NCBI GenBank assembly: GCA_009781515.1
Contig: WQXY01000019.1
Span: 1-44,645 of the forward strand
Length of the DNA: 44,645 bases
Source: Oscillospiraceae bacterium
Lineage (GTDB): Bacteria > Bacillota > Clostridia > Oscillospirales > Oscillospiraceae
Direction of reading: 5' to 3'
Under the pieces are notes generated by a model. That model was not told where the DNA came from, did no database searches, and saw only the letters and a program-made list of their open reading frames with translations. Position 1 is the first letter of the stretch. Every line of letters starts with the position of its first letter. Below, piece after piece: positions 1-44,645 of the stretch. The position numbers were made by a program, and so were the translations under genes.

Positions 1-468
1 CAATACGACTCCAACCGCAAGGATGATGTAACATGGGCAAACAGTGACCTGCGGGCATGGCTCAACGGCAGCTTTTACAACAATACATTTTCCGCTGCTG
101 AAAAAGAACGTATCACTCAAACAACTGTAGTCAACAAAAATAATGAATGGCACGACACAGAAGCAGGAAGCAACACGACAGACAGGCTGTTTATACTGAG
201 CATGAGTGAGCTTGTAAAATATTTCGGAGACAGCGGACAGCTCGCTGACAGACCAAACGGTGCAAATTATATCAATGACCAATTCAACAAAGCTCGTGTA
301 TCTCTCGACTTAAACGGAAAAGCAGCGTGGCTGTGGGTTCGCTCGCCCGGCAACGGCACCAACCGTGCGGCAACTACAAATCTTGACGGCGACATTGACC
401 CGCGCGGCAATCATGTCGACAACAATAACGGCGGTATCCGCCCCGCAATGTGGATAAACAACGGGTAG
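1..468 (+). CDS. DUF6273 domain protein, C-terminal part (5' end outside window)
   Basis: The reading frame is open from the first base, so the gene starts outside the window. The visible 155 residues contain the hallmarks of the DUF6273 domain found in clostridial surface proteins: the early W-A-N-S-D-L-R-A-W-L-N block, TDRLFILS, the central WLWVRSPG motif and the terminal R-P-A-M-W-I-N-N. This family is thought to be a C-type-lectin-like extracellular domain, but its ligand is unknown. It ends 35 bp before the next gene, which is also exported, so the two may form a surface-protein pair. The ATG at 202 is internal and not the real start. Confidence 0.8.
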   Translation, partial: QYDSNRKDDVTWANSDLRAWLNGSFYNNTFSAAEKERITQTTVVNKNNEWHDTEAGSNTTDRLFILSMSELVKYFGDSGQLADRPNGANYINDQFNKARVSLDLNGKAAWLWVRSPGNGTNRAATTNLDGDIDPRGNHVDNNNGGIRPAMWINNG

Positions 469-503
469 CAAAAAAGAGTGTTTATAATGAAAGGAGCACT
501 AAA

Positions 504-1892
504 ATGAACAGGAAAATATTAATCACTATAGTTTCAATAATAGCCATAGCCGGTATTACCACAGGAGCTGTGTTTGCAGTAAATTCAACCGGTAATCCTA
601 TAGCTGAGTATATCCCTGATGAAGTTATTGTCATTCCCGATGAAATCAAGGAAGTGCCAAAAATCGAAAAGCCGGTTGAATTGCCAAAGACCCAAATCGT
701 TCTTTCGCAGGAGTTAATCTTTGAAATTAACTGTGAGTTGCAGCTGCTGTCGCTTGTCGAGAGCATAACAAACGGCGAGATTATAAGCAGGAACAAAACT
801 GTCGACACATCAGTCTTGGGTGAAACGGAACTCAAAATAGAGTATTTGGATGAAAATATTCACAAGCAAGAAATAACTTTATCCATTAAAATCGTAGATA
901 CCACTTCCCCGAAAATAGAATTTGAGAATGGTTTTATGTTTGAACTGTCAGCATTTGCCGGTGAAGACTTTGATTTACTCTCAGGTGTATGTGTCACAGA
1001 CAATTCAAACGAAGAAATTGAAGCAACCATTGAGGGTGAATACGACCTTAACGTTGCGGGTAAGTACATACTGAGTTATGTTGCTGTTGACAGCAGCGGG
1101 AACAAAGCTGAAACGGAGTTTATGCTGATTATTACCGAGCCTGAGCCTGTGGCAACGGTCGGCAGCGGCAAAGCAAGCGGCGGGGGTGGCGGTTCAAGCG
1201 GCGGTGGCTCGACAGGTGGCGGAAGCCGCAACAGTGTTGACATGAGCAAGTTTGACACAAGCAATCCAATGGTTGCAAGAGCATTGGAGCTTGTCGGGCA
1301 AAAAGACTTCTCGTGCACAATGCTTGCATCTGCTGCACTTAATGCAGGAGGAAGAAGCTTGACTATAACGACAAGAATTTACGAAGCGTGGTCGACACCT
1401 ATGAACGACAGGGGCAAAAATCCTATACCGGAAGACGTTGCTCTTGGGTATCACACAATTGAAGAGATGTACAGTTGGATAAATGACGCTGAAAATATAT
1501 CTAAAGAGATAGAGACATTATTTCATAGCACAAATAATGTAATTACCGATATTACACCAAAAAACCCTGAAGACGCAGATGAAAACTGGAGACCGTCTTT
1601 TGGTGGAGGGCGCAATAAAATTGGTAGCAACCCATATTTCGTTCGCATGACAACCTATAAGTGGACCGAGGGGAATATCAAGATAATCGGCACACAAATC
1701 GACTTGGATAGTATACGACCCGGAGATTATCTGTTTTGGGAACCGGGCAGCGGCGGCACAGGACGCTCGCACATCGCAATATATGTAGGAAACGGTCAGG
1801 CTGTACATGGCGGTTTTGGCAAGGAGGGTAATGTAGTTTTATCAAGCATGTATATGTCGGGCTATACAACTCCAACCGCATGGAGAGTATAA
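504..1892 (+). CDS. Secreted NlpC/P60-like cell wall hydrolase with Ig-like domain and Gly linker
   Basis: This is a 462-residue exported protein. Residues 1-26 form a signal peptide or N-terminal anchor. A bacterial Ig-like segment of the DUF5011 style follows (about residues 60-205, with repeated V-D-T-T-S-P-K-I and A-V-D-S-S-G-N-K motifs). Residues 217-242 are a Gly/Ser linker. The C-terminal 200 residues resemble an NlpC/P60 or CHAP peptidase: Cys271 in DFSCTMLAS, then GDYLFW, and the His motif SHIAIYVGNG around residue 423. That family cleaves peptidoglycan peptides. The start at 504 is chosen because AAAGGAG lies just upstream and the signal peptide begins there; an in-frame ATG at 450 overlaps the previous gene and lacks a ribosome site. 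The catalytic assignment is by motif only. Confidence 0.72.
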   Translation: MNRKILITIVSIIAIAGITTGAVFAVNSTGNPIAEYIPDEVIVIPDEIKEVPKIEKPVELPKTQIVLSQELIFEINCELQLLSLVESITNGEIISRNKTVDTSVLGETELKIEYLDENIHKQEITLSIKIVDTTSPKIEFENGFMFELSAFAGEDFDLLSGVCVTDNSNEEIEATIEGEYDLNVAGKYILSYVAVDSSGNKAETEFMLIITEPEPVATVGSGKASGGGGGSSGGGSTGGGSRNSVDMSKFDTSNPMVARALELVGQKDFSCTMLASAALNAGGRSLTITTRIYEAWSTPMNDRGKNPIPEDVALGYHTIEEMYSWINDAENISKEIETLFHSTNNVITDITPKNPEDADENWRPSFGGGRNKIGSNPYFVRMTTYKWTEGNIKIIGTQIDLDSIRPGDYLFWEPGSGGTGRSHIAIYVGNGQAVHGGFGKEGNVVLSSMYMSGYTTPTAWRV

Positions 1893-1918
1893 CAAAAACC
1901 TCCTGTTTGCAAGGGGTC

Positions 1919-1956
1919 GCTCCAGAGGGTCATTTTGACCCTCTGGAGCATTTTTT
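1919..1956 (+). terminator. Rho-independent terminator after the NlpC/P60-like gene
   Basis: A perfect 14-bp stem (GCTCCAGAGGGTCA with its complement at 1936-1949) and a 3-nt TTT loop are followed by ATTTTTT. It lies 27 bp after the stop codon at 1892. This is a textbook intrinsic terminator for the plus strand. Confidence 0.85.
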
Positions 1957-2060
1957 CAAGTGCTCAAAATGAGCACTTGAAGCAATTTCCCAAGGGGACA
2001 AAATGTCCCCTTGGATGATTTTCAAGGGATTTTTCAAGTTGACATTTTGACCCTTTGAAA
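1955..2060. repeat. Array of further perfect hairpins with identical loop design
   Basis: Directly after the terminator come two more perfect hairpins: arms 1955-1966/1970-1981 (TTCAAGTGCTCA) and arms 1990-2000/2004-2014 (CCAAGGGGACA), each with an AAA loop, then a degenerate fourth one around 2021-2060 (TTCAAG...TTGACA TTT TGACCCTTTGAA). All share the pattern arm ending in CA, 3-nt A or T loop, arm starting with TG, but the arm sequences differ. Together with the terminator and the PadR promoter they fill the 320-base gap 1893-2212; no gene is visible there. Confidence 0.7.
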
Positions 2061-2080
2061 ATATTTATATATTTTTTCAT

Positions 2081-2117
2081 AATATACCTTGACAGGCGAG
2101 GTATATTATGCTATTTT
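2081..2117 (+). promoter_or_regulatory. padR operon promoter overlapped by a palindromic operator
   Basis: A perfect inverted repeat AATATACC (2081-2088) / GGTATATT (2100-2107), separated by 11 bases, contains a consensus -35 box TTGACA at 2089-2094. With a 17-bp spacer the -10 would be TATTTT at 2112-2117. A PadR-type dimer bound here would block RNA polymerase, so autorepression of the downstream padR operon is the natural reading. PadR regulators are known to bind short palindromes in their own promoters. Confidence 0.7.
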
Positions 2118-2212
2118 GTATCTACCGCAATACAAAAGCATGCTTAAAGAAACTTAATTATAATGCCTGACGCAAGATGACTTTATGAACCTATACGAAA
2201 GGAGAAGTGAGT

Positions 2213-2560
2213 ATGTCTATAACGTCTGACCTTATAAGAGGTCACACAGACACAATAATCTTGGCACGGCTCGTTGACGCCGATAATTACGGTTATGAGA
2301 TAAACAAGTCCATACAACAAAGGACAAACGGCAACTACGAGCTAAAGGAAGCGACACTCTACACGGCATTTCGACGACTCGAAGAAGGCGGAAACATAGT
2401 GTCCTATTGGGGCGATGAACAAACGGGTGCACGCCGCAGGTACTATAAAATCACCGACACGGGGCGCGAAACCTACCACAGGCTAATCGGCGAATGGAAA
2501 TCGGCAAAAGAAATGATTGATAAACTAATCGAAACAGAAAAAATGGAGGATAAAAAATAA
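2213..2560 (+). CDS. PadR family transcriptional regulator
   Basis: The 115-residue protein is a short PadR regulator (PadR-s2 size class). The N-terminal winged helix includes YGYEINKSIQQR, LKEATLYTAFRRLEEGGNIVSYW and the RRRYYKITDTGRETY wing, all typical of the family, with a short C-terminal helix for dimerisation. It probably represses its own operon through the palindrome at 2081-2107. The ATG at 2213 is preferred because it has AAAGGAG eight bases upstream; a GTG at 2207 would be too close. Its stop codon overlaps the start of the next gene (ATAATG), so the genes are translationally coupled. Family assignment is firm; the signal sensed is unknown. Confidence 0.93.
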   Translation: MSITSDLIRGHTDTIILARLVDADNYGYEINKSIQQRTNGNYELKEATLYTAFRRLEEGGNIVSYWGDEQTGARRRYYKITDTGRETYHRLIGEWKSAKEMIDKLIETEKMEDKK

Positions 2561-3237
2561 TGCAAGACAAATTACGAAGATATGTAGACAACCTTTTTGC
2601 GAGCACGACCCCGACAAGAAAATCGGTTGAGCTTAAAGAAGAGATGATACAAAACCTGAGCGACAAGTATAATGACCTGTTGTCCGAGGGCAAAACAGAC
2701 GAAGCTGCATACAATATAGCAGTAGCAGGTATCGGCGATGTCAGCGACTTACTCAAAGAGCTTGAAACCGATGAGAGCAGTCCTGTATATGTACAGGATA
2801 TAGAGGAAATGGAAAAAGCCCGCCGTAAATCAGCAATGCTGACAGCCATTGCTATAATGATGTATATAGTCAGCTTTGTACCGGTGATGATACTGAGTAT
2901 GGTAGACAGCCCGTTTCAAGACGTTATGGGAGTGCCTTTGATGTTTATAATTATAGCAGCAGCAACAGGGCTTCTTATTTATAACAACATGACAAAGCCT
3001 AAATACAGAAAACAGCGGGACACAATGGTTGAAGAATTTCGCGAGTGGCAGTCCGACGAAAAAGACCGTAAGCAACTTCGTAAAGCAATATCATCTGCAC
3101 TTTGGTCAATAGTTCTTGCAGCTTACTTTATAATCAGCTTTACCACATTTGCATGGCATATTACATGGATAATATTCATAATCGGCGCTGTTGTTGAGTC
3201 GCTGCTTAACGTGATTTTTGCGCTGAAAAAGAAATAG
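2560..3237 (+). CDS. HAAS/DUF1700-type membrane protein (permease prefix-like)
   Basis: The 225-residue protein begins with a soluble helical segment (residues 1-70) of the HAAS/DUF1700 type: K-L-R-R-Y-V-D-N-L-F, then EEMIQNLSDKYNDLLSEGKTD and GIGDVSDLLKEL. Four membrane segments follow in two pairs (about residues 88-112, 118-138, 180-200 and 203-222), split by a charged cytoplasmic stretch rich in K, R, E and D. Genes of this family typically sit between a padR gene and a DUF4097 gene, as here, in envelope-stress or membrane-homeostasis modules. It overlaps padR by one base and is followed 11 bp later by the DUF4097 gene. The biochemical role is not known. Confidence 0.82.
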   Translation: MQDKLRRYVDNLFASTTPTRKSVELKEEMIQNLSDKYNDLLSEGKTDEAAYNIAVAGIGDVSDLLKELETDESSPVYVQDIEEMEKARRKSAMLTAIAIMMYIVSFVPVMILSMVDSPFQDVMGVPLMFIIIAAATGLLIYNNMTKPKYRKQRDTMVEEFREWQSDEKDRKQLRKAISSALWSIVLAAYFIISFTTFAWHITWIIFIIGAVVESLLNVIFALKKK

Positions 3238-3248
3238 AGGAATAAAAA

Positions 3249-4172
3249 ATGAAAGCAACAAAAATAATAACAGTTATATGCTGGAGCATAACAGCGCTTG
3301 TACTTACCGGTCTTTTGATATTTTTTCTGACAGGAACAATATTTGGGCTTTCGTCTGATAAATGGGATTTTGGTAACTTTGGCATTGGTTTTAACAGCTT
3401 TACAGAAAATCTCACAGGTCCGTTTGAGGTTGACGAGGAGTATCTCGTTGATGTCGGTCAAATACAGTCATTAAAAGTAAACTGGGTAAGCGGCAACGTG
3501 GTTGTAAAAGCCTATGACGGTGATAAAATTCAAATCACCGAGCTTGCTCAACGCGAGCTCCGTGACAGGGAAAAGTTAAGCTTTAGTGTCGCAGGTGATA
3601 CACTGACGGTAAATTTCCGTGAACGCGGCGGTTTCGGTAATATGCCGAGAAAGCAACTTGAAGTGCTTGTACCACAGGGTTTGGCAGAGAGTTTAAGTAA
3701 ACTGATTGTAAATACAGTGTCCGGTGATGTGAATGTTGAAGCCATTGCTGCCACAGATTTACAAAGCGAAGCTGTATCTGCCGAGCTTAATATTAAAGGG
3801 ACATTTGGCAGAGCTAAGCTTGAAAATGTTTCGGGCAGAATTATTCTCAGAAATGAAGCAGAAAACAGCATCGCAGAAGCTAATACTGTTTCAGGCAGCA
3901 TTGACCTTTCAGGTACATTTAATACTGTTAAGATTGAAACTGTTTCAGGCAGAATGACTGTTGAAAGCATGATTTTGCCGACATCTCTTAAATCCGACTC
4001 TGTTTCGGGAAGCCTTACCATTAAGCTCCCTGCGGACTCAACTATATCGGTAAATCACTCCGCAGTGTCCGGTAAGCTAAACAGCGAGCTTCCTGTTCTT
4101 ATGGACGGCAAAGGTGCCGCGTTCGTAATTTCATCAGTCAGCGGCAGCACGACTATAACAGTTTTGGAATAG
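3249..4172 (+). CDS. DUF4097 family membrane-anchored beta-repeat protein
   Basis: The 307-residue protein has one N-terminal membrane segment (residues 7-31) and then a long extracytoplasmic beta-solenoid-like region. The V-S-G motif recurs at about 20-25 residue steps (NTVSGDVNVEA, ENVSGRIIL, NTVSGSIDL, ETVSGRMTV, DSVSGSLTI, SAVSGKLNS, SSVSGSTTI), which is the signature of DUF4097, the YvlB-like family. Members are linked to envelope stress operons. It is the last gene of the padR operon, with a GAGG ribosome site upstream of the ATG at 3249. The double hairpin just after its stop probably ends the transcript. Family call is firm, exact role unknown. Confidence 0.88.
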   Translation: MKATKIITVICWSITALVLTGLLIFFLTGTIFGLSSDKWDFGNFGIGFNSFTENLTGPFEVDEEYLVDVGQIQSLKVNWVSGNVVVKAYDGDKIQITELAQRELRDREKLSFSVAGDTLTVNFRERGGFGNMPRKQLEVLVPQGLAESLSKLIVNTVSGDVNVEAIAATDLQSEAVSAELNIKGTFGRAKLENVSGRIILRNEAENSIAEANTVSGSIDLSGTFNTVKIETVSGRMTVESMILPTSLKSDSVSGSLTIKLPADSTISVNHSAVSGKLNSELPVLMDGKGAAFVISSVSGSTTITVLE

Positions 4173-4207
4173 CCCTCTTTAGTAAAGAGGGTGCCCCCGT
4201 AGGGGGC
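4173..4207. repeat. Double-hairpin element between converging operons
   Basis: Two adjacent perfect hairpins, CCCTCTTT-AGT-AAAGAGGG (4173-4191) and GCCCCC-GTA-GGGGGC (4193-4207), begin right after the DUF4097 stop codon. There is no T-run on either side, so it is not a standard terminator, but the position between two converging genes suggests a bidirectional transcript end. Its two-stem design resembles the 48-bp repeat found at 14344 and 17051. Confidence 0.6.
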
Positions 4208-4221
4208 GGGTGATTTGTCAT

Positions 4222-5685
4222 TCACCCAAATGGTGGTTCATAACCAAATGCTGCTTTGCCCTCTTCCGGTAGTTCATCCCACGATCTATAATCAACCGTG
4301 ATGCATGCACCTACAAGCCTTCCGTCAGAAGCCGTATGGCAGTTTGGACACAAGCTGCAAGGTAAGTATCTTATAGGATCACCAACTCCTGAAGTTACAG
4401 CGCAGTACCATATTTCCATACCTCGGGTATGATTTGGATTTGAACAAGGTGAGGAAAACCATCCAAAATTATATGCTCTCCAACTCGGACACTTAAACAT
4501 TGCCCTCGGAGCAGGTGCTGTAGGACGTGTATCTACCCATCCGCCGCCGCTCGAACCTCCGCCGGACCAACCACCGGAACTGCCACCACCCGAGCCGCCA
4601 CTGCCACCTTGTGGTCTTACGCGTGCTGCAATTTCATTGTATGCTTCAATGTATTCTTTCGATAAATCTTTAATACGCTTGACTAAAAGCTCATCTTCGT
4701 TAAGGTCAGCTTCTTCGTCAGCATCACCGTCTGTATCGGCTTCTTCGTCAAAATTTACATCTAATACATTGTCTTCTTCGATTTGTCGAAGTAATTCTTC
4801 CAAGTCCAAGATTTTACCTGTCAAAGTGTCCAAGTCATCGTCATTTTCAAGTTCACGCTTCTCAATTTCATCAACTACTGATGTATAATAATTAAAGAAC
4901 CATAGTTTCTTATTTTCAAGGGTAGAACCGATACTAAGGAGTGTATCATCAAAATCACTACCGAGAAGTTCTTCTGAGTATGCTTCGATTAAACCGTCAA
5001 TCTTACCGTAGAGAACTTGTAGCTTTGTTGTGTCGGTAATAACACCGTCAGTGTCTATTATTGACTTAATACCGTTTAGTTCTTCGATATATGAACTTGT
5101 TACAATAATACATTCATTTATAAACGTATCATCAACGAACCATATATGCACATCAATAAGCTCGTGATAGAGCAAAGCTTTTCCTGCTAAACCGAAATAT
5201 TCGCAGTCACAGACTTCACCGTCTATAATATCATGCATTTCAACTTCATTAAAACGTTCGTATAAGTCATAAGTATCTGCAAGTATATTAATGATGTATT
5301 GTTGTCTTTCGCTTAAATTACTTGCAGCAAGTACAGACACATCATCTATCATGGACATGTAAGTGTCATAAAAGCTATCTGTCATACTACCGAGCACATT
5401 ATCAAATTTTGAACTTATTTCAAAGCTCACAAAGCTGCCGCTTTCAAACTCTGCTTGATATGCGGACAGCTCATTAAACAGTACAATTTTACCTGCTTTG
5501 TTATCTGCTGTATTGAAGCTGCTGTATTTATTGTCAATATACTGCAACACTTCACTGATGTACTGCTCCTGTGCTGCTTGCTGTTCTTGCTTTTTCTGAT
5601 AATCCATGACGAAATAAATAGATACCGCAGCTATACATATAGCAAGCGCAACGCATAGTATAATTATTAGTGCTTTTTTACTCAT
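4222..5685 (-). CDS. Membrane-anchored protein of unknown function with acidic stretch, Gly/Ser linker and Cys-rich tail
   Basis: I do not recognise a family for this 487-residue protein. It has an N-terminal membrane segment (residues 5-27), then a long helical region (residues 30-350), an Asp/Glu-rich stretch around 315-330, a Gly/Ser/Trp linker around residues 360-385, and a C-terminal domain with seven cysteines plus histidines (CPSW, SPCSNPNH, WYCAV, PCSLCPNCH, VGAC), suggesting a metal-binding or disulfide-linked module. It starts 6 bp after the rarA stop, and its ribosome site lies inside the end of rarA, so it is the last gene of the serC operon. The linker style matches that of the secreted protein at 504-1892. 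Confidence 0.7.
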   Translation of the reverse strand: MSKKALIIILCVALAICIAAVSIYFVMDYQKKQEQQAAQEQYISEVLQYIDNKYSSFNTADNKAGKIVLFNELSAYQAEFESGSFVSFEISSKFDNVLGSMTDSFYDTYMSMIDDVSVLAASNLSERQQYIINILADTYDLYERFNEVEMHDIIDGEVCDCEYFGLAGKALLYHELIDVHIWFVDDTFINECIIVTSSYIEELNGIKSIIDTDGVITDTTKLQVLYGKIDGLIEAYSEELLGSDFDDTLLSIGSTLENKKLWFFNYYTSVVDEIEKRELENDDDLDTLTGKILDLEELLRQIEEDNVLDVNFDEEADTDGDADEEADLNEDELLVKRIKDLSKEYIEAYNEIAARVRPQGGSGGSGGGSSGGWSGGGSSGGGWVDTRPTAPAPRAMFKCPSWRAYNFGWFSSPCSNPNHTRGMEIWYCAVTSGVGDPIRYLPCSLCPNCHTASDGRLVGACITVDYRSWDELPEEGKAAFGYEPPFG

Positions 5686-5691
5686 GAACAG

Positions 5692-7053
5692 TTATCCTCT
5701 CTCTTTCTTCCAAGTTTCAATTTGGTCCATGCGCTCGCGGACTTTGGCTTCCTGACCTTGGTTTGTCGGCTTGTAATACTTGCGGTCTTTGAGCGTGTCG
5801 GGCATGCACTGCATGGTTGTGAGTTTGTCCTTTGTATCATGGGCATACTCATAACCTTTACCATACCCCAATTCGTTCATCAAACGGGTTGGGGCATTTC
5901 TTATCTGCATCGGCACAGGCTCGGCGAGCATTGTTCTTGCGTCTTCTGCCGCCTCTTCATAGGCAATATAAAGTGCGTTGGATTTTGGCGCAAGAGCCAT
6001 GTAAGTCACAGCATGTGCAAGATGTACAGCACATTCGGGCATTCCGATAAAATGACATGCCTGATATGCAGCGACTGCGATTTGCAGGGCGCGGCTGTCT
6101 GCCATGCCTATGTCTTCGCTTGCAAAACGCACAACACGCCTTGCCACATACAAAGGTGTCTCCCCTGCCTCCAACATTCGGGACAGCCAGTAGATTGAAG
6201 CGTCAACATCACTGTTTCGCATGGATTTATGAAGTGCGGAAATGATGTTGTAATGCTCCTCGCCGCCTTTATCGTAGAGCAGGGATTTTTTGCTGATGCA
6301 CTGCTCAAGCAGTTCGTTTGAAATTGTTATTCCTTTTTTGCCGCCGCGGGCAGAGGTGCCGCCGTCGTCGCCGTTGAGCACAAGCATTTCGAGCGTGCTC
6401 AGTGCAATGCGGGCATCACCGTTTGCAAAGCCTGCTACGACATTTAACATTTCGTCGGTAATGTTTATCTTTTTATTATCAAATGCACGAGGGTCTTTTA
6501 TCGCTTGTTTCAAAAGCTCAAACAAATCTTGCTGCGCAAGTGCATTGAGCACAAGAACCTTGCAACGTGAGAGCAGAGCCGAGTTGACCTCAAACGACGG
6601 ATTTTCAGTGGTTGCCCCAATGAGAACTATACTTCCCTTTTCAACAAACGGCAAAAATGCGTCCTGTTGAGCTTTGTTGAAGCGGTGAATTTCATCAATA
6701 AAAAGTATCGTTTTGTCACCCATGATACTCATGCTGTCGGCGCGGTTCATAACCTCTTTGATTTCTTTTATGCCGCTCGTTACCGCACTGAAATTTATGA
6801 ACTCCGCCTTTGTTCTGCCTGCGATGATACGGGCAAGTGTTGTTTTCCCGACACCGGGTGGCCCCCAAAAAATCATCGACGATACCATGTCTTTGTCAAT
6901 CATTTGCTTTAGCACCTTACCGTCACCGAGCAGGTGCTTTTGACCGACAAACTCTGATAAATCCCGCGGACGCAAACGGCTCGCCAAAGGCCCTATCGGC
7001 TCCGGCGAGTCGTATAATGTTGTTTGATGTTTACTTTTTCCTAAGCTGCTCAC
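5692..7053 (-). CDS. rarA: Replication-associated recombination protein A (RarA/MgsA AAA+ ATPase)
   Basis: The 453-residue protein is full length for the RarA/MgsA/WRNIP1 family, clamp-loader-like AAA+ ATPases that act at stalled replication forks. Visible motifs are PLASRLRPRDLSEFVGQ, Walker A GPPGVGKTT (residues 64-72), Walker B ILFIDEIHRFN, sensor 1 IGATTENPSF, the LLSRC arginine-finger region and the C-terminal tetramerisation part with SDVDASIYWLSRMLEAGE and PKSNALYIAY. It begins with GTG at 7053, and that GTGA overlaps the ymdB stop, so the two genes are coupled. The function is known from the family; the operon link to serine synthesis is probably only organisational. Confidence 0.96.
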   Translation of the reverse strand: MSSLGKSKHQTTLYDSPEPIGPLASRLRPRDLSEFVGQKHLLGDGKVLKQMIDKDMVSSMIFWGPPGVGKTTLARIIAGRTKAEFINFSAVTSGIKEIKEVMNRADSMSIMGDKTILFIDEIHRFNKAQQDAFLPFVEKGSIVLIGATTENPSFEVNSALLSRCKVLVLNALAQQDLFELLKQAIKDPRAFDNKKINITDEMLNVVAGFANGDARIALSTLEMLVLNGDDGGTSARGGKKGITISNELLEQCISKKSLLYDKGGEEHYNIISALHKSMRNSDVDASIYWLSRMLEAGETPLYVARRVVRFASEDIGMADSRALQIAVAAYQACHFIGMPECAVHLAHAVTYMALAPKSNALYIAYEEAAEDARTMLAEPVPMQIRNAPTRLMNELGYGKGYEYAHDTKDKLTTMQCMPDTLKDRKYYKPTNQGQEAKVRERMDQIETWKKERG

Positions 7054-7823
7054 TGTATTCGTATCGCCTCAACACTTATGCACTTTCCTGTTTGCGGGTC
7101 TATTTCAAAAACGGCTCCCTCTATGCGGGACGGACCGTCTGCCGATACAAAACGCTCTGTCGGGTTTCCGAGAAAATGCGACACGGGGTTTTGCGGTTTC
7201 ATGCCTATAACGGAGTCAAGCGGCCCTGTCATGCCAAGGTCTGTTATATAGCCTAAGCCATTCGGGAAAACACGGCAGTCCGATGTTTGCACATGCGTGT
7301 GTGTGCCCCAAAGTGCAGTTGCTCTGCCGTCGAGATGATATGCCATTGCTGTTTTTTCGCTTGTTGCACAGGCGTGAAAGTCTATGAGAATAACTTTTTC
7401 GTCCACTTTTTTGAGTATCTTATCAGCTTCCAAAAACGGATTTTCAAATTCACCTTGCACATCGACTCTGCCGATAAGGTTGATAACACAAACCTTGCCG
7501 AATGAAGCTTCAAAAACTCCCCAACCCGCACCCGGTACTTGCGGTGCAAAGTTTGCGGGGCGAAGCAGGTATTTGGAGTCGTCGAGGTGCTTACAGATTT
7601 CGATTTTGCTCCATGTGTGGTTGCCGAGCGTAATGACATCGGCGCCTGCGTCAAAAATAACCTGCGTATCCTTTTTTGTTACGCCGAGACCCGAAGCATT
7701 TTCACCGTTCACAACGGTAAATGCTATGTCAAACTGCTTTTTAATCACACGGAGCTTATCGCTTAAAATATCAAGCCCCGACTGCCCTGTTATATCACCG
7801 ACAGCTAAAATGTTTACACTCAT
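7050..7823 (-). CDS. ymdB: YmdB family metallophosphoesterase (TIGR00282)
   Basis: The 257-residue protein matches the YmdB family of calcineurin-like phosphoesterases; B. subtilis YmdB hydrolyses 2',3'-cyclic nucleotides and affects biofilm and motility decisions. Metal-binding motifs visible in order are the N-terminal VGDITGQSG, VVNGENASGLGVT, VITLGNHTW, VILIDFHACATSEK, and WGTHTHVQTSD near residue 175. The length is normal for the family. It starts 20 bp after serA with AAGGTAAG upstream, and overlaps rarA by four bases. The family assignment is secure; its target in this organism is not known. Confidence 0.93.
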   Translation of the reverse strand: MSVNILAVGDITGQSGLDILSDKLRVIKKQFDIAFTVVNGENASGLGVTKKDTQVIFDAGADVITLGNHTWSKIEICKHLDDSKYLLRPANFAPQVPGAGWGVFEASFGKVCVINLIGRVDVQGEFENPFLEADKILKKVDEKVILIDFHACATSEKTAMAYHLDGRATALWGTHTHVQTSDCRVFPNGLGYITDLGMTGPLDSVIGMKPQNPVSHFLGNPTERFVSADGPSRIEGAVFEIDPQTGKCISVEAIRIQ

Positions 7824-7843
7824 TTAATAAGCTTACCTTATTG

Positions 7844-9016
7844 TCACATAATAACGCGAACCCTTGTGACACCCTCGATTTTGTTAATTGTGTCTTTAAG
7901 ACCGTCGGATAATTTGTTTACATCAAGCATTGTGTATGATGCAACCTTGCCTTTTGTGCCTGCATTTACCATGCTTTCGATGTTTGCACCCGATGCGGAA
8001 ACTGCGCCCGTTATTTTCTCAATCATGCCGGGCACGTTGTCGTGCAGTATGCAAATACGCGGGTCATTGCCTGTGCGCGGCATAACCGCTCCGGGCAGAT
8101 TTACCGAGTTGATGATATTGCCGTTTTCGAGATATTCCATGATTTCCTCGGCAGCCATGCTCACGCAGTTGTCTTCACTTTCCGGTGTGGACGCGCCGAG
8201 ATGAGGAATTGGGATAACACCCTTTGCTCCTGCGGTTTTTGCGTTCGGGAAGTCGGTAACGTATGTTGCTACCTGTCCGCTTTCGAGAGCCGCGAGAATG
8301 TCGTCATCATTTACAAGCTCTGCGCGCGCAGCGTTGATAATACGCACGCCCGGCTTCATTTTTGCGATACTTTCCTTGTTGATAAAGTGCTTGGTTGTAT
8401 CCATGTACGGTACATTTATCGAAATGAAATCGCTGTTTTTGTAGATTGTTTCAATGTCGTCGGCTTTTTTGATTTTCGACGAAAGTGTCCATGCTGCTTC
8501 GACAGAAATGTACGGGTCATAGCCGTATACAACCATTCCGAGTGACGCAGCGGCATCGGCTATCTTAGCGCCGATTGCTCCAAGCCCGATAACGCCGATT
8601 GATTTGCCGAGAATTTCGGGCCCTGCAAAGCGGGCTTTTTCTTTTTCAACGAGTGCGGGAACTTCAAATCCCTCCGAGGCAATACTTCTGACCCATTCGA
8701 TGCCGCCGAGGACATCACGTGAGGATATCAAAAGTGCACACAGCACTAATTCCTTAACCGCTCCCGCATTTGCACCCGGTGTGTTAAAGACAACGATGCC
8801 CTCATCGGCGCAGCGGTCAACGGGGATATTGTTAACGCCGGCTCCGGCTCGTGCAATGCATAAAAGCTCGGGGTTAAACTGCGTGTCATGAAGCTTGGAA
8901 CTGCGGAGCATAATGGCGTCAGGATTTTCCACCTCTGCGGACACATTGTATTTTTTTTCGTCAAACATCTCTAATTTTTGCGATTTTATATTATTCATCA
9001 ATTGGACTTTATACAT
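7844..9016 (-). CDS. serA: D-3-phosphoglycerate dehydrogenase
   Basis: The 390-residue enzyme oxidises 3-phosphoglycerate to 3-phosphohydroxypyruvate with NAD, the first step of serine synthesis in the cytoplasm. The substrate-binding region holds IARAGAGVNNIPVDRC; the NAD fold has GLGAIGAKIADAAASLGMVVYGYDP; the catalytic His lies in IPHLGASTPESE. A C-terminal ACT domain (about residues 320-390, ICILHDNVPGMIEKITGAVSASGANI) suggests allosteric control. This is the short, roughly 390-residue form that lacks the extra intervening domain. The ATG at 9016 has AGGGGAG upstream. It follows serC by 18 bp, so both serine enzymes are made together. Confidence 0.96.
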   Translation of the reverse strand: MYKVQLMNNIKSQKLEMFDEKKYNVSAEVENPDAIMLRSSKLHDTQFNPELLCIARAGAGVNNIPVDRCADEGIVVFNTPGANAGAVKELVLCALLISSRDVLGGIEWVRSIASEGFEVPALVEKEKARFAGPEILGKSIGVIGLGAIGAKIADAAASLGMVVYGYDPYISVEAAWTLSSKIKKADDIETIYKNSDFISINVPYMDTTKHFINKESIAKMKPGVRIINAARAELVNDDDILAALESGQVATYVTDFPNAKTAGAKGVIPIPHLGASTPESEDNCVSMAAEEIMEYLENGNIINSVNLPGAVMPRTGNDPRICILHDNVPGMIEKITGAVSASGANIESMVNAGTKGKVASYTMLDVNKLSDGLKDTINKIEGVTRVRVIM

Positions 9017-9034
9017 TTTTATACTCCCCTAATT

Positions 9035-10123
9035 TTATTTGTTTTTAACTTCAAACTCACGCATAAATGCCGCAAGCTTTTGTGTGCCTTCAATCGGCAT
9101 GGCGTTGTATATTGACGCGCGCATACCGCCAACCGCACGGTGACCTTTGAGCGTATCAAATCCTGCGGCTTTTGCTTCTTTGACAAACTTATCGTCAAGC
9201 TCTTCACTCGAGGTTTTGAATGTAACATTCATGTCACTGCGGGCTTCTTTTTCGGCACAGCCAATGAACATTTTACTGTCATCAAGCACGTCGTAGAGAT
9301 ACTTAGAGCGCTCTTTTTTGAGCTTTGCCATGGCGGTCACGCCGCCTTGCTTTTCGAGCCATTTAAGCACAAGACCGAGCATATAGATTGTGTAACACGG
9401 GGGTGTGTTGTGCATCGAGTCTGTATCTATCATGGTTTTGTAGCTCATAAGCTTTGGTGTGAGCGGGTGCTCGCTCCCTGCGAGGTCTTTGTTGATGATA
9501 ACAACGGTGACACCTGCGGGAGCCATGTTTTTTTGTGCTCCTGCGTAGATAATACCGTATTTTGACACGTCGAGCGGAGCTGAGAGGATATTTGACGACA
9601 TGTCGCAAACGAGCGGTATGCTGCCTGTTTCGGGTATGTACTGCCACTGTGTGCCGTAAACTGTGTTGTTGGAGCAATAGTGGAAATATGACGCATCGGG
9701 TGATACTGTGATATCTTTTTGCTCGGGTATGTATGTGTGGTTTCTATCCTCTGACGAGCAAGCTATGTTGATTTCACCGTAACGTTTTGCTTCTTTCATT
9801 GCAACGGTGGAAAAATTTCCTGTAACTGCATAGTCTGCCTTGCCTGTTTTGCCGATAAGGTTCATCGGAACAGCCGAAAACTGCAGTGTCGCACCGCCTT
9901 GCACAAAGAGTATTTCATGTGTGTCGGGTATGTTCATTGCTTTTTTCAGGTTAGCTTTTGTTTCGTCGAAAATGGCGACATAAGCTTTGCCTCTGTGGCT
10001 CATTTCCATGACTGACATGCCTGAACCACCGAAATTTGCCATTTCCGCTGCCGCTTGCTGTAACACCTCAAGCGGTAATACTGACGGCCCTGCCGAAAAA
10101 TTGAAAATTCTATCTGTTGACAT
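9035..10123 (-). CDS. serC: Phosphoserine aminotransferase
   Basis: The 362-residue PLP enzyme transfers an amino group from glutamate to 3-phosphohydroxypyruvate, giving phosphoserine; it also serves in pyridoxal phosphate synthesis in some bacteria. It has the family start IFNFSAGPSVLPLEVLQQAA, the FVQGGATLQFSAVPMNL loop, and the PLP lysine in YAGAQKNMAPAGVTVVII. The C-terminal RAVGGMRASIYNAMP matches the substrate-binding arginine region. It is the first gene of the minus-strand operon serC-serA-ymdB-rarA-unknown, with a promoter at 10176-10204. No phosphoserine phosphatase gene is seen nearby. Confidence 0.97.
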   Translation of the reverse strand: MSTDRIFNFSAGPSVLPLEVLQQAAAEMANFGGSGMSVMEMSHRGKAYVAIFDETKANLKKAMNIPDTHEILFVQGGATLQFSAVPMNLIGKTGKADYAVTGNFSTVAMKEAKRYGEINIACSSEDRNHTYIPEQKDITVSPDASYFHYCSNNTVYGTQWQYIPETGSIPLVCDMSSNILSAPLDVSKYGIIYAGAQKNMAPAGVTVVIINKDLAGSEHPLTPKLMSYKTMIDTDSMHNTPPCYTIYMLGLVLKWLEKQGGVTAMAKLKKERSKYLYDVLDDSKMFIGCAEKEARSDMNVTFKTSSEELDDKFVKEAKAAGFDTLKGHRAVGGMRASIYNAMPIEGTQKLAAFMREFEVKNK

Positions 10124-10175
10124 GCTTATCCCACCCTCTTATATATTAGTTCTTTTATACTTTTAGTCTCCATAC

Positions 10176-10204
10176 ATTCTACATTAACGGCATATCTGTG
10201 TCAA
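10176..10204 (-). promoter_or_regulatory. Promoter of the serC operon
   Basis: On the minus strand a perfect TTGACA (10199-10204) is followed after exactly 17 bp by TAGAAT (10176-10181). The -35 box overlaps the stop codon of mtaB, so the serC operon has its own start of transcription just as mtaB ends. The leader to the serC ATG would be about 45 bases. Confidence 0.8.
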
Positions 10205-11487
10205 ACGATTTTTCCTATTAAAATGCCGTCTTTTATGCTTGAAATCAACACATTTTTCAGAACGTTTTTGTCTATCTTGTTGGGTACTGTATTTTCCACG
10301 GCGATTTTTGTGTAATTATCTCCGTGACCAATGCTCAGATTATCCTTTTGTTCCTCAAAAAGAACAGGTACGATTTTGCCGATTTGTGACTGCAAAAATT
10401 CGTTTTTCATTTGCTCTGCTATTTGTATTGCCTCTTTTGTTCTTTTTTGTTTTTCGCTTTTTTCAATTTGATTTGGCATTTTTTCGGCGGCTGTCCCGGG
10501 GCGCTTGGAATACGGGAAAATATGCATGTCGGAAAATGCGGCTTTTTTTATGAAGCCGAGCGTTTGTTTGTACTGCCCTTGTGTTTCACCGGGGAAGCCA
10601 ACGATGAGGTCTGCTGTTATGCCGCAGTTTGGAAATTTCTTTCTCAGCTCTTCTACTGCTTGCAGTACATCGGCTGTTTTGTACTTGCGTCCCATTCTTT
10701 TTAGTGTTTCATCACAACCGCTTTGCAACGAAATATGGAAGTGATTGCAAAGGTTTGGCACTTTTGTCAGTTCATCGATGAAGTCTGGTGACAGCGCTCG
10801 CGGGTCAAGCGAACCTAATCGCAATCTTGTGTCCGCAGCTGCAGTGCTTATGGTTTGTATTGCGGTAACGAGGGGTACAGTAACGAGGTGTACGGAGAGT
10901 GTCAAATCCTTCCCCCATGAGGAAATCTCAATCCCCGTTATGATAATTTCCTTGTAGCCCAATTCCTGAAGCTTTTTTGCTTTGTTTGCTATTTCATCAA
11001 GAGGCATGGAGCGTGAGACTCCGCGTGCATACGGAATTATGCAGTATGTACAGTGGTTATCACAGCCGTCTTGTATTTTGAGAAGTGCTCTCGTGCGGGC
11101 TGTGGGTGGGGGTGATGTTGTTTGTTTTCGCGGGCGCCCGAGGGCGGTCGCCCCTACCAGTTCAATAACCTTAGTTGCAAACTGTTCTCTGTCGTTTGTG
11201 CCGCCGATTAAATCAGCACCTATCTGTGTCGCCGCTTTATCATCAAGCTTTGAAAAACAGCCGCAAACAGCAATAAGTGCTGTCGGTTCAAGTTTTTTCA
11301 TTTTATTTATTGCCTGTTTTGATTTTCTCACACTCTCTGCTGTCACGGCGCAGGTATTTATGATACAAACATCACAGCCATCGCCGAGCCTCACCTGCTC
11401 ATATCCGTTTTCACAAAGCAAAGTCGCAATTATCCCCGTATCATATTGGTTGGCTTTGCAGCCGAGAGTGGTCACAGCAAATCGCAT
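10201..11487 (-). CDS. mtaB: tRNA (t6A37) C2-methylthiotransferase MtaB
   Basis: The 428-residue radical SAM enzyme adds a methylthio group to N6-threonylcarbamoyl-adenosine 37 of tRNAs reading ANN codons. The N-terminal UPF0004 domain has TLGCKANQYD and the cluster cysteines in INTCAVTAESVRKSKQ and VCGCFSK. The radical SAM motif CDNHCTYCIIPYARG lies near residue 140, followed by the HFHISLQSGCDETLKRMGRKY and ADLIVGFPGE blocks, and a C-terminal TRAM-like region. MtaB rather than MiaB or RimO is indicated by the TTLGCKANQYD start. It is read from the ATG at 11487 with CGGAG upstream, divergent from the cysteine desulfurase gene. Confidence 0.93.
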   Translation of the reverse strand: MRFAVTTLGCKANQYDTGIIATLLCENGYEQVRLGDGCDVCIINTCAVTAESVRKSKQAINKMKKLEPTALIAVCGCFSKLDDKAATQIGADLIGGTNDREQFATKVIELVGATALGRPRKQTTSPPPTARTRALLKIQDGCDNHCTYCIIPYARGVSRSMPLDEIANKAKKLQELGYKEIIITGIEISSWGKDLTLSVHLVTVPLVTAIQTISTAAADTRLRLGSLDPRALSPDFIDELTKVPNLCNHFHISLQSGCDETLKRMGRKYKTADVLQAVEELRKKFPNCGITADLIVGFPGETQGQYKQTLGFIKKAAFSDMHIFPYSKRPGTAAEKMPNQIEKSEKQKRTKEAIQIAEQMKNEFLQSQIGKIVPVLFEEQKDNLSIGHGDNYTKIAVENTVPNKIDKNVLKNVLISSIKDGILIGKIV

Positions 11488-11515
11488 TTACAAATACTCC
11501 GTTTTGGTTTATAGT
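11487..11515 (+). promoter_or_regulatory. Promoter of the cysteine desulfurase gene, predicting a leaderless transcript
   Basis: TTTACA at 11487-11492 and TATAGT at 11510-11515 are separated by exactly 17 bp. Transcription would start about seven bases after the -10 box, at or next to the A of the ATG at 11522. There is no Shine-Dalgarno motif before that ATG, which agrees with a leaderless mRNA. The -35 box overlaps the first base of mtaB on the other strand. Confidence 0.65.
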
Positions 11516-11521
11516 CTTTAT

Positions 11522-12661
11522 ATGAAGGTTTATTTTGACAATGCCGCGTCAACAGCGGTGCGGGAAGAAGCAATCGAAGCCATGGTTTCCGTGATGAGAG
11601 AGGATTTCGGCAATCCCTCGTCAATGCACAGCTTTGGCAGAGCAGCACTCGGCGAATTAAATAGAGCACGTGAAAGTGTCGCAAAAGCTCTTGGAGCAAA
11701 GCCCGAATGTATTTATTTCACCTCGGGCGGGACGGAAGCAAATAATTTGGCAATCCTTGGTGTAGTCGACGGCTTAAAACACAAGGGCAGGCATATTATT
11801 ACATCGGCTACAGAGCACAGTGCGGTAAAGGCTCCGATAAAAAAGCTTGAGGAAAACGGCTGGGAGGTAACATATCTGCCGCCTGATAAAAACGGCTGTA
11901 TTTCCTTTGAAGCTTTTTCTGAGGCGCTTCGTATAGATACAGTTTTTGCTTCAATTATGCTTGTGGGTAATGAAATCGGCAGCATTAATCCTGTCGGTGA
12001 ATATAGCGCGGAAATTAAGCGGCACAAGCTTGATACTGTACTTCATACCGATGCTGTGCAGGGGTTTTGCAAAATTCCGTTTTCTTGCAAATCGCTCGGC
12101 GCCGACCTTATCTCGGTAAGCTCGCATAAGTTGCATGGTCCTAAGGGAGTTGGCGCTCTTTATGCGGATGCTGCTACAGGCAAAAAGCTGTCCCCTCTTA
12201 TACTCGGCGGCAATCATGAAAAAGGCAAACGCGGCGGCACGGAAGCTTTGCCCCCGGCTATCGGTTTTGGCGAAGCGGTGAGGCTTGGAGCTGCGGAGCT
12301 TGACGCTACCGCTGCAACGGTTCACAGTATTCGTAAGTACATGATTACATCATTAATAGAGCATATACCTTATGTTGAAATAATCGGCGAGGGTGGCTCA
12401 CCATATATTTTGTGCATCTCACTGCCGGGGTTTAAGAGCGAAGTGCTTATGAACTACTTGGACGCTGAGGGTATTTGCGTTTCAAAGGGTGCGGCTTGTA
12501 AAAAAGGAGCGCGCAGTCCGACCCTTGAAGCTATGAAGCTGAAAAATGATATTATTGACGGCGCTCTGCGTGTCAGTTTTTCGAGGCTCAGCACAAAAGA
12601 AGAAGCGGAATTTTTTGTGAAAGTGCTCAAGCGAGCGTCGGAAACACTGATAAGGGTGTAA
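11522..12661 (+). CDS. Cysteine desulfurase (NifS/IscS family), probably the sulfur donor for MnmA
   Basis: The 379-residue PLP enzyme removes sulfur from cysteine, leaving alanine and a persulfide. Typical motifs are the start MKVYFDNAASTAVREEAIEAM, YFTSGGTEANNLAILG, HTDAVQGFCKIPF, the PLP lysine in SVSSHKLHGPKGVGALY, GTEALPPAIGFGEA and the active cysteine in KGAACKKGARSP. The next gene on the strand is mnmA; in Bacillota a dedicated desulfurase (YrvO type) is often encoded beside mnmA and hands sulfur to it for 2-thiouridine formation, so that partner is inferred. The frame stays open upstream to 10982, but that part lies antisense to mtaB and is not coding; the conserved N-terminus fixes the start at 11522. 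Confidence 0.93.
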   Translation: MKVYFDNAASTAVREEAIEAMVSVMREDFGNPSSMHSFGRAALGELNRARESVAKALGAKPECIYFTSGGTEANNLAILGVVDGLKHKGRHIITSATEHSAVKAPIKKLEENGWEVTYLPPDKNGCISFEAFSEALRIDTVFASIMLVGNEIGSINPVGEYSAEIKRHKLDTVLHTDAVQGFCKIPFSCKSLGADLISVSSHKLHGPKGVGALYADAATGKKLSPLILGGNHEKGKRGGTEALPPAIGFGEAVRLGAAELDATAATVHSIRKYMITSLIEHIPYVEIIGEGGSPYILCISLPGFKSEVLMNYLDAEGICVSKGAACKKGARSPTLEAMKLKNDIIDGALRVSFSRLSTKEEAEFFVKVLKRASETLIRV

Positions 12662-12676
12662 GGGGTTTAACCTTTC

Positions 12677-12779
12677 GTCATCACGAGCCACGTAAGTGGC
12701 GTGGTGATCCGGTATTACCACGCATAAAGATTATAAAGTCTGGATTGCCACGTCACCGCAAGCGGTTCCTCGCAATGAC
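12677..12779. repeat. Long imperfect inverted repeat (dispersed palindromic element)
   Basis: The outer arms are GTCATCACGAG at the left and CTCGCAATGAC at the right, and the inner arms are GGCGTGGTGATCC (about 12698-12710) and GGATTGCCACGTC (about 12741-12753). The whole folds as an imperfect hairpin of about 100 bp. Similar GTCATTGCGAGG...GGATTGCC palindromes are common intergenic repeats in many bacterial genomes. It sits in the desulfurase-mnmA gap and contains no gene. Confidence 0.7.
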
Positions 12780-12841
12780 ACAGGTGGTTATTTTATCAAA
12801 TATGTATTCAGGTAGCAAGTATGTAACTTGGAGGAAATGAA

Positions 12842-13876
12842 GTGAACCATAGTGCACTTATAGCTATGAGCGGCGGTGTCGACAGTGCTGTCGCCGCACT
12901 TCTCACGCAGCGCAGCGGCATAGACTGTGCCGGAGCCACAATGGTTCTTTTTGGCGATGACTTCAAAGAGCTCTGCCTGCGCTCGCTTGGTTTACCTCAG
13001 CTCGATATGCCTTTTTATACATTTGATTTTCGCGAATATTTTACAAAGCATGTCATAGAGCCATTTATCGGCGAATACAATAACGCACGAACGCCAAACC
13101 CTTGTGTTGTCTGTAACAGGCACTTAAAGTTCGGAGCGTTTTTGGATAAAGCTGTCGAGCTTGGAAAAGACTGTGTAGTGACGGGACATTACGCTCAAAT
13201 CGAGTGCGACACAAGTGGGCGTTATCTTTTGAAAAAAGGCATTGACGATAATAAAGACCAAAGTTATGTGCTCTACACTTTAACTCAGGAGCAGTTAGCC
13301 CGAATACGGTTTCCTTTGGGCTCTTTGACAAAAACCGAAGTACGTGAGATTGCACAGGAAGCAGGGCTGCCAAACGCACAGGGCAAAGATAGTCAGGACA
13401 TCTGCTTCATTCCCGACGGTGATTACGCAGGGTTTATTATACGGCATACGGGCAAAACCCCAAACAAAGGGCGGTTTGTCGATACAAACGGCAATGACCT
13501 CGGCGAAAACAAAGGTTTACTGCATTACACTGTAGGGCAACGCCGCGGGCTTGGCTTATCGATGCCGCACCCGCCATATGTTACACGTCTTTGTGCCGAA
13601 AGCAATACCGTGGTTGTCGGGAAAAACGAGCAGCTTTATTCAACGGCATTTGAGGCGAAAAATATTAACCTGATACCTTTTGATAAATTGGATACTCCAA
13701 TCAAAGCACAGGTTAAAATCAGATATAAAGACCCCGGGCACACCGCAACTGTCCGCCAAACAGACGCAGACACGTTGTTTATTGAGTTTGACGAGCCGCA
13801 AAGAGCGATAACAAAGGGGCAAAGCGCGGTAATATATGACGGCGATATGGTACTCGGCGGCGGCGTGATAAGTTAA
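12842..13876 (+). CDS. mnmA: tRNA 2-thiouridine(34) synthase MnmA
   Basis: The 344-residue enzyme activates U34 of tRNA-Lys, Glu and Gln with ATP and replaces the C2 oxygen by sulfur. The PP-loop SGGVDSAVAALL is at residues 10-21, the first catalytic cysteine lies in RTPNPCVVCNRHLKFG (about residue 90), and the second in GKDSQDICFIPDGDYAGFI (about residue 187). HYTVGQRRGLGLS and the C-terminal beta-barrel domain are also present. It begins with GTG at 12842, seven bases after a strong GGAGG; an overlapping ATG at 12838 gives only a two-codon frame. The protein is slightly short for the family, with a compact region after the PP-loop. The desulfurase gene upstream is its likely sulfur supplier. 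Confidence 0.95.
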   Translation: MNHSALIAMSGGVDSAVAALLTQRSGIDCAGATMVLFGDDFKELCLRSLGLPQLDMPFYTFDFREYFTKHVIEPFIGEYNNARTPNPCVVCNRHLKFGAFLDKAVELGKDCVVTGHYAQIECDTSGRYLLKKGIDDNKDQSYVLYTLTQEQLARIRFPLGSLTKTEVREIAQEAGLPNAQGKDSQDICFIPDGDYAGFIIRHTGKTPNKGRFVDTNGNDLGENKGLLHYTVGQRRGLGLSMPHPPYVTRLCAESNTVVVGKNEQLYSTAFEAKNINLIPFDKLDTPIKAQVKIRYKDPGHTATVRQTDADTLFIEFDEPQRAITKGQSAVIYDGDMVLGGGVIS

Positions 13877-13900
13877 AAAAAGAAAGGAAGTCATTAGTAT

Positions 13901-14338
13901 ATGAACGCAATAATCAGAGATGCAAACAATGATGATTACGAGGCTGTCTATAACCTAAACCTAACCGGTCTTGGTTATGATTTCCCTATAGAAGAAACAA
14001 AAAAACGCTTGGCACAAGTTCTCGAAAAACCAAATGTAAAACTCTTGGTAGCCGAGATTGACGGCAGTGTTGCAGGTTATATCCATGCAGTTGACTATGA
14101 CTGCTTATATCATAATTCTTTGAAAAACATACTTGCACTTGTTGTTGACGGACGATTTAGGGGCAAAGGTGTGGGGCGTCAGCTTTTATCCGCCGTTGAG
14201 GATTGGGCGAAATATGACGGGGCGTGTGGTGTTCGCTTGGTATCAGGCATGGACAGAACAGGAGCACACAGCTTTTACAAATCCTGCGGGTACTCCCTGC
14301 GAAAAGACCAAAGGAATTTCATTAAAGTGTTTGTGTGA
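13901..14338 (+). CDS. GNAT family N-acetyltransferase
   Basis: The 145-residue protein is a single GNAT domain. Motif A for acetyl-CoA is clear as DGRFRGKGVGRQLLSAVEDWAK (centred near residue 90), after the beta strand NILALVVD, and the C-terminal part has GAHSFYKSCGYSLRKDQRNFIK, typical of the family. The substrate cannot be read from the sequence. A leader AGAAAGGAAGT-ATTAGTAT precedes the ATG; nearly the same leader stands before the HD gene at 17667. It follows mnmA by 24 bp, so read-through from mnmA is likely. Confidence 0.88.
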   Translation: MNAIIRDANNDDYEAVYNLNLTGLGYDFPIEETKKRLAQVLEKPNVKLLVAEIDGSVAGYIHAVDYDCLYHNSLKNILALVVDGRFRGKGVGRQLLSAVEDWAKYDGACGVRLVSGMDRTGAHSFYKSCGYSLRKDQRNFIKVFV

Positions 14339-14343
14339 TGTAA

Positions 14344-14391
14344 TTCCCCTCCTCGGAGGGGTGGCACGAAGTGCCGGGGTGGTAAAATGCA
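14344..14391. repeat. 48-bp double-hairpin dispersed repeat, copy 1
   Basis: The unit starts TTCCCCTCCTCGGAGGGGTG, continues GCACGAAGTGCCGGGGTGGT and ends AAAATGCA. It contains two short stems (CCCCTCC/GGAGGGG and GGCAC/GTGCC). A second copy at 17051-17098 differs at one base. It follows the GNAT stop codon directly, so it may act as a mobile 3'-end element. Confidence 0.8.
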
Positions 14392-14448
14392 AAGTAGGAA
14401 TAACTATAAACAAAACCGATTGTTAAATATGGAAAGAAGGGTATAATT

Positions 14449-15069
14449 ATGAAAGTATTATTAGTTAACGGAAGTCCAAATAGTGACGGATGCACATATA
14501 CTGCACTTATGGAAGTTGCAATTACACTTAAAGCAAACGATATCGAAACAGAGCTGTTTCAAATAGGGACGAAGCCGCAGAGGGGTTGCTTGGGATGTGG
14601 AAAATGCGGAGACCTCGGAAAATGCGCTTTTGATGATGATTTATGCAATGAACTGGCAGCAAAAATGAAAACCGCAGACGGGATTGTCGTTGGCTCACCT
14701 GTTTATTATTCGGGACCCAATGGAATACTATGTGCACTTTTGGATAGAGTTTTCTTTTCGAGCTCAGGCAGTTTCATGCACAAACCGGCGGCATGTGTTG
14801 TCTGCTGCCGCAGGGGTGGAGCATCGGCGGCGTTTGACAGGTTAAATAAGTATTTCACTATTGCACAAATGCCGGTTGTGTCATCTCAATACTGGAACGC
14901 AGTCCACGGGTTTACACCGGATGATGTGCGCCGTGACCTTGAGGGGCTGCAAATCATGCGTACACTCGGAAGCAATATGGCTTGGCTCTTAAAGAATATT
15001 GAAGCGGGAAATCCCCCGCCAGAGCCGGAAGCAGAACGTTTTTGGACAAATTTCCATGACGGGAAGTAA
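14449..15069 (+). CDS. Iron-sulfur flavoprotein-like NAD(P)H:FMN oxidoreductase
   Basis: The 206-residue protein has a flavodoxin-like fold: VLLVNGSPNSDGCTYTAL binds the FMN phosphate and GIVVGSPVYYSGPNG forms the second loop. Between them is a compact Cys cluster, C-L-G-C-G-K-C-G-D-L-G-K-C, i.e. CX2CX2CX5C, the spacing known from archaeal and clostridial iron-sulfur flavoproteins (Isf) that bind a 4Fe-4S cluster. Such proteins move electrons to unknown or oxidised acceptors in anaerobes. The ATG at 14449 has GAAAGAAGGG upstream. Family assignment is good; the electron partner is unknown. Confidence 0.85.
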   Translation: MKVLLVNGSPNSDGCTYTALMEVAITLKANDIETELFQIGTKPQRGCLGCGKCGDLGKCAFDDDLCNELAAKMKTADGIVVGSPVYYSGPNGILCALLDRVFFSSSGSFMHKPAACVVCCRRGGASAAFDRLNKYFTIAQMPVVSSQYWNAVHGFTPDDVRRDLEGLQIMRTLGSNMAWLLKNIEAGNPPPEPEAERFWTNFHDGK

Positions 15070-15091
15070 GTGAATGACAGGGGAATAATTC

Positions 15092-15202
15092 ATGGATGAA
15101 GTAACATTTGAACTATACTTAAAATATCACTTCTCTATTTGCGAACGTCCGGATGTGATTGGAATTTCACACCACACGCTCGATGTGTTTAGGAAAGGTT
15201 AA
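15092..15202 (+). CDS. Possible small protein, 36 residues
   Basis: An ATG at 15092 with AGGGGAA upstream opens a 36-codon frame that ends five bases before the GNAT gene at 15208. The predicted peptide starts MDEVTFELYLKYHFSICERP and ends HTLDVFRKG. Its end carries the ribosome site (AGGAAAGG) for the next gene, so it could serve as a coupling leader peptide. No family is recognised and the call is tentative; it may also be the remnant of a longer gene. Confidence 0.35.
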   Translation: MDEVTFELYLKYHFSICERPDVIGISHHTLDVFRKG

Positions 15203-15207
15203 AACAC

Positions 15208-15759
15208 ATGAAAAACGGTGACATCGTTTTACGATACATTAAAGAAGACGATATAGCAAACTACATTCGTTGGACAACTGTTGAAACAGAGTGGACTGAG
15301 TGGGACGCGCCTTGGGAAGATGATGACGGAAATGATTTTGTAGAGCGGCAAAGAGCTGCTTTGAAAGAAACACCTAATGTCTTTACCAAGCTTGAAATAG
15401 ACACAAATAGCGGTCAACATATCGGTTGGGTTTCATCATATTGCATTGACAGAGATAAAAATAAAACAGCTGTTGGCATAGATATCCCACCCATTGACTT
15501 TAGAGGGAAAGGATATGGCGAACGTGCGTTATCTCTTTTCATGTCGTACTTATTTAGCAGCTGCAACAAGGAAATATTATTTGCTCAAACATGGTCAGGT
15601 AACACATCTATGATACGTTTGGCTGAGAAAATCGGATTTGCTGAAATCGAGCGGATAATTAATTATCGTGAGGTCAAGGGCAAAAAGTATGATGCACTCA
15701 CATTTTCAATGACCAAGGAAACATTTTTCAAAAAGTATATAAAATTTCGCTCAGCATAG
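15208..15759 (+). CDS. GNAT family N-acetyltransferase (RimJ/RimL type)
   Basis: The 183-residue protein is a GNAT domain of the RimJ/RimL-like group: IVLRYIKEDDIANYIRW at the start, HIGWVSSYCID, the acetyl-CoA loop DFRGKGYGERALSLFMSYLF (about residue 105), and TWSGNTSMIRLAEKIGFAEIERI near the end. These resemble enzymes acetylating protein N-termini, aminoglycosides or small amines; which applies here cannot be said. It stands in a run of accessory genes without a shared theme. Confidence 0.88.
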   Translation: MKNGDIVLRYIKEDDIANYIRWTTVETEWTEWDAPWEDDDGNDFVERQRAALKETPNVFTKLEIDTNSGQHIGWVSSYCIDRDKNKTAVGIDIPPIDFRGKGYGERALSLFMSYLFSSCNKEILFAQTWSGNTSMIRLAEKIGFAEIERIINYREVKGKKYDALTFSMTKETFFKKYIKFRSA

Positions 15760-15760
15760 T

Positions 15761-15790
15761 TGCAGGGCTTGAAACTTATCAGCATATAAT
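15761..15790. repeat. 30-bp dispersed repeat TGCAGGGCTTGAAACTTAT..., copy 1
   Basis: TGCAGGGCTTGAAACTTAT followed by an AGCA-ATAT tail is found here, directly after the GNAT stop codon, and again at 17095-17124, where it begins inside the last four bases of the 48-bp repeat. The first 19 bases are identical and the rest differs at a few positions. Confidence 0.6.
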
Positions 15791-15805
15791 TAACGGAGAT
15801 AAACA

Positions 15806-16366
15806 ATGTTTTTTCACGCTTCAAAAATCCCTGATTTGTCAATACTAAAGCCCCATGTATCCAATCATGGGAAGCCTTTAGTCTATCTGTCGGAAAAACG
15901 CGAAAATGTACTTGTATACCTGAGTAACGCTGTTGAAAAGCATTGTAGAGAAACGGGATTTAATCATACAGGAATATATAAAACATGGGGAAGCTATGGC
16001 TTTACGGATAACGGCATATTACATCTTGAAGAATATTATCCGAATGCTACTATTGATACTTACAGCGGTGAAAGCGGATATATTTACTCAGTTGCAAACT
16101 TGAAAAACTACCGCGAACAAGCCGATATTCCTTATGCTGTCACAACAGATGAAGCAGCTGTCGTAACCGACTGCGAGTACATTTTTGATGCTTATGCGGC
16201 AATTTTGGAAGCAGCTGAAAATGGCAAAATAGTTTTACAAAAATACTGCGACAACAGTCAGTCTATGTTAAGCTGGATTGAAAAAACTGTAAAAGCGGAG
16301 TATCAAAATGCAGAAAAACTCCCTGATTACAGGAGTTTCCTGAAAGCTAAGTTTGAATTTTTGTAA
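15806..16366 (+). CDS. Conserved-looking hypothetical protein, possibly ADP-ribosyltransferase-fold
   Basis: The 186-residue cytoplasmic protein begins MFFHASKIPDLSILKPH and then GKPLVYLSEKRENVLVYLS. This F-H-x-S...L..L.P...G.PLVY-S layout resembles the N-terminal strand and loop of ART-fold enzymes (RNA 2'-phosphotransferase or ADP-ribosyltransferase-like domains). The similarity is a weak visual match, not a family hit. The middle has YSGESGYIYSV, and the C-terminus is helical. A GGAG ribosome site precedes the ATG at 15806. It stands alone between a GNAT and the hicAB pair. Confidence 0.6.
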   Translation: MFFHASKIPDLSILKPHVSNHGKPLVYLSEKRENVLVYLSNAVEKHCRETGFNHTGIYKTWGSYGFTDNGILHLEEYYPNATIDTYSGESGYIYSVANLKNYREQADIPYAVTTDEAAVVTDCEYIFDAYAAILEAAENGKIVLQKYCDNSQSMLSWIEKTVKAEYQNAEKLPDYRSFLKAKFEFL

Positions 16367-16382
16367 AATTAAGTAATAAGTG

Positions 16383-16715
16383 CTATTTGATATAACCTTT
16401 TATTGCTTCTTCGACAACCGAGTTCAGTGTTCTACCTTGAGAAAATGAATAGATAGCAAGCTCTTTGTGTAGAGCAGGTGCAATGCGCACGTTAAATGTG
16501 CCCTTATACTCTTTTTCAGGTTCTTTACCCATTTGCATACATATTTCAAGATACTCGTCCACTGCTTCCTGAAAATCCTTGCGAAGATTTTTTACATTAT
16601 CACCCTCGAATGTAATACGGTCGTTTATGCCAATAATTCTGCCGAAAAATACATTATCTTCATCGGAAAATTCAACACTTCCATGATAGTCTTTATAACT
16701 CATTGTACTTTTCAT
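16383..16715 (-). CDS. hicB: HicB family antitoxin
   Basis: The 110-residue protein has the HicB layout: an N-terminal degraded RNase H-like half (YHGSVEFSDEDNVFFGRIIGINDRITFEGDNVKNLRKDFQEAVDEYLE) and a C-terminal ribbon-helix-helix (KGTFNVRIAPALHKELAIYSFSQGRTLNSVVEEAIKGYI) for DNA binding. In this family the antitoxin blocks the HicA RNase and represses the operon. Its start overlaps the end of the toxin gene by four bases, and the order is toxin first. Both proteins are full length, so the module looks functional. Confidence 0.92.
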   Translation of the reverse strand: MKSTMSYKDYHGSVEFSDEDNVFFGRIIGINDRITFEGDNVKNLRKDFQEAVDEYLEICMQMGKEPEKEYKGTFNVRIAPALHKELAIYSFSQGRTLNSVVEEAIKGYIK

Positions 16716-16963
16716 ATTAAACCTTCCTGTTTCAATTCATCAATCAATTCTTTAATCTGATAAGTTAGCAGTTCTTTTCTCGGATGGGGTTTATGCATGC
16801 GGAACACTTTTTTCCCTCTGATGAAGCTGACACGAGAACCGCTTGTTTTACCAGAGCTTGTCATATTATACCCGTAAAGTTCCAACAATGACTTTGCTTC
16901 ATTAAATTCAAAATCTTTAGGTTTAGACATTAGCCTCGAAGTCAGTTTTTCCTTTTTTCCCAT
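16712..16963 (-). CDS. hicA: HicA family mRNA interferase toxin
   Basis: The 83-residue protein fits HicA, a small double-stranded-RNA-binding-fold toxin that cleaves mRNA. It has FEFNEAKSLLELYGYNMTSSGKTSGSRVSFIRGKKVFRMHKPHP, in which the active histidine is expected in the HKPHP region, and the C-terminal helix LLTYQIKELIDELKQEGLI. The start at 16963 has GAGG upstream and a consensus promoter at 16983-17011. It is slightly longer than many HicA proteins because of an N-terminal KKEKLTSRLMSKPKD extension. Confidence 0.9.
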   Translation of the reverse strand: MGKKEKLTSRLMSKPKDFEFNEAKSLLELYGYNMTSSGKTSGSRVSFIRGKKVFRMHKPHPRKELLTYQIKELIDELKQEGLI

Positions 16964-16982
16964 GCTGTTATACCTCGTACTA

Positions 16983-17011
16983 AGTATATACTATTACAGA
17001 CACGATTGCAA
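16983..17011 (-). promoter_or_regulatory. hicAB promoter
   Basis: On the minus strand TTGCAA (17006-17011) and TATACT (16983-16988) are 17 bp apart. The -10 box sits in a perfect 10-bp palindrome AGTATATACT (16983-16992), a candidate binding site for the ribbon-helix-helix domain of HicB. Confidence 0.65.
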
Positions 17012-17050
17012 CTGATTTTTAGTTGCTCGCAATACTCAGAAAGGAAGTAC

Positions 17051-17124
17051 TTCCCCTCCTCGGAGGGGTGGCACGAAGTGCCGGGGTGGTTAAATGCAGG
17101 GCTTGAAACTTATTAGCACATATT
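17051..17124. repeat. 48-bp double-hairpin repeat copy 2 joined to 30-bp repeat copy 2
   Basis: Bases 17051-17098 match 14344-14391 with one difference; bases 17095-17124 match 15761-15790. Just before them, 17039-17050 reads AGAAAGGAAGTAC, like the ribosome-site leaders in front of the genes at 13901 and 17667. The stretch between hicAB and the RHH gene is thus built from pieces of intergenic sequence found elsewhere in the window. Confidence 0.75.
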
Positions 17125-17127
17125 CCA

Positions 17128-17547
17128 TTACTCGTCTGTTTCTTCAATCTCCCGTAGTGCTTCCTTGGCCTCTTTGCTTGCTACCAGCTTGCCATGCACC
17201 TTACAAGATTTAACCACTTGCTTTATCTCATTTGGTGTTATACTGTTTGAAATGTTGAGCAAACCAATAACACGTATATTTATTTTTTTATTTGATGCGA
17301 TAAAGTTTTTTACATCGTTCTTTGAAAGAGCGGTTATACCTATAGTAAACCAAAGACCGGTACTTTCTCCACTTAAGTGTTCCGGGTTTAAGAATTTTTG
17401 AAATTCATCACTATAGTTATCAAGTGATTTACGTGCAGCGCTGCGCATGAAGTCAGAACGGCTGTCAAACAAACCTCGTTCGACAAGACAATCAATTTGC
17501 CCGAGTTCTACAGGGCTGAGATTTACGGATATTTTTTCTGTTTTCAT
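17128..17547 (-). CDS. Ribbon-helix-helix (CopG-like) regulator with C-terminal sensor-like region
   Basis: The 139-residue protein begins with a ribbon-helix-helix domain, KTEKISVNLSPVELGQIDCLVERGLFDSRSDFMRSAARKSLDNY. The remaining 85 residues contain a beta-rich part (LWFTIGITALS, KKINIRVIGLLNISNSITPNEIKQVVKSCKVHGKLVAS), which looks like a ligand or protein-binding module that I cannot name. The ATG at 17547 has GGGAG upstream; the ATG at 17562 lies before that ribosome site and is rejected. Three 11-bp direct repeats downstream of its own -10 box make autoregulation likely. No toxin partner is seen next to it. Confidence 0.8.
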   Translation of the reverse strand: MKTEKISVNLSPVELGQIDCLVERGLFDSRSDFMRSAARKSLDNYSDEFQKFLNPEHLSGESTGLWFTIGITALSKNDVKNFIASNKKINIRVIGLLNISNSITPNEIKQVVKSCKVHGKLVASKEAKEALREIEETDE

Positions 17548-17570
17548 AACTATCTCCCTCATATTAGATA

Positions 17571-17629
17571 CTATTTGTATTCCATTTGGCTTCTATTTGG
17601 AGTATATTATATGTATATTACTTTGTCAA
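17571..17629 (-). promoter_or_regulatory. Consensus promoter and 11-bp direct-repeat operator of the RHH gene
   Basis: Read on the minus strand, TTGACA (17624-17629) and TATACT (17601-17606) are 17 bp apart. Downstream, CAAAT occurs three times at exact 11-bp steps (forward ATTTG at 17573, 17584 and 17595), within units like CCAAATAGAAG. One-turn direct repeats are typical operators of CopG/Arc-type proteins. Confidence 0.75.
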
Positions 17630-17666
17630 GACTTAACACTAATCTTTAAGAAAGGAAGTAATTAGT

Positions 17667-18212
17667 ATGGATATCGTAAAAGCACAGGAGATACTTGAAA
17701 AATACAACAAGGAGCAGTTTCACCTGCAGCATGCCGCTGTTGTCAGTGGTGTAATGCGTTATTTTGCAAAGGAATTTGACCCGGGACGCGAGGAGTACTG
17801 GGCTGTTGTGGGCTTGCTTCACGATGTGGACTTTGGAATGTATCCCGAGGAGCATTGCGTAAAGGGCGAGGAACTTTTGAAAGCAGAGGGCGTAGATGAA
17901 GACATTATCCGCTCTGCCATGTCGCATGGATGGTCAATGACAGGCTCAAGGTTTGAACCTGTCACTACAATGGAAAAAATCCTTTTTGCTTGTGATGAAT
18001 TAACGGGGCTGATATGGGCAACAACACTTATGCGTCCGTCAAAGTCAACCAAAGACCTTGAAGTCAGCAGTGTTAAAAAGAAGTTCAAGGACAAAAAGTT
18101 TGCTGCAGGCTGCTCACGCGAGGTTGTTTCACAAGGAGCTCAAAATCTCGGTTGGGAGCTTGACGAGCTATTTGAGCGGACAATCCTTGCAATGCGGACA
18201 CTCGAAGAATAG
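17667..18212 (+). CDS. HD domain hydrolase (HDIG type)
   Basis: The 181-residue protein is a single HD phosphohydrolase domain. HLQHAAVVSGVMRYFAKEF gives the first His, VVGLLHDVDFGMYPEEHCVKGEELL the HD pair and a further His, and DIIRSAMSHGW the next metal ligand; the final Asp is in FACDELTGLIW. Such small HD proteins remove phosphate from nucleotides or other metabolites, but the substrate is not defined. AGAAAGGAAGT-ATTAGT precedes the ATG. Its stop codon touches the stop codon of the converging ABC gene with no base between them. Confidence 0.88.
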   Translation: MDIVKAQEILEKYNKEQFHLQHAAVVSGVMRYFAKEFDPGREEYWAVVGLLHDVDFGMYPEEHCVKGEELLKAEGVDEDIIRSAMSHGWSMTGSRFEPVTTMEKILFACDELTGLIWATTLMRPSKSTKDLEVSSVKKKFKDKKFAAGCSREVVSQGAQNLGWELDELFERTILAMRTLEE

Positions 18213-21200
18213 TTACTCGCTTCGCAGTGCGTCTACGGGAGGTTTGCCTGCGGCGGCTGACGCGGGGATAAGCCCTGCCACATAGGTTAAAAACATACTG
18301 ACTGCTACGAGTAAAAACGGCACAACAGGAGGCATCAGCACAAGCTGCTCGATGTCGAGTGCGTTTAGTATGATGATATTTGCGACTATTGCAATCAGAA
18401 GTGTTGCAAGCACACCGATTACACCTGCGACAAAACCTATTATCAGCGTTTCGGCATTAAACACAAGTCTTATATTGCCTTTGCTTGCCCCGACGGCACG
18501 CAAGATGCCGATTTCTTTTTTCCGCTCAAGAACGGAAATAAATGTGATAACACCAATCATAATTGACGAAACGACGAGCGCAACGGAAACGAATGCGACA
18601 AGTGCATAACTAACCATATCAATTATATTTGTTACCGAGGACATCATAAGTCCGACAAAGTCTGTAAAATGAACGACTTTTTCCGTCTGTCCAAGCTGCT
18701 CCATTTTTGCGTTATATTCGTCCAAAATTTCTATGATTTCCTGCTTCGCTTCAAAGCTTCGCGGATAAATCAATATCTGCATCGGCACACCCGGGTCGGC
18801 ATATCCGAGCTTTGACAGGTTTTGGTCGTATGAAGTTGTTGTCGGGTTCATAATGGAAGTCATCAGTGCGAAGATTGCCTCCTCGCTGATGTCAATTTGA
18901 AATGCCTCTGCCATAACTTCGCTGTCAAAGCCTTGCATGGCGGAACTCATTTCTTCCATCATTTCTTCAAGCATTGCTGTAATGCTTCGCTCAATCTGCC
19001 CTGACATTCCGCTCATGGCAGATTGCATTTGTCTTGCCATTTGTGCCATGGCAGTCTGAATGGACTGCGTGATTTGCTCCACTACTGCCTGCATTGCCAT
19101 AGACATCTGCAGCTCTATCATAGCTGCCATTTGTGCCATGTACTCCTGCATTGCCGCCATCATATAGGCCTGTATCGCTGCGGATATCTGCGTTTCGAGT
19201 GTAGTCGGGTCAATATATTGCGACAGCTCTGCCATAATTGCAGCTTGAACCGTTGGGTTACTCATATACACATCAAAAGCGGCAGAAAGTGCAGCTTGGT
19301 CTATCGGCGGCATTAGCAGTGTCGGGTTGTTTGTCATTACATCGGACAAAAAGCCTCCCATAACGTTTGACATTATCGCTGTAATCGCCTGCGGTGGAAT
19401 GTTAATCTGTGCTGCGATTATTTGCGTCAGCTCCGCTATGTCAAACGCGGGCGGCGGAATATCAGACATATCGATATTACCGAACAAATCGCTCATATCA
19501 CCGATATCGCCCATAATATCACCGAAATCAATGTTGCCGAAATCCATACCGCTCATGTCAAAGCCGCTTAAATCAAGGCTTCCGAAATCCATATTGCTGA
19601 AATCCATAGAGTCAAAAAGGGAGTCAAGCTGCATTGCTTCGCTCAAAAGTTCTTCGTCAATAGAAATTATTCGTGAAAAATCAAACGAAGACTCGGGATT
19701 GTCCCGCTCGTGAGCGAATGTGTTGCCCGAGAGGACATTAACCTCGGGATTACTGAGTTGCTCTTTGACTATTTTTTTTGTCGATGCACTTTCCATGAGG
19801 TGCAAAATCAGCCCGGGTGTGTAGTTGACACCCTCTGAGAGCACTGTGGCAGTGGCGTCCTGATTTGGCTGGACAATGCCGACAATTTTTAAGTCAATGC
19901 CGTTTTTAATAAGTTCTTCCATAAATTCATTGTCGTTTGACTTATCAACCCACACATTAAAGGTTTCATCATATTCATAATGCTCAGCCGGATGGATTAC
20001 CTTAAAACCTGCCGCCATGAGTCTTTCATACGTGTAAAACCCTTCACTTTCCGATAATTCAACTTCCATATCAGACCTTTGCAGTATAGACTCGAGCATT
20101 GCACGCATTTCGGCACGGTCGCGTATGCCCATAGAGAAAAGTGCAAAGTCCGTTATTCTACCGCCAAACGACAACACAAGCACAGACTCGTCATAGTTTT
20201 CAGGCCAATGACCTGCGAGCAAATCATACTGTGTTTCGTATAAATCGGGATTGTTCGGAAGCTCGGCAAATACATTCATACTCGGCATAAAGCTCATTGC
20301 CGCCTGCGGTCCTATGTCACTTCCCGTCATCATTGCGCTGAATATCGAGTCGGGATTGATTTGGTCAATACCTTTTGACGTATCCGCCAAATATATCTGC
20401 GGCGTTATTTCATACATATAATGAACCGTAGTGGCGTAGCGGTCTAATCTTTCCCTGTTTTCTTCAAAATAATTCTTCAAAGAAGCAAGGTCGTTGAGGC
20501 TTTGCGTCGAAAATACGGTCTGCATGATTTGCATCTCTCTAACCGTACCCGGCGGACGCTCTCTGCCGCGTCCGTGCACGCGCTCGTCATGATTTTCACC
20601 GCCAAAAAAGCTTGACAAATCAAAGCCTTGGTCTTGAATTGCAAGAGGATAAATGCTCAGAGTTTCTTCCTCGATGTTTTTGATATATGCGTTGATACCG
20701 TTTGAAAACGCAAGGATTGTCCCAATTCCGATAATACCGATTGAGCCTGCAAAAGCAGTTGTAAATGTGCGTCCTTTTTTTGTCATTAGGTTGCTGAAAG
20801 AGAGCATAATTGCGGTAAAAAACGACATGCTCGCACGGCGCGGCTCACGTGCGACTCGTTTTTCTTCTTTATCGGGGTCAAATGGTTTGCTGTCGGATAC
20901 AACCTTTCCGTCCGTGAGATGAATTATGCGGTTGGCGTACTTTTCGGCAAGTTCGTTATTATGTGTGACCATGATAACAAGGCGGTCTTTGGCAATTCTT
21001 GTAAGAAGCTCCATGACCTGTTTGCTTGTTGTTGTATCGAGCGCACCTGTCGGCTCGTCCGCAAGCAAGATTTCAGGGTCGTTAATTATGGCACGTGCGA
21101 TAGCGACACGCTGCATTTGCCCGCCGCTGAGCTGCCCCGGCTTTTTGCGGACATGCTCTTTGAGCCCGACTTCCGCCAAAGCATCTTTTGCACGGCGGCG

Positions 21201-21554
21201 ACGCTCACTCTTTGAAACACCGCTGAGTGTCAGTGCAAGCTCTACGTTTGCCAGAACGCTCTGGTGCGGGATAAGGTTATAGCTTTGAAATACAAAGCCT
21301 ATACGGTTGTTTCTGTAGGTATCCCAATCGCTTGCTTTGTAGTTTTTAGTTGATATATCGTCGATGACAAGGTCGCCCGAGTCATAACGGTCGAGCCCTC
21401 CGATGATATTTAGCATGGTTGTTTTACCCGAACCGGACGGCCCGAGCACAGCTGCAAACTCATTGCTGCGAAATGCAACAGAAACGCCGTCCAACGCATT
21501 TTGCGTAAATCCGGCGGTAGTGTAGGACTTCATTAGATTTTTTAAGCGTAACAT
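18213..21554 (-). CDS. MacB-like ABC transporter: fused ATPase and FtsX permease with a large Met-rich extracellular insert
   Basis: This 1113-residue protein joins an N-terminal ABC ATPase (Walker A GPSGSGKTT, signature LSGGQMQR, Walker B LLADEPTGALD) to an FtsX/MacB-type permease. The first membrane segment is near residue 265; three more form the C-terminus (residues about 975-1100), with ERKKEIGILRAVGASKGNI between. Between them is a very large extracellular region of about 680 residues. It holds a run of short M/D-F/S-G repeats near residues 645-700 (MDFSNMDFGSLDLSGFDMSG and on) and a Met/Gln/Ala-rich helical stretch near 785-870 (QEYMAQMAAMIELQMSMAMQ). Related fused exporters without this insert are about 650 residues. 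It may move lipids, peptides or envelope proteins; the substrate is unknown. Confidence 0.85.
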   Translation of the reverse strand: MLRLKNLMKSYTTAGFTQNALDGVSVAFRSNEFAAVLGPSGSGKTTMLNIIGGLDRYDSGDLVIDDISTKNYKASDWDTYRNNRIGFVFQSYNLIPHQSVLANVELALTLSGVSKSERRRRAKDALAEVGLKEHVRKKPGQLSGGQMQRVAIARAIINDPEILLADEPTGALDTTTSKQVMELLTRIAKDRLVIMVTHNNELAEKYANRIIHLTDGKVVSDSKPFDPDKEEKRVAREPRRASMSFFTAIMLSFSNLMTKKGRTFTTAFAGSIGIIGIGTILAFSNGINAYIKNIEEETLSIYPLAIQDQGFDLSSFFGGENHDERVHGRGRERPPGTVREMQIMQTVFSTQSLNDLASLKNYFEENRERLDRYATTVHYMYEITPQIYLADTSKGIDQINPDSIFSAMMTGSDIGPQAAMSFMPSMNVFAELPNNPDLYETQYDLLAGHWPENYDESVLVLSFGGRITDFALFSMGIRDRAEMRAMLESILQRSDMEVELSESEGFYTYERLMAAGFKVIHPAEHYEYDETFNVWVDKSNDNEFMEELIKNGIDLKIVGIVQPNQDATATVLSEGVNYTPGLILHLMESASTKKIVKEQLSNPEVNVLSGNTFAHERDNPESSFDFSRIISIDEELLSEAMQLDSLFDSMDFSNMDFGSLDLSGFDMSGMDFGNIDFGDIMGDIGDMSDLFGNIDMSDIPPPAFDIAELTQIIAAQINIPPQAITAIMSNVMGGFLSDVMTNNPTLLMPPIDQAALSAAFDVYMSNPTVQAAIMAELSQYIDPTTLETQISAAIQAYMMAAMQEYMAQMAAMIELQMSMAMQAVVEQITQSIQTAMAQMARQMQSAMSGMSGQIERSITAMLEEMMEEMSSAMQGFDSEVMAEAFQIDISEEAIFALMTSIMNPTTTSYDQNLSKLGYADPGVPMQILIYPRSFEAKQEIIEILDEYNAKMEQLGQTEKVVHFTDFVGLMMSSVTNIIDMVSYALVAFVSVALVVSSIMIGVITFISVLERKKEIGILRAVGASKGNIRLVFNAETLIIGFVAGVIGVLATLLIAIVANIIILNALDIEQLVLMPPVVPFLLVAVSMFLTYVAGLIPASAAAGKPPVDALRSE

Positions 21555-21635
21555 TCGTTGTTCTCTTTTCTATATGGTACAGGTACACTAACACTAATTT
21601 ATGAACATGTTATGAATATAGAAAAAAGTTTACAA

Positions 21636-21770
21636 TTATGATAGAATATGCACACTATTTATGCCACCAATGCGTTGGCATTTATCGTATCTATTGAGGA
21701 AATCAAAGTTAGTTTGCATGTTTTCCAAATCGGTTAATGCCTGATGCATATACTTGATACGGAATTTCAT
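21636..21770 (-). pseudogene. Truncated ParE/RelE-like toxin gene
   Basis: An ATG at 21770 overlaps the Phd antitoxin stop codon (ATGA), the usual coupling of antitoxin and toxin. The frame encodes only 44 residues. Its start, MKFRIKYMHQALTDLENMQT, resembles the first strand and helix of ParE/RelE toxins, but the following core and active residues are missing and a stop comes early. I read it as a toxin that has lost most of its length. A short peptide with another function cannot be ruled out. Confidence 0.5.
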
Positions 21771-22042
21771 AACTCATCCTCAAAGTGCGCCCATACTTCT
21801 TCTTCCGTATACCATTTTGTGTTTGGATCTTTTGCCATTTTTTTTGCCTTTTCCAACTCGTGTTTTATATATTGATTATATAATAAACTTTCATACTCCC
21901 TGTATGCTTCTGTACCTATCAGCACAGCTGCTTCTTTTCCGTTGTGTGTGATAATTATTTGATTGCCCTCGTTAGCTAAATTAATAATTTCATTATAATT
22001 ATTTCGTAAATCTCGTACAGGTCTAGCATATGTGTTCATCAT
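21767..22042 (-). CDS. Phd/YefM family antitoxin
   Basis: The protein is about 91 residues with the Phd/YefM fold: YARPVRDLRNNYNEIINLANEGNQIIITHNGKEAAVLIGTEAYREYESLL, followed by a charged, probably disordered C-terminal tail (ELEKAKKMAKDPNTKWYTEEEVWAHFEDEL) that would bind the toxin. The ATG at 22042 is preferred because the one at 22054 touches the GAAAGG ribosome site. The conserved Phd start agrees. Promoter boxes lie upstream at 22076-22104. The partner toxin appears truncated, so the antitoxin may now be an orphan. Confidence 0.88.
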   Translation of the reverse strand: MMNTYARPVRDLRNNYNEIINLANEGNQIIITHNGKEAAVLIGTEAYREYESLLYNQYIKHELEKAKKMAKDPNTKWYTEEEVWAHFEDEL

Positions 22043-22075
22043 AAATGTGTTCATCCTTTCTTATGTAATAAACAT

Positions 22076-22104
22076 AGTGTAGCACAATACGGCTACGCAG
22101 TCAA
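22076..22104 (-). promoter_or_regulatory. Promoter of the Phd antitoxin gene
   Basis: On the minus strand TTGACT (22099-22104) and TACACT (22076-22081) are separated by 17 bp, in the short gap after the fic stop codon. The start site would lie near 22069, leaving a short leader with AAAGGATG. Confidence 0.7.
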
Positions 22105-22110
22105 GTAGGG

Positions 22111-23172
22111 TTATTCATTCTCCCAGTTCCAAATGTACTGTGTATATCGTCCGCCACTTATCTTAATAATTTGGTTATTGTCAACTAATTCTTTGAGGGC
22201 TCTTTCTACTGTTATTTTGCTTATATCGGGTAATTTCTCGAGAATATCGCGTTTTGTTATTTTTTCAAGTGTGCTTTTTATCAGTTCTTTCACTCTGTCT
22301 GTTTTCAGCAGCCCGCTTGTCATCATATCCTCTGCCCGCACAGTAAACTCTCTATAAGCAGCCAATACAAGACCAAGATAATATTTTACGAAAGCAGAAT
22401 AATCATTTTTATTATCATGCCAATTCTGAGAACTTTGTAATAAGACTTCATAATATGTTTCTTTTGATTTCTCTATTAACCGCTCAATACTGATGTATTT
22501 GCCAACTATATATCCAAAGCGATATAGTAAAAGCAACGTTATCAGTCTGCTCATTCGTCCGTTTCCGTCACTAAACGGGTGTATGCATAAAAAGTCTAAT
22601 ATGAATACCGGAATAATGAGCAATGGTTCAACATTTTTGCCTTTTACTTCTTCAAGAGCACTACAAATTTTTTCTATTGCATCATGTGTTTCCCAAGCAC
22701 TTACCGGCTCAAATCTTAAATACCTGTTGCCCTGTGTATCTACTTCTTCTATTGTGTTGTTTGTTGTTTTATAGTTACCCCCTATAGAGTTTCCGCTATA
22801 TTTATACAAATCTCTATGCAGTTGAAGAAACACATTTGGTTTTTGCAATATATAATCATGACTTTCATTAATTGATGTTAGCACATCTTTATATCCTGCT
22901 ATTTCCTGTTCATTCCTATTTTGTGGCATTACCTTATCTAAAACGAGTAGCTTCAATCTTTTTTCAGATGTATATATCCCCTCTATACGATTTGAAGAGT
23001 CAGTGCTTTGGATTTTTGCTATCTCTTTAAGTTGATGTAATATATCTTTTTTTACAGAAAAAAATACATCCTGTCTGCCTTTGTGTTCATGTATGCCGGT
23101 AAGTAGCGACACTATATCCGGCGTTAAGAGCTTTTCACATATTATTTTATATTCAAAGTTTCTCATCTGCAT
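22111..23172 (-). CDS. Class II Fic family AMPylase with C-terminal winged helix
   Basis: The 353-residue protein carries the complete Fic active site HPFSDGNGRMSR, with the catalytic His near residue 198. Fic enzymes transfer AMP, or another nucleotide part, to protein hydroxyl groups. Near the N-terminus SNRIEG fits the inhibitory S/T-x-x-x-E-G/N motif of class II Fic proteins, whose glutamate blocks ATP binding, so no separate antitoxin is needed. The C-terminal 60 residues form a winged-helix-like DNA-binding segment (ITKRDILEKLPDISKITVERALKELVDNNQIIKI). The start is uncertain: ATG at 23172 or 23166, with a TTG at 23187 possible. Two perfect palindromes around its promoter suggest that the protein regulates itself. 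Confidence 0.9.
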   Translation of the reverse strand: MQMRNFEYKIICEKLLTPDIVSLLTGIHEHKGRQDVFFSVKKDILHQLKEIAKIQSTDSSNRIEGIYTSEKRLKLLVLDKVMPQNRNEQEIAGYKDVLTSINESHDYILQKPNVFLQLHRDLYKYSGNSIGGNYKTTNNTIEEVDTQGNRYLRFEPVSAWETHDAIEKICSALEEVKGKNVEPLLIIPVFILDFLCIHPFSDGNGRMSRLITLLLLYRFGYIVGKYISIERLIEKSKETYYEVLLQSSQNWHDNKNDYSAFVKYYLGLVLAAYREFTVRAEDMMTSGLLKTDRVKELIKSTLEKITKRDILEKLPDISKITVERALKELVDNNQIIKISGGRYTQYIWNWENE

Positions 23173-23181
23173 CACCAAAAC

Positions 23182-23264
23182 ATTCAATTACATCATTTGC
23201 CGTACAAATGATGTAATTGAATTGTAACATGATAAAATTGAATGTCAAGTGTTAGTTGACATTC
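23182..23264 (-). promoter_or_regulatory. fic promoter flanked by two perfect palindromes
   Basis: An 18-bp perfect inverted repeat with a 5-nt centre (arms 23182-23199 and 23205-23222, starting ATTCAATTACATC) lies between promoter and start codon. A second one (GAATGTCAA at 23240-23248, TTGACATTC at 23256-23264) lies upstream. On the minus strand the -35 TTGACA (23243-23248) is inside the second palindrome, and TACAAT (about 23221-23226) is a fair -10 box 16 bp away. ATTCAATT recurs several times. Binding by the winged helix of Fic itself is a reasonable guess. Confidence 0.7.
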
Positions 23265-23304
23265 TGTTGTATAATGTATTTAATTTGTTTCGGTGTTCAA
23301 CTTA

Positions 23305-23817
23305 CTATATCGGTAGCTTTTGAAGCAAAAATCCCCAGTTGATGCCGTCGGGGGTGGAATTGAGCAGGTTTTGGATTGCTTTTGCTTTTTCTGCACTTCT
23401 GCCGGAAACAGTGACTGCACACCAAACATCCATGCTTATTTCATATTCTTCGTTTTCACCAACCGAGAGAGCCCCGTTTGAAAGCATTTTATTTATCGTG
23501 CTGCCTGATACTTTTTGCGAAAACCCGCCGTTTATTGAGTTTGCTCCTTTTGCCCATTCCTTAAACTGTTCTTGTGCACTGTTTGTCTGCTCAGGTTTGT
23601 CTGCATGTGGTGCTATAAACTTTCGCGACGCACTTAGCGCAGATTGTGATATATTGACAATATCAACAGGCTCGCTATACATAGAGCGGCTGTAATCTTG
23701 TTTTATTTCATTGTCTGAAGGCTTGTCCGCTGTTTCGGTTCGGCTCATGACAGCTTCTCTGATTTTTGCCGAAAACTGTGCATAAGCGTTGTATCCACGC
23801 ACGGCTGAGAAATTCAT
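23305..23817 (-). CDS. Hypothetical protein of 170 residues
   Basis: No family is recognised. The protein has no signal peptide or membrane segment. The first half is Ser/Thr/Asp/Lys-rich and probably disordered, with SEPVDIVNISQSALSASRKF, a pattern that recalls flagellar or anti-sigma-type regulatory peptides (DTVxISxxA), but this is only suggestive. The second half (residues 90-170) looks folded: INGGFSQKVSGSTINKMLSNGALSVGENEEYEISMDVWCAVTVSG. AAGGAG eight bases before the ATG at 23817 supports translation. It has its own unit between fic and the divergent MFS gene. Confidence 0.65.
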   Translation of the reverse strand: MNFSAVRGYNAYAQFSAKIREAVMSRTETADKPSDNEIKQDYSRSMYSEPVDIVNISQSALSASRKFIAPHADKPEQTNSAQEQFKEWAKGANSINGGFSQKVSGSTINKMLSNGALSVGENEEYEISMDVWCAVTVSGRSAEKAKAIQNLLNSTPDGINWGFLLQKLPI

Positions 23818-23921
23818 TAATAGTGTTCTCCTTGATTTCTACCCTCTACATATAGTATATATCGTTATAATAACAAAAAACTTAACATATGTCACTATTT
23901 TGTCACGTAAGGATACAAATA

Positions 23922-25124
23922 ATGAAAGAATTTCGTATAGGAAAAATGGTTTTGACCCGTGATTTGATGCTTTTTATGGTGGCAAGTGCATTGCTCGGGG
24001 TCACAACAGCGGTTGAAAGCAGCTCGTTTGCCAACCGATTGCTTGAAGATTTGAACTTCACAATTACCCAGCGTACACTGCTTGAGATACCGCGTGAGCT
24101 GCCGGGCTTGCTTGTGGTGTTTTTTGCGGGTGCACTCGCATTTCTCGGCGATGTCCGCACTGCGGCTGTTGCCAACATCATAGGCGGTGTCGGGCTTTTG
24201 GCATTTGGTCTTGTGCCGTCGGGCTACTGGCCTGTAGTTTTTACAATGGTTCTCTACAGCACGGGTCAGCATCTGTACATGCCTATTCAAGGTGCTCTCG
24301 CCATGTCGTTTGCCAAGGGCGACAATATCGGACGCAGGCTCGGCGAAATACAAGGCATCAACACAGCCGCTATGATTGTGACTGCCGCAACCTTGTATCT
24401 TTTATACAGATTTCTGAACATTCCGTTTGTTGTTTCGTTTTCGATAGGTGCGGCGGCTATGCTTATGGCAGGTGTGGCGTTTTTGTTTATGAGCCCGTCA
24501 CACACCGCGCCGAGAAAGCAACGCTTTATTTACAGAAAAAAGTTCAAGCTATATTATGTGCTCTCTATCATAAACGGAGCACGAAAGCAGATAACAATTA
24601 CGTTTGTGCCATGGCTTCTGATAACGGTTTACAATCAGCCTGTATCGACTATTACAATGCTCTTTTTTATCGTTTCTGCTCTTAACGTTTTCTTTCGCCC
24701 GTGGCTTGGCGGGCTTATCGACCGTAAGGGCGAGCGTTTTGTGCTGACACTTGAAGCAGGGCTGCTTCTTGTCGCCTGCTGCGGTTTTGCATTTGCAAAG
24801 CTGCTTTTTCCCGAGAGTGTTGCACTAATGGTAGTGTGCGGCTGTTATATTATTGATAATCTTTTTGCGGGTGCGGGTATGGCGCGCACGACATATGTGC
24901 GAAGAATGACGGACGACCCGAGCGAGGTTTCTGCAACACTTTCGCTCGGCATTTCGCTTGACCATGTGATATCCATGTCGATGCCTGCTTTTGCGGGTAT
25001 TTTGTGGTCGTCAAATGTCGGCACGGGATATGTTTATGTTTTTGCAGGCGGTCTTGTGATATCGCTGCTTAATATGCTTTTAGCAAACCGCATCAGGATT
25101 GGGTCGCAGTTGCCCCGTCCTTAA
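23922..25124 (+). CDS. MFS transporter
   Basis: The 400-residue membrane protein has about twelve hydrophobic segments in two halves, joined by a basic cytoplasmic loop (SHTAPRKQRFIYRKKFK). Motif-A-like signals are GLIDRKGERFVLT in the second half and FAGALAFLGDVRT in the first. This fits a major facilitator superfamily exporter, but the sequence does not show the substrate. The ATG at 23922 has AAGGA ten bases upstream; an in-frame ATG at 23889 would add 11 residues without a ribosome site. The last 32 bases overlap the end of the converging response regulator gene. Confidence 0.85.
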   Translation: MKEFRIGKMVLTRDLMLFMVASALLGVTTAVESSSFANRLLEDLNFTITQRTLLEIPRELPGLLVVFFAGALAFLGDVRTAAVANIIGGVGLLAFGLVPSGYWPVVFTMVLYSTGQHLYMPIQGALAMSFAKGDNIGRRLGEIQGINTAAMIVTAATLYLLYRFLNIPFVVSFSIGAAAMLMAGVAFLFMSPSHTAPRKQRFIYRKKFKLYYVLSIINGARKQITITFVPWLLITVYNQPVSTITMLFFIVSALNVFFRPWLGGLIDRKGERFVLTLEAGLLLVACCGFAFAKLLFPESVALMVVCGCYIIDNLFAGAGMARTTYVRRMTDDPSEVSATLSLGISLDHVISMSMPAFAGILWSSNVGTGYVYVFAGGLVISLLNMLLANRIRIGSQLPRP

Positions 25125-25821
25125 AATCCTTCGGACTGATGCCGGTGTTTTTCTTGAAAACAATGGAAAAATACGCGGGGTCATTAAATCCGACAGCTTC
25201 GGCAGCTTCATAAACAAGCATATCAGTAAGTGCCAAGAGTTCCTTTGCTTTTTCAATGCGTATGTGGTTTATATAGTCTGTAATGACCTCTCCTGTTTCT
25301 TTCTTGAAGGTACGGCTCAGGTGAGACGGGTTGACCGCGATAGCGGAAGCGACTGTTTCAAGCGAAAGATTTGTGCTGTAGTTTTCAGAAATAAAGCGGA
25401 GAGCTTTTTTTACAAGCGGATTGACCTTTTCCGAATATCCTCTCTCTATGTCGATTTTTGCCGTGAGCTCCCTCACCGCATCTAAAAGCTTATTCTTTGA
25501 CACGGGTTTCAGCTCGTAATTAGAAACGCCATAAATCAGTGCACTTCGGGCATATTCAAATTCCGCAAACCCCGTTAAAATGATTACTTTTATCTTCGGG
25601 TAATTTTCATGAACAAATTTTGCAACGTCAATGCCGCTTTTTCGCGGCATTTTTATATCGGTAATAACAATATCCGGCGAGTCATTTTTAATCAGTTCAA
25701 TAGCTTCGTGTCCATCTTTTGCCGTAGCCGCAACCATGCATTGGACGCTATCCCACGGCATAAACTCCGAGAGCCCTTTCAAAACCGTACTTTCATCATC
25801 GGCAATCAGTATTTTGTACAT
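25093..25821 (-). CDS. YesN-type response regulator with AraC DNA-binding domain
   Basis: The 242-residue protein has a receiver domain (ILIADDES, phosphoacceptor Asp55 in DIVITDIKMPRKSG, and VIILTGFAEFEYARSAL) and a C-terminal AraC double helix-turn-helix (LETVASAIAVNPSHLSRTFKKETGEVITDYINHIRIEKAKELL and AAEAVGFNDPAYFSIVFKKNTGISPKDFK). It is the natural partner of the kinase encoded just upstream, whose gene overlaps it by 16 bases. In Bacillota such YesN regulators switch on adjacent sugar ABC transporter genes. The divergent binding-protein gene at 27622 is the likely target. The ATG at 25821 has AAGGAG upstream. Confidence 0.92.
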   Translation of the reverse strand: MYKILIADDESTVLKGLSEFMPWDSVQCMVAATAKDGHEAIELIKNDSPDIVITDIKMPRKSGIDVAKFVHENYPKIKVIILTGFAEFEYARSALIYGVSNYELKPVSKNKLLDAVRELTAKIDIERGYSEKVNPLVKKALRFISENYSTNLSLETVASAIAVNPSHLSRTFKKETGEVITDYINHIRIEKAKELLALTDMLVYEAAEAVGFNDPAYFSIVFKKNTGISPKDFKDGATATQS

Positions 25822-27431
25822 CGTTTTATCTCCTTCCCCGGAAGCCAAAAAGAAACGCTTGTCTTATCGTTTTCTTTGCTTATCGAAAGGTTGTTATGAG
25901 CGCCGCCAATCCATAAAAGCCGCTGATTTAAGTTGCACAGTGCAATATGAGAGTGCTCCCCGTCCTTGGCGGGCTTTAGCTTTTCAATACTGAAGTCATC
26001 GGGAAATCCTGCTCCGTTATCCTCTACCCAAACCCGAATTCCGCTCCCCTCCGGTTTCACGCGGATTGTCAGCAGCCAATCCGACCCGTTATCAGGCAGC
26101 GGTTCAAAGCCATGCAAAATTACGTTTTCGACAAGCGGTTGAATACAAAACCTTGGAACCTGCACCATCTCGGATACGTCGTTGCAGTCAATTTCAACCT
26201 CGAATTTCCCGTCAAAACGTTTCTGTTGAAGATAGAGGTATAGCTGCACATAATTGAGTTCTTCCTTGAGTGTCACAAATGCCTTGTCTTTCGACAATGC
26301 GTTTGCTTGGAGCATTTCGCACAAGGAAAGCACCATGTCATAGACCTCGCTGTTGCCGCCTATTTCCGCTTTCCATGCGATTGTGTTCATCACGTTAAAA
26401 AGAAAATGCGGGTCGATTTGTGCCTGCAACGCTTTTATTTCCGCGTTTTTCAGCAGAATATTCTGCTCATACAAGCCTCTAAAGAGCATTATCGCAAGGA
26501 AAATGAGCAGCATTGAAACAAGAACTATAAAAGAATATGTAAGCAAAAATGAAGACTGTGCTTCTCGCAGGTCGCGCAGCAAATATTCCTTTGCCACGGA
26601 TACAACGGATATCAACCCTGCGGTGCTTAGTTTTTGTGACGCAACGAAGTGCTCCATGTCGAGCACAACTGCTTCCTGAAAGCCGTCATAACTGTCAACT
26701 ATGCTCAAAAGAGCGTCAATGCGTTCGTTTTCTACGGGGCTCACGCCCAAAGACAATAGAATATCTTCATTTTTAAGTAAAATAAGCCAATTTTCGTCCA
26801 TACCTGCCGAGATATGCTCCGCCCACTCCCGTTCCTTTAAGTCTATGACAATCGTGGCGATTTTATTGCCTGTATTCATGCTGAATATATTTCTGACAAA
26901 ATGAATAGTACCATTGCCCGACAGGCGAATTTGCAACGTCGGCACTTTCGGGTCACACTGTCTTGCTACTTCTACCGCGGAGCTCAGCCCCGTATCGGAG
27001 GAGGTAGAAAACCGTGCACATGAACCGTCGCTGCTGAAAATATAAACGCCGGAGAGCAAATTCTCACTCCAAAGAATACTGCTCACCAGCATATAGCTCA
27101 TCTGCTTTTCAATTTCCAGCCTGCGCTCACTGTCATTATTTTCTGAGTAACTTTCCGCTGCCGGGTCAAGGTTATCGCGGATTAGTGTGTTGGAAATAAG
27201 GTGTGTATAAATCGAGTCTATCACGGCAACCTGCTCTGCGACATTGCGGTTAATCAGTTCTAAATTATGAACAATTCTCTCTTTATAGATTTCGGTCATG
27301 ACCTCGGTGCTTTTTGCGTAAAACAGCGTTCCTGCCAAAAGTACGGAAATTGCCAAAACAATAAAAACGGAAGAAATAATAAATATGTTCAACCGACTCA
27401 TATTTTTTGGTCCTTTGAAGAAAGAAAGCAT
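25806..27431 (-). CDS. YesM-type sensor histidine kinase
   Basis: The 541-residue protein has two membrane segments (residues 13-35 and about 285-310) around an extracellular sensor region of some 240 residues. The cytoplasmic part is a HisKA_7TM-less His_kinase (YesM) domain with the phosphoacceptor His342 in LQAQIDPHFLFNVMNTIAW, followed by a GHKL ATPase domain with FCIQPLVENVILHGFEP and VWVEDNGAGFP. A clear HAMP domain is not visible between the second membrane segment and the kinase. The start at 27431 has GGAAG upstream; the conserved membrane region begins soon after. It probably senses the sugar imported by the divergent transporter or its binding protein. Confidence 0.9.
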   Translation of the reverse strand: MLSFFKGPKNMSRLNIFIISSVFIVLAISVLLAGTLFYAKSTEVMTEIYKERIVHNLELINRNVAEQVAVIDSIYTHLISNTLIRDNLDPAAESYSENNDSERRLEIEKQMSYMLVSSILWSENLLSGVYIFSSDGSCARFSTSSDTGLSSAVEVARQCDPKVPTLQIRLSGNGTIHFVRNIFSMNTGNKIATIVIDLKEREWAEHISAGMDENWLILLKNEDILLSLGVSPVENERIDALLSIVDSYDGFQEAVVLDMEHFVASQKLSTAGLISVVSVAKEYLLRDLREAQSSFLLTYSFIVLVSMLLIFLAIMLFRGLYEQNILLKNAEIKALQAQIDPHFLFNVMNTIAWKAEIGGNSEVYDMVLSLCEMLQANALSKDKAFVTLKEELNYVQLYLYLQQKRFDGKFEVEIDCNDVSEMVQVPRFCIQPLVENVILHGFEPLPDNGSDWLLTIRVKPEGSGIRVWVEDNGAGFPDDFSIEKLKPAKDGEHSHIALCNLNQRLLWIGGAHNNLSISKENDKTSVSFWLPGKEIKRCTKY

Positions 27432-27521
27432 TGTATCATCACTTCCGTTTTGTACTAATTCCTCATTTGCTTTGATTATCGCACATGCACGGGGCAATGG
27501 TCAATTAAATCTAAAAAAGAC

Positions 27522-27549
27522 TCAAAATATTCAAGAAACGCGTCAAAAT
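27522..27549 (+). promoter_or_regulatory. Candidate AraC-type half-sites in front of the sugar ABC operon
   Basis: TCAAAAT occurs at 27522-27528 and 27543-27549, exactly 21 bp apart, i.e. on the same face of the helix, in the gap between the divergent kinase and binding-protein genes. AraC-family regulators bind direct repeats with this kind of spacing. The motif is short and A-rich, so it could be chance. Confidence 0.35.
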
Positions 27550-27621
27550 CCTCTATTCTCTATGGCTTAATTCTTTGCAATAATCACAATTACAATACTT
27601 AAAGAAACGAGGTACATAACA

Positions 27622-28944
27622 ATGAACACAGGACTAAAAAAACTTATGGCAGCGATGCTTGCTGTACTTTTGACTGTTTCACTTGCGGGTTGTTTCGGCA
27701 ATCCTGACACAGGCGGTACGGCAGGCAGCGGCGACAAAGTCGTGCTGAGCGTTATCAACTACCATGTTGGTACAGACTTCGGCGCAGACTACTACAGCTA
27801 TCTGTTCGACAGCTTCACACAGACACCGGCAGGCAGAAATGTAGAGTTCAAGTTTGAAGAAATCCCGACCACAGACGCTTTTAACCAGAAAATCAAGCTG
27901 CTAATTGCCAGCGGCGACCTGCCGGACATCGTACTCAACGGCGGTAACAACATCACCGAGCTTGCCGCACGTTCCGGCAAAGTGGCAGACCTCACACCAT
28001 ATTTTGACGCCGACCCCGAGTGGAGAGGACTCTTTGATGAGCTATCATTGGAGTTTAATACTGTTGACGGCAAAATTTACGGTGTGCCCGTGTCTAAAGA
28101 AATCTCTTACATCTATTACAACAAGGAGCTTTTTAACAGGGCAGGAGTAACTGCGCCCGAAACAGCTTTCCCCACTTGGGACGCACTGTTTGCTGCATGT
28201 GACAAGTTCATAGACGCAGGTATAACCCCGCTCGGTATGGACAGTGCCGACTCCGGTTGGCTCACCAATCTGTGGTTTTCGGCTCTTATCGCCACGCAAA
28301 GCAAAGCGGGCGAAAAGTGGATGAACACGCAGTATCCGAGTAATTACGAAACGCCCGAAGTGATTGCCGCTGCAGGGCAGCTCCAGCGGATGCTTTCCGA
28401 ATATACAACGCCCGACGCTGTTGGAGGCAGATATGACCCGATGGCAACCCATTTCTTCAACGGCGAGGTGGCAATGTTCCCCAATGGCCCGTGGATGATA
28501 CCTGACTTCAGAAGCCCCGATAAAGCTCCCGCCGATTTCTATGACAAGGTTGGCATCATGCTAATGCCTCATTACGGCATGGAAATGGTACCGACACCCG
28601 GCGATATGGTCGGCGCAACAGACCCTGCCAAAATCGACGCAGCAGTTGCTTTCCTGAAATACTCGACAACAGTCGAAAATCAAATAAAAGCACTTGAAAT
28701 GACAGGTCTGCAACCCGTTTCCTCTCAGGTAACAATTCCAAACTCCCTAAGAGCAAGCGACCCGCTTATGGCACAGGTTCTTGATATCAGCGCCAAAGCT
28801 CAAATCACTTACGGTCAAAATCAAGCATACTGGCATCAAAACGTCATCGACGCTTTCTCAAACTTTCTTCCTGAGCTGGCATACGGCTACATCACACCCG
28901 AGCAGTTCTGCGCCAAACTGGGCGAAGCAGCGCTGAAAAACTGA
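27622..28944 (+). CDS. Sugar ABC transporter substrate-binding lipoprotein (CUT1)
   Basis: The 440-residue protein is an extracytoplasmic solute-binding protein of family 1. The signal sequence ends in the lipobox LAGC with Cys24, so it is tethered to the outer face of the membrane by a lipid. Typical parts are ASGDLPDIVLNGG, GKIYGVPVSKEISYIYYNKELFNRAG, WDALFAACDKFIDAGITPLG, and the C-terminal FLKYSTTVENQIKA. It begins an operon with two permeases, a GH65 phosphorylase and a HAD phosphatase, which points to an alpha-linked disaccharide or short oligosaccharide as ligand. No ATPase gene is in the operon; a shared MsmK-type ATPase elsewhere is expected. Confidence 0.93.
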   Translation: MNTGLKKLMAAMLAVLLTVSLAGCFGNPDTGGTAGSGDKVVLSVINYHVGTDFGADYYSYLFDSFTQTPAGRNVEFKFEEIPTTDAFNQKIKLLIASGDLPDIVLNGGNNITELAARSGKVADLTPYFDADPEWRGLFDELSLEFNTVDGKIYGVPVSKEISYIYYNKELFNRAGVTAPETAFPTWDALFAACDKFIDAGITPLGMDSADSGWLTNLWFSALIATQSKAGEKWMNTQYPSNYETPEVIAAAGQLQRMLSEYTTPDAVGGRYDPMATHFFNGEVAMFPNGPWMIPDFRSPDKAPADFYDKVGIMLMPHYGMEMVPTPGDMVGATDPAKIDAAVAFLKYSTTVENQIKALEMTGLQPVSSQVTIPNSLRASDPLMAQVLDISAKAQITYGQNQAYWHQNVIDAFSNFLPELAYGYITPEQFCAKLGEAALKN

Positions 28945-28987
28945 TGCCCCGCAAGGGCTCAGCGGATAAAAAAGGAGGCGAACTACA

Positions 28988-29881
28988 ATGGTCAGAAACA
29001 AAAGATTTTGGATAACCTTGTTTATCCTGCCGTGTATGGCCCTGTTCGCCTTCATTTACGCCGCTCCTATCATCACAGTTATAGTAACGTCTTTTACGAA
29101 ATACACGGCGTTTGAAACACCAAGCTTCATAGGGCTGTCAAATTTCAAAACGATTTTTAGTGACAACGATTTCCTGATATCTATCAAAAACACGGTAATA
29201 TGGGTACTTCTTCAATCGTCATTCCACGTGGGATTAGGTCTTGCCGTAGCGCTTACAATGCGCAGACGGCCAAAAGGCTGGAAGCTGCTGCGTACGGCAT
29301 ACCTAATCCCAAACATCGTACCCACAGCGGCAACCGGCGTCATGTTTACACTGCTTTTTAATCCGAGTTTCGGCGTTGTAAGCGACCTCTACACACGGCT
29401 CGGCATCAGCAGTCCCGTTCCAAATTTGTTTGGCAATTCAGGATACGCTTTTTGGATTGTAACGGCAACATGGATTTTCTATTCCGCTTTCAACACTATC
29501 ATATTCTTATCCGAAATTAACGCCATCGACCGCCAGATTTATGAAGCCGCTTCAATCGACGGTGCAACACCTTGGCAGATGGATTTATACATAACACTGC
29601 CGCTGCTTAAAAATGTAATCGGCACATGCGTTGTCCTTGCGTCGGTGGCAATGGTATCACAGTTTGACATCATATATGTGACAACCAAAGGCGGTCCCGG
29701 TACCGCAACACTCAATCTTCCAATCTATCTGTATAAAACCGCTATGCTCGAGAATAACTACGGGAAAGCAAACGCGGTAGGCGTTATCCAGATTATATTA
29801 GGAATATCCTTGGTGCTCCTCATACGGTGGCTTTTCAGGACACGCGATAAAATAAACGGTGACGGGAGTGGATTATTATGA
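28988..29881 (+). CDS. Sugar ABC transporter permease (MalF-like)
   Basis: The 297-residue protein has six membrane segments and the binding-protein-dependent permease EAA loop, YEAASIDGATPWQMDLYITLPLLKN (about residues 185-210), which docks with the ATPase. It belongs to the CUT1 family of carbohydrate permeases. GGAGG precedes the ATG at 28988, 43 bp after the binding-protein gene, and its end overlaps the second permease by four bases. The two permeases form the transmembrane channel as a heterodimer. Confidence 0.93.
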   Translation: MVRNKRFWITLFILPCMALFAFIYAAPIITVIVTSFTKYTAFETPSFIGLSNFKTIFSDNDFLISIKNTVIWVLLQSSFHVGLGLAVALTMRRRPKGWKLLRTAYLIPNIVPTAATGVMFTLLFNPSFGVVSDLYTRLGISSPVPNLFGNSGYAFWIVTATWIFYSAFNTIIFLSEINAIDRQIYEAASIDGATPWQMDLYITLPLLKNVIGTCVVLASVAMVSQFDIIYVTTKGGPGTATLNLPIYLYKTAMLENNYGKANAVGVIQIILGISLVLLIRWLFRTRDKINGDGSGLL

Positions 29882-30702
29882 AACGCATTACTCTTTTATG
29901 TTCAAAATATTTCTTCATGCTCGTCATTTTGTTTTTATCGCTCGCGCCTATATTTTGGGTTTTGATGAGTTCGTTTAAGACTTATTCTGAAATAAATTCA
30001 TCGGCACTCTCTCTTCCCTCTTCGCTGAGCCTTAATAACTACGCCGCCGCACTCAAATATGCACCGATACAAAAATATTTTCTAAACAGCATTGTCATCG
30101 TAGGTGCCGGCATCATCGTGACGGTAATATTTGTAGCTATGTGTGCTTACGCTGTTTCGCGCTTTAGGTTTCTTTTTAAGCCTGTGATAATACTTCTGAT
30201 TGCCGCGTCTTTAATGCTTCCTGCACAGTCTATCTCCCAACCGCTGTTTTCGATATTCACGTCACTGAGAATTTTCGATACAAAACTCGGACTGATACTT
30301 GTTTATTCTGCAATGGGTATCCCCATGTCCTTTTTCGTAATGCTCAGTTACTACAGGAGTATCCCTTTTGCACTTGAGGAGTCTGCATATATCGACGGAG
30401 CAGGTTTCTTCCGAACCTTTTTCTCGGTTATTTTGCCCTTAGCCAAGCCGGGACTGGCTACAGTCGCTATGATACAGTTTATTAATATTTGGAACGAATT
30501 TTATTTCGCACTCATGCTTACAAGCGGCGATACCGCACGCACCATACCAATCGCGCTCAACTATTATATGAGCACATTTGCCAACAACTATTCTGCACTC
30601 TTTGCGGCGGTAATTATGACAATCACACCGACAATCATTTTCTTCATCATCATGCAAAAACAAGTAATCGACAGCCTTACCTCGGGAGCGGTCAAAGGTT
30701 AG
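29878..30702 (+). CDS. Carbohydrate ABC transporter permease (MalG-like)
   Basis: The 274-residue protein is the second CUT1 permease. It shows six membrane segments, the family start APIFWVLMSSFKTYSEI, and the EAA loop LEESAYIDGAGFFRTFFSVILPLAKPGL (about residues 165-190), followed by QFINIWNEFYFALML. Its ATG overlaps the stop of the MalF-like gene (ATGA), which supports equal production of both subunits. The GH65 gene follows 31 bp later. Confidence 0.93.
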   Translation: MKRITLLCSKYFFMLVILFLSLAPIFWVLMSSFKTYSEINSSALSLPSSLSLNNYAAALKYAPIQKYFLNSIVIVGAGIIVTVIFVAMCAYAVSRFRFLFKPVIILLIAASLMLPAQSISQPLFSIFTSLRIFDTKLGLILVYSAMGIPMSFFVMLSYYRSIPFALEESAYIDGAGFFRTFFSVILPLAKPGLATVAMIQFINIWNEFYFALMLTSGDTARTIPIALNYYMSTFANNYSALFAAVIMTITPTIIFFIIMQKQVIDSLTSGAVKG

Positions 30703-30733
30703 GCTTCTAATAGATTAAAGGGAGGTGCCCGCT

Positions 30734-32227
30734 ATGAAACGCAAAGACCCTATATACCCAATTGAGCCGTGGAATGTGACCGAAACAACTTTTAATATCG
30801 CCGATAATTACCGAAATGAAACCATTTTTTCACTTTCAAACGGTTACATAGGCACACGCGGTACCTTTGAGGAAGATTACCCGTTTGAAACAGGCCAAGG
30901 GCTTGAGGGCAATTATATCGGCGGCTTCTATGAAAGCGAGCCTATCCGCTATGGCGAGTGGAACTATGGCTTCCCTGAACATAGCCAGACGCTGCTCAAT
31001 CTGCCGAACCTAAAAACGACAAGGATTTATTTTGGAGATGAACTGCTTGACATGCGCAGCGGACAGTTAGAGGATTACTGCCGTACACTCGACCTAAAAA
31101 GCGGGGTGCTAAGACGCTTTTTGACTTGGGTATCACCGGGCGGCAAGCGAGTGCGCATCGAAACTTCCCGCTTTGTCTCTTTTGACATGAAGAATATTTT
31201 GGCCTTGCGCATCAAGGTAATACCTCTTGATTTTGACTGTGAAATTCGTTTTCAGTCTGTACTTAATGCCGATGTGGAAAATCATACACGGGAAACTAAT
31301 CCGCTGATTGATTACGGTCCGTTTGAGCGAAGACTTACCCCTGATGCGATTGGCGCTGCAGGCGACATGCTTTTTTATGTCGGACATACCACAAACAGTG
31401 GTCTTAAAATGGCTTGCGGAGGTCTGCATAGATTAATAGGTACAGTAACGGATAGAAACTATGAAACCGACAACTTGCACAGCTCCATTGAATATTCCAC
31501 GCGTGGCACTGTTACCATGGATAAATTTATTGCATATGCGTCCGACCTTGATATGCCGGAGGGCAAGCTACCCGACTTCATACAGGAGTGTCTATTTGAT
31601 GCCGTACGAGATGGCTTTGAAGGACTTGAACAAAAGCAGAGGGCTTATATGCAGACGTTTTGGGACAGTGCCGATATAGAAATCGACGGCGATGACCGTT
31701 TGCAACAGGGACTGCGTTTTAATCTGTTTCATCTCATGCAGGCGGCAGGACGCGACGGTCGCACAGGTATGGGCGCCAAGGGATTGACAGGCGAGGGTTA
31801 TGAGGGACATTATTTTTGGGATACGGAAATCTATGCACTCCCTGTGCTGATACACACTTCCCCTGATTTGGCAAAAAATCTTCTCGATTACAGATACAAG
31901 ACCTTGGATGCAGCGAGGGCGAGGGCTCGTCAGCTCGGTCACACCCAAGGTGCTCTCTATCCATGGCGTACTATAAATGGCGAAGAATGTTCGACATATG
32001 TTCCGCTCGGAACGGCGCAGTATCACATAAACGCCGATATCGCCTATGCTTTCACACAATACGTCAACGTTACAGGCGACATGGATTATCTCAAAGCAAA
32101 AGCTGCCGAGGTTATATGCGAAACCGCCCGTGTATGGGCGGATGTCGGTTGTTTTTCAGAAGCAAGAGGTGGCAAATACTGTATTTGCTGTGTTACCGGA
32201 CCGGATGAGTATTCCGCCTCACTCTGA
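30734..32227 (+). pseudogene. GH65 family disaccharide phosphorylase, 5' part, cut by IS21 insertion
   Basis: The 497 residues belong to glycoside hydrolase family 65 (maltose, trehalose, kojibiose or nigerose phosphorylase group): IEPWNVTETTFNIADNYRNETIFSLSNGYIGTRG at the start, TRIYFGDELLDMRSG, and the (alpha/alpha)6 barrel motifs GLTGEGYEGHYFWDTEIYALP and LGHTQGALYPWRTINGEE. The frame runs into VTGPDEYSA and then stops at a TGA formed by the first three bases of the inserted element. GPDEY carries the general acid Glu in this family, so this half is without its C-terminal domain. The ATG at 30734 has GGAGG upstream. The specificity cannot be read from the sequence alone. Confidence 0.88.
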
Positions 32228-32285
32228 GCCACCAGTCCGATAAATGAGAGCCACCGTTCCGACGGCACAGAGCCACTATTGCACC
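32225..32285. repeat. Left end of the IS21 element with internal GAGCCAC repeats
   Basis: TGAGCCAC stands at the very end and GAGCCAC recurs twice within the first 60 bp, at about 20-bp intervals. These are the presumed transposase binding sites. Confidence 0.7.
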
Positions 32286-32376
32286 TTTAAAAACTAATAT
32301 ATCTAACCGGCACCATCTCCTTTATACTATGATGTGCGCCAATCGGCGTAAATCATAAATGAAGGGGGTCAAAGAA

Positions 32377-33915
32377 ATGACCAAATACAGAGAAATCCTG
32401 AGGTTAAAGAGTCTGGATTTCAGCGAGCGGAACATAGCGATTAGCTGTGTAGTGTCCCGCAACACCGTGGCGAAGGTAGTCAAGAAAGCTGCTGAATACA
32501 ATTTAGTGTGGCCACTATCGGATGACCTAACAGACGAAGCGTTGGGTAAGATATTGTTTCCCAAGGAGCAGTCGGCAACGCCTGACTATTCCTACATCCG
32601 CAAGGAACTGTTGCGCAATGGTGTAACGAAGAAACTACTGTGGATTGAATACTGCGAGGAATGCCGCATGAATGGTGAAGATCCTCTGATGTATTCACAG
32701 TTCTGCCATTACATACAGCAAGATGAACAAAAACGACGTGCAAGCATGCATATACCGCGCAAACCCGGCGAACAAATTGAGGTCGATTGGGCTGGAGATT
32801 CGGCATACATCATCGACCCGGATACCGGAGAGACCACTGACGTTCGTATCTTCGTAGGTGTTATGACGTATAGCCAATACACTTATGTGGAAGCGTTCAT
32901 AAATGAGCAGCAGAAGGCTTGGTTAACAGCTCATATCAATATGTACAATTATTTCGGTGGTGTCGCTAAAATACTGGTATCTGACAACTGTGCAACAGCG
33001 GTTAATATCAAGAGCAAAAACTGGTATACGCCTGACTTGAACAAGAGCTATTACGCTTTAGCCGAGCATTACGGCACTGCCATCATTCCGGCGAGAGTCC
33101 GTAAACCAAAGGATAAACCCAATGTGGAAGGCTCGGTCAATCTGGCTTCAATGTGGATAATCGCCGCTTTGCGTAACGAACAATTTTTCTCCCTATCGGA
33201 GCTTAACGCTGCCATCATGGATAAGCTTAAAACGCTTAACTCCAACGAATTTCAAAAGAAAGAAGGCAGCAGGCTCAGCGTGTTTCTTGGGGAAGAAAAA
33301 CCGTTACTGGCCGCATTGCCTGCTACCCGTTTTGAACTGGCAGATTGGCAAAAACCTACCGTTCAGTTCAACTATCACGTCGCAGTTGACAAGATGTACT
33401 ACTCCGTGCCGTTTCATTATATCAGAAACGAAGTTGATGTGCGAGTAACAGAAACAACTATCGAGATTTTTTATCAACAAATCCGAATTGCATCTCACAG
33501 GAGGCTGTACGGGCGTCCCGGTCAGTATTCGACCAAAGAAGAGCATATGCCGGAGGAACACCAGAAGTATCTAGAGTGGAACGGAGACAGGTTTCGTAAG
33601 TGGGCTGAGAAAATTGGTGCTAACACACATATTGTTGTAGACGGCATTCTTACATCCGGTAGAGTTGAACAGCAGTCATACAGAAGCTGTATGGGTTTAC
33701 TGAAACTGACTGAAAAATATTCACCGGAAAAGATAGAAGAAGCTTGCAGAAAAGCGCTTACATTTTCACATTCTCCAAGTTACAAGAGCGTTAAAAACAT
33801 TCTGGTCACTATGAAGAAGGATATGCCGGATACTAAATCGGAAGAAATTCAAAAAAGCAATCAACATGGTATCACAAGGGGTGCCGGTTATTATGGAGGT
33901 GCCCGCCATGATTAA
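32377..33915 (+). CDS. istA: IS21 family transposase IstA
   Basis: The 512-residue transposase has an N-terminal helix-turn-helix (EILRLKSLDFSERNIAISCVVSRNTVAKVVKKA) and an integrase-type catalytic core: the first Asp in EQIEVDWAGD, the second in KILVSDNCATAV, and the Glu in KPNVEGSVNLA, i.e. a DDE triad. The C-terminal part has YYSVPFHYIRNEVDVRVTETTIEIFY, typical of IstA. The ATG at 32377 has AGGGGG eight bases upstream, better than the ATG at 32359. Its end overlaps istB by eight bases. All parts look intact, so the element may still move. Confidence 0.95.
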   Translation: MTKYREILRLKSLDFSERNIAISCVVSRNTVAKVVKKAAEYNLVWPLSDDLTDEALGKILFPKEQSATPDYSYIRKELLRNGVTKKLLWIEYCEECRMNGEDPLMYSQFCHYIQQDEQKRRASMHIPRKPGEQIEVDWAGDSAYIIDPDTGETTDVRIFVGVMTYSQYTYVEAFINEQQKAWLTAHINMYNYFGGVAKILVSDNCATAVNIKSKNWYTPDLNKSYYALAEHYGTAIIPARVRKPKDKPNVEGSVNLASMWIIAALRNEQFFSLSELNAAIMDKLKTLNSNEFQKKEGSRLSVFLGEEKPLLAALPATRFELADWQKPTVQFNYHVAVDKMYYSVPFHYIRNEVDVRVTETTIEIFYQQIRIASHRRLYGRPGQYSTKEEHMPEEHQKYLEWNGDRFRKWAEKIGANTHIVVDGILTSGRVEQQSYRSCMGLLKLTEKYSPEKIEEACRKALTFSHSPSYKSVKNILVTMKKDMPDTKSEEIQKSNQHGITRGAGYYGGARHD

Positions 33916-34684
33916 TCAAAGTACTATCAATAAACTGGTTGAAATGCGGCTTACACCTATGGCTGATGCATTTCGCATACAAATGGACGACCCCGCAATG
34001 AAAGGCATATCGTTCGAAGATCGCTTTGGAATGCTTGTGGACGTTGAGTACACCAGCAGGAAGAACAATCGCTTAAAAAGGCTTATTCGCAACTCAGACC
34101 TTGAGCAATCTGATGCTTGCATCGCAGGTATTGATTACCAGTCAGGAAGAAAACTCAATAAAGCTCTCATCTATAGGCTTGCAACGTGCGAATATATCGC
34201 AGAATTCAGGAACATTTTCATCACTGGCGCTACAGGCAGTGGTAAGACGTATATGGCATGTGCGTTTGGCATGGAAGCATGCAAGCAGTATATCACTGTC
34301 AGATATGTCAGACTCCCGGATTTACTTATGGATTTAGACGCAGCTCGGGACAACAATAATTTCTTAAAGGTGTTGAGTAAATACACAAAACCTACTCTGT
34401 TGATAATTGATGAGTGGCTATTACTTAAACTGAATGAGTCTGAATTGAAGAATCTCTTTGAATTGATTCATAAACGTAGGAAACGGACGTCAACTATTTT
34501 CTGTTCTCAATTCAAGGAAACGGGTTGGTATGAACGGCTCGGTGGCGGTGAAACACCTCTTGCTGAAGCAATCATAGATCGAATCATTTATGATGCATAC
34601 AAAATCAATATTGTGAGTACTGATCCAAAGAAAGATTTATCAATGAGAGAAGTGTATGGTCTTGATAAGAATCTAACAATGTAA
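33908..34684 (+). CDS. istB: IS21 family helper ATPase IstB
   Basis: The 258-residue AAA+ ATPase guides target choice and stimulates IstA. It has Walker A GATGSGKTYMACAFG (about residue 100), Walker B TLLIIDEWLLL, and sensor-type STIFCSQFKETGWYERLGG, plus the conserved end AEAIIDRIIYDAYKINI. GGAGG precedes the ATG at 33908, which overlaps the end of istA (ATGATTAA). In-frame upstream starts lie within istA and are less likely. Confidence 0.95.
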   Translation: MINQSTINKLVEMRLTPMADAFRIQMDDPAMKGISFEDRFGMLVDVEYTSRKNNRLKRLIRNSDLEQSDACIAGIDYQSGRKLNKALIYRLATCEYIAEFRNIFITGATGSGKTYMACAFGMEACKQYITVRYVRLPDLLMDLDAARDNNNFLKVLSKYTKPTLLIIDEWLLLKLNESELKNLFELIHKRRKRTSTIFCSQFKETGWYERLGGGETPLAEAIIDRIIYDAYKINIVSTDPKKDLSMREVYGLDKNLTM

Positions 34685-34686
34685 TA

Positions 34687-34725
34687 TGTACAATGGTGGC
34701 TCTGTCTGTCCGGATTAGTGGCTCA
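34687..34725. repeat. Right end of the IS21 element
   Basis: Read inward on the minus strand it shows TGAGCCACTAATCCG, then ACAGAGCCACCATTG, matching the left-end repeats. The outermost A of TCA at 34725 marks the edge. Confidence 0.7.
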
Positions 34726-34766
34726 CGCCACATCGGACAGGCGGCTCCGCCGCACAAGAATAATCA

Positions 34767-35624
34767 CCGGACGAGTACACCGCATTTGTAGACAATAATT
34801 TCTACACAAACCTTATGGCGCGCGAAAATCTGACAGATGCGGTAACGGCAGTGCAGTGGCTCACCGAGAATGACAGCGACGCGTATAATAAATTATGCAA
34901 AAAAATCGGTCTGAGCTCCGAAGAGCCGGACCTCTGGCAGGATATCGCCGACAACATCTATCTGCCCTACGACGAAACACGTGCAGTCTATTTGCCTGAC
35001 GACGGTTTTCTTTTGCGTAAGCCGTGGGAGAAGCTAAAAATCCCGCCCGAAAAGCGGCATTTACTCTACGAAAACTACCACCCTCTCTTTATCTGGCGAC
35101 AGCGAATGGCGAAGCAGGCAGATACGCTTCTTGCTATGTTTTTGCACCGCGACCGCTTCAGCCGCTACGAATTAGAGCGAAACTACGACTTCTATCAGGG
35201 ATTTACTCTGCATCATTCTTCCCTGTCCACCTGTATATTTGGTATCGTGGCAAGCCTAATTGGACACGACAACGAAGCCTACCGATATTTTAATGAAAGT
35301 GCGCGAATGGACTTAGATGACCACCATAACAATGTGCACGCCGGTATCCATGCGGCAAACATGGCGGGTACATGGCAGGCTCTCGTATTCGGCTTTGCGG
35401 GTCTGCGTGCAGACACCGGCAGCCTTAAGCTGTCACCAAAACTTCCCGAACCGTGGAATGCCTACCGTTTCCGTATAGTTTACAGAGGAAGCTTGCTTGA
35501 AATTTTGACCGAAAAAAACGGCTGCGAGGTATTGCTCCTCGACGGAAAGGCTCTTGATGTCATTTTGTATGGCAAAAACTATCATTTAGAAAAGGGTGAA
35601 AACATATGCGCAAGTATGAAGTGA
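34767..35624 (+). pseudogene. GH65 family disaccharide phosphorylase, 3' part
   Basis: The frame resumes after the element with P-D-E-Y-T-A-F-V-D-N-N-F-Y-T-N-L and continues 285 residues to the normal end of a GH65 protein: DGFLLRKPWEKLKIPPEKRHLLYENYHPL, RQRMAKQADTLLAMFLHRD, the phosphate-binding LHHSSLSTCIFGIVASLIG, the GIHAANMAGTWQALVFGFAGLR motif, and the C-terminal beta domain. Together with the 5' part this gives about 775 residues, the usual family length. The PDEY[S/T]A stretch is present on both sides of the element but with different codons. The ATG at 34815 is internal; translation of this half alone is unlikely to give an active enzyme. Confidence 0.88.
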
Positions 35625-36487
35625 TTTTTTTCGACTGGGACGGAACGGCAGTATTGTCGCGTAATACTCCTGCAGACGTGGCAGCACGGTTCATGGCACC
35701 GCTTCTTGCTTCCGGTGTGAAGCTCGTTATCCTCAGCGGCACCAGTTTCAAAAACATTGACGGCGGTAAACTTCCCGAGCGTTTTGAGCGCGAGCATCTC
35801 GCCAATCTGTATTTCGGGCTTGACCGCGGGGCAAATAATTACGGGTTCGACAAACTCGGAAACATCATCTCTATCCCCGGTGTTCTGGTCGGTCAAAATG
35901 AGATAAAAAAGCTGCACCAAGTATGCTTCGATTTCCATATGAAACTGCTTGAAAACTACGCACTGAACACGGATATAATTTTTTGCCGTGATAATTACTG
36001 TAAAATCGACATCGGCTCGAATATATGCAGGGGCAGCAAGTTCTTTTTTACCGGTAATGAACTGGAGCTTATTAATGTCGGCTTGGTTTCGCACGGATAT
36101 GCCGAGGGAATTAGCGGACTTATAACCTTAGCCGAAGCATTGGGACGTGAGCATGGCTTGACACTGCGCGCTACGACTGATGCAAAGTACATTGAGTTAG
36201 GCTTTGGCACGAAATCAGACAATGTAGATGCCATTTTGTCCCATTTGGAAGCTGCTGCCGGTCGCAGACTCGACTGCTGCTTTTGGGGAGATGAGTTTTT
36301 GGAAATGGACAGCGGGGTCTACGGCAGCGATGCGTTTATGATAACGGAAAAAACAAAAGCATTTGGCTTCTTTGATGTGTCTGAAGTGGAGGGTAAACGC
36401 CCGAAACAGGTTCAAAGGGTAGGCGGCGGCGTAGAACGTTTTTTGTCATTTTTGAATGATCAGGCGTGCAAAACACCCCGAAACTAA
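35606..36487 (+). CDS. HAD superfamily phosphatase (HAD-IIB like)
   Basis: The 293-residue protein starts with motif I FFDWDGTAV, motif II is VILSGTSFKN, and motif IV/III lies in CCFWGDEFLEMDSGVYGSDAFMI. The cap region and length fit HAD-IIB sugar phosphatases rather than beta-phosphoglucomutase. It overlaps the end of the GH65 gene by 19 bases and has AAGGGTGA upstream of the ATG at 35606. A role in handling the sugar phosphate released by the phosphorylase is inferred from the operon. Its expression may be reduced by polarity of the IS element. Confidence 0.82.
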   Translation: MRKYEVIFFDWDGTAVLSRNTPADVAARFMAPLLASGVKLVILSGTSFKNIDGGKLPERFEREHLANLYFGLDRGANNYGFDKLGNIISIPGVLVGQNEIKKLHQVCFDFHMKLLENYALNTDIIFCRDNYCKIDIGSNICRGSKFFFTGNELELINVGLVSHGYAEGISGLITLAEALGREHGLTLRATTDAKYIELGFGTKSDNVDAILSHLEAAAGRRLDCCFWGDEFLEMDSGVYGSDAFMITEKTKAFGFFDVSEVEGKRPKQVQRVGGGVERFLSFLNDQACKTPRN

Positions 36488-36506
36488 GTAGGCAACCATA
36501 CCTGCG

Positions 36507-36634
36507 CTATAATATTCCTGTTATCCCGATTTCCTGTGGATATCGAGGTTGAACACCATATCGTGTTAATGTGGCACAATTCTTAATATGTTTTCTTTAA
36601 AAAGTTCTAACTCATTTTGTGTCTTAACGTCCAT
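36507..36634 (-). pseudogene. Remnant of an MNT nucleotidyltransferase / HEPN toxin-antitoxin pair
   Basis: An ATG at 36634 with AAAGGTGG upstream opens a 22-codon frame, MDVKTQNELELFKENILRIV..., which is how clostridial MNT-type nucleotidyltransferases begin; the conserved GSYA core that should follow is missing. Shortly after, in another frame (about 36563-36507), comes R-Y-G-V-Q-P-R-Y-P-Q-E-I-G-I-T, resembling the R-Y-P motif near the end of HEPN partner proteins. I read this as a pair collapsed by internal deletion. The rest of the 301-base gap 36488-36788 holds only a promoter and a weak terminator. Confidence 0.45.
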
Positions 36635-36659
36635 GTTGACTGCCACCTTTCATATTCAG

Positions 36660-36688
36660 ATTTTACCTTATCATCAATGAAATATCAA
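36660..36688 (-). promoter_or_regulatory. Promoter in front of the MNT remnant
   Basis: On the minus strand TTGATA (36683-36688) and TAAAAT (36660-36665) are 17 bp apart, followed by a ribosome site and the ATG at 36634. An intact expression signal ahead of a 22-codon frame supports gene decay. Confidence 0.6.
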
Positions 36689-36720
36689 GCAAAATCAATC
36701 TTTATATTACACCACTAAAC

Positions 36721-36762
36721 AGCCGCACTTTATCTACCATCATGACAGGGCGCGGCTTTTTT
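36721..36762 (+). terminator. Weak candidate terminator downstream of the HAD gene
   Basis: AGCCGC (36721-36726) pairs with GCGGCT (36752-36757), followed by a T-run. The stem is only 6 bp and the loop is long, so the call is weak. Confidence 0.35.
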
Positions 36763-36788
36763 CAAAGGCTCAACTAATCCATATTGAT

Positions 36789-39206
36789 TTATTTGCTAAT
36801 AATAAATGCTCTATGAGTATATTTATAGATACAACCATTCCCTCGTCTGATTATCCATTCAACTTTACTTCGTAAACGTTGAACTAAGTCTGTACCAATT
36901 TCCTTGCCAATATTTAATGTCATTACAATGCGATGTTCTTTGTAAAACTCATTTTGCTTAGCATATACAAGATTTTTAATTATCTCACTTAGCGACTGAA
37001 TTATGTCATTATTTACTCTGTATAATGTTTTATCAATAAAATCAAAGCCCCACCGATTAATTGTTCTATCGGCTCTAGCAGAATATGAAAAAATATTATT
37101 TACATTTCTGAAGCGAATAGATTTGTACACACGATCTAAACATCCATAATGTGTTAATGATTCACAAACTCTTAAAATTTCATCAGAAAACTTATTATAT
37201 GACAAATTAATAGTAGGAAAAAAGGTTATTTCATAGTTCATTAACTCTGAAAGAATAAATTTTACAAAGTTGTGAAATTGCCCATCTCCCTTGATTTTAA
37301 CATCCACATTCGTTTTTAGAACTTCTCTTACATAAAATATTAAATGTTTATAAATTAGTAAAATTATTAATTCAAGAGGATAGATGCTCTTTTCTGCTTT
37401 TTCATTTATGCTTTTATAATAAACATCTTCAATAGCATGTGTGATATCTTGTCGTAAACGGTATTCACGATTTTCTTCTTCTGTATGAGTTTTGGATTTA
37501 CTAGCCTCATTACTCTTTTTTATGTTCAATTTTTCTATTATTTGTTCTAAGTCTTGAGTGATGTTAAAAATATCTTTATCATCAATTAATTTTGTTAATT
37601 TCTCTTCATTAATATCACCAATCATTCTTGTTATTTCATTTTTCGCCTCATCTATTGGAATTATTTGGTGTTCTTGCGTTTTTTGTTTAGTACTATACTC
37701 ATAATCGATTTCACTTTCTGTGTATATACTTATTTGCAAAGACACTATTCCTGCTTCATATAATGCATGAGGTAAACTGCTTGTGTTACTATCTAGAATC
37801 CCTCGTTCATCATTTTTCCCTGTAGAACCTATAGCTGTAATTTCCATTTTTGATGGTTTATTTAACATAAAGTCACAGATAACTTGTGAATTCTCATCAA
37901 TTGCTCCTTTTTCTAGTAATTTTTTTGTTAAGGATTCTTCAAACTCTCGTGTAAGGTTTTTATGTTTGAATAAGTAATGAGCTGGGAATCTAGCCGTTGG
38001 CGACAAGGTTTGCACCATCATAATATTTGTTGAATACCTTGTATTCATAACACCATCAACAATTCTATTAAGAACTAATTCGTTATTTAAAGGAGTTATT
38101 GGTTCGATTTCTGAAGTTTTCATTTGTTCAATTAAATCTGAATCCCTCATAACAGTGTGTGCTTTATGTATCCACTCAATACATTTAAACCAACCTTCTT
38201 CTTTTAATATTTCCAAATGATAAGCTATTTTTGAAATTAATAGTTGTTCATGTAATCGAGTAGATTTATTTTGATGTACTCGCCTTGTTAACATATATCT
38301 TTGAAAAAGTAAATTTGATATTTCCATAATATAATTTGTATTTACTATTGTTTTAAAAATAAACTTATTGGAATTTTGATTAGTCGAATCATTAATAGGA
38401 AATGCACAATAATTTAGTGCCAGAGCATATCTTGAAAGATCAATTACACTATTTATTCCACATCGATTGAAGTCACGATTAATGTAGTCGATTCTGTCTG
38501 CATCAAAATCACCACTTATTAGTGCTTTAAACATATCAAGATATGGTGGTATATCAACATTTGTATGACCATCAATCAAATATGTTAACCAATCTTTATT
38601 AATTGCGTAATCAGCCAGAATGCTGGTTAAATCTTCATTAGCATAAATTTGATATATTGTATATTTTTCATGCCCATATTTCTTAAAGGGGTTAAATTTA
38701 GTAAAATACTTTGATAAGTTCTCTTCATGAACACTGACATCTGGAATATATTCAAAATATTCAGGGTATTTTTTTGAAACTTCCTCAAATAGATGAGACA
38801 TGGGAGCATGACCAATATCATGTAATAACGCAGCAATTCGCACATGTTTAATAACATCAATATAAGCTGAACCAGAAATTCTTCCCTCATTAATAGAAAA
38901 ATCGCATGCTTCAAGTGCAGTCTTTGATTCTTCATCATAAACAGCTATTGTTTTCGCAAGGTAATCTGCAACATATAAGCACCCCAATGAATGTTCATAT
39001 CTTGTATGTTGTGCACCAGCATGCCCAATATAAGCCAAGCTCATTTGTTTAATGTTCTTCAGTCTTAAAAATATTGGAGTATTAATTAACTTATACTCAC
39101 AATTTGTTAATTGAATGTCTCCCCAAATAGAATCGTAAACGGTTTTTGGTTTGTATTTCTGCATACCAGTATCATACCCCTTTTTATTTTTTACTATAAT
39201 TTTCAT
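36789..39206 (-). CDS. Large SAMHD1/dGTPase-like HD-domain protein
   Basis: This 805-residue protein has an HD phosphohydrolase core in its first 300 residues: VYDSIWGDIQLTNCEYKLINTPIFLRLKNIKQ, HTRYEHSLG (His72), ALLHDIGHAPMSHLFE (His129, Asp130) and DFDADRIDYINRD (about 233-245). The layout is that of the dGTPase/SAMHD1-like group. The other 500 residues are helical, with a Lys/Glu-rich central part, and show no family I know. The start may be ATG at 39206 or 39164; the latter has AAGGGG upstream and begins just before the conserved part. It lies 131 bp after kwaB on the same strand. Bacterial dNTPases are known to block phage growth by draining nucleotides, so a defence role is plausible but inferred. 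Confidence 0.8.
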   Translation of the reverse strand: MKIIVKNKKGYDTGMQKYKPKTVYDSIWGDIQLTNCEYKLINTPIFLRLKNIKQMSLAYIGHAGAQHTRYEHSLGCLYVADYLAKTIAVYDEESKTALEACDFSINEGRISGSAYIDVIKHVRIAALLHDIGHAPMSHLFEEVSKKYPEYFEYIPDVSVHEENLSKYFTKFNPFKKYGHEKYTIYQIYANEDLTSILADYAINKDWLTYLIDGHTNVDIPPYLDMFKALISGDFDADRIDYINRDFNRCGINSVIDLSRYALALNYCAFPINDSTNQNSNKFIFKTIVNTNYIMEISNLLFQRYMLTRRVHQNKSTRLHEQLLISKIAYHLEILKEEGWFKCIEWIHKAHTVMRDSDLIEQMKTSEIEPITPLNNELVLNRIVDGVMNTRYSTNIMMVQTLSPTARFPAHYLFKHKNLTREFEESLTKKLLEKGAIDENSQVICDFMLNKPSKMEITAIGSTGKNDERGILDSNTSSLPHALYEAGIVSLQISIYTESEIDYEYSTKQKTQEHQIIPIDEAKNEITRMIGDINEEKLTKLIDDKDIFNITQDLEQIIEKLNIKKSNEASKSKTHTEEENREYRLRQDITHAIEDVYYKSINEKAEKSIYPLELIILLIYKHLIFYVREVLKTNVDVKIKGDGQFHNFVKFILSELMNYEITFFPTINLSYNKFSDEILRVCESLTHYGCLDRVYKSIRFRNVNNIFSYSARADRTINRWGFDFIDKTLYRVNNDIIQSLSEIIKNLVYAKQNEFYKEHRIVMTLNIGKEIGTDLVQRLRSKVEWIIRRGNGCIYKYTHRAFIISK

Positions 39207-39337
39207 TTAGTCTATATAAACTGTAAACTGCATAATTAATATGATCACTTTTAGGAATATATTTTCATAATTTTATGATTGTCATTATTACTTTACGGAA
39301 GCTATATGTCTACAGCTATGTTTATGTCTATCAGACA

Positions 39338-40276
39338 TTACGCATCAGGAAGTATCTTCTTAGCCGGGCTGTCATATTCTCTTTGGGATAATTCTGAACG
39401 CAAAAAATCATCATTTAGCATCTTTAATATGTTCGCAACATCCTTTTGAGATGTGACAGTAATCTTTCCGTCTTCAATGGAAATATTATCATATCTAGGT
39501 ATGGTTGATAGTCTACTAACAACAGTATCAATAGACATAGTTAAAATAGGTGAATGCTTAATTTTTAAAAGTTTTTTAGCATTTGTTAACTTATCTTTAG
39601 AAATAAAATCACTAAATTTTGTAATATCATTGATTAATCCGGTATCTTGAATTGCTGTGATAGTGTCTTGTGCCTTATCCCGAATATACTTCTCTAGTCC
39701 GTAGTTCATTTCTAAGAATTCAATTTTTGTTGGGCATATTATATCTTTGGTAATAAGTGCATCTACACGGCTTTCAATGTTAAACAACTTATTCGTGTCT
39801 ATATGCTCAAAAATACTATCACTTGATAACAATGCAAATAAACCTTTTGCTCTTCTTGATATTGAAGTTGGGTAAACATGTTGATATGCCCAGACTATTT
39901 TTGTATCAATAGAAAAGCAAAATGCAAATCCAATTAAGTTTGCTTTATCATTTTCTGTGAAACTTTCACTAGTATTATCAATGGAAAACAAGAATTCAAA
40001 CGGGTTGTATTGTTCACTCACTTCAATTAAATATAAAGCATTGCTATTATCATCCATGTTATCAGCAGTTTCATATATAACATCTTCACTAAGGTAATTT
40101 GATTTTATTACATCAATAATTACATTTTCTATTTCATTACGGAAGCTATCTTGTATATTAAAGCGTTTTAATTGCGTAACTTCACCATTTCTGACATTAC
40201 AATATACAGAGAATCCACACCCTTTTTCTCCAAGTAACACATCTCTAACATATTCACGAAATTTATCAGGTTTCAT
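39338..40276 (-). CDS. kwaB: Kiwa anti-phage system protein KwaB (DUF4868)
   Basis: The 312-residue cytoplasmic protein matches the DUF4868 family, the KwaB subunit of Kiwa. The signs are the central NPFEFLFSIDNTSESFTENDKANLIGFAFCF, then YQHVYPTSIS, RVDALITKDIICPTKIEFLEMNYGLEKYIRDKA, and the C-terminal SQREYDSPAKKILPDA. KwaB binds DNA and acts with the membrane protein KwaA to stop phage replication. The ATG at 40276 has GGAG eight bases upstream; the GTG at 40285 lies within that site. It overlaps the end of kwaA by 11 bases. The family is recognised by eye and not confirmed by search. Confidence 0.85.
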   Translation of the reverse strand: MKPDKFREYVRDVLLGEKGCGFSVYCNVRNGEVTQLKRFNIQDSFRNEIENVIIDVIKSNYLSEDVIYETADNMDDNSNALYLIEVSEQYNPFEFLFSIDNTSESFTENDKANLIGFAFCFSIDTKIVWAYQHVYPTSISRRAKGLFALLSSDSIFEHIDTNKLFNIESRVDALITKDIICPTKIEFLEMNYGLEKYIRDKAQDTITAIQDTGLINDITKFSDFISKDKLTNAKKLLKIKHSPILTMSIDTVVSRLSTIPRYDNISIEDGKITVTSQKDVANILKMLNDDFLRSELSQREYDSPAKKILPDA

Positions 40277-40865
40277 TCTTAACACTCCTATTTTTTATTA
40301 ATTTAGCGAATACTACATCCCCATCAATTTCTCTGTATTCGATTATTGACTCGTTACTAATAATATCGGTTGTCACCGCGAAAATCTGCCCATCTTTATA
40401 TGGATTATTATTGAATGTAATTATATAAACATGATATCCCATAAGTGTTAAAATCGGATTAGAATAAAATAAGTTTGTCTTCATTAATAACAGAAAAATA
40501 ATAGTGAAAATAACAGTAAATGCAATTGCATTTTGCCATTTATCCAAATCTCCAACTAATAACGGTAAAATCATTGACGTAAAGAATGTCAACCCTGCTT
40601 CTTTTTCTTCGCTAATAATTTTGATAGAATACCCACTTTCTTTAGCAAACGATGTATTAAATTTGAAATAAAAATAAAAGAGAATAGAAACAAAGCACCA
40701 TAAAAAACATATAGTTAATAACAAAATTATTAGTATATTGCATTTAACAAACTGACATAATGTGAATATCTGTCCCTCTGATGTTTGAGTTATAAAGTTG
40801 AAGTTAAGTATTGTTGTAAGCAAGCAAAGCGGAGAAAGTGATAATACTGTTAATTTGGCTTTCAA
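40266..40865 (-). CDS. kwaA: Kiwa anti-phage system membrane protein KwaA
   Basis: The 199-residue protein has four membrane segments (about residues 5-25, 44-68, 90-108 and 112-130) and a small C-terminal cytoplasmic domain. Between segments 2 and 3 is SEEKEAGLTFFTSMILPLL, and after segment 4 comes KTNLFYSNPILTLMGYHVYII, patterns typical of KwaA. In Kiwa this protein is the membrane sensor of infection. Translation starts at TTG 40865, six bases after a perfect GGAGG. It begins 36 bp after the ABC ATPase stop, with no terminator between, so it may share that transcript. KwaB follows with overlap. Confidence 0.85.
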   Translation of the reverse strand: MKAKLTVLSLSPLCLLTTILNFNFITQTSEGQIFTLCQFVKCNILIILLLTICFLWCFVSILFYFYFKFNTSFAKESGYSIKIISEEKEAGLTFFTSMILPLLVGDLDKWQNAIAFTVIFTIIFLLLMKTNLFYSNPILTLMGYHVYIITFNNNPYKDGQIFAVTTDIISNESIIEYREIDGDVVFAKLIKNRSVKNET

Positions 40866-40901
40866 AGAAATCCTCCAATAAATGAGTAAATATGTATCGA
40901 G

Positions 40902-41567
40902 CTAGTTTATGATCCTTCCGTCGAGCATTTCTATTTTTCGCTTGCACCGGTCTGCGACATCTTTTTCGTGACTCACTATCACGACTGTTATACCGGTTTC
41001 ATTAAGCTTTTCTAATATCTGCATAACAGCTTCAGTATTTTTTGTATCAAGCGAACCGGTGGGTTCATCTGCAAAAAGATACCTCGGTTTTGTTACGATA
41101 GCACGAGCAATTGCTACGCGTTGTTTTTCACCACCGGATAATGTATTTGCACTCTGTTTTATGTTTGCTACCATGTCTACCTGTTCTAAAGCTTCATATA
41201 CGCGCTTATTACGTTCTTTCCTATTCATCTTATGTAAGAGCAAAGGAAACATTACATTGTCAAATACAGAATAATCATCAATTAACATAAAGTCTTGCAG
41301 TACGATTGATACATCATTATTGCGTATAGCCGCAAGCTTAAAGTCGCTCAATTTAGATAGCTCTTTATTATCTAAAGTCACACTACCTTCATATGCTTTA
41401 TCAAGGCAAGCTAAGATGTGAAGAAGTGTTGATTTACCAGAACCAGAAACACCTGTAATTGCAAGCATCTCACCAGAATGAATTTCTATGTCAACACTAT
41501 TCAAAGCCTTGAACCCTTTCTTATTATCAGAGTAATATGTCTTTGTTAAATTAGTTATTTTTATCAA
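40902..41567 (-). CDS. ABC transporter ATP-binding protein (MacB/LolD type)
   Basis: The 221-residue ATPase has Walker A GVSGSGKST, the signature LSGGEKQRVAIARAIV, Walker B LFADEPTGSLD and the switch His in VIVSHEKDVADRC. It belongs to the group working with FtsX/MacB-type permeases, two of which are encoded directly upstream. It starts with TTG at 41567, and that TTGA overlaps the stop of the second permease. The three genes form one transporter for export or membrane extraction, perhaps of the secreted protein or peptide encoded at the head of the operon, or for immunity to it. Confidence 0.93.
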   Translation of the reverse strand: MIKITNLTKTYYSDNKKGFKALNSVDIEIHSGEMLAITGVSGSGKSTLLHILACLDKAYEGSVTLDNKELSKLSDFKLAAIRNNDVSIVLQDFMLIDDYSVFDNVMFPLLLHKMNRKERNKRVYEALEQVDMVANIKQSANTLSGGEKQRVAIARAIVTKPRYLFADEPTGSLDTKNTEAVMQILEKLNETGITVVIVSHEKDVADRCKRKIEMLDGRIIN

Positions 41568-42697
41568 TAGAACTCTCTCCTTATAATTTCAATAAGTTGT
41601 TGTTTTTTTAAAATATTAAGCGGAATAAATACTGTAAATATTACTGTCAATAAAAAAATGAGTGGCATTACAAAGCTGTTCATTTTGATTAACATCGACG
41701 AACTGTGAAGGAGAGGAATATTACTATTTATTAGTAAAAAGTATATTATAATTGCTAACAGACTTGAATATATTGAGATTATCATTAAATAAAAAACCAT
41801 TATTTTGGCAATGTCAGATTTGCCAAACCCTATCATCATAAGAGTTGCAAATTTCTTCATATTTCTGATTGCAGCAAGAGTCGTGCAACCAATCAAACCT
41901 GATATGGATACTGCAAGTAATAATATTACAAATGGTAAAAAGAACAGCACACGAGAATTCCTATCTTCTATACCGGATTCGTATATTTCATTGAAGCTAC
42001 GAAAATATCCAAAATTTCTTAGATTCGATATAGTTTCTTGATCATTAGTTAGTATTAAACTGCTCATTGTTATTTTCTCATAATCTGAACCTATATGGTA
42101 AATTGCTGCCTCTCTATCTACTATTAATCTTGGTTTACTATCACTTTGTACAATATCCGATGATGTTATTCCTGTCCCACCTACGTTGAGGTCTATCGAC
42201 AAATTAGTACTTTGTATTCCCACGATTTTAATTTTTACGCTTTTGTTATAATCAAAACGTGAAGAAACTTCAATTATGTCATTTAGTCCTAATCCAAAAA
42301 CACTTCTCGTAAGAACTGCTGGTAAGTAATCAGCACTTTTTTCAACTTCACTAAGCCATTTCCCTTGATTTATATTAGGATGAAAGTAACTAAAAAATTC
42401 ATTATCAAATGCAAGAATGTCAATGTCAAATAAAAACAAAGAAGCACTTATAACATCGTAATTGCCTTCTATTTCATCTAAAACATGATTTCCTGTGAAC
42501 TCAAAATAGTCGGAAGAAAATATACCACCATCTATATCTGATAAACCTTTAAAAACCTGTGCTTTTTCATTTGCTGCATTATATTGCGAAATCATTATAA
42601 AACATATACATAGAGCTGCAGAATACTGTATCATTAAAACAAAATTTGTAAAAAGTTTATTGTTAAATATATTGAAAGCGAACTTTATGTGTTTCAT
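41564..42697 (-). CDS. FtsX/MacB-like ABC transporter permease, second subunit
   Basis: The 377-residue protein has one N-terminal membrane segment (residues 18-38), an extracellular region of about 200 residues, and three C-terminal segments (about 250-275, 300-325 and 340-362), the FtsX/MacB layout. ATLAAIRNMKKFATLMMIGFGKSDIAKIM between the first two C-terminal segments resembles the coupling motif of this group. It overlaps its neighbours on both sides by four bases. Sequence similarity to the first subunit is low, so they probably form a heterodimer. Confidence 0.8.
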   Translation of the reverse strand: MKHIKFAFNIFNNKLFTNFVLMIQYSAALCICFIMISQYNAANEKAQVFKGLSDIDGGIFSSDYFEFTGNHVLDEIEGNYDVISASLFLFDIDILAFDNEFFSYFHPNINQGKWLSEVEKSADYLPAVLTRSVFGLGLNDIIEVSSRFDYNKSVKIKIVGIQSTNLSIDLNVGGTGITSSDIVQSDSKPRLIVDREAAIYHIGSDYEKITMSSLILTNDQETISNLRNFGYFRSFNEIYESGIEDRNSRVLFFLPFVILLLAVSISGLIGCTTLAAIRNMKKFATLMMIGFGKSDIAKIMVFYLMIISIYSSLLAIIIYFLLINSNIPLLHSSSMLIKMNSFVMPLIFLLTVIFTVFIPLNILKKQQLIEIIRREFY

Positions 42698-43731
42698 CTA
42701 TTATCTCCCTTAATCATATGAGTTAAGGTCTTTCGAATGGTTGACGAAAAAATGATCATGAAAAGCACTAAATAAACAGTGAATACTATTATATAATCTT
42801 GTAATGCGAGTGAGTACTCACGATTACTAACGGTAATAAACGAAACAATTGAAGACATATTGAAGTGTGTAATTGCAAAACACACAGCAAACATACCAAA
42901 AAGTATTACAATATTCTCTATCAATATGCTAATTATGCTACGCAACCTATGAAAGCCACAAATACGCATAATCTTAATATACTTATCTCTTGTTTCTAAC
43001 ACATATTTATAGAGATAAGCTGCGTTAAGCAAAGATATCGCAAAAACAGCAATGATAATAATATACTCTATAATAACATCTGCTGATTGCGTAAGCACAT
43101 TTGGTGGCTCAACAACAGCTCCTATGAAGTTTTCCATTACACTATTAGTTATGTAATCAATAGCAAAAATATCAGGGATAGTATTTGTGTAGAAAATCAT
43201 CTTGTTTGGTTTAATTTCATTAACAATATCAATCACAGATGCAATATCAACGATACTATGGAACCAAGTTTTTCCAACAACAATATAGTTTCTATAAAAA
43301 AATTCTATTTCCGACCCTATCGGAGTATACCCAAACATATCATCATGTAAAATTGATAAAACAATTTCATTCTTTTCATTTATGCTACGTCCATTAGATA
43401 ATTCACTATAATTCTCGTTCGATATAACATCAACTTGCAAATTTAAACTGTCGTTCATTAACGAAAGCCCATCTATTAAACTTTCATTTTCTAAGATAAA
43501 AGCATCAATATCATTAATGATTTTTTTAATATCAGTATTAAAAAAATCAACAGAAAACATACGAAGACTGGTGAAAACGTTTTTTGCATAATCTACATTA
43601 GCACGGAAAATAGAAAACACATATAAAGTGGCTACTAAAGATATTATCTGAACTGCAACATATATTGAAAAAAGCAGCTTGTGTTTTTTTGCAAATAGCA
43701 ATATATTTTTATATATAAGCAGCAATTGCAC
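42694..43731 (-). CDS. FtsX/MacB-like ABC transporter permease, first subunit
   Basis: The 345-residue protein shows the same layout as its neighbour: a membrane segment near residues 17-40, an extracellular domain, and three C-terminal segments (about 222-245, 268-290 and 310-330). YVLETRDKYIKIMRICGFHRLRSIISILIENI fits the coupling helix. Similar permease pairs are found with bacteriocin-type peptides in Bacillota. It starts with GTG at 43731, ten bases after AAAGGAAAGGG. A strong hairpin at 43784-43825 separates it from the secreted-protein gene. Confidence 0.78.
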   Translation of the reverse strand: MQLLLIYKNILLFAKKHKLLFSIYVAVQIISLVATLYVFSIFRANVDYAKNVFTSLRMFSVDFFNTDIKKIINDIDAFILENESLIDGLSLMNDSLNLQVDVISNENYSELSNGRSINEKNEIVLSILHDDMFGYTPIGSEIEFFYRNYIVVGKTWFHSIVDIASVIDIVNEIKPNKMIFYTNTIPDIFAIDYITNSVMENFIGAVVEPPNVLTQSADVIIEYIIIIAVFAISLLNAAYLYKYVLETRDKYIKIMRICGFHRLRSIISILIENIVILFGMFAVCFAITHFNMSSIVSFITVSNREYSLALQDYIIVFTVYLVLFMIIFSSTIRKTLTHMIKGDNR

Positions 43732-43783
43732 TAAAATACTACACCCTTTCCTTTATATTTCACTTGTTATAACTCGCATAATC

Positions 43784-43825
43784 ACATCACACCAACTACA
43801 TATTATTGCGTAGTTGGTGTGATGT
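43784..43825. repeat. Perfect 16-bp stem between the secreted-protein gene and the ABC genes
   Basis: ACATCACACCAACTAC (43784-43799) pairs perfectly with 43810-43825, with a 10-base loop. It begins nine bases after the secreted-protein stop codon. No T-run follows in the minus direction, so it is more likely an mRNA end-stabilising or processing stem, or a leaky attenuator, than a full terminator. Confidence 0.7.
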
Positions 43826-43834
43826 AAAAAATGT

Positions 43835-44272
43835 TTATTTGCTACCTGTAATTGTTGCAGTACCTATAATATTTGTATGAGTTGAGTTTGATGTTACTCT
43901 TACTCTATGTAAAGTGCTTGTTGTTTCAACCCATAAAATACCCGTGACTACTGACGGTTCAAAATTATATGTTGTTTTCGTTTTTGTTGCATTATTCCAA
44001 CTAGAATATAAAGTGCAAAAATTTACTCGTGATGAATCTTCAACATCTGTAGTTATTGAATCAGGAGATGTGGCACCTCCTTTGTTAAATGAACCTCGTG
44101 CAGTGAGCTCCCATGTATTTGGTTGATTGATACGCAAAGTTTTTGAAGTGCTACTGCCAGTTAATTTGTACGAGGTTGAAGATGTGCTTGTTGCCGAAAC
44201 TATAAACGAACATGCGACGACAAGCAATGTAACAATAGTTATAAGAGCAACCAATTTCTTTAGTTTTAACAT
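43835..44272 (-). CDS. Small secreted Ser/Thr-rich beta protein of unknown function
   Basis: The 145-residue protein has a clear signal peptide (residues 1-27, KLKKLVALITIVTLLVVACSFIVSA). The mature 118 residues are rich in Ser, Thr and Asn, contain a single Cys (V-N-F-C-T-L-Y), and appear all-beta (KTLRINQPNTWELTARGSF, GILWVETTSTLHRVRVTS). No family is recognised. GGAGG precedes the ATG at 44272. Standing between an AgrD-like peptide and an ABC exporter it could be a bacteriocin-like or adhesive effector, but that is inferred from position. The Cys in the signal region (V-A-C-S) is not a good lipobox. Confidence 0.75.
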   Translation of the reverse strand: MLKLKKLVALITIVTLLVVACSFIVSATSTSSTSYKLTGSSTSKTLRINQPNTWELTARGSFNKGGATSPDSITTDVEDSSRVNFCTLYSSWNNATKTKTTYNFEPSVVTGILWVETTSTLHRVRVTSNSTHTNIIGTATITGSK

Positions 44273-44340
44273 TTTGTCCTCCTTTAATTAAATATAAATT
44301 CTTGATTAATCATCAATTGTTTTTCTATCACATTAATTCA

Positions 44341-44478
44341 TTACTTTTTTAGCTTCATAACAGAATCAGGTATCTTAGGTTGGTGGAAAACAAAGTAACA
44401 GAAATTCGCTGAATATTCTGCTGTCATAAGCGCAAGCGATGCAAACAAAAAACCAAATCTTCCAAGTATCTTCTTCAT
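44341..44478 (-). CDS. agrD: AgrD-like cyclic lactone autoinducer peptide precursor
   Basis: A 45-residue precursor, too short for most gene callers, with a perfect GGAGGG before the ATG at 44478. The N-terminal amphipathic leader KKILGRFGFLFASLALMTA is followed by N-F-C-Y-F-V-F-H-Q-P-K-I-P and a basic end MKLKK. This is the layout of clostridial AgrD peptides: a Cys at the first position of a five-residue ring (C27-Y-F-V-F31), then x-Q-P-x-x-P and a charged tail that the protease AgrB removes. The product would be a thiolactone ring with a short N-terminal tail. No agrB is in the window; it may lie past the right edge or elsewhere. Confidence 0.82.
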   Translation of the reverse strand: MKKILGRFGFLFASLALMTAEYSANFCYFVFHQPKIPDSVMKLKK

Positions 44479-44524
44479 GTGTATCCCTCCTTAATAAATA
44501 ATTCGGTATGCTACCGTTGATAGT

Positions 44525-44555
44525 AGTATACCGCAGAAAAAATAAAAAATCTCAA
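44525..44555 (-). promoter_or_regulatory. agrD promoter with over-long spacer
   Basis: On the minus strand TTGAGA (44550-44555) and a perfect TATACT (44525-44530) are 19 bp apart. A spacer longer than 17 bp makes a weak promoter that needs an activator, as known for the agr P2 and P3 promoters of Staphylococcus. The direct repeats lie right beside the -35 box. Confidence 0.65.
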
Positions 44556-44559
44556 CAAT

Positions 44560-44622
44560 GTAATATATAGTAAGTTTTATGTAATATATAGTAAGTTTTA
44601 TGTAATAAATAGTATTTTTTGT
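44560..44622. repeat. Three 21-bp direct repeats, candidate LytTR (AgrA-type) binding sites
   Basis: GTAATATATAGTAAGTTTTAT occurs at 44560-44580 and exactly again at 44581-44601; a third, partly changed copy begins at 44602 (GTAATAAATAGTATTTTT). The 21-bp period equals two helical turns and equals the 9+12 spacing of AgrA direct repeats. The array ends four bases from the -35 box of the agrD promoter. Confidence 0.75.
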
Positions 44623-44645
44623 TAAATTGATTATTTCAAAATTAA

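Follow-up and report, generated by a model that had tools for sequence, protein, structure and literature searches.

A divergent Kiwa pair behind an agrD-led secreted-protein and ABC-transporter cassette in an Oscillospiraceae bacterium

A Kiwa pair, kwaA and kwaB, that by its sequence is complete, though divergent, lies directly behind an agrD-led cassette for a small secreted protein and an ABC transporter in an Oscillospiraceae bacterium, and the pairing looks local, not like a new conserved system. The window, by which we mean the whole contig of 44,645 nucleotides that was analysed, carries the locus as eight ORFs, all on the minus strand (36789–44478) and just where the earlier note had placed them, in the order agrD, secreted protein, two FtsX-type permeases, ABC ATPase, kwaA, kwaB and HD-domain protein, within a stretch of about 30% GC in a contig that is otherwise mostly about 45% GC. 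Our preferred reading, to which we would give a probability of roughly 0.46, is that of an Agr/LytTR-like cassette of the bacteriocin type, to which Kiwa forms an opportunistic tail, the HD gene being probably separate. There would then be two modules. The first, running from agrD to the ATPase, would be a peptide-regulated cassette whose product is the small secreted protein, probably antagonistic, and whose MacB/LolCDE-like ABC complex would most likely protect the producer or aid release of the product. This cassette would be switched on at direct repeats before agrD by a LytTR-family regulator belonging to an Agr-type circuit and, with agrD inside the transcript that its own signal activates, feedback would be positive. 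The second, kwaA and kwaB, would have landed 36 bp behind the ATPase gene, where it would be fed by read-through, damped by a stem-loop after the secreted gene, and the level of KwaA and KwaB would climb with the peptide signal, from a tail position that would be opportunistic and outside any conserved system.

The Kiwa genes claimed by the earlier note are indeed there. The product of kwaA (40266–40865, 199 aa, TTG start with GGAGG upstream) scores 105.2 bits against the curated model NF041622 (cut-off 100), matches the solved KwaA chain 9o0i_G at E 8.1e-12 and, at the threshold applied, shows three hydrophobic segments. Overlapping it by 11 bp, and so adjacent in one operon as befits Kiwa, is kwaB (39338–40276, with its ATG at 40276 in an ORF open from a GTG at 40285), whose domain scores 134.3 bits against PF16162 (cut-off 26.3) and whose product scores 249 bits against PDLC00230 and matches solved KwaB (9mrx/9o0i) at E 7e-12. 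The stricter NCBI equivalog NF041623 gives KwaB 134.8 bits against a cut-off of 200, a shortfall that we read as divergence because the match spans almost the whole model. The window pair thus resembles Kiwa in its adjacent, overlapping genes and in its matches to curated models and solved chains, but differs from the known examples in its divergence, with identities to the tree rows of at most 25% (KwaB) and 32% (KwaA), and in its place behind an agrD-led cassette. In both trees, built without six rows that were fragments or duplicates for KwaB (L042, L056, L061, L062, L063, L069) and without two for KwaA (L042, L062), the window sequences sit on long unplaced branches. No relatives of KwaB were found in viral contigs, nor any of the KwaB of another Kiwa locus (L047) in phages.

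At the head of the cassette, agrD (44341–44478, 45 aa) scores 36 bits against TIGR04223, the AgrD cyclic lactone autoinducer precursor family (cut-off 19), and its product would carry CYFVF as its probable ring, ahead of HQPKIP. Agr loci consist of agrB, agrD, agrC and agrA, and the window is like them in its AgrD and in the LytTR-like repeats upstream, but its agrD heads a cargo operon and the contig holds no agrB, agrC, agrA or any LytTR gene; inspected by eye, the family's 13 further AgrD loci have genes resembling agrB, regulators or kinases close to agrD. Since no more than 167 bp of contig remain upstream of agrD, the head of the locus and its signalling genes lie out of view, and a search with the last 106 bp gave, apart from the sequence itself, nothing but chance-like matches, none longer than 28 bp. 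A single agrB was found in the 57-contig assembly, on contig C14, with an agrD, a LytTR regulator and a kinase of its own. The operators of this agr locus are pairs of 21-bp period directed at agrD and at a secreted protein, and their sequence is not that of the window's repeats. The shared period counts for our preferred reading, the place of that agrB and the difference in sequence against it. Control by the C14 AgrA was considered and rejected, since the window's agrD is not preceded by an operator of the C14 type; with 1 mismatch allowed, one such site falls inside the HD gene, and 17 of 100 shuffles yield as many. The cell-density control of Kiwa that the earlier note proposed goes beyond what the contig carries, its cognate agrB, agrC and agrA being absent from it, and we would call such control no more than plausible.

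Before agrD, on the minus strand, runs a direct repeat of 21-bp period (44553–44627), with 2.7 copies at 44558–44614 that read on the coding strand AAAACTTAC-N12-AAAACTTAC at 44570–44599, that is, 9-bp boxes set 12 bp apart as in LytTR sites. Over all offsets from 12 to 40, its 28/28 match had no equal among 2000 samples from a first-order Markov model, and outside the array the genome holds only one 3-mismatch match to the repeat unit. In the relevant part of PMC6193735, ACCACTTAC is listed for LytTR systems, and AAAACTTAC matches it at 7/9. The shorter pattern ACTTAY-N15-ACTTAY has one perfect occurrence in the window and, when 1 mismatch is tolerated, 2 sites where 0.81 would be expected, a count that 22 of 100 shuffles attain; since a perfect pair also lies within the kwaA gene of locus L060, a lone site may be fortuitous. 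Among the 13 other AgrD loci, one from another genome of the family (L080) carries ACCACTTAC-N12-ACCACTTAC 59 bp before agrB; Markov samples of those 13 loci gave a mean of 0.03 perfect sites, and 6 of 200 samples contained one or more. We take the window's repeats to be a putative LytTR/AgrA-like operator. The promoter itself is less clear: TATACT (44525–44530), by our own reading a -10-like element, lies within an imperfect palindrome (44504–44533), has no good -35 (GAGATT at 17 bp) and stands 39 bp past the last clear box, against 32 bp in L080, so that the promoter may be elsewhere, and there is a 9/12 promoter-like site upstream of the repeats (44639–44611). LytTR repeats lie about 10 bp before the -35, whereas here 16 bp separate the box end from a -35 spaced by 17, for which reason we name the region LytTR-like only. 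It is unlikely, we think, that the array is a mere AT-rich tandem repeat beside an ordinary promoter and agrD a stray gene with no circuit. Any perfect 21-bp repeat holds every 9-mer twice at 12-bp spacing, the spacing to the -10 exceeds that of L080 by 7 bp and no agr machinery is visible on the contig, all of which would suit such an explanation, yet LytTR sites have this very period, the core of the box, ACTTAC, agrees, the same box and spacing precede agrB in L080 and the unit is so nearly confined to the array.

The small secreted protein (43835–44272, 145 aa), which begins 68 bp after agrD, has an N-terminal hydrophobic signal, no match in Pfam, NCBIfam or PADLOC families and no relative in plasmids. 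No homology was seen between it and the other secreted protein of this genome (L025), and a match in a genome of the family (L021) was rejected by eye as a frame across other genes. As it has no relative by sequence, its antagonism is guessed from context, and it may be called bacteriocin-like by position only. In the 103 bp between its gene and permease 1 lies a stem-loop (43784–43825, minus strand; -30.9 kcal/mol, z -4.9, none of 200 shuffles as stable) that has no U-tract and is probably an attenuator or an element of mRNA processing or stability, although it could end most transcripts ahead of the transporter. A search against Rfam gave no match. The same cassette of secreted protein, two FtsX permeases and ATPase occurs without Kiwa in two genomes, L099, which has a strong stem-loop at the same junction after the secreted gene, and L098, in which the secreted gene comes last. 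Homologues of permease 2 were found in these two; a scan of genome contigs and viral contigs with six peptide patterns and a tblastn search of plasmids returned none.

Permease 1 (42694–43731, 345 aa) overlaps permease 2 (41564–42697, 377 aa) by 4 bp, and permease 2 overlaps the ATPase gene (40902–41567, 221 aa) by another 4 bp. Each permease has, by hydropathy only, four hydrophobic segments, one plus three, which is the MacB-type topology expected of MacB/LolCDE and makes the label of an ABC exporter, used in the earlier note, doubtful. Their FtsX domains (PF02687) score 21.8 and 23.5 bits respectively, under the gathering score of 25.5 that a MacB/LolCDE-type complex would call for, and the ATPase, recognised by the ABC_tran profile and placed in the LolD/FtsE/MacB/lactococcin-972-ABC group, gives a best LolD match of 227.2 bits (curated cut-off 307.75) and 209.3 bits against TIGR03608 (cut-off 254.85), below both. 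ComE is a LytTR regulator. Under ComE pheromone control, as the relevant part of PMC11796350 describes it, streptococcin B (scbABC) has a gene for a small secreted protein and, behind it, genes predicted to serve immunity and transport. The window is like such lactococcin 972-type loci in having a secreted protein and then transporter genes and, presumably, peptide pheromone control, but its secreted protein has no lactococcin-972 family match in Pfam or NCBIfam, its permeases are two of half size with an ATPase under the TIGR03608 cut-off, and agrD stands in place of a competence peptide.

On the minus strand, a scan of the stretch from agrD to kwaB gave no intrinsic terminator, in agreement with the earlier note, and no U-tract terminator was seen in the gap between the ATPase and kwaA, which at 36 bp makes read-through into kwaA plausible. 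That gap and the 11-bp overlap are as previously given, while the two spacings of 4 are overlaps and not gaps. The promoter-like site that ranks highest in the scan, TTGACA-17-GATAAT (11/12, 42429–42401, minus), falls inside permease 2, with further sites of 9–10/12 there at 41826, 41709 and 41638, and none of at least 9/12 on the minus strand from 41610 to the kwaA start. Such sites could drive the ATPase and kwaAB without agrD, and they count, together with a stem-loop that may end transcripts, against a peptide-fed read-through, but at 47 against 51.1 in shuffles the promoter-like sites are no more numerous than chance and the scan decides little either way. We lean away from, yet take seriously, the idea that these are chance neighbours in a low-GC island, with kwaAB as defence cargo served by a promoter in permease 2 or the ATPase gene and unrelated to the peptide signal, an idea with which a stray agrD would be compatible. 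The 11/12 site, the GC content, the rarity of Kiwa (1 of 200 genomes in the family, 4 of 394 in the order), the absence of a comparable linkage from 37 further Kiwa rows and the several Kiwa loci amid restriction or BREX genes all favour it; the short gap with a good ribosome site, the 4-bp overlaps upstream and the lack of any terminator found make some read-through hard to avoid.

Those 37 rows are 36 distinct loci, L042 and L072 being the same record, and in L041, L043, L059, L061 and L069, short or starting near kwaA, little or nothing can be seen of the upstream side. By BLASTP (E <= 1e-3) neither the secreted protein nor the permeases nor the HD protein have a homologue in these rows, so that a conserved multi-part system is not supported; a conserved linkage of agrD, ABC genes and Kiwa was not found, an outcome named beforehand as fatal to the idea. 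A search for AgrD by loose regular expression only gave one convincing match, 9.7 kb from Kiwa (L068). Kiwa often trails unrelated genes: a same-strand ORF ends less than 50 bp before kwaA in 7 of the 37, and Kiwa lies amid restriction or BREX genes in L035 and L063 and, outside the 37 and judged by annotation only, in Klebsiella (L102) and Halobacterium (L103). On the Emticicia plasmids pEMTOL01 and pEMTOL02, genes for a peptidase-domain ABC protein, HlyD and TolC are followed after 25 bp by kwaA and kwaB, with GG-leader peptides nearby, and since five shared genes are 92.6–98.3% identical between the two copies we count them as one event. That Kiwa is an output arm of an Agr/LytTR-like circuit, on one transcript with a signal gene and a competition protein and with Emticicia as an independent case, strikes us as doubtful; if true, such cells would raise anti-phage and anti-competitor weapons together. 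It is very unlikely that the whole has been selected as a unit, with Kiwa guarding the membrane during synthesis of a membrane-active product or dense competing populations needing both weapons: two remote cases have kwaAB last behind a secreted-peptide operon, but Emticicia is the one other arrangement in 37 rows, and the nearest Flavobacterium rows (L067, L071), inspected by eye over the stretch listed, lack an exporter of this kind.

That cell density can govern phage defence is not new: quorum sensing raises CBASS transcription at high density in Vibrio cholerae (relevant part of PMC10653837); there the defence operon is separate, whereas in the window the signal gene would share the transcript. 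Were the read-through of our preferred reading real, this would be a natural case of an autoinducing peptide gene and a defence pair on one transcript, so that a single small locus would serve to test whether defence goes up in dense populations, and landing behind a regulated operon would be a simple route for defence genes to gain regulation; were it not real, the locus would caution that operon-like spacing near defence genes can be opportunistic. Overall, what holds of the earlier note is Kiwa behind an agrD-led cassette, with LytTR-like repeats and no terminator found, while conservation of the linkage and a part for the HD protein are not supported, the exporter label is doubtful and density control is no more than plausible.

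The HD protein (36789–39206, 805 aa) scores 27.5 bits against PF01966 (cut-off 22), its N-terminal third being SAMHD1-like, and no relatives of it were found in viral contigs. As a Kiwa component it was rejected: it adjoins Kiwa in 0 of the 37 other rows and has no homologue there. The 131-bp gap between kwaB and the HD gene contains two 10/12 promoter-like sites (39312–39256); the HD gene probably forms a transcription unit of its own.

The eight-gene set described in the earlier note is indeed present on the minus strand of the window, which is a full contig (G000:C19, from a 2.3-Mb, 57-contig assembly of 90.4% completeness), and it runs from agrD (44341-44478), at the right end of the window, through genes for a 145-aa secreted protein (43835-44272), whose N-terminus is hydrophobic and signal-like, a pair of permeases of the FtsX type (42694-43731; 41564-42697) and an ABC ATPase (40902-41567) to kwaA (40266-40865), kwaB (39338-40276) and an 805-aa HD protein (36789-39206). 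Judged by its sequence, the kwaA-kwaB pair is genuine Kiwa, as had been claimed. KwaA lies over the curated cut-off and also matches the solved KwaA, and KwaB passes the Pfam cut-off, reaches 249 bits against one PADLOC KwaB model and matches the solved KwaB, while scoring under the stricter NCBI equivalog cut-off (134.8 vs 200). A search with a profile of 18 KwaB sequences, the window's among them, recovers the solved KwaB (E 6e-72), and D292, L295, S297, Y304 and K309 are invariant across these aligned sequences; KwaA retains the N-P-x-L and G-Y positions and has S-M in place of the common T-Y ahead of P101. The pair is divergent (identity to tree rows of at most 25% for KwaB and 32% for KwaA), and in both trees it occupies long branches of uncertain placement. 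In another Gram-positive, S. thermophilus, Kiwa functions without a cassette of this kind: the pair, cloned behind a constitutive promoter, is reported to reduce the plaquing of a pair of lactococcal phages 4-5 logs (PMC11514479). GC content is about 30% across the agrD-to-HD stretch and 37-48%, mostly near 45%, in the remaining contig, and GC3 is 20-35%, compared with 52% for the gene next to the set (35606-36487); the gene set looks foreign, or at minimum distinct. Low GC is by itself no proof of transfer, because the genome's own agr locus, on contig C14, is also GC-poor (34%). Elsewhere in the window, a plus-strand glycoside hydrolase family 65 gene (30725-35624) is split into two parts (30725-32227 and 34815-35624), with an IS21-type istA/istB pair (32359-34684) between them.

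Kiwa is rare around this lineage: counting the window's own genome each time, it occurs in 1/200 genomes of the family by protein search, 4/394 of the order by Pfam KwaB and, with the nearest PADLOC model, 3/398 of the phylum. We compared 37 Kiwa rows (36 distinct), made up of 29 loci from a KwaA-alignment scan of genome_contigs, 2 viral contigs and 6 plasmids or sampled genomes. At E 1e-3, homologues of the secreted protein, the two permeases and the HD protein are absent from all 37, and an ABC ATPase match appears in three, at a distance of 4 to 9 kb, so that the expected conservation of an agrD-ABC-Kiwa linkage in relatives finds no sign here. Signal-linked Kiwa expression is plausible in this one genome; the reading as a conserved system fails in the loci examined. 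The anatomy of the locus is interesting. In 7/37 rows a mechanically called same-strand ORF ends <50 bp ahead of kwaA, and the ORFs directly upstream vary (HsdS in L035, HsdR in L063, TolC in L040, a membrane protein in L047, and others), which argues that Kiwa is commonly the tail of other genes, with a variable partner. Control of phage defence by cell density, as a general phenomenon, has already been reported (PMC10653837), and no Kiwa-Agr or Kiwa-bacteriocin operon is described in the titles or abstract openings among the open-literature matches listed.

A six-pattern scan found no relatives of permease 2 in 84,980 species genomes, and none turned up in viral contigs or plasmids. Matches occur in 18/200 genomes of the family, the window's own counted, the other 17 being weak and confined to the FtsX part at the C-terminus; of these, 16 fall in ORFs >800 aa and one in a 137-aa ORF. 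In the class there are four among 391 at E 1e-6, namely the window's own genome, an ORF of 1088 aa, and two others that are short permeases aligned over most of their length. These two sit in permease-permease-ATPase-small secreted protein cassettes, of which L099 has the window's gene order and L098 places the secreted gene last. No Kiwa was seen in either and a loose pattern found no AgrD, L098 being cut by a contig end just ahead of permease 1; their secreted proteins do not match the window's at E 0.01. The window's permeases have one plus three hydrophobic segments, as in the MacB/LolC type, and the other permeases are consistent with this within the limits of hydropathy. MacB/LolC-type complexes work through mechanical transmission, which, together with the secreted protein's own signal, would by analogy make immunity or release more likely than export across the membrane. 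The best known likeness is streptococcin B (scbABC), whose promoter carries a ComE site; the authors note that scbB and scbC functions are unverified (PMC11796350). Lactococcin 972 family tests, however, fail for the window's cassette.

As to read-through into Kiwa, 4-bp overlaps link the permease and ATPase genes, a 36-bp gap separates the ATPase gene from kwaA, which has GGAGG ahead of its start, and the kwaA and kwaB genes overlap. Our scan found no minus-strand terminator-like site from agrD to kwaB and no minus-strand promoter-like site from 41610 to the kwaA start. Permease 2, however, holds minus-strand promoter-like sites, including the top score of the whole scan (42429-42401, 11/12), and the overall count is no higher than in shuffles (47 vs 51.1), so the scan does not decide for or against a separate ATPase-kwaAB start. 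Between the secreted gene and permease 1 lies a stem 16-19 pairs long that has no U-tract (z -4.9), and at the equivalent junction of L099 a strong stem-loop follows the secreted gene (11107-11187; -25 kcal/mol, z -7.6), despite permeases only 21-28% identical; L098, with its different gene order, has no such stem ahead of its secreted gene. A stem-loop of this kind would yield more secreted protein than transporter, and would also reduce Kiwa expression coming from the agrD promoter. The kwaB-HD gap contains two promoter-like sites, each 10/12, so the HD gene may be independent. We put some read-through into Kiwa in this genome at about even odds, and a biological role for signal-linked Kiwa expression lower than that.

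Ahead of agrD lies a 21-bp direct repeat of 2.7 copies, far beyond chance (0/2000 samples matched), whose unit, allowing <=3 mismatches, occurs at four places genome-wide, three of them the array itself. Its sequence along the coding strand is AAAACTTAC-N12-AAAACTTAC. LytTR regulators are reported to bind a pair of 9-bp repeats, in most cases separated by 12 bp, directly upstream of the -35, with ACCACTTAC as an example box (PMC6193735). Out of 13 further AgrD loci in the family, L080 alone carries ACCACTTAC-N12-ACCACTTAC 59 bp ahead of agrB, where a mean of 0.03 such pairs is expected over the 13. Across all comparison loci the perfect ACTTAY pair is confined to six overlapping copies of the window's site, L080 and L060, the last inside kwaA and surely chance. 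The case for a LytTR-type circuit at the window's agrD is weakened, however, by the nearest -10-like site, which lies 39 bp past the last box, a distance exceeding that in L080 by 7 bp, with no other near; the cognate regulator, moreover, is either past the contig end or absent, and a search of the assembly for a contig-end overlap gave nothing convincing. A palindrome, CGGTATaCTAC...GTAGcATACCG (44504-44533; z -3.7), overlaps this -10-like site and could serve as an operator or form a hairpin in the 5' leader. The genome's own agr locus (L025, on C14) comprises agrD, a LytTR response regulator, a GHKL kinase and agrB, and shares a divergent intergenic region (6633-6839) with a gene for a 147-aa secreted protein. 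This region holds two mirror-image 21-bp-period pairs, CTCRYGTCA-N12-NTTGCGTCA, one facing agrD and the other the secreted protein (a comparable double pair arose in 2/2000 Markov samples), so the Agr-type sites of this genome look positioned to drive expression of a small secreted protein as well. The pairs differ in sequence from the window's repeats, and boxes so unlike suggest a separate second circuit for the window's agrD.

The lead that we favour comes from Emticicia oligotrophica, two plasmids of which carry a peptidase-domain ABC transporter, HlyD, TolC, kwaA and kwaB consecutively (L100 5618-12912; L101 4396-10915), with a 25-bp gap before kwaA and small GG-leader genes nearby, so that kwaA-kwaB close a GG-peptide export operon. 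The copies are 92.6-98.3% identical over the five genes, and hence represent one event; a gene further upstream is 74% identical. This is a second, remote case of Kiwa ending a peptide-secretion operon, and a single arrangement of this type outside the window, among 37 rows, is too little to be called a significant excess. Elsewhere, Kiwa follows a membrane protein of 231-234 aa in a pair of Clostridia MAGs from the rectum of deer and sheep (L047 9124-11397; L062 9212-11406); by eye, the N-termini of this protein are similar and a recombinase-like gene lies further upstream. The Kiwa genes of L062 are broken into pieces. On a 5.6-kb contig of another Clostridia MAG (L059 729-4508), ~370 bp ahead of kwaA there is a gene for a small secreted protein, preceded by apparent sigma-factor-like and membrane-anchored genes (by eye). 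E. coli (Nissle included), Salmonella and Dickeya have small, mostly mobilizable plasmids of 4.8-11.5 kb with a KwaB-like gene. Finally, four loci from Wenyingzhuangia and Ochrovirga (L045, L046, L051 and L053, around 9850-10480) have KwaA homologues with no KwaB found nearby and with neighbours alike in size, and it is possible that a lone KwaA serves another role.
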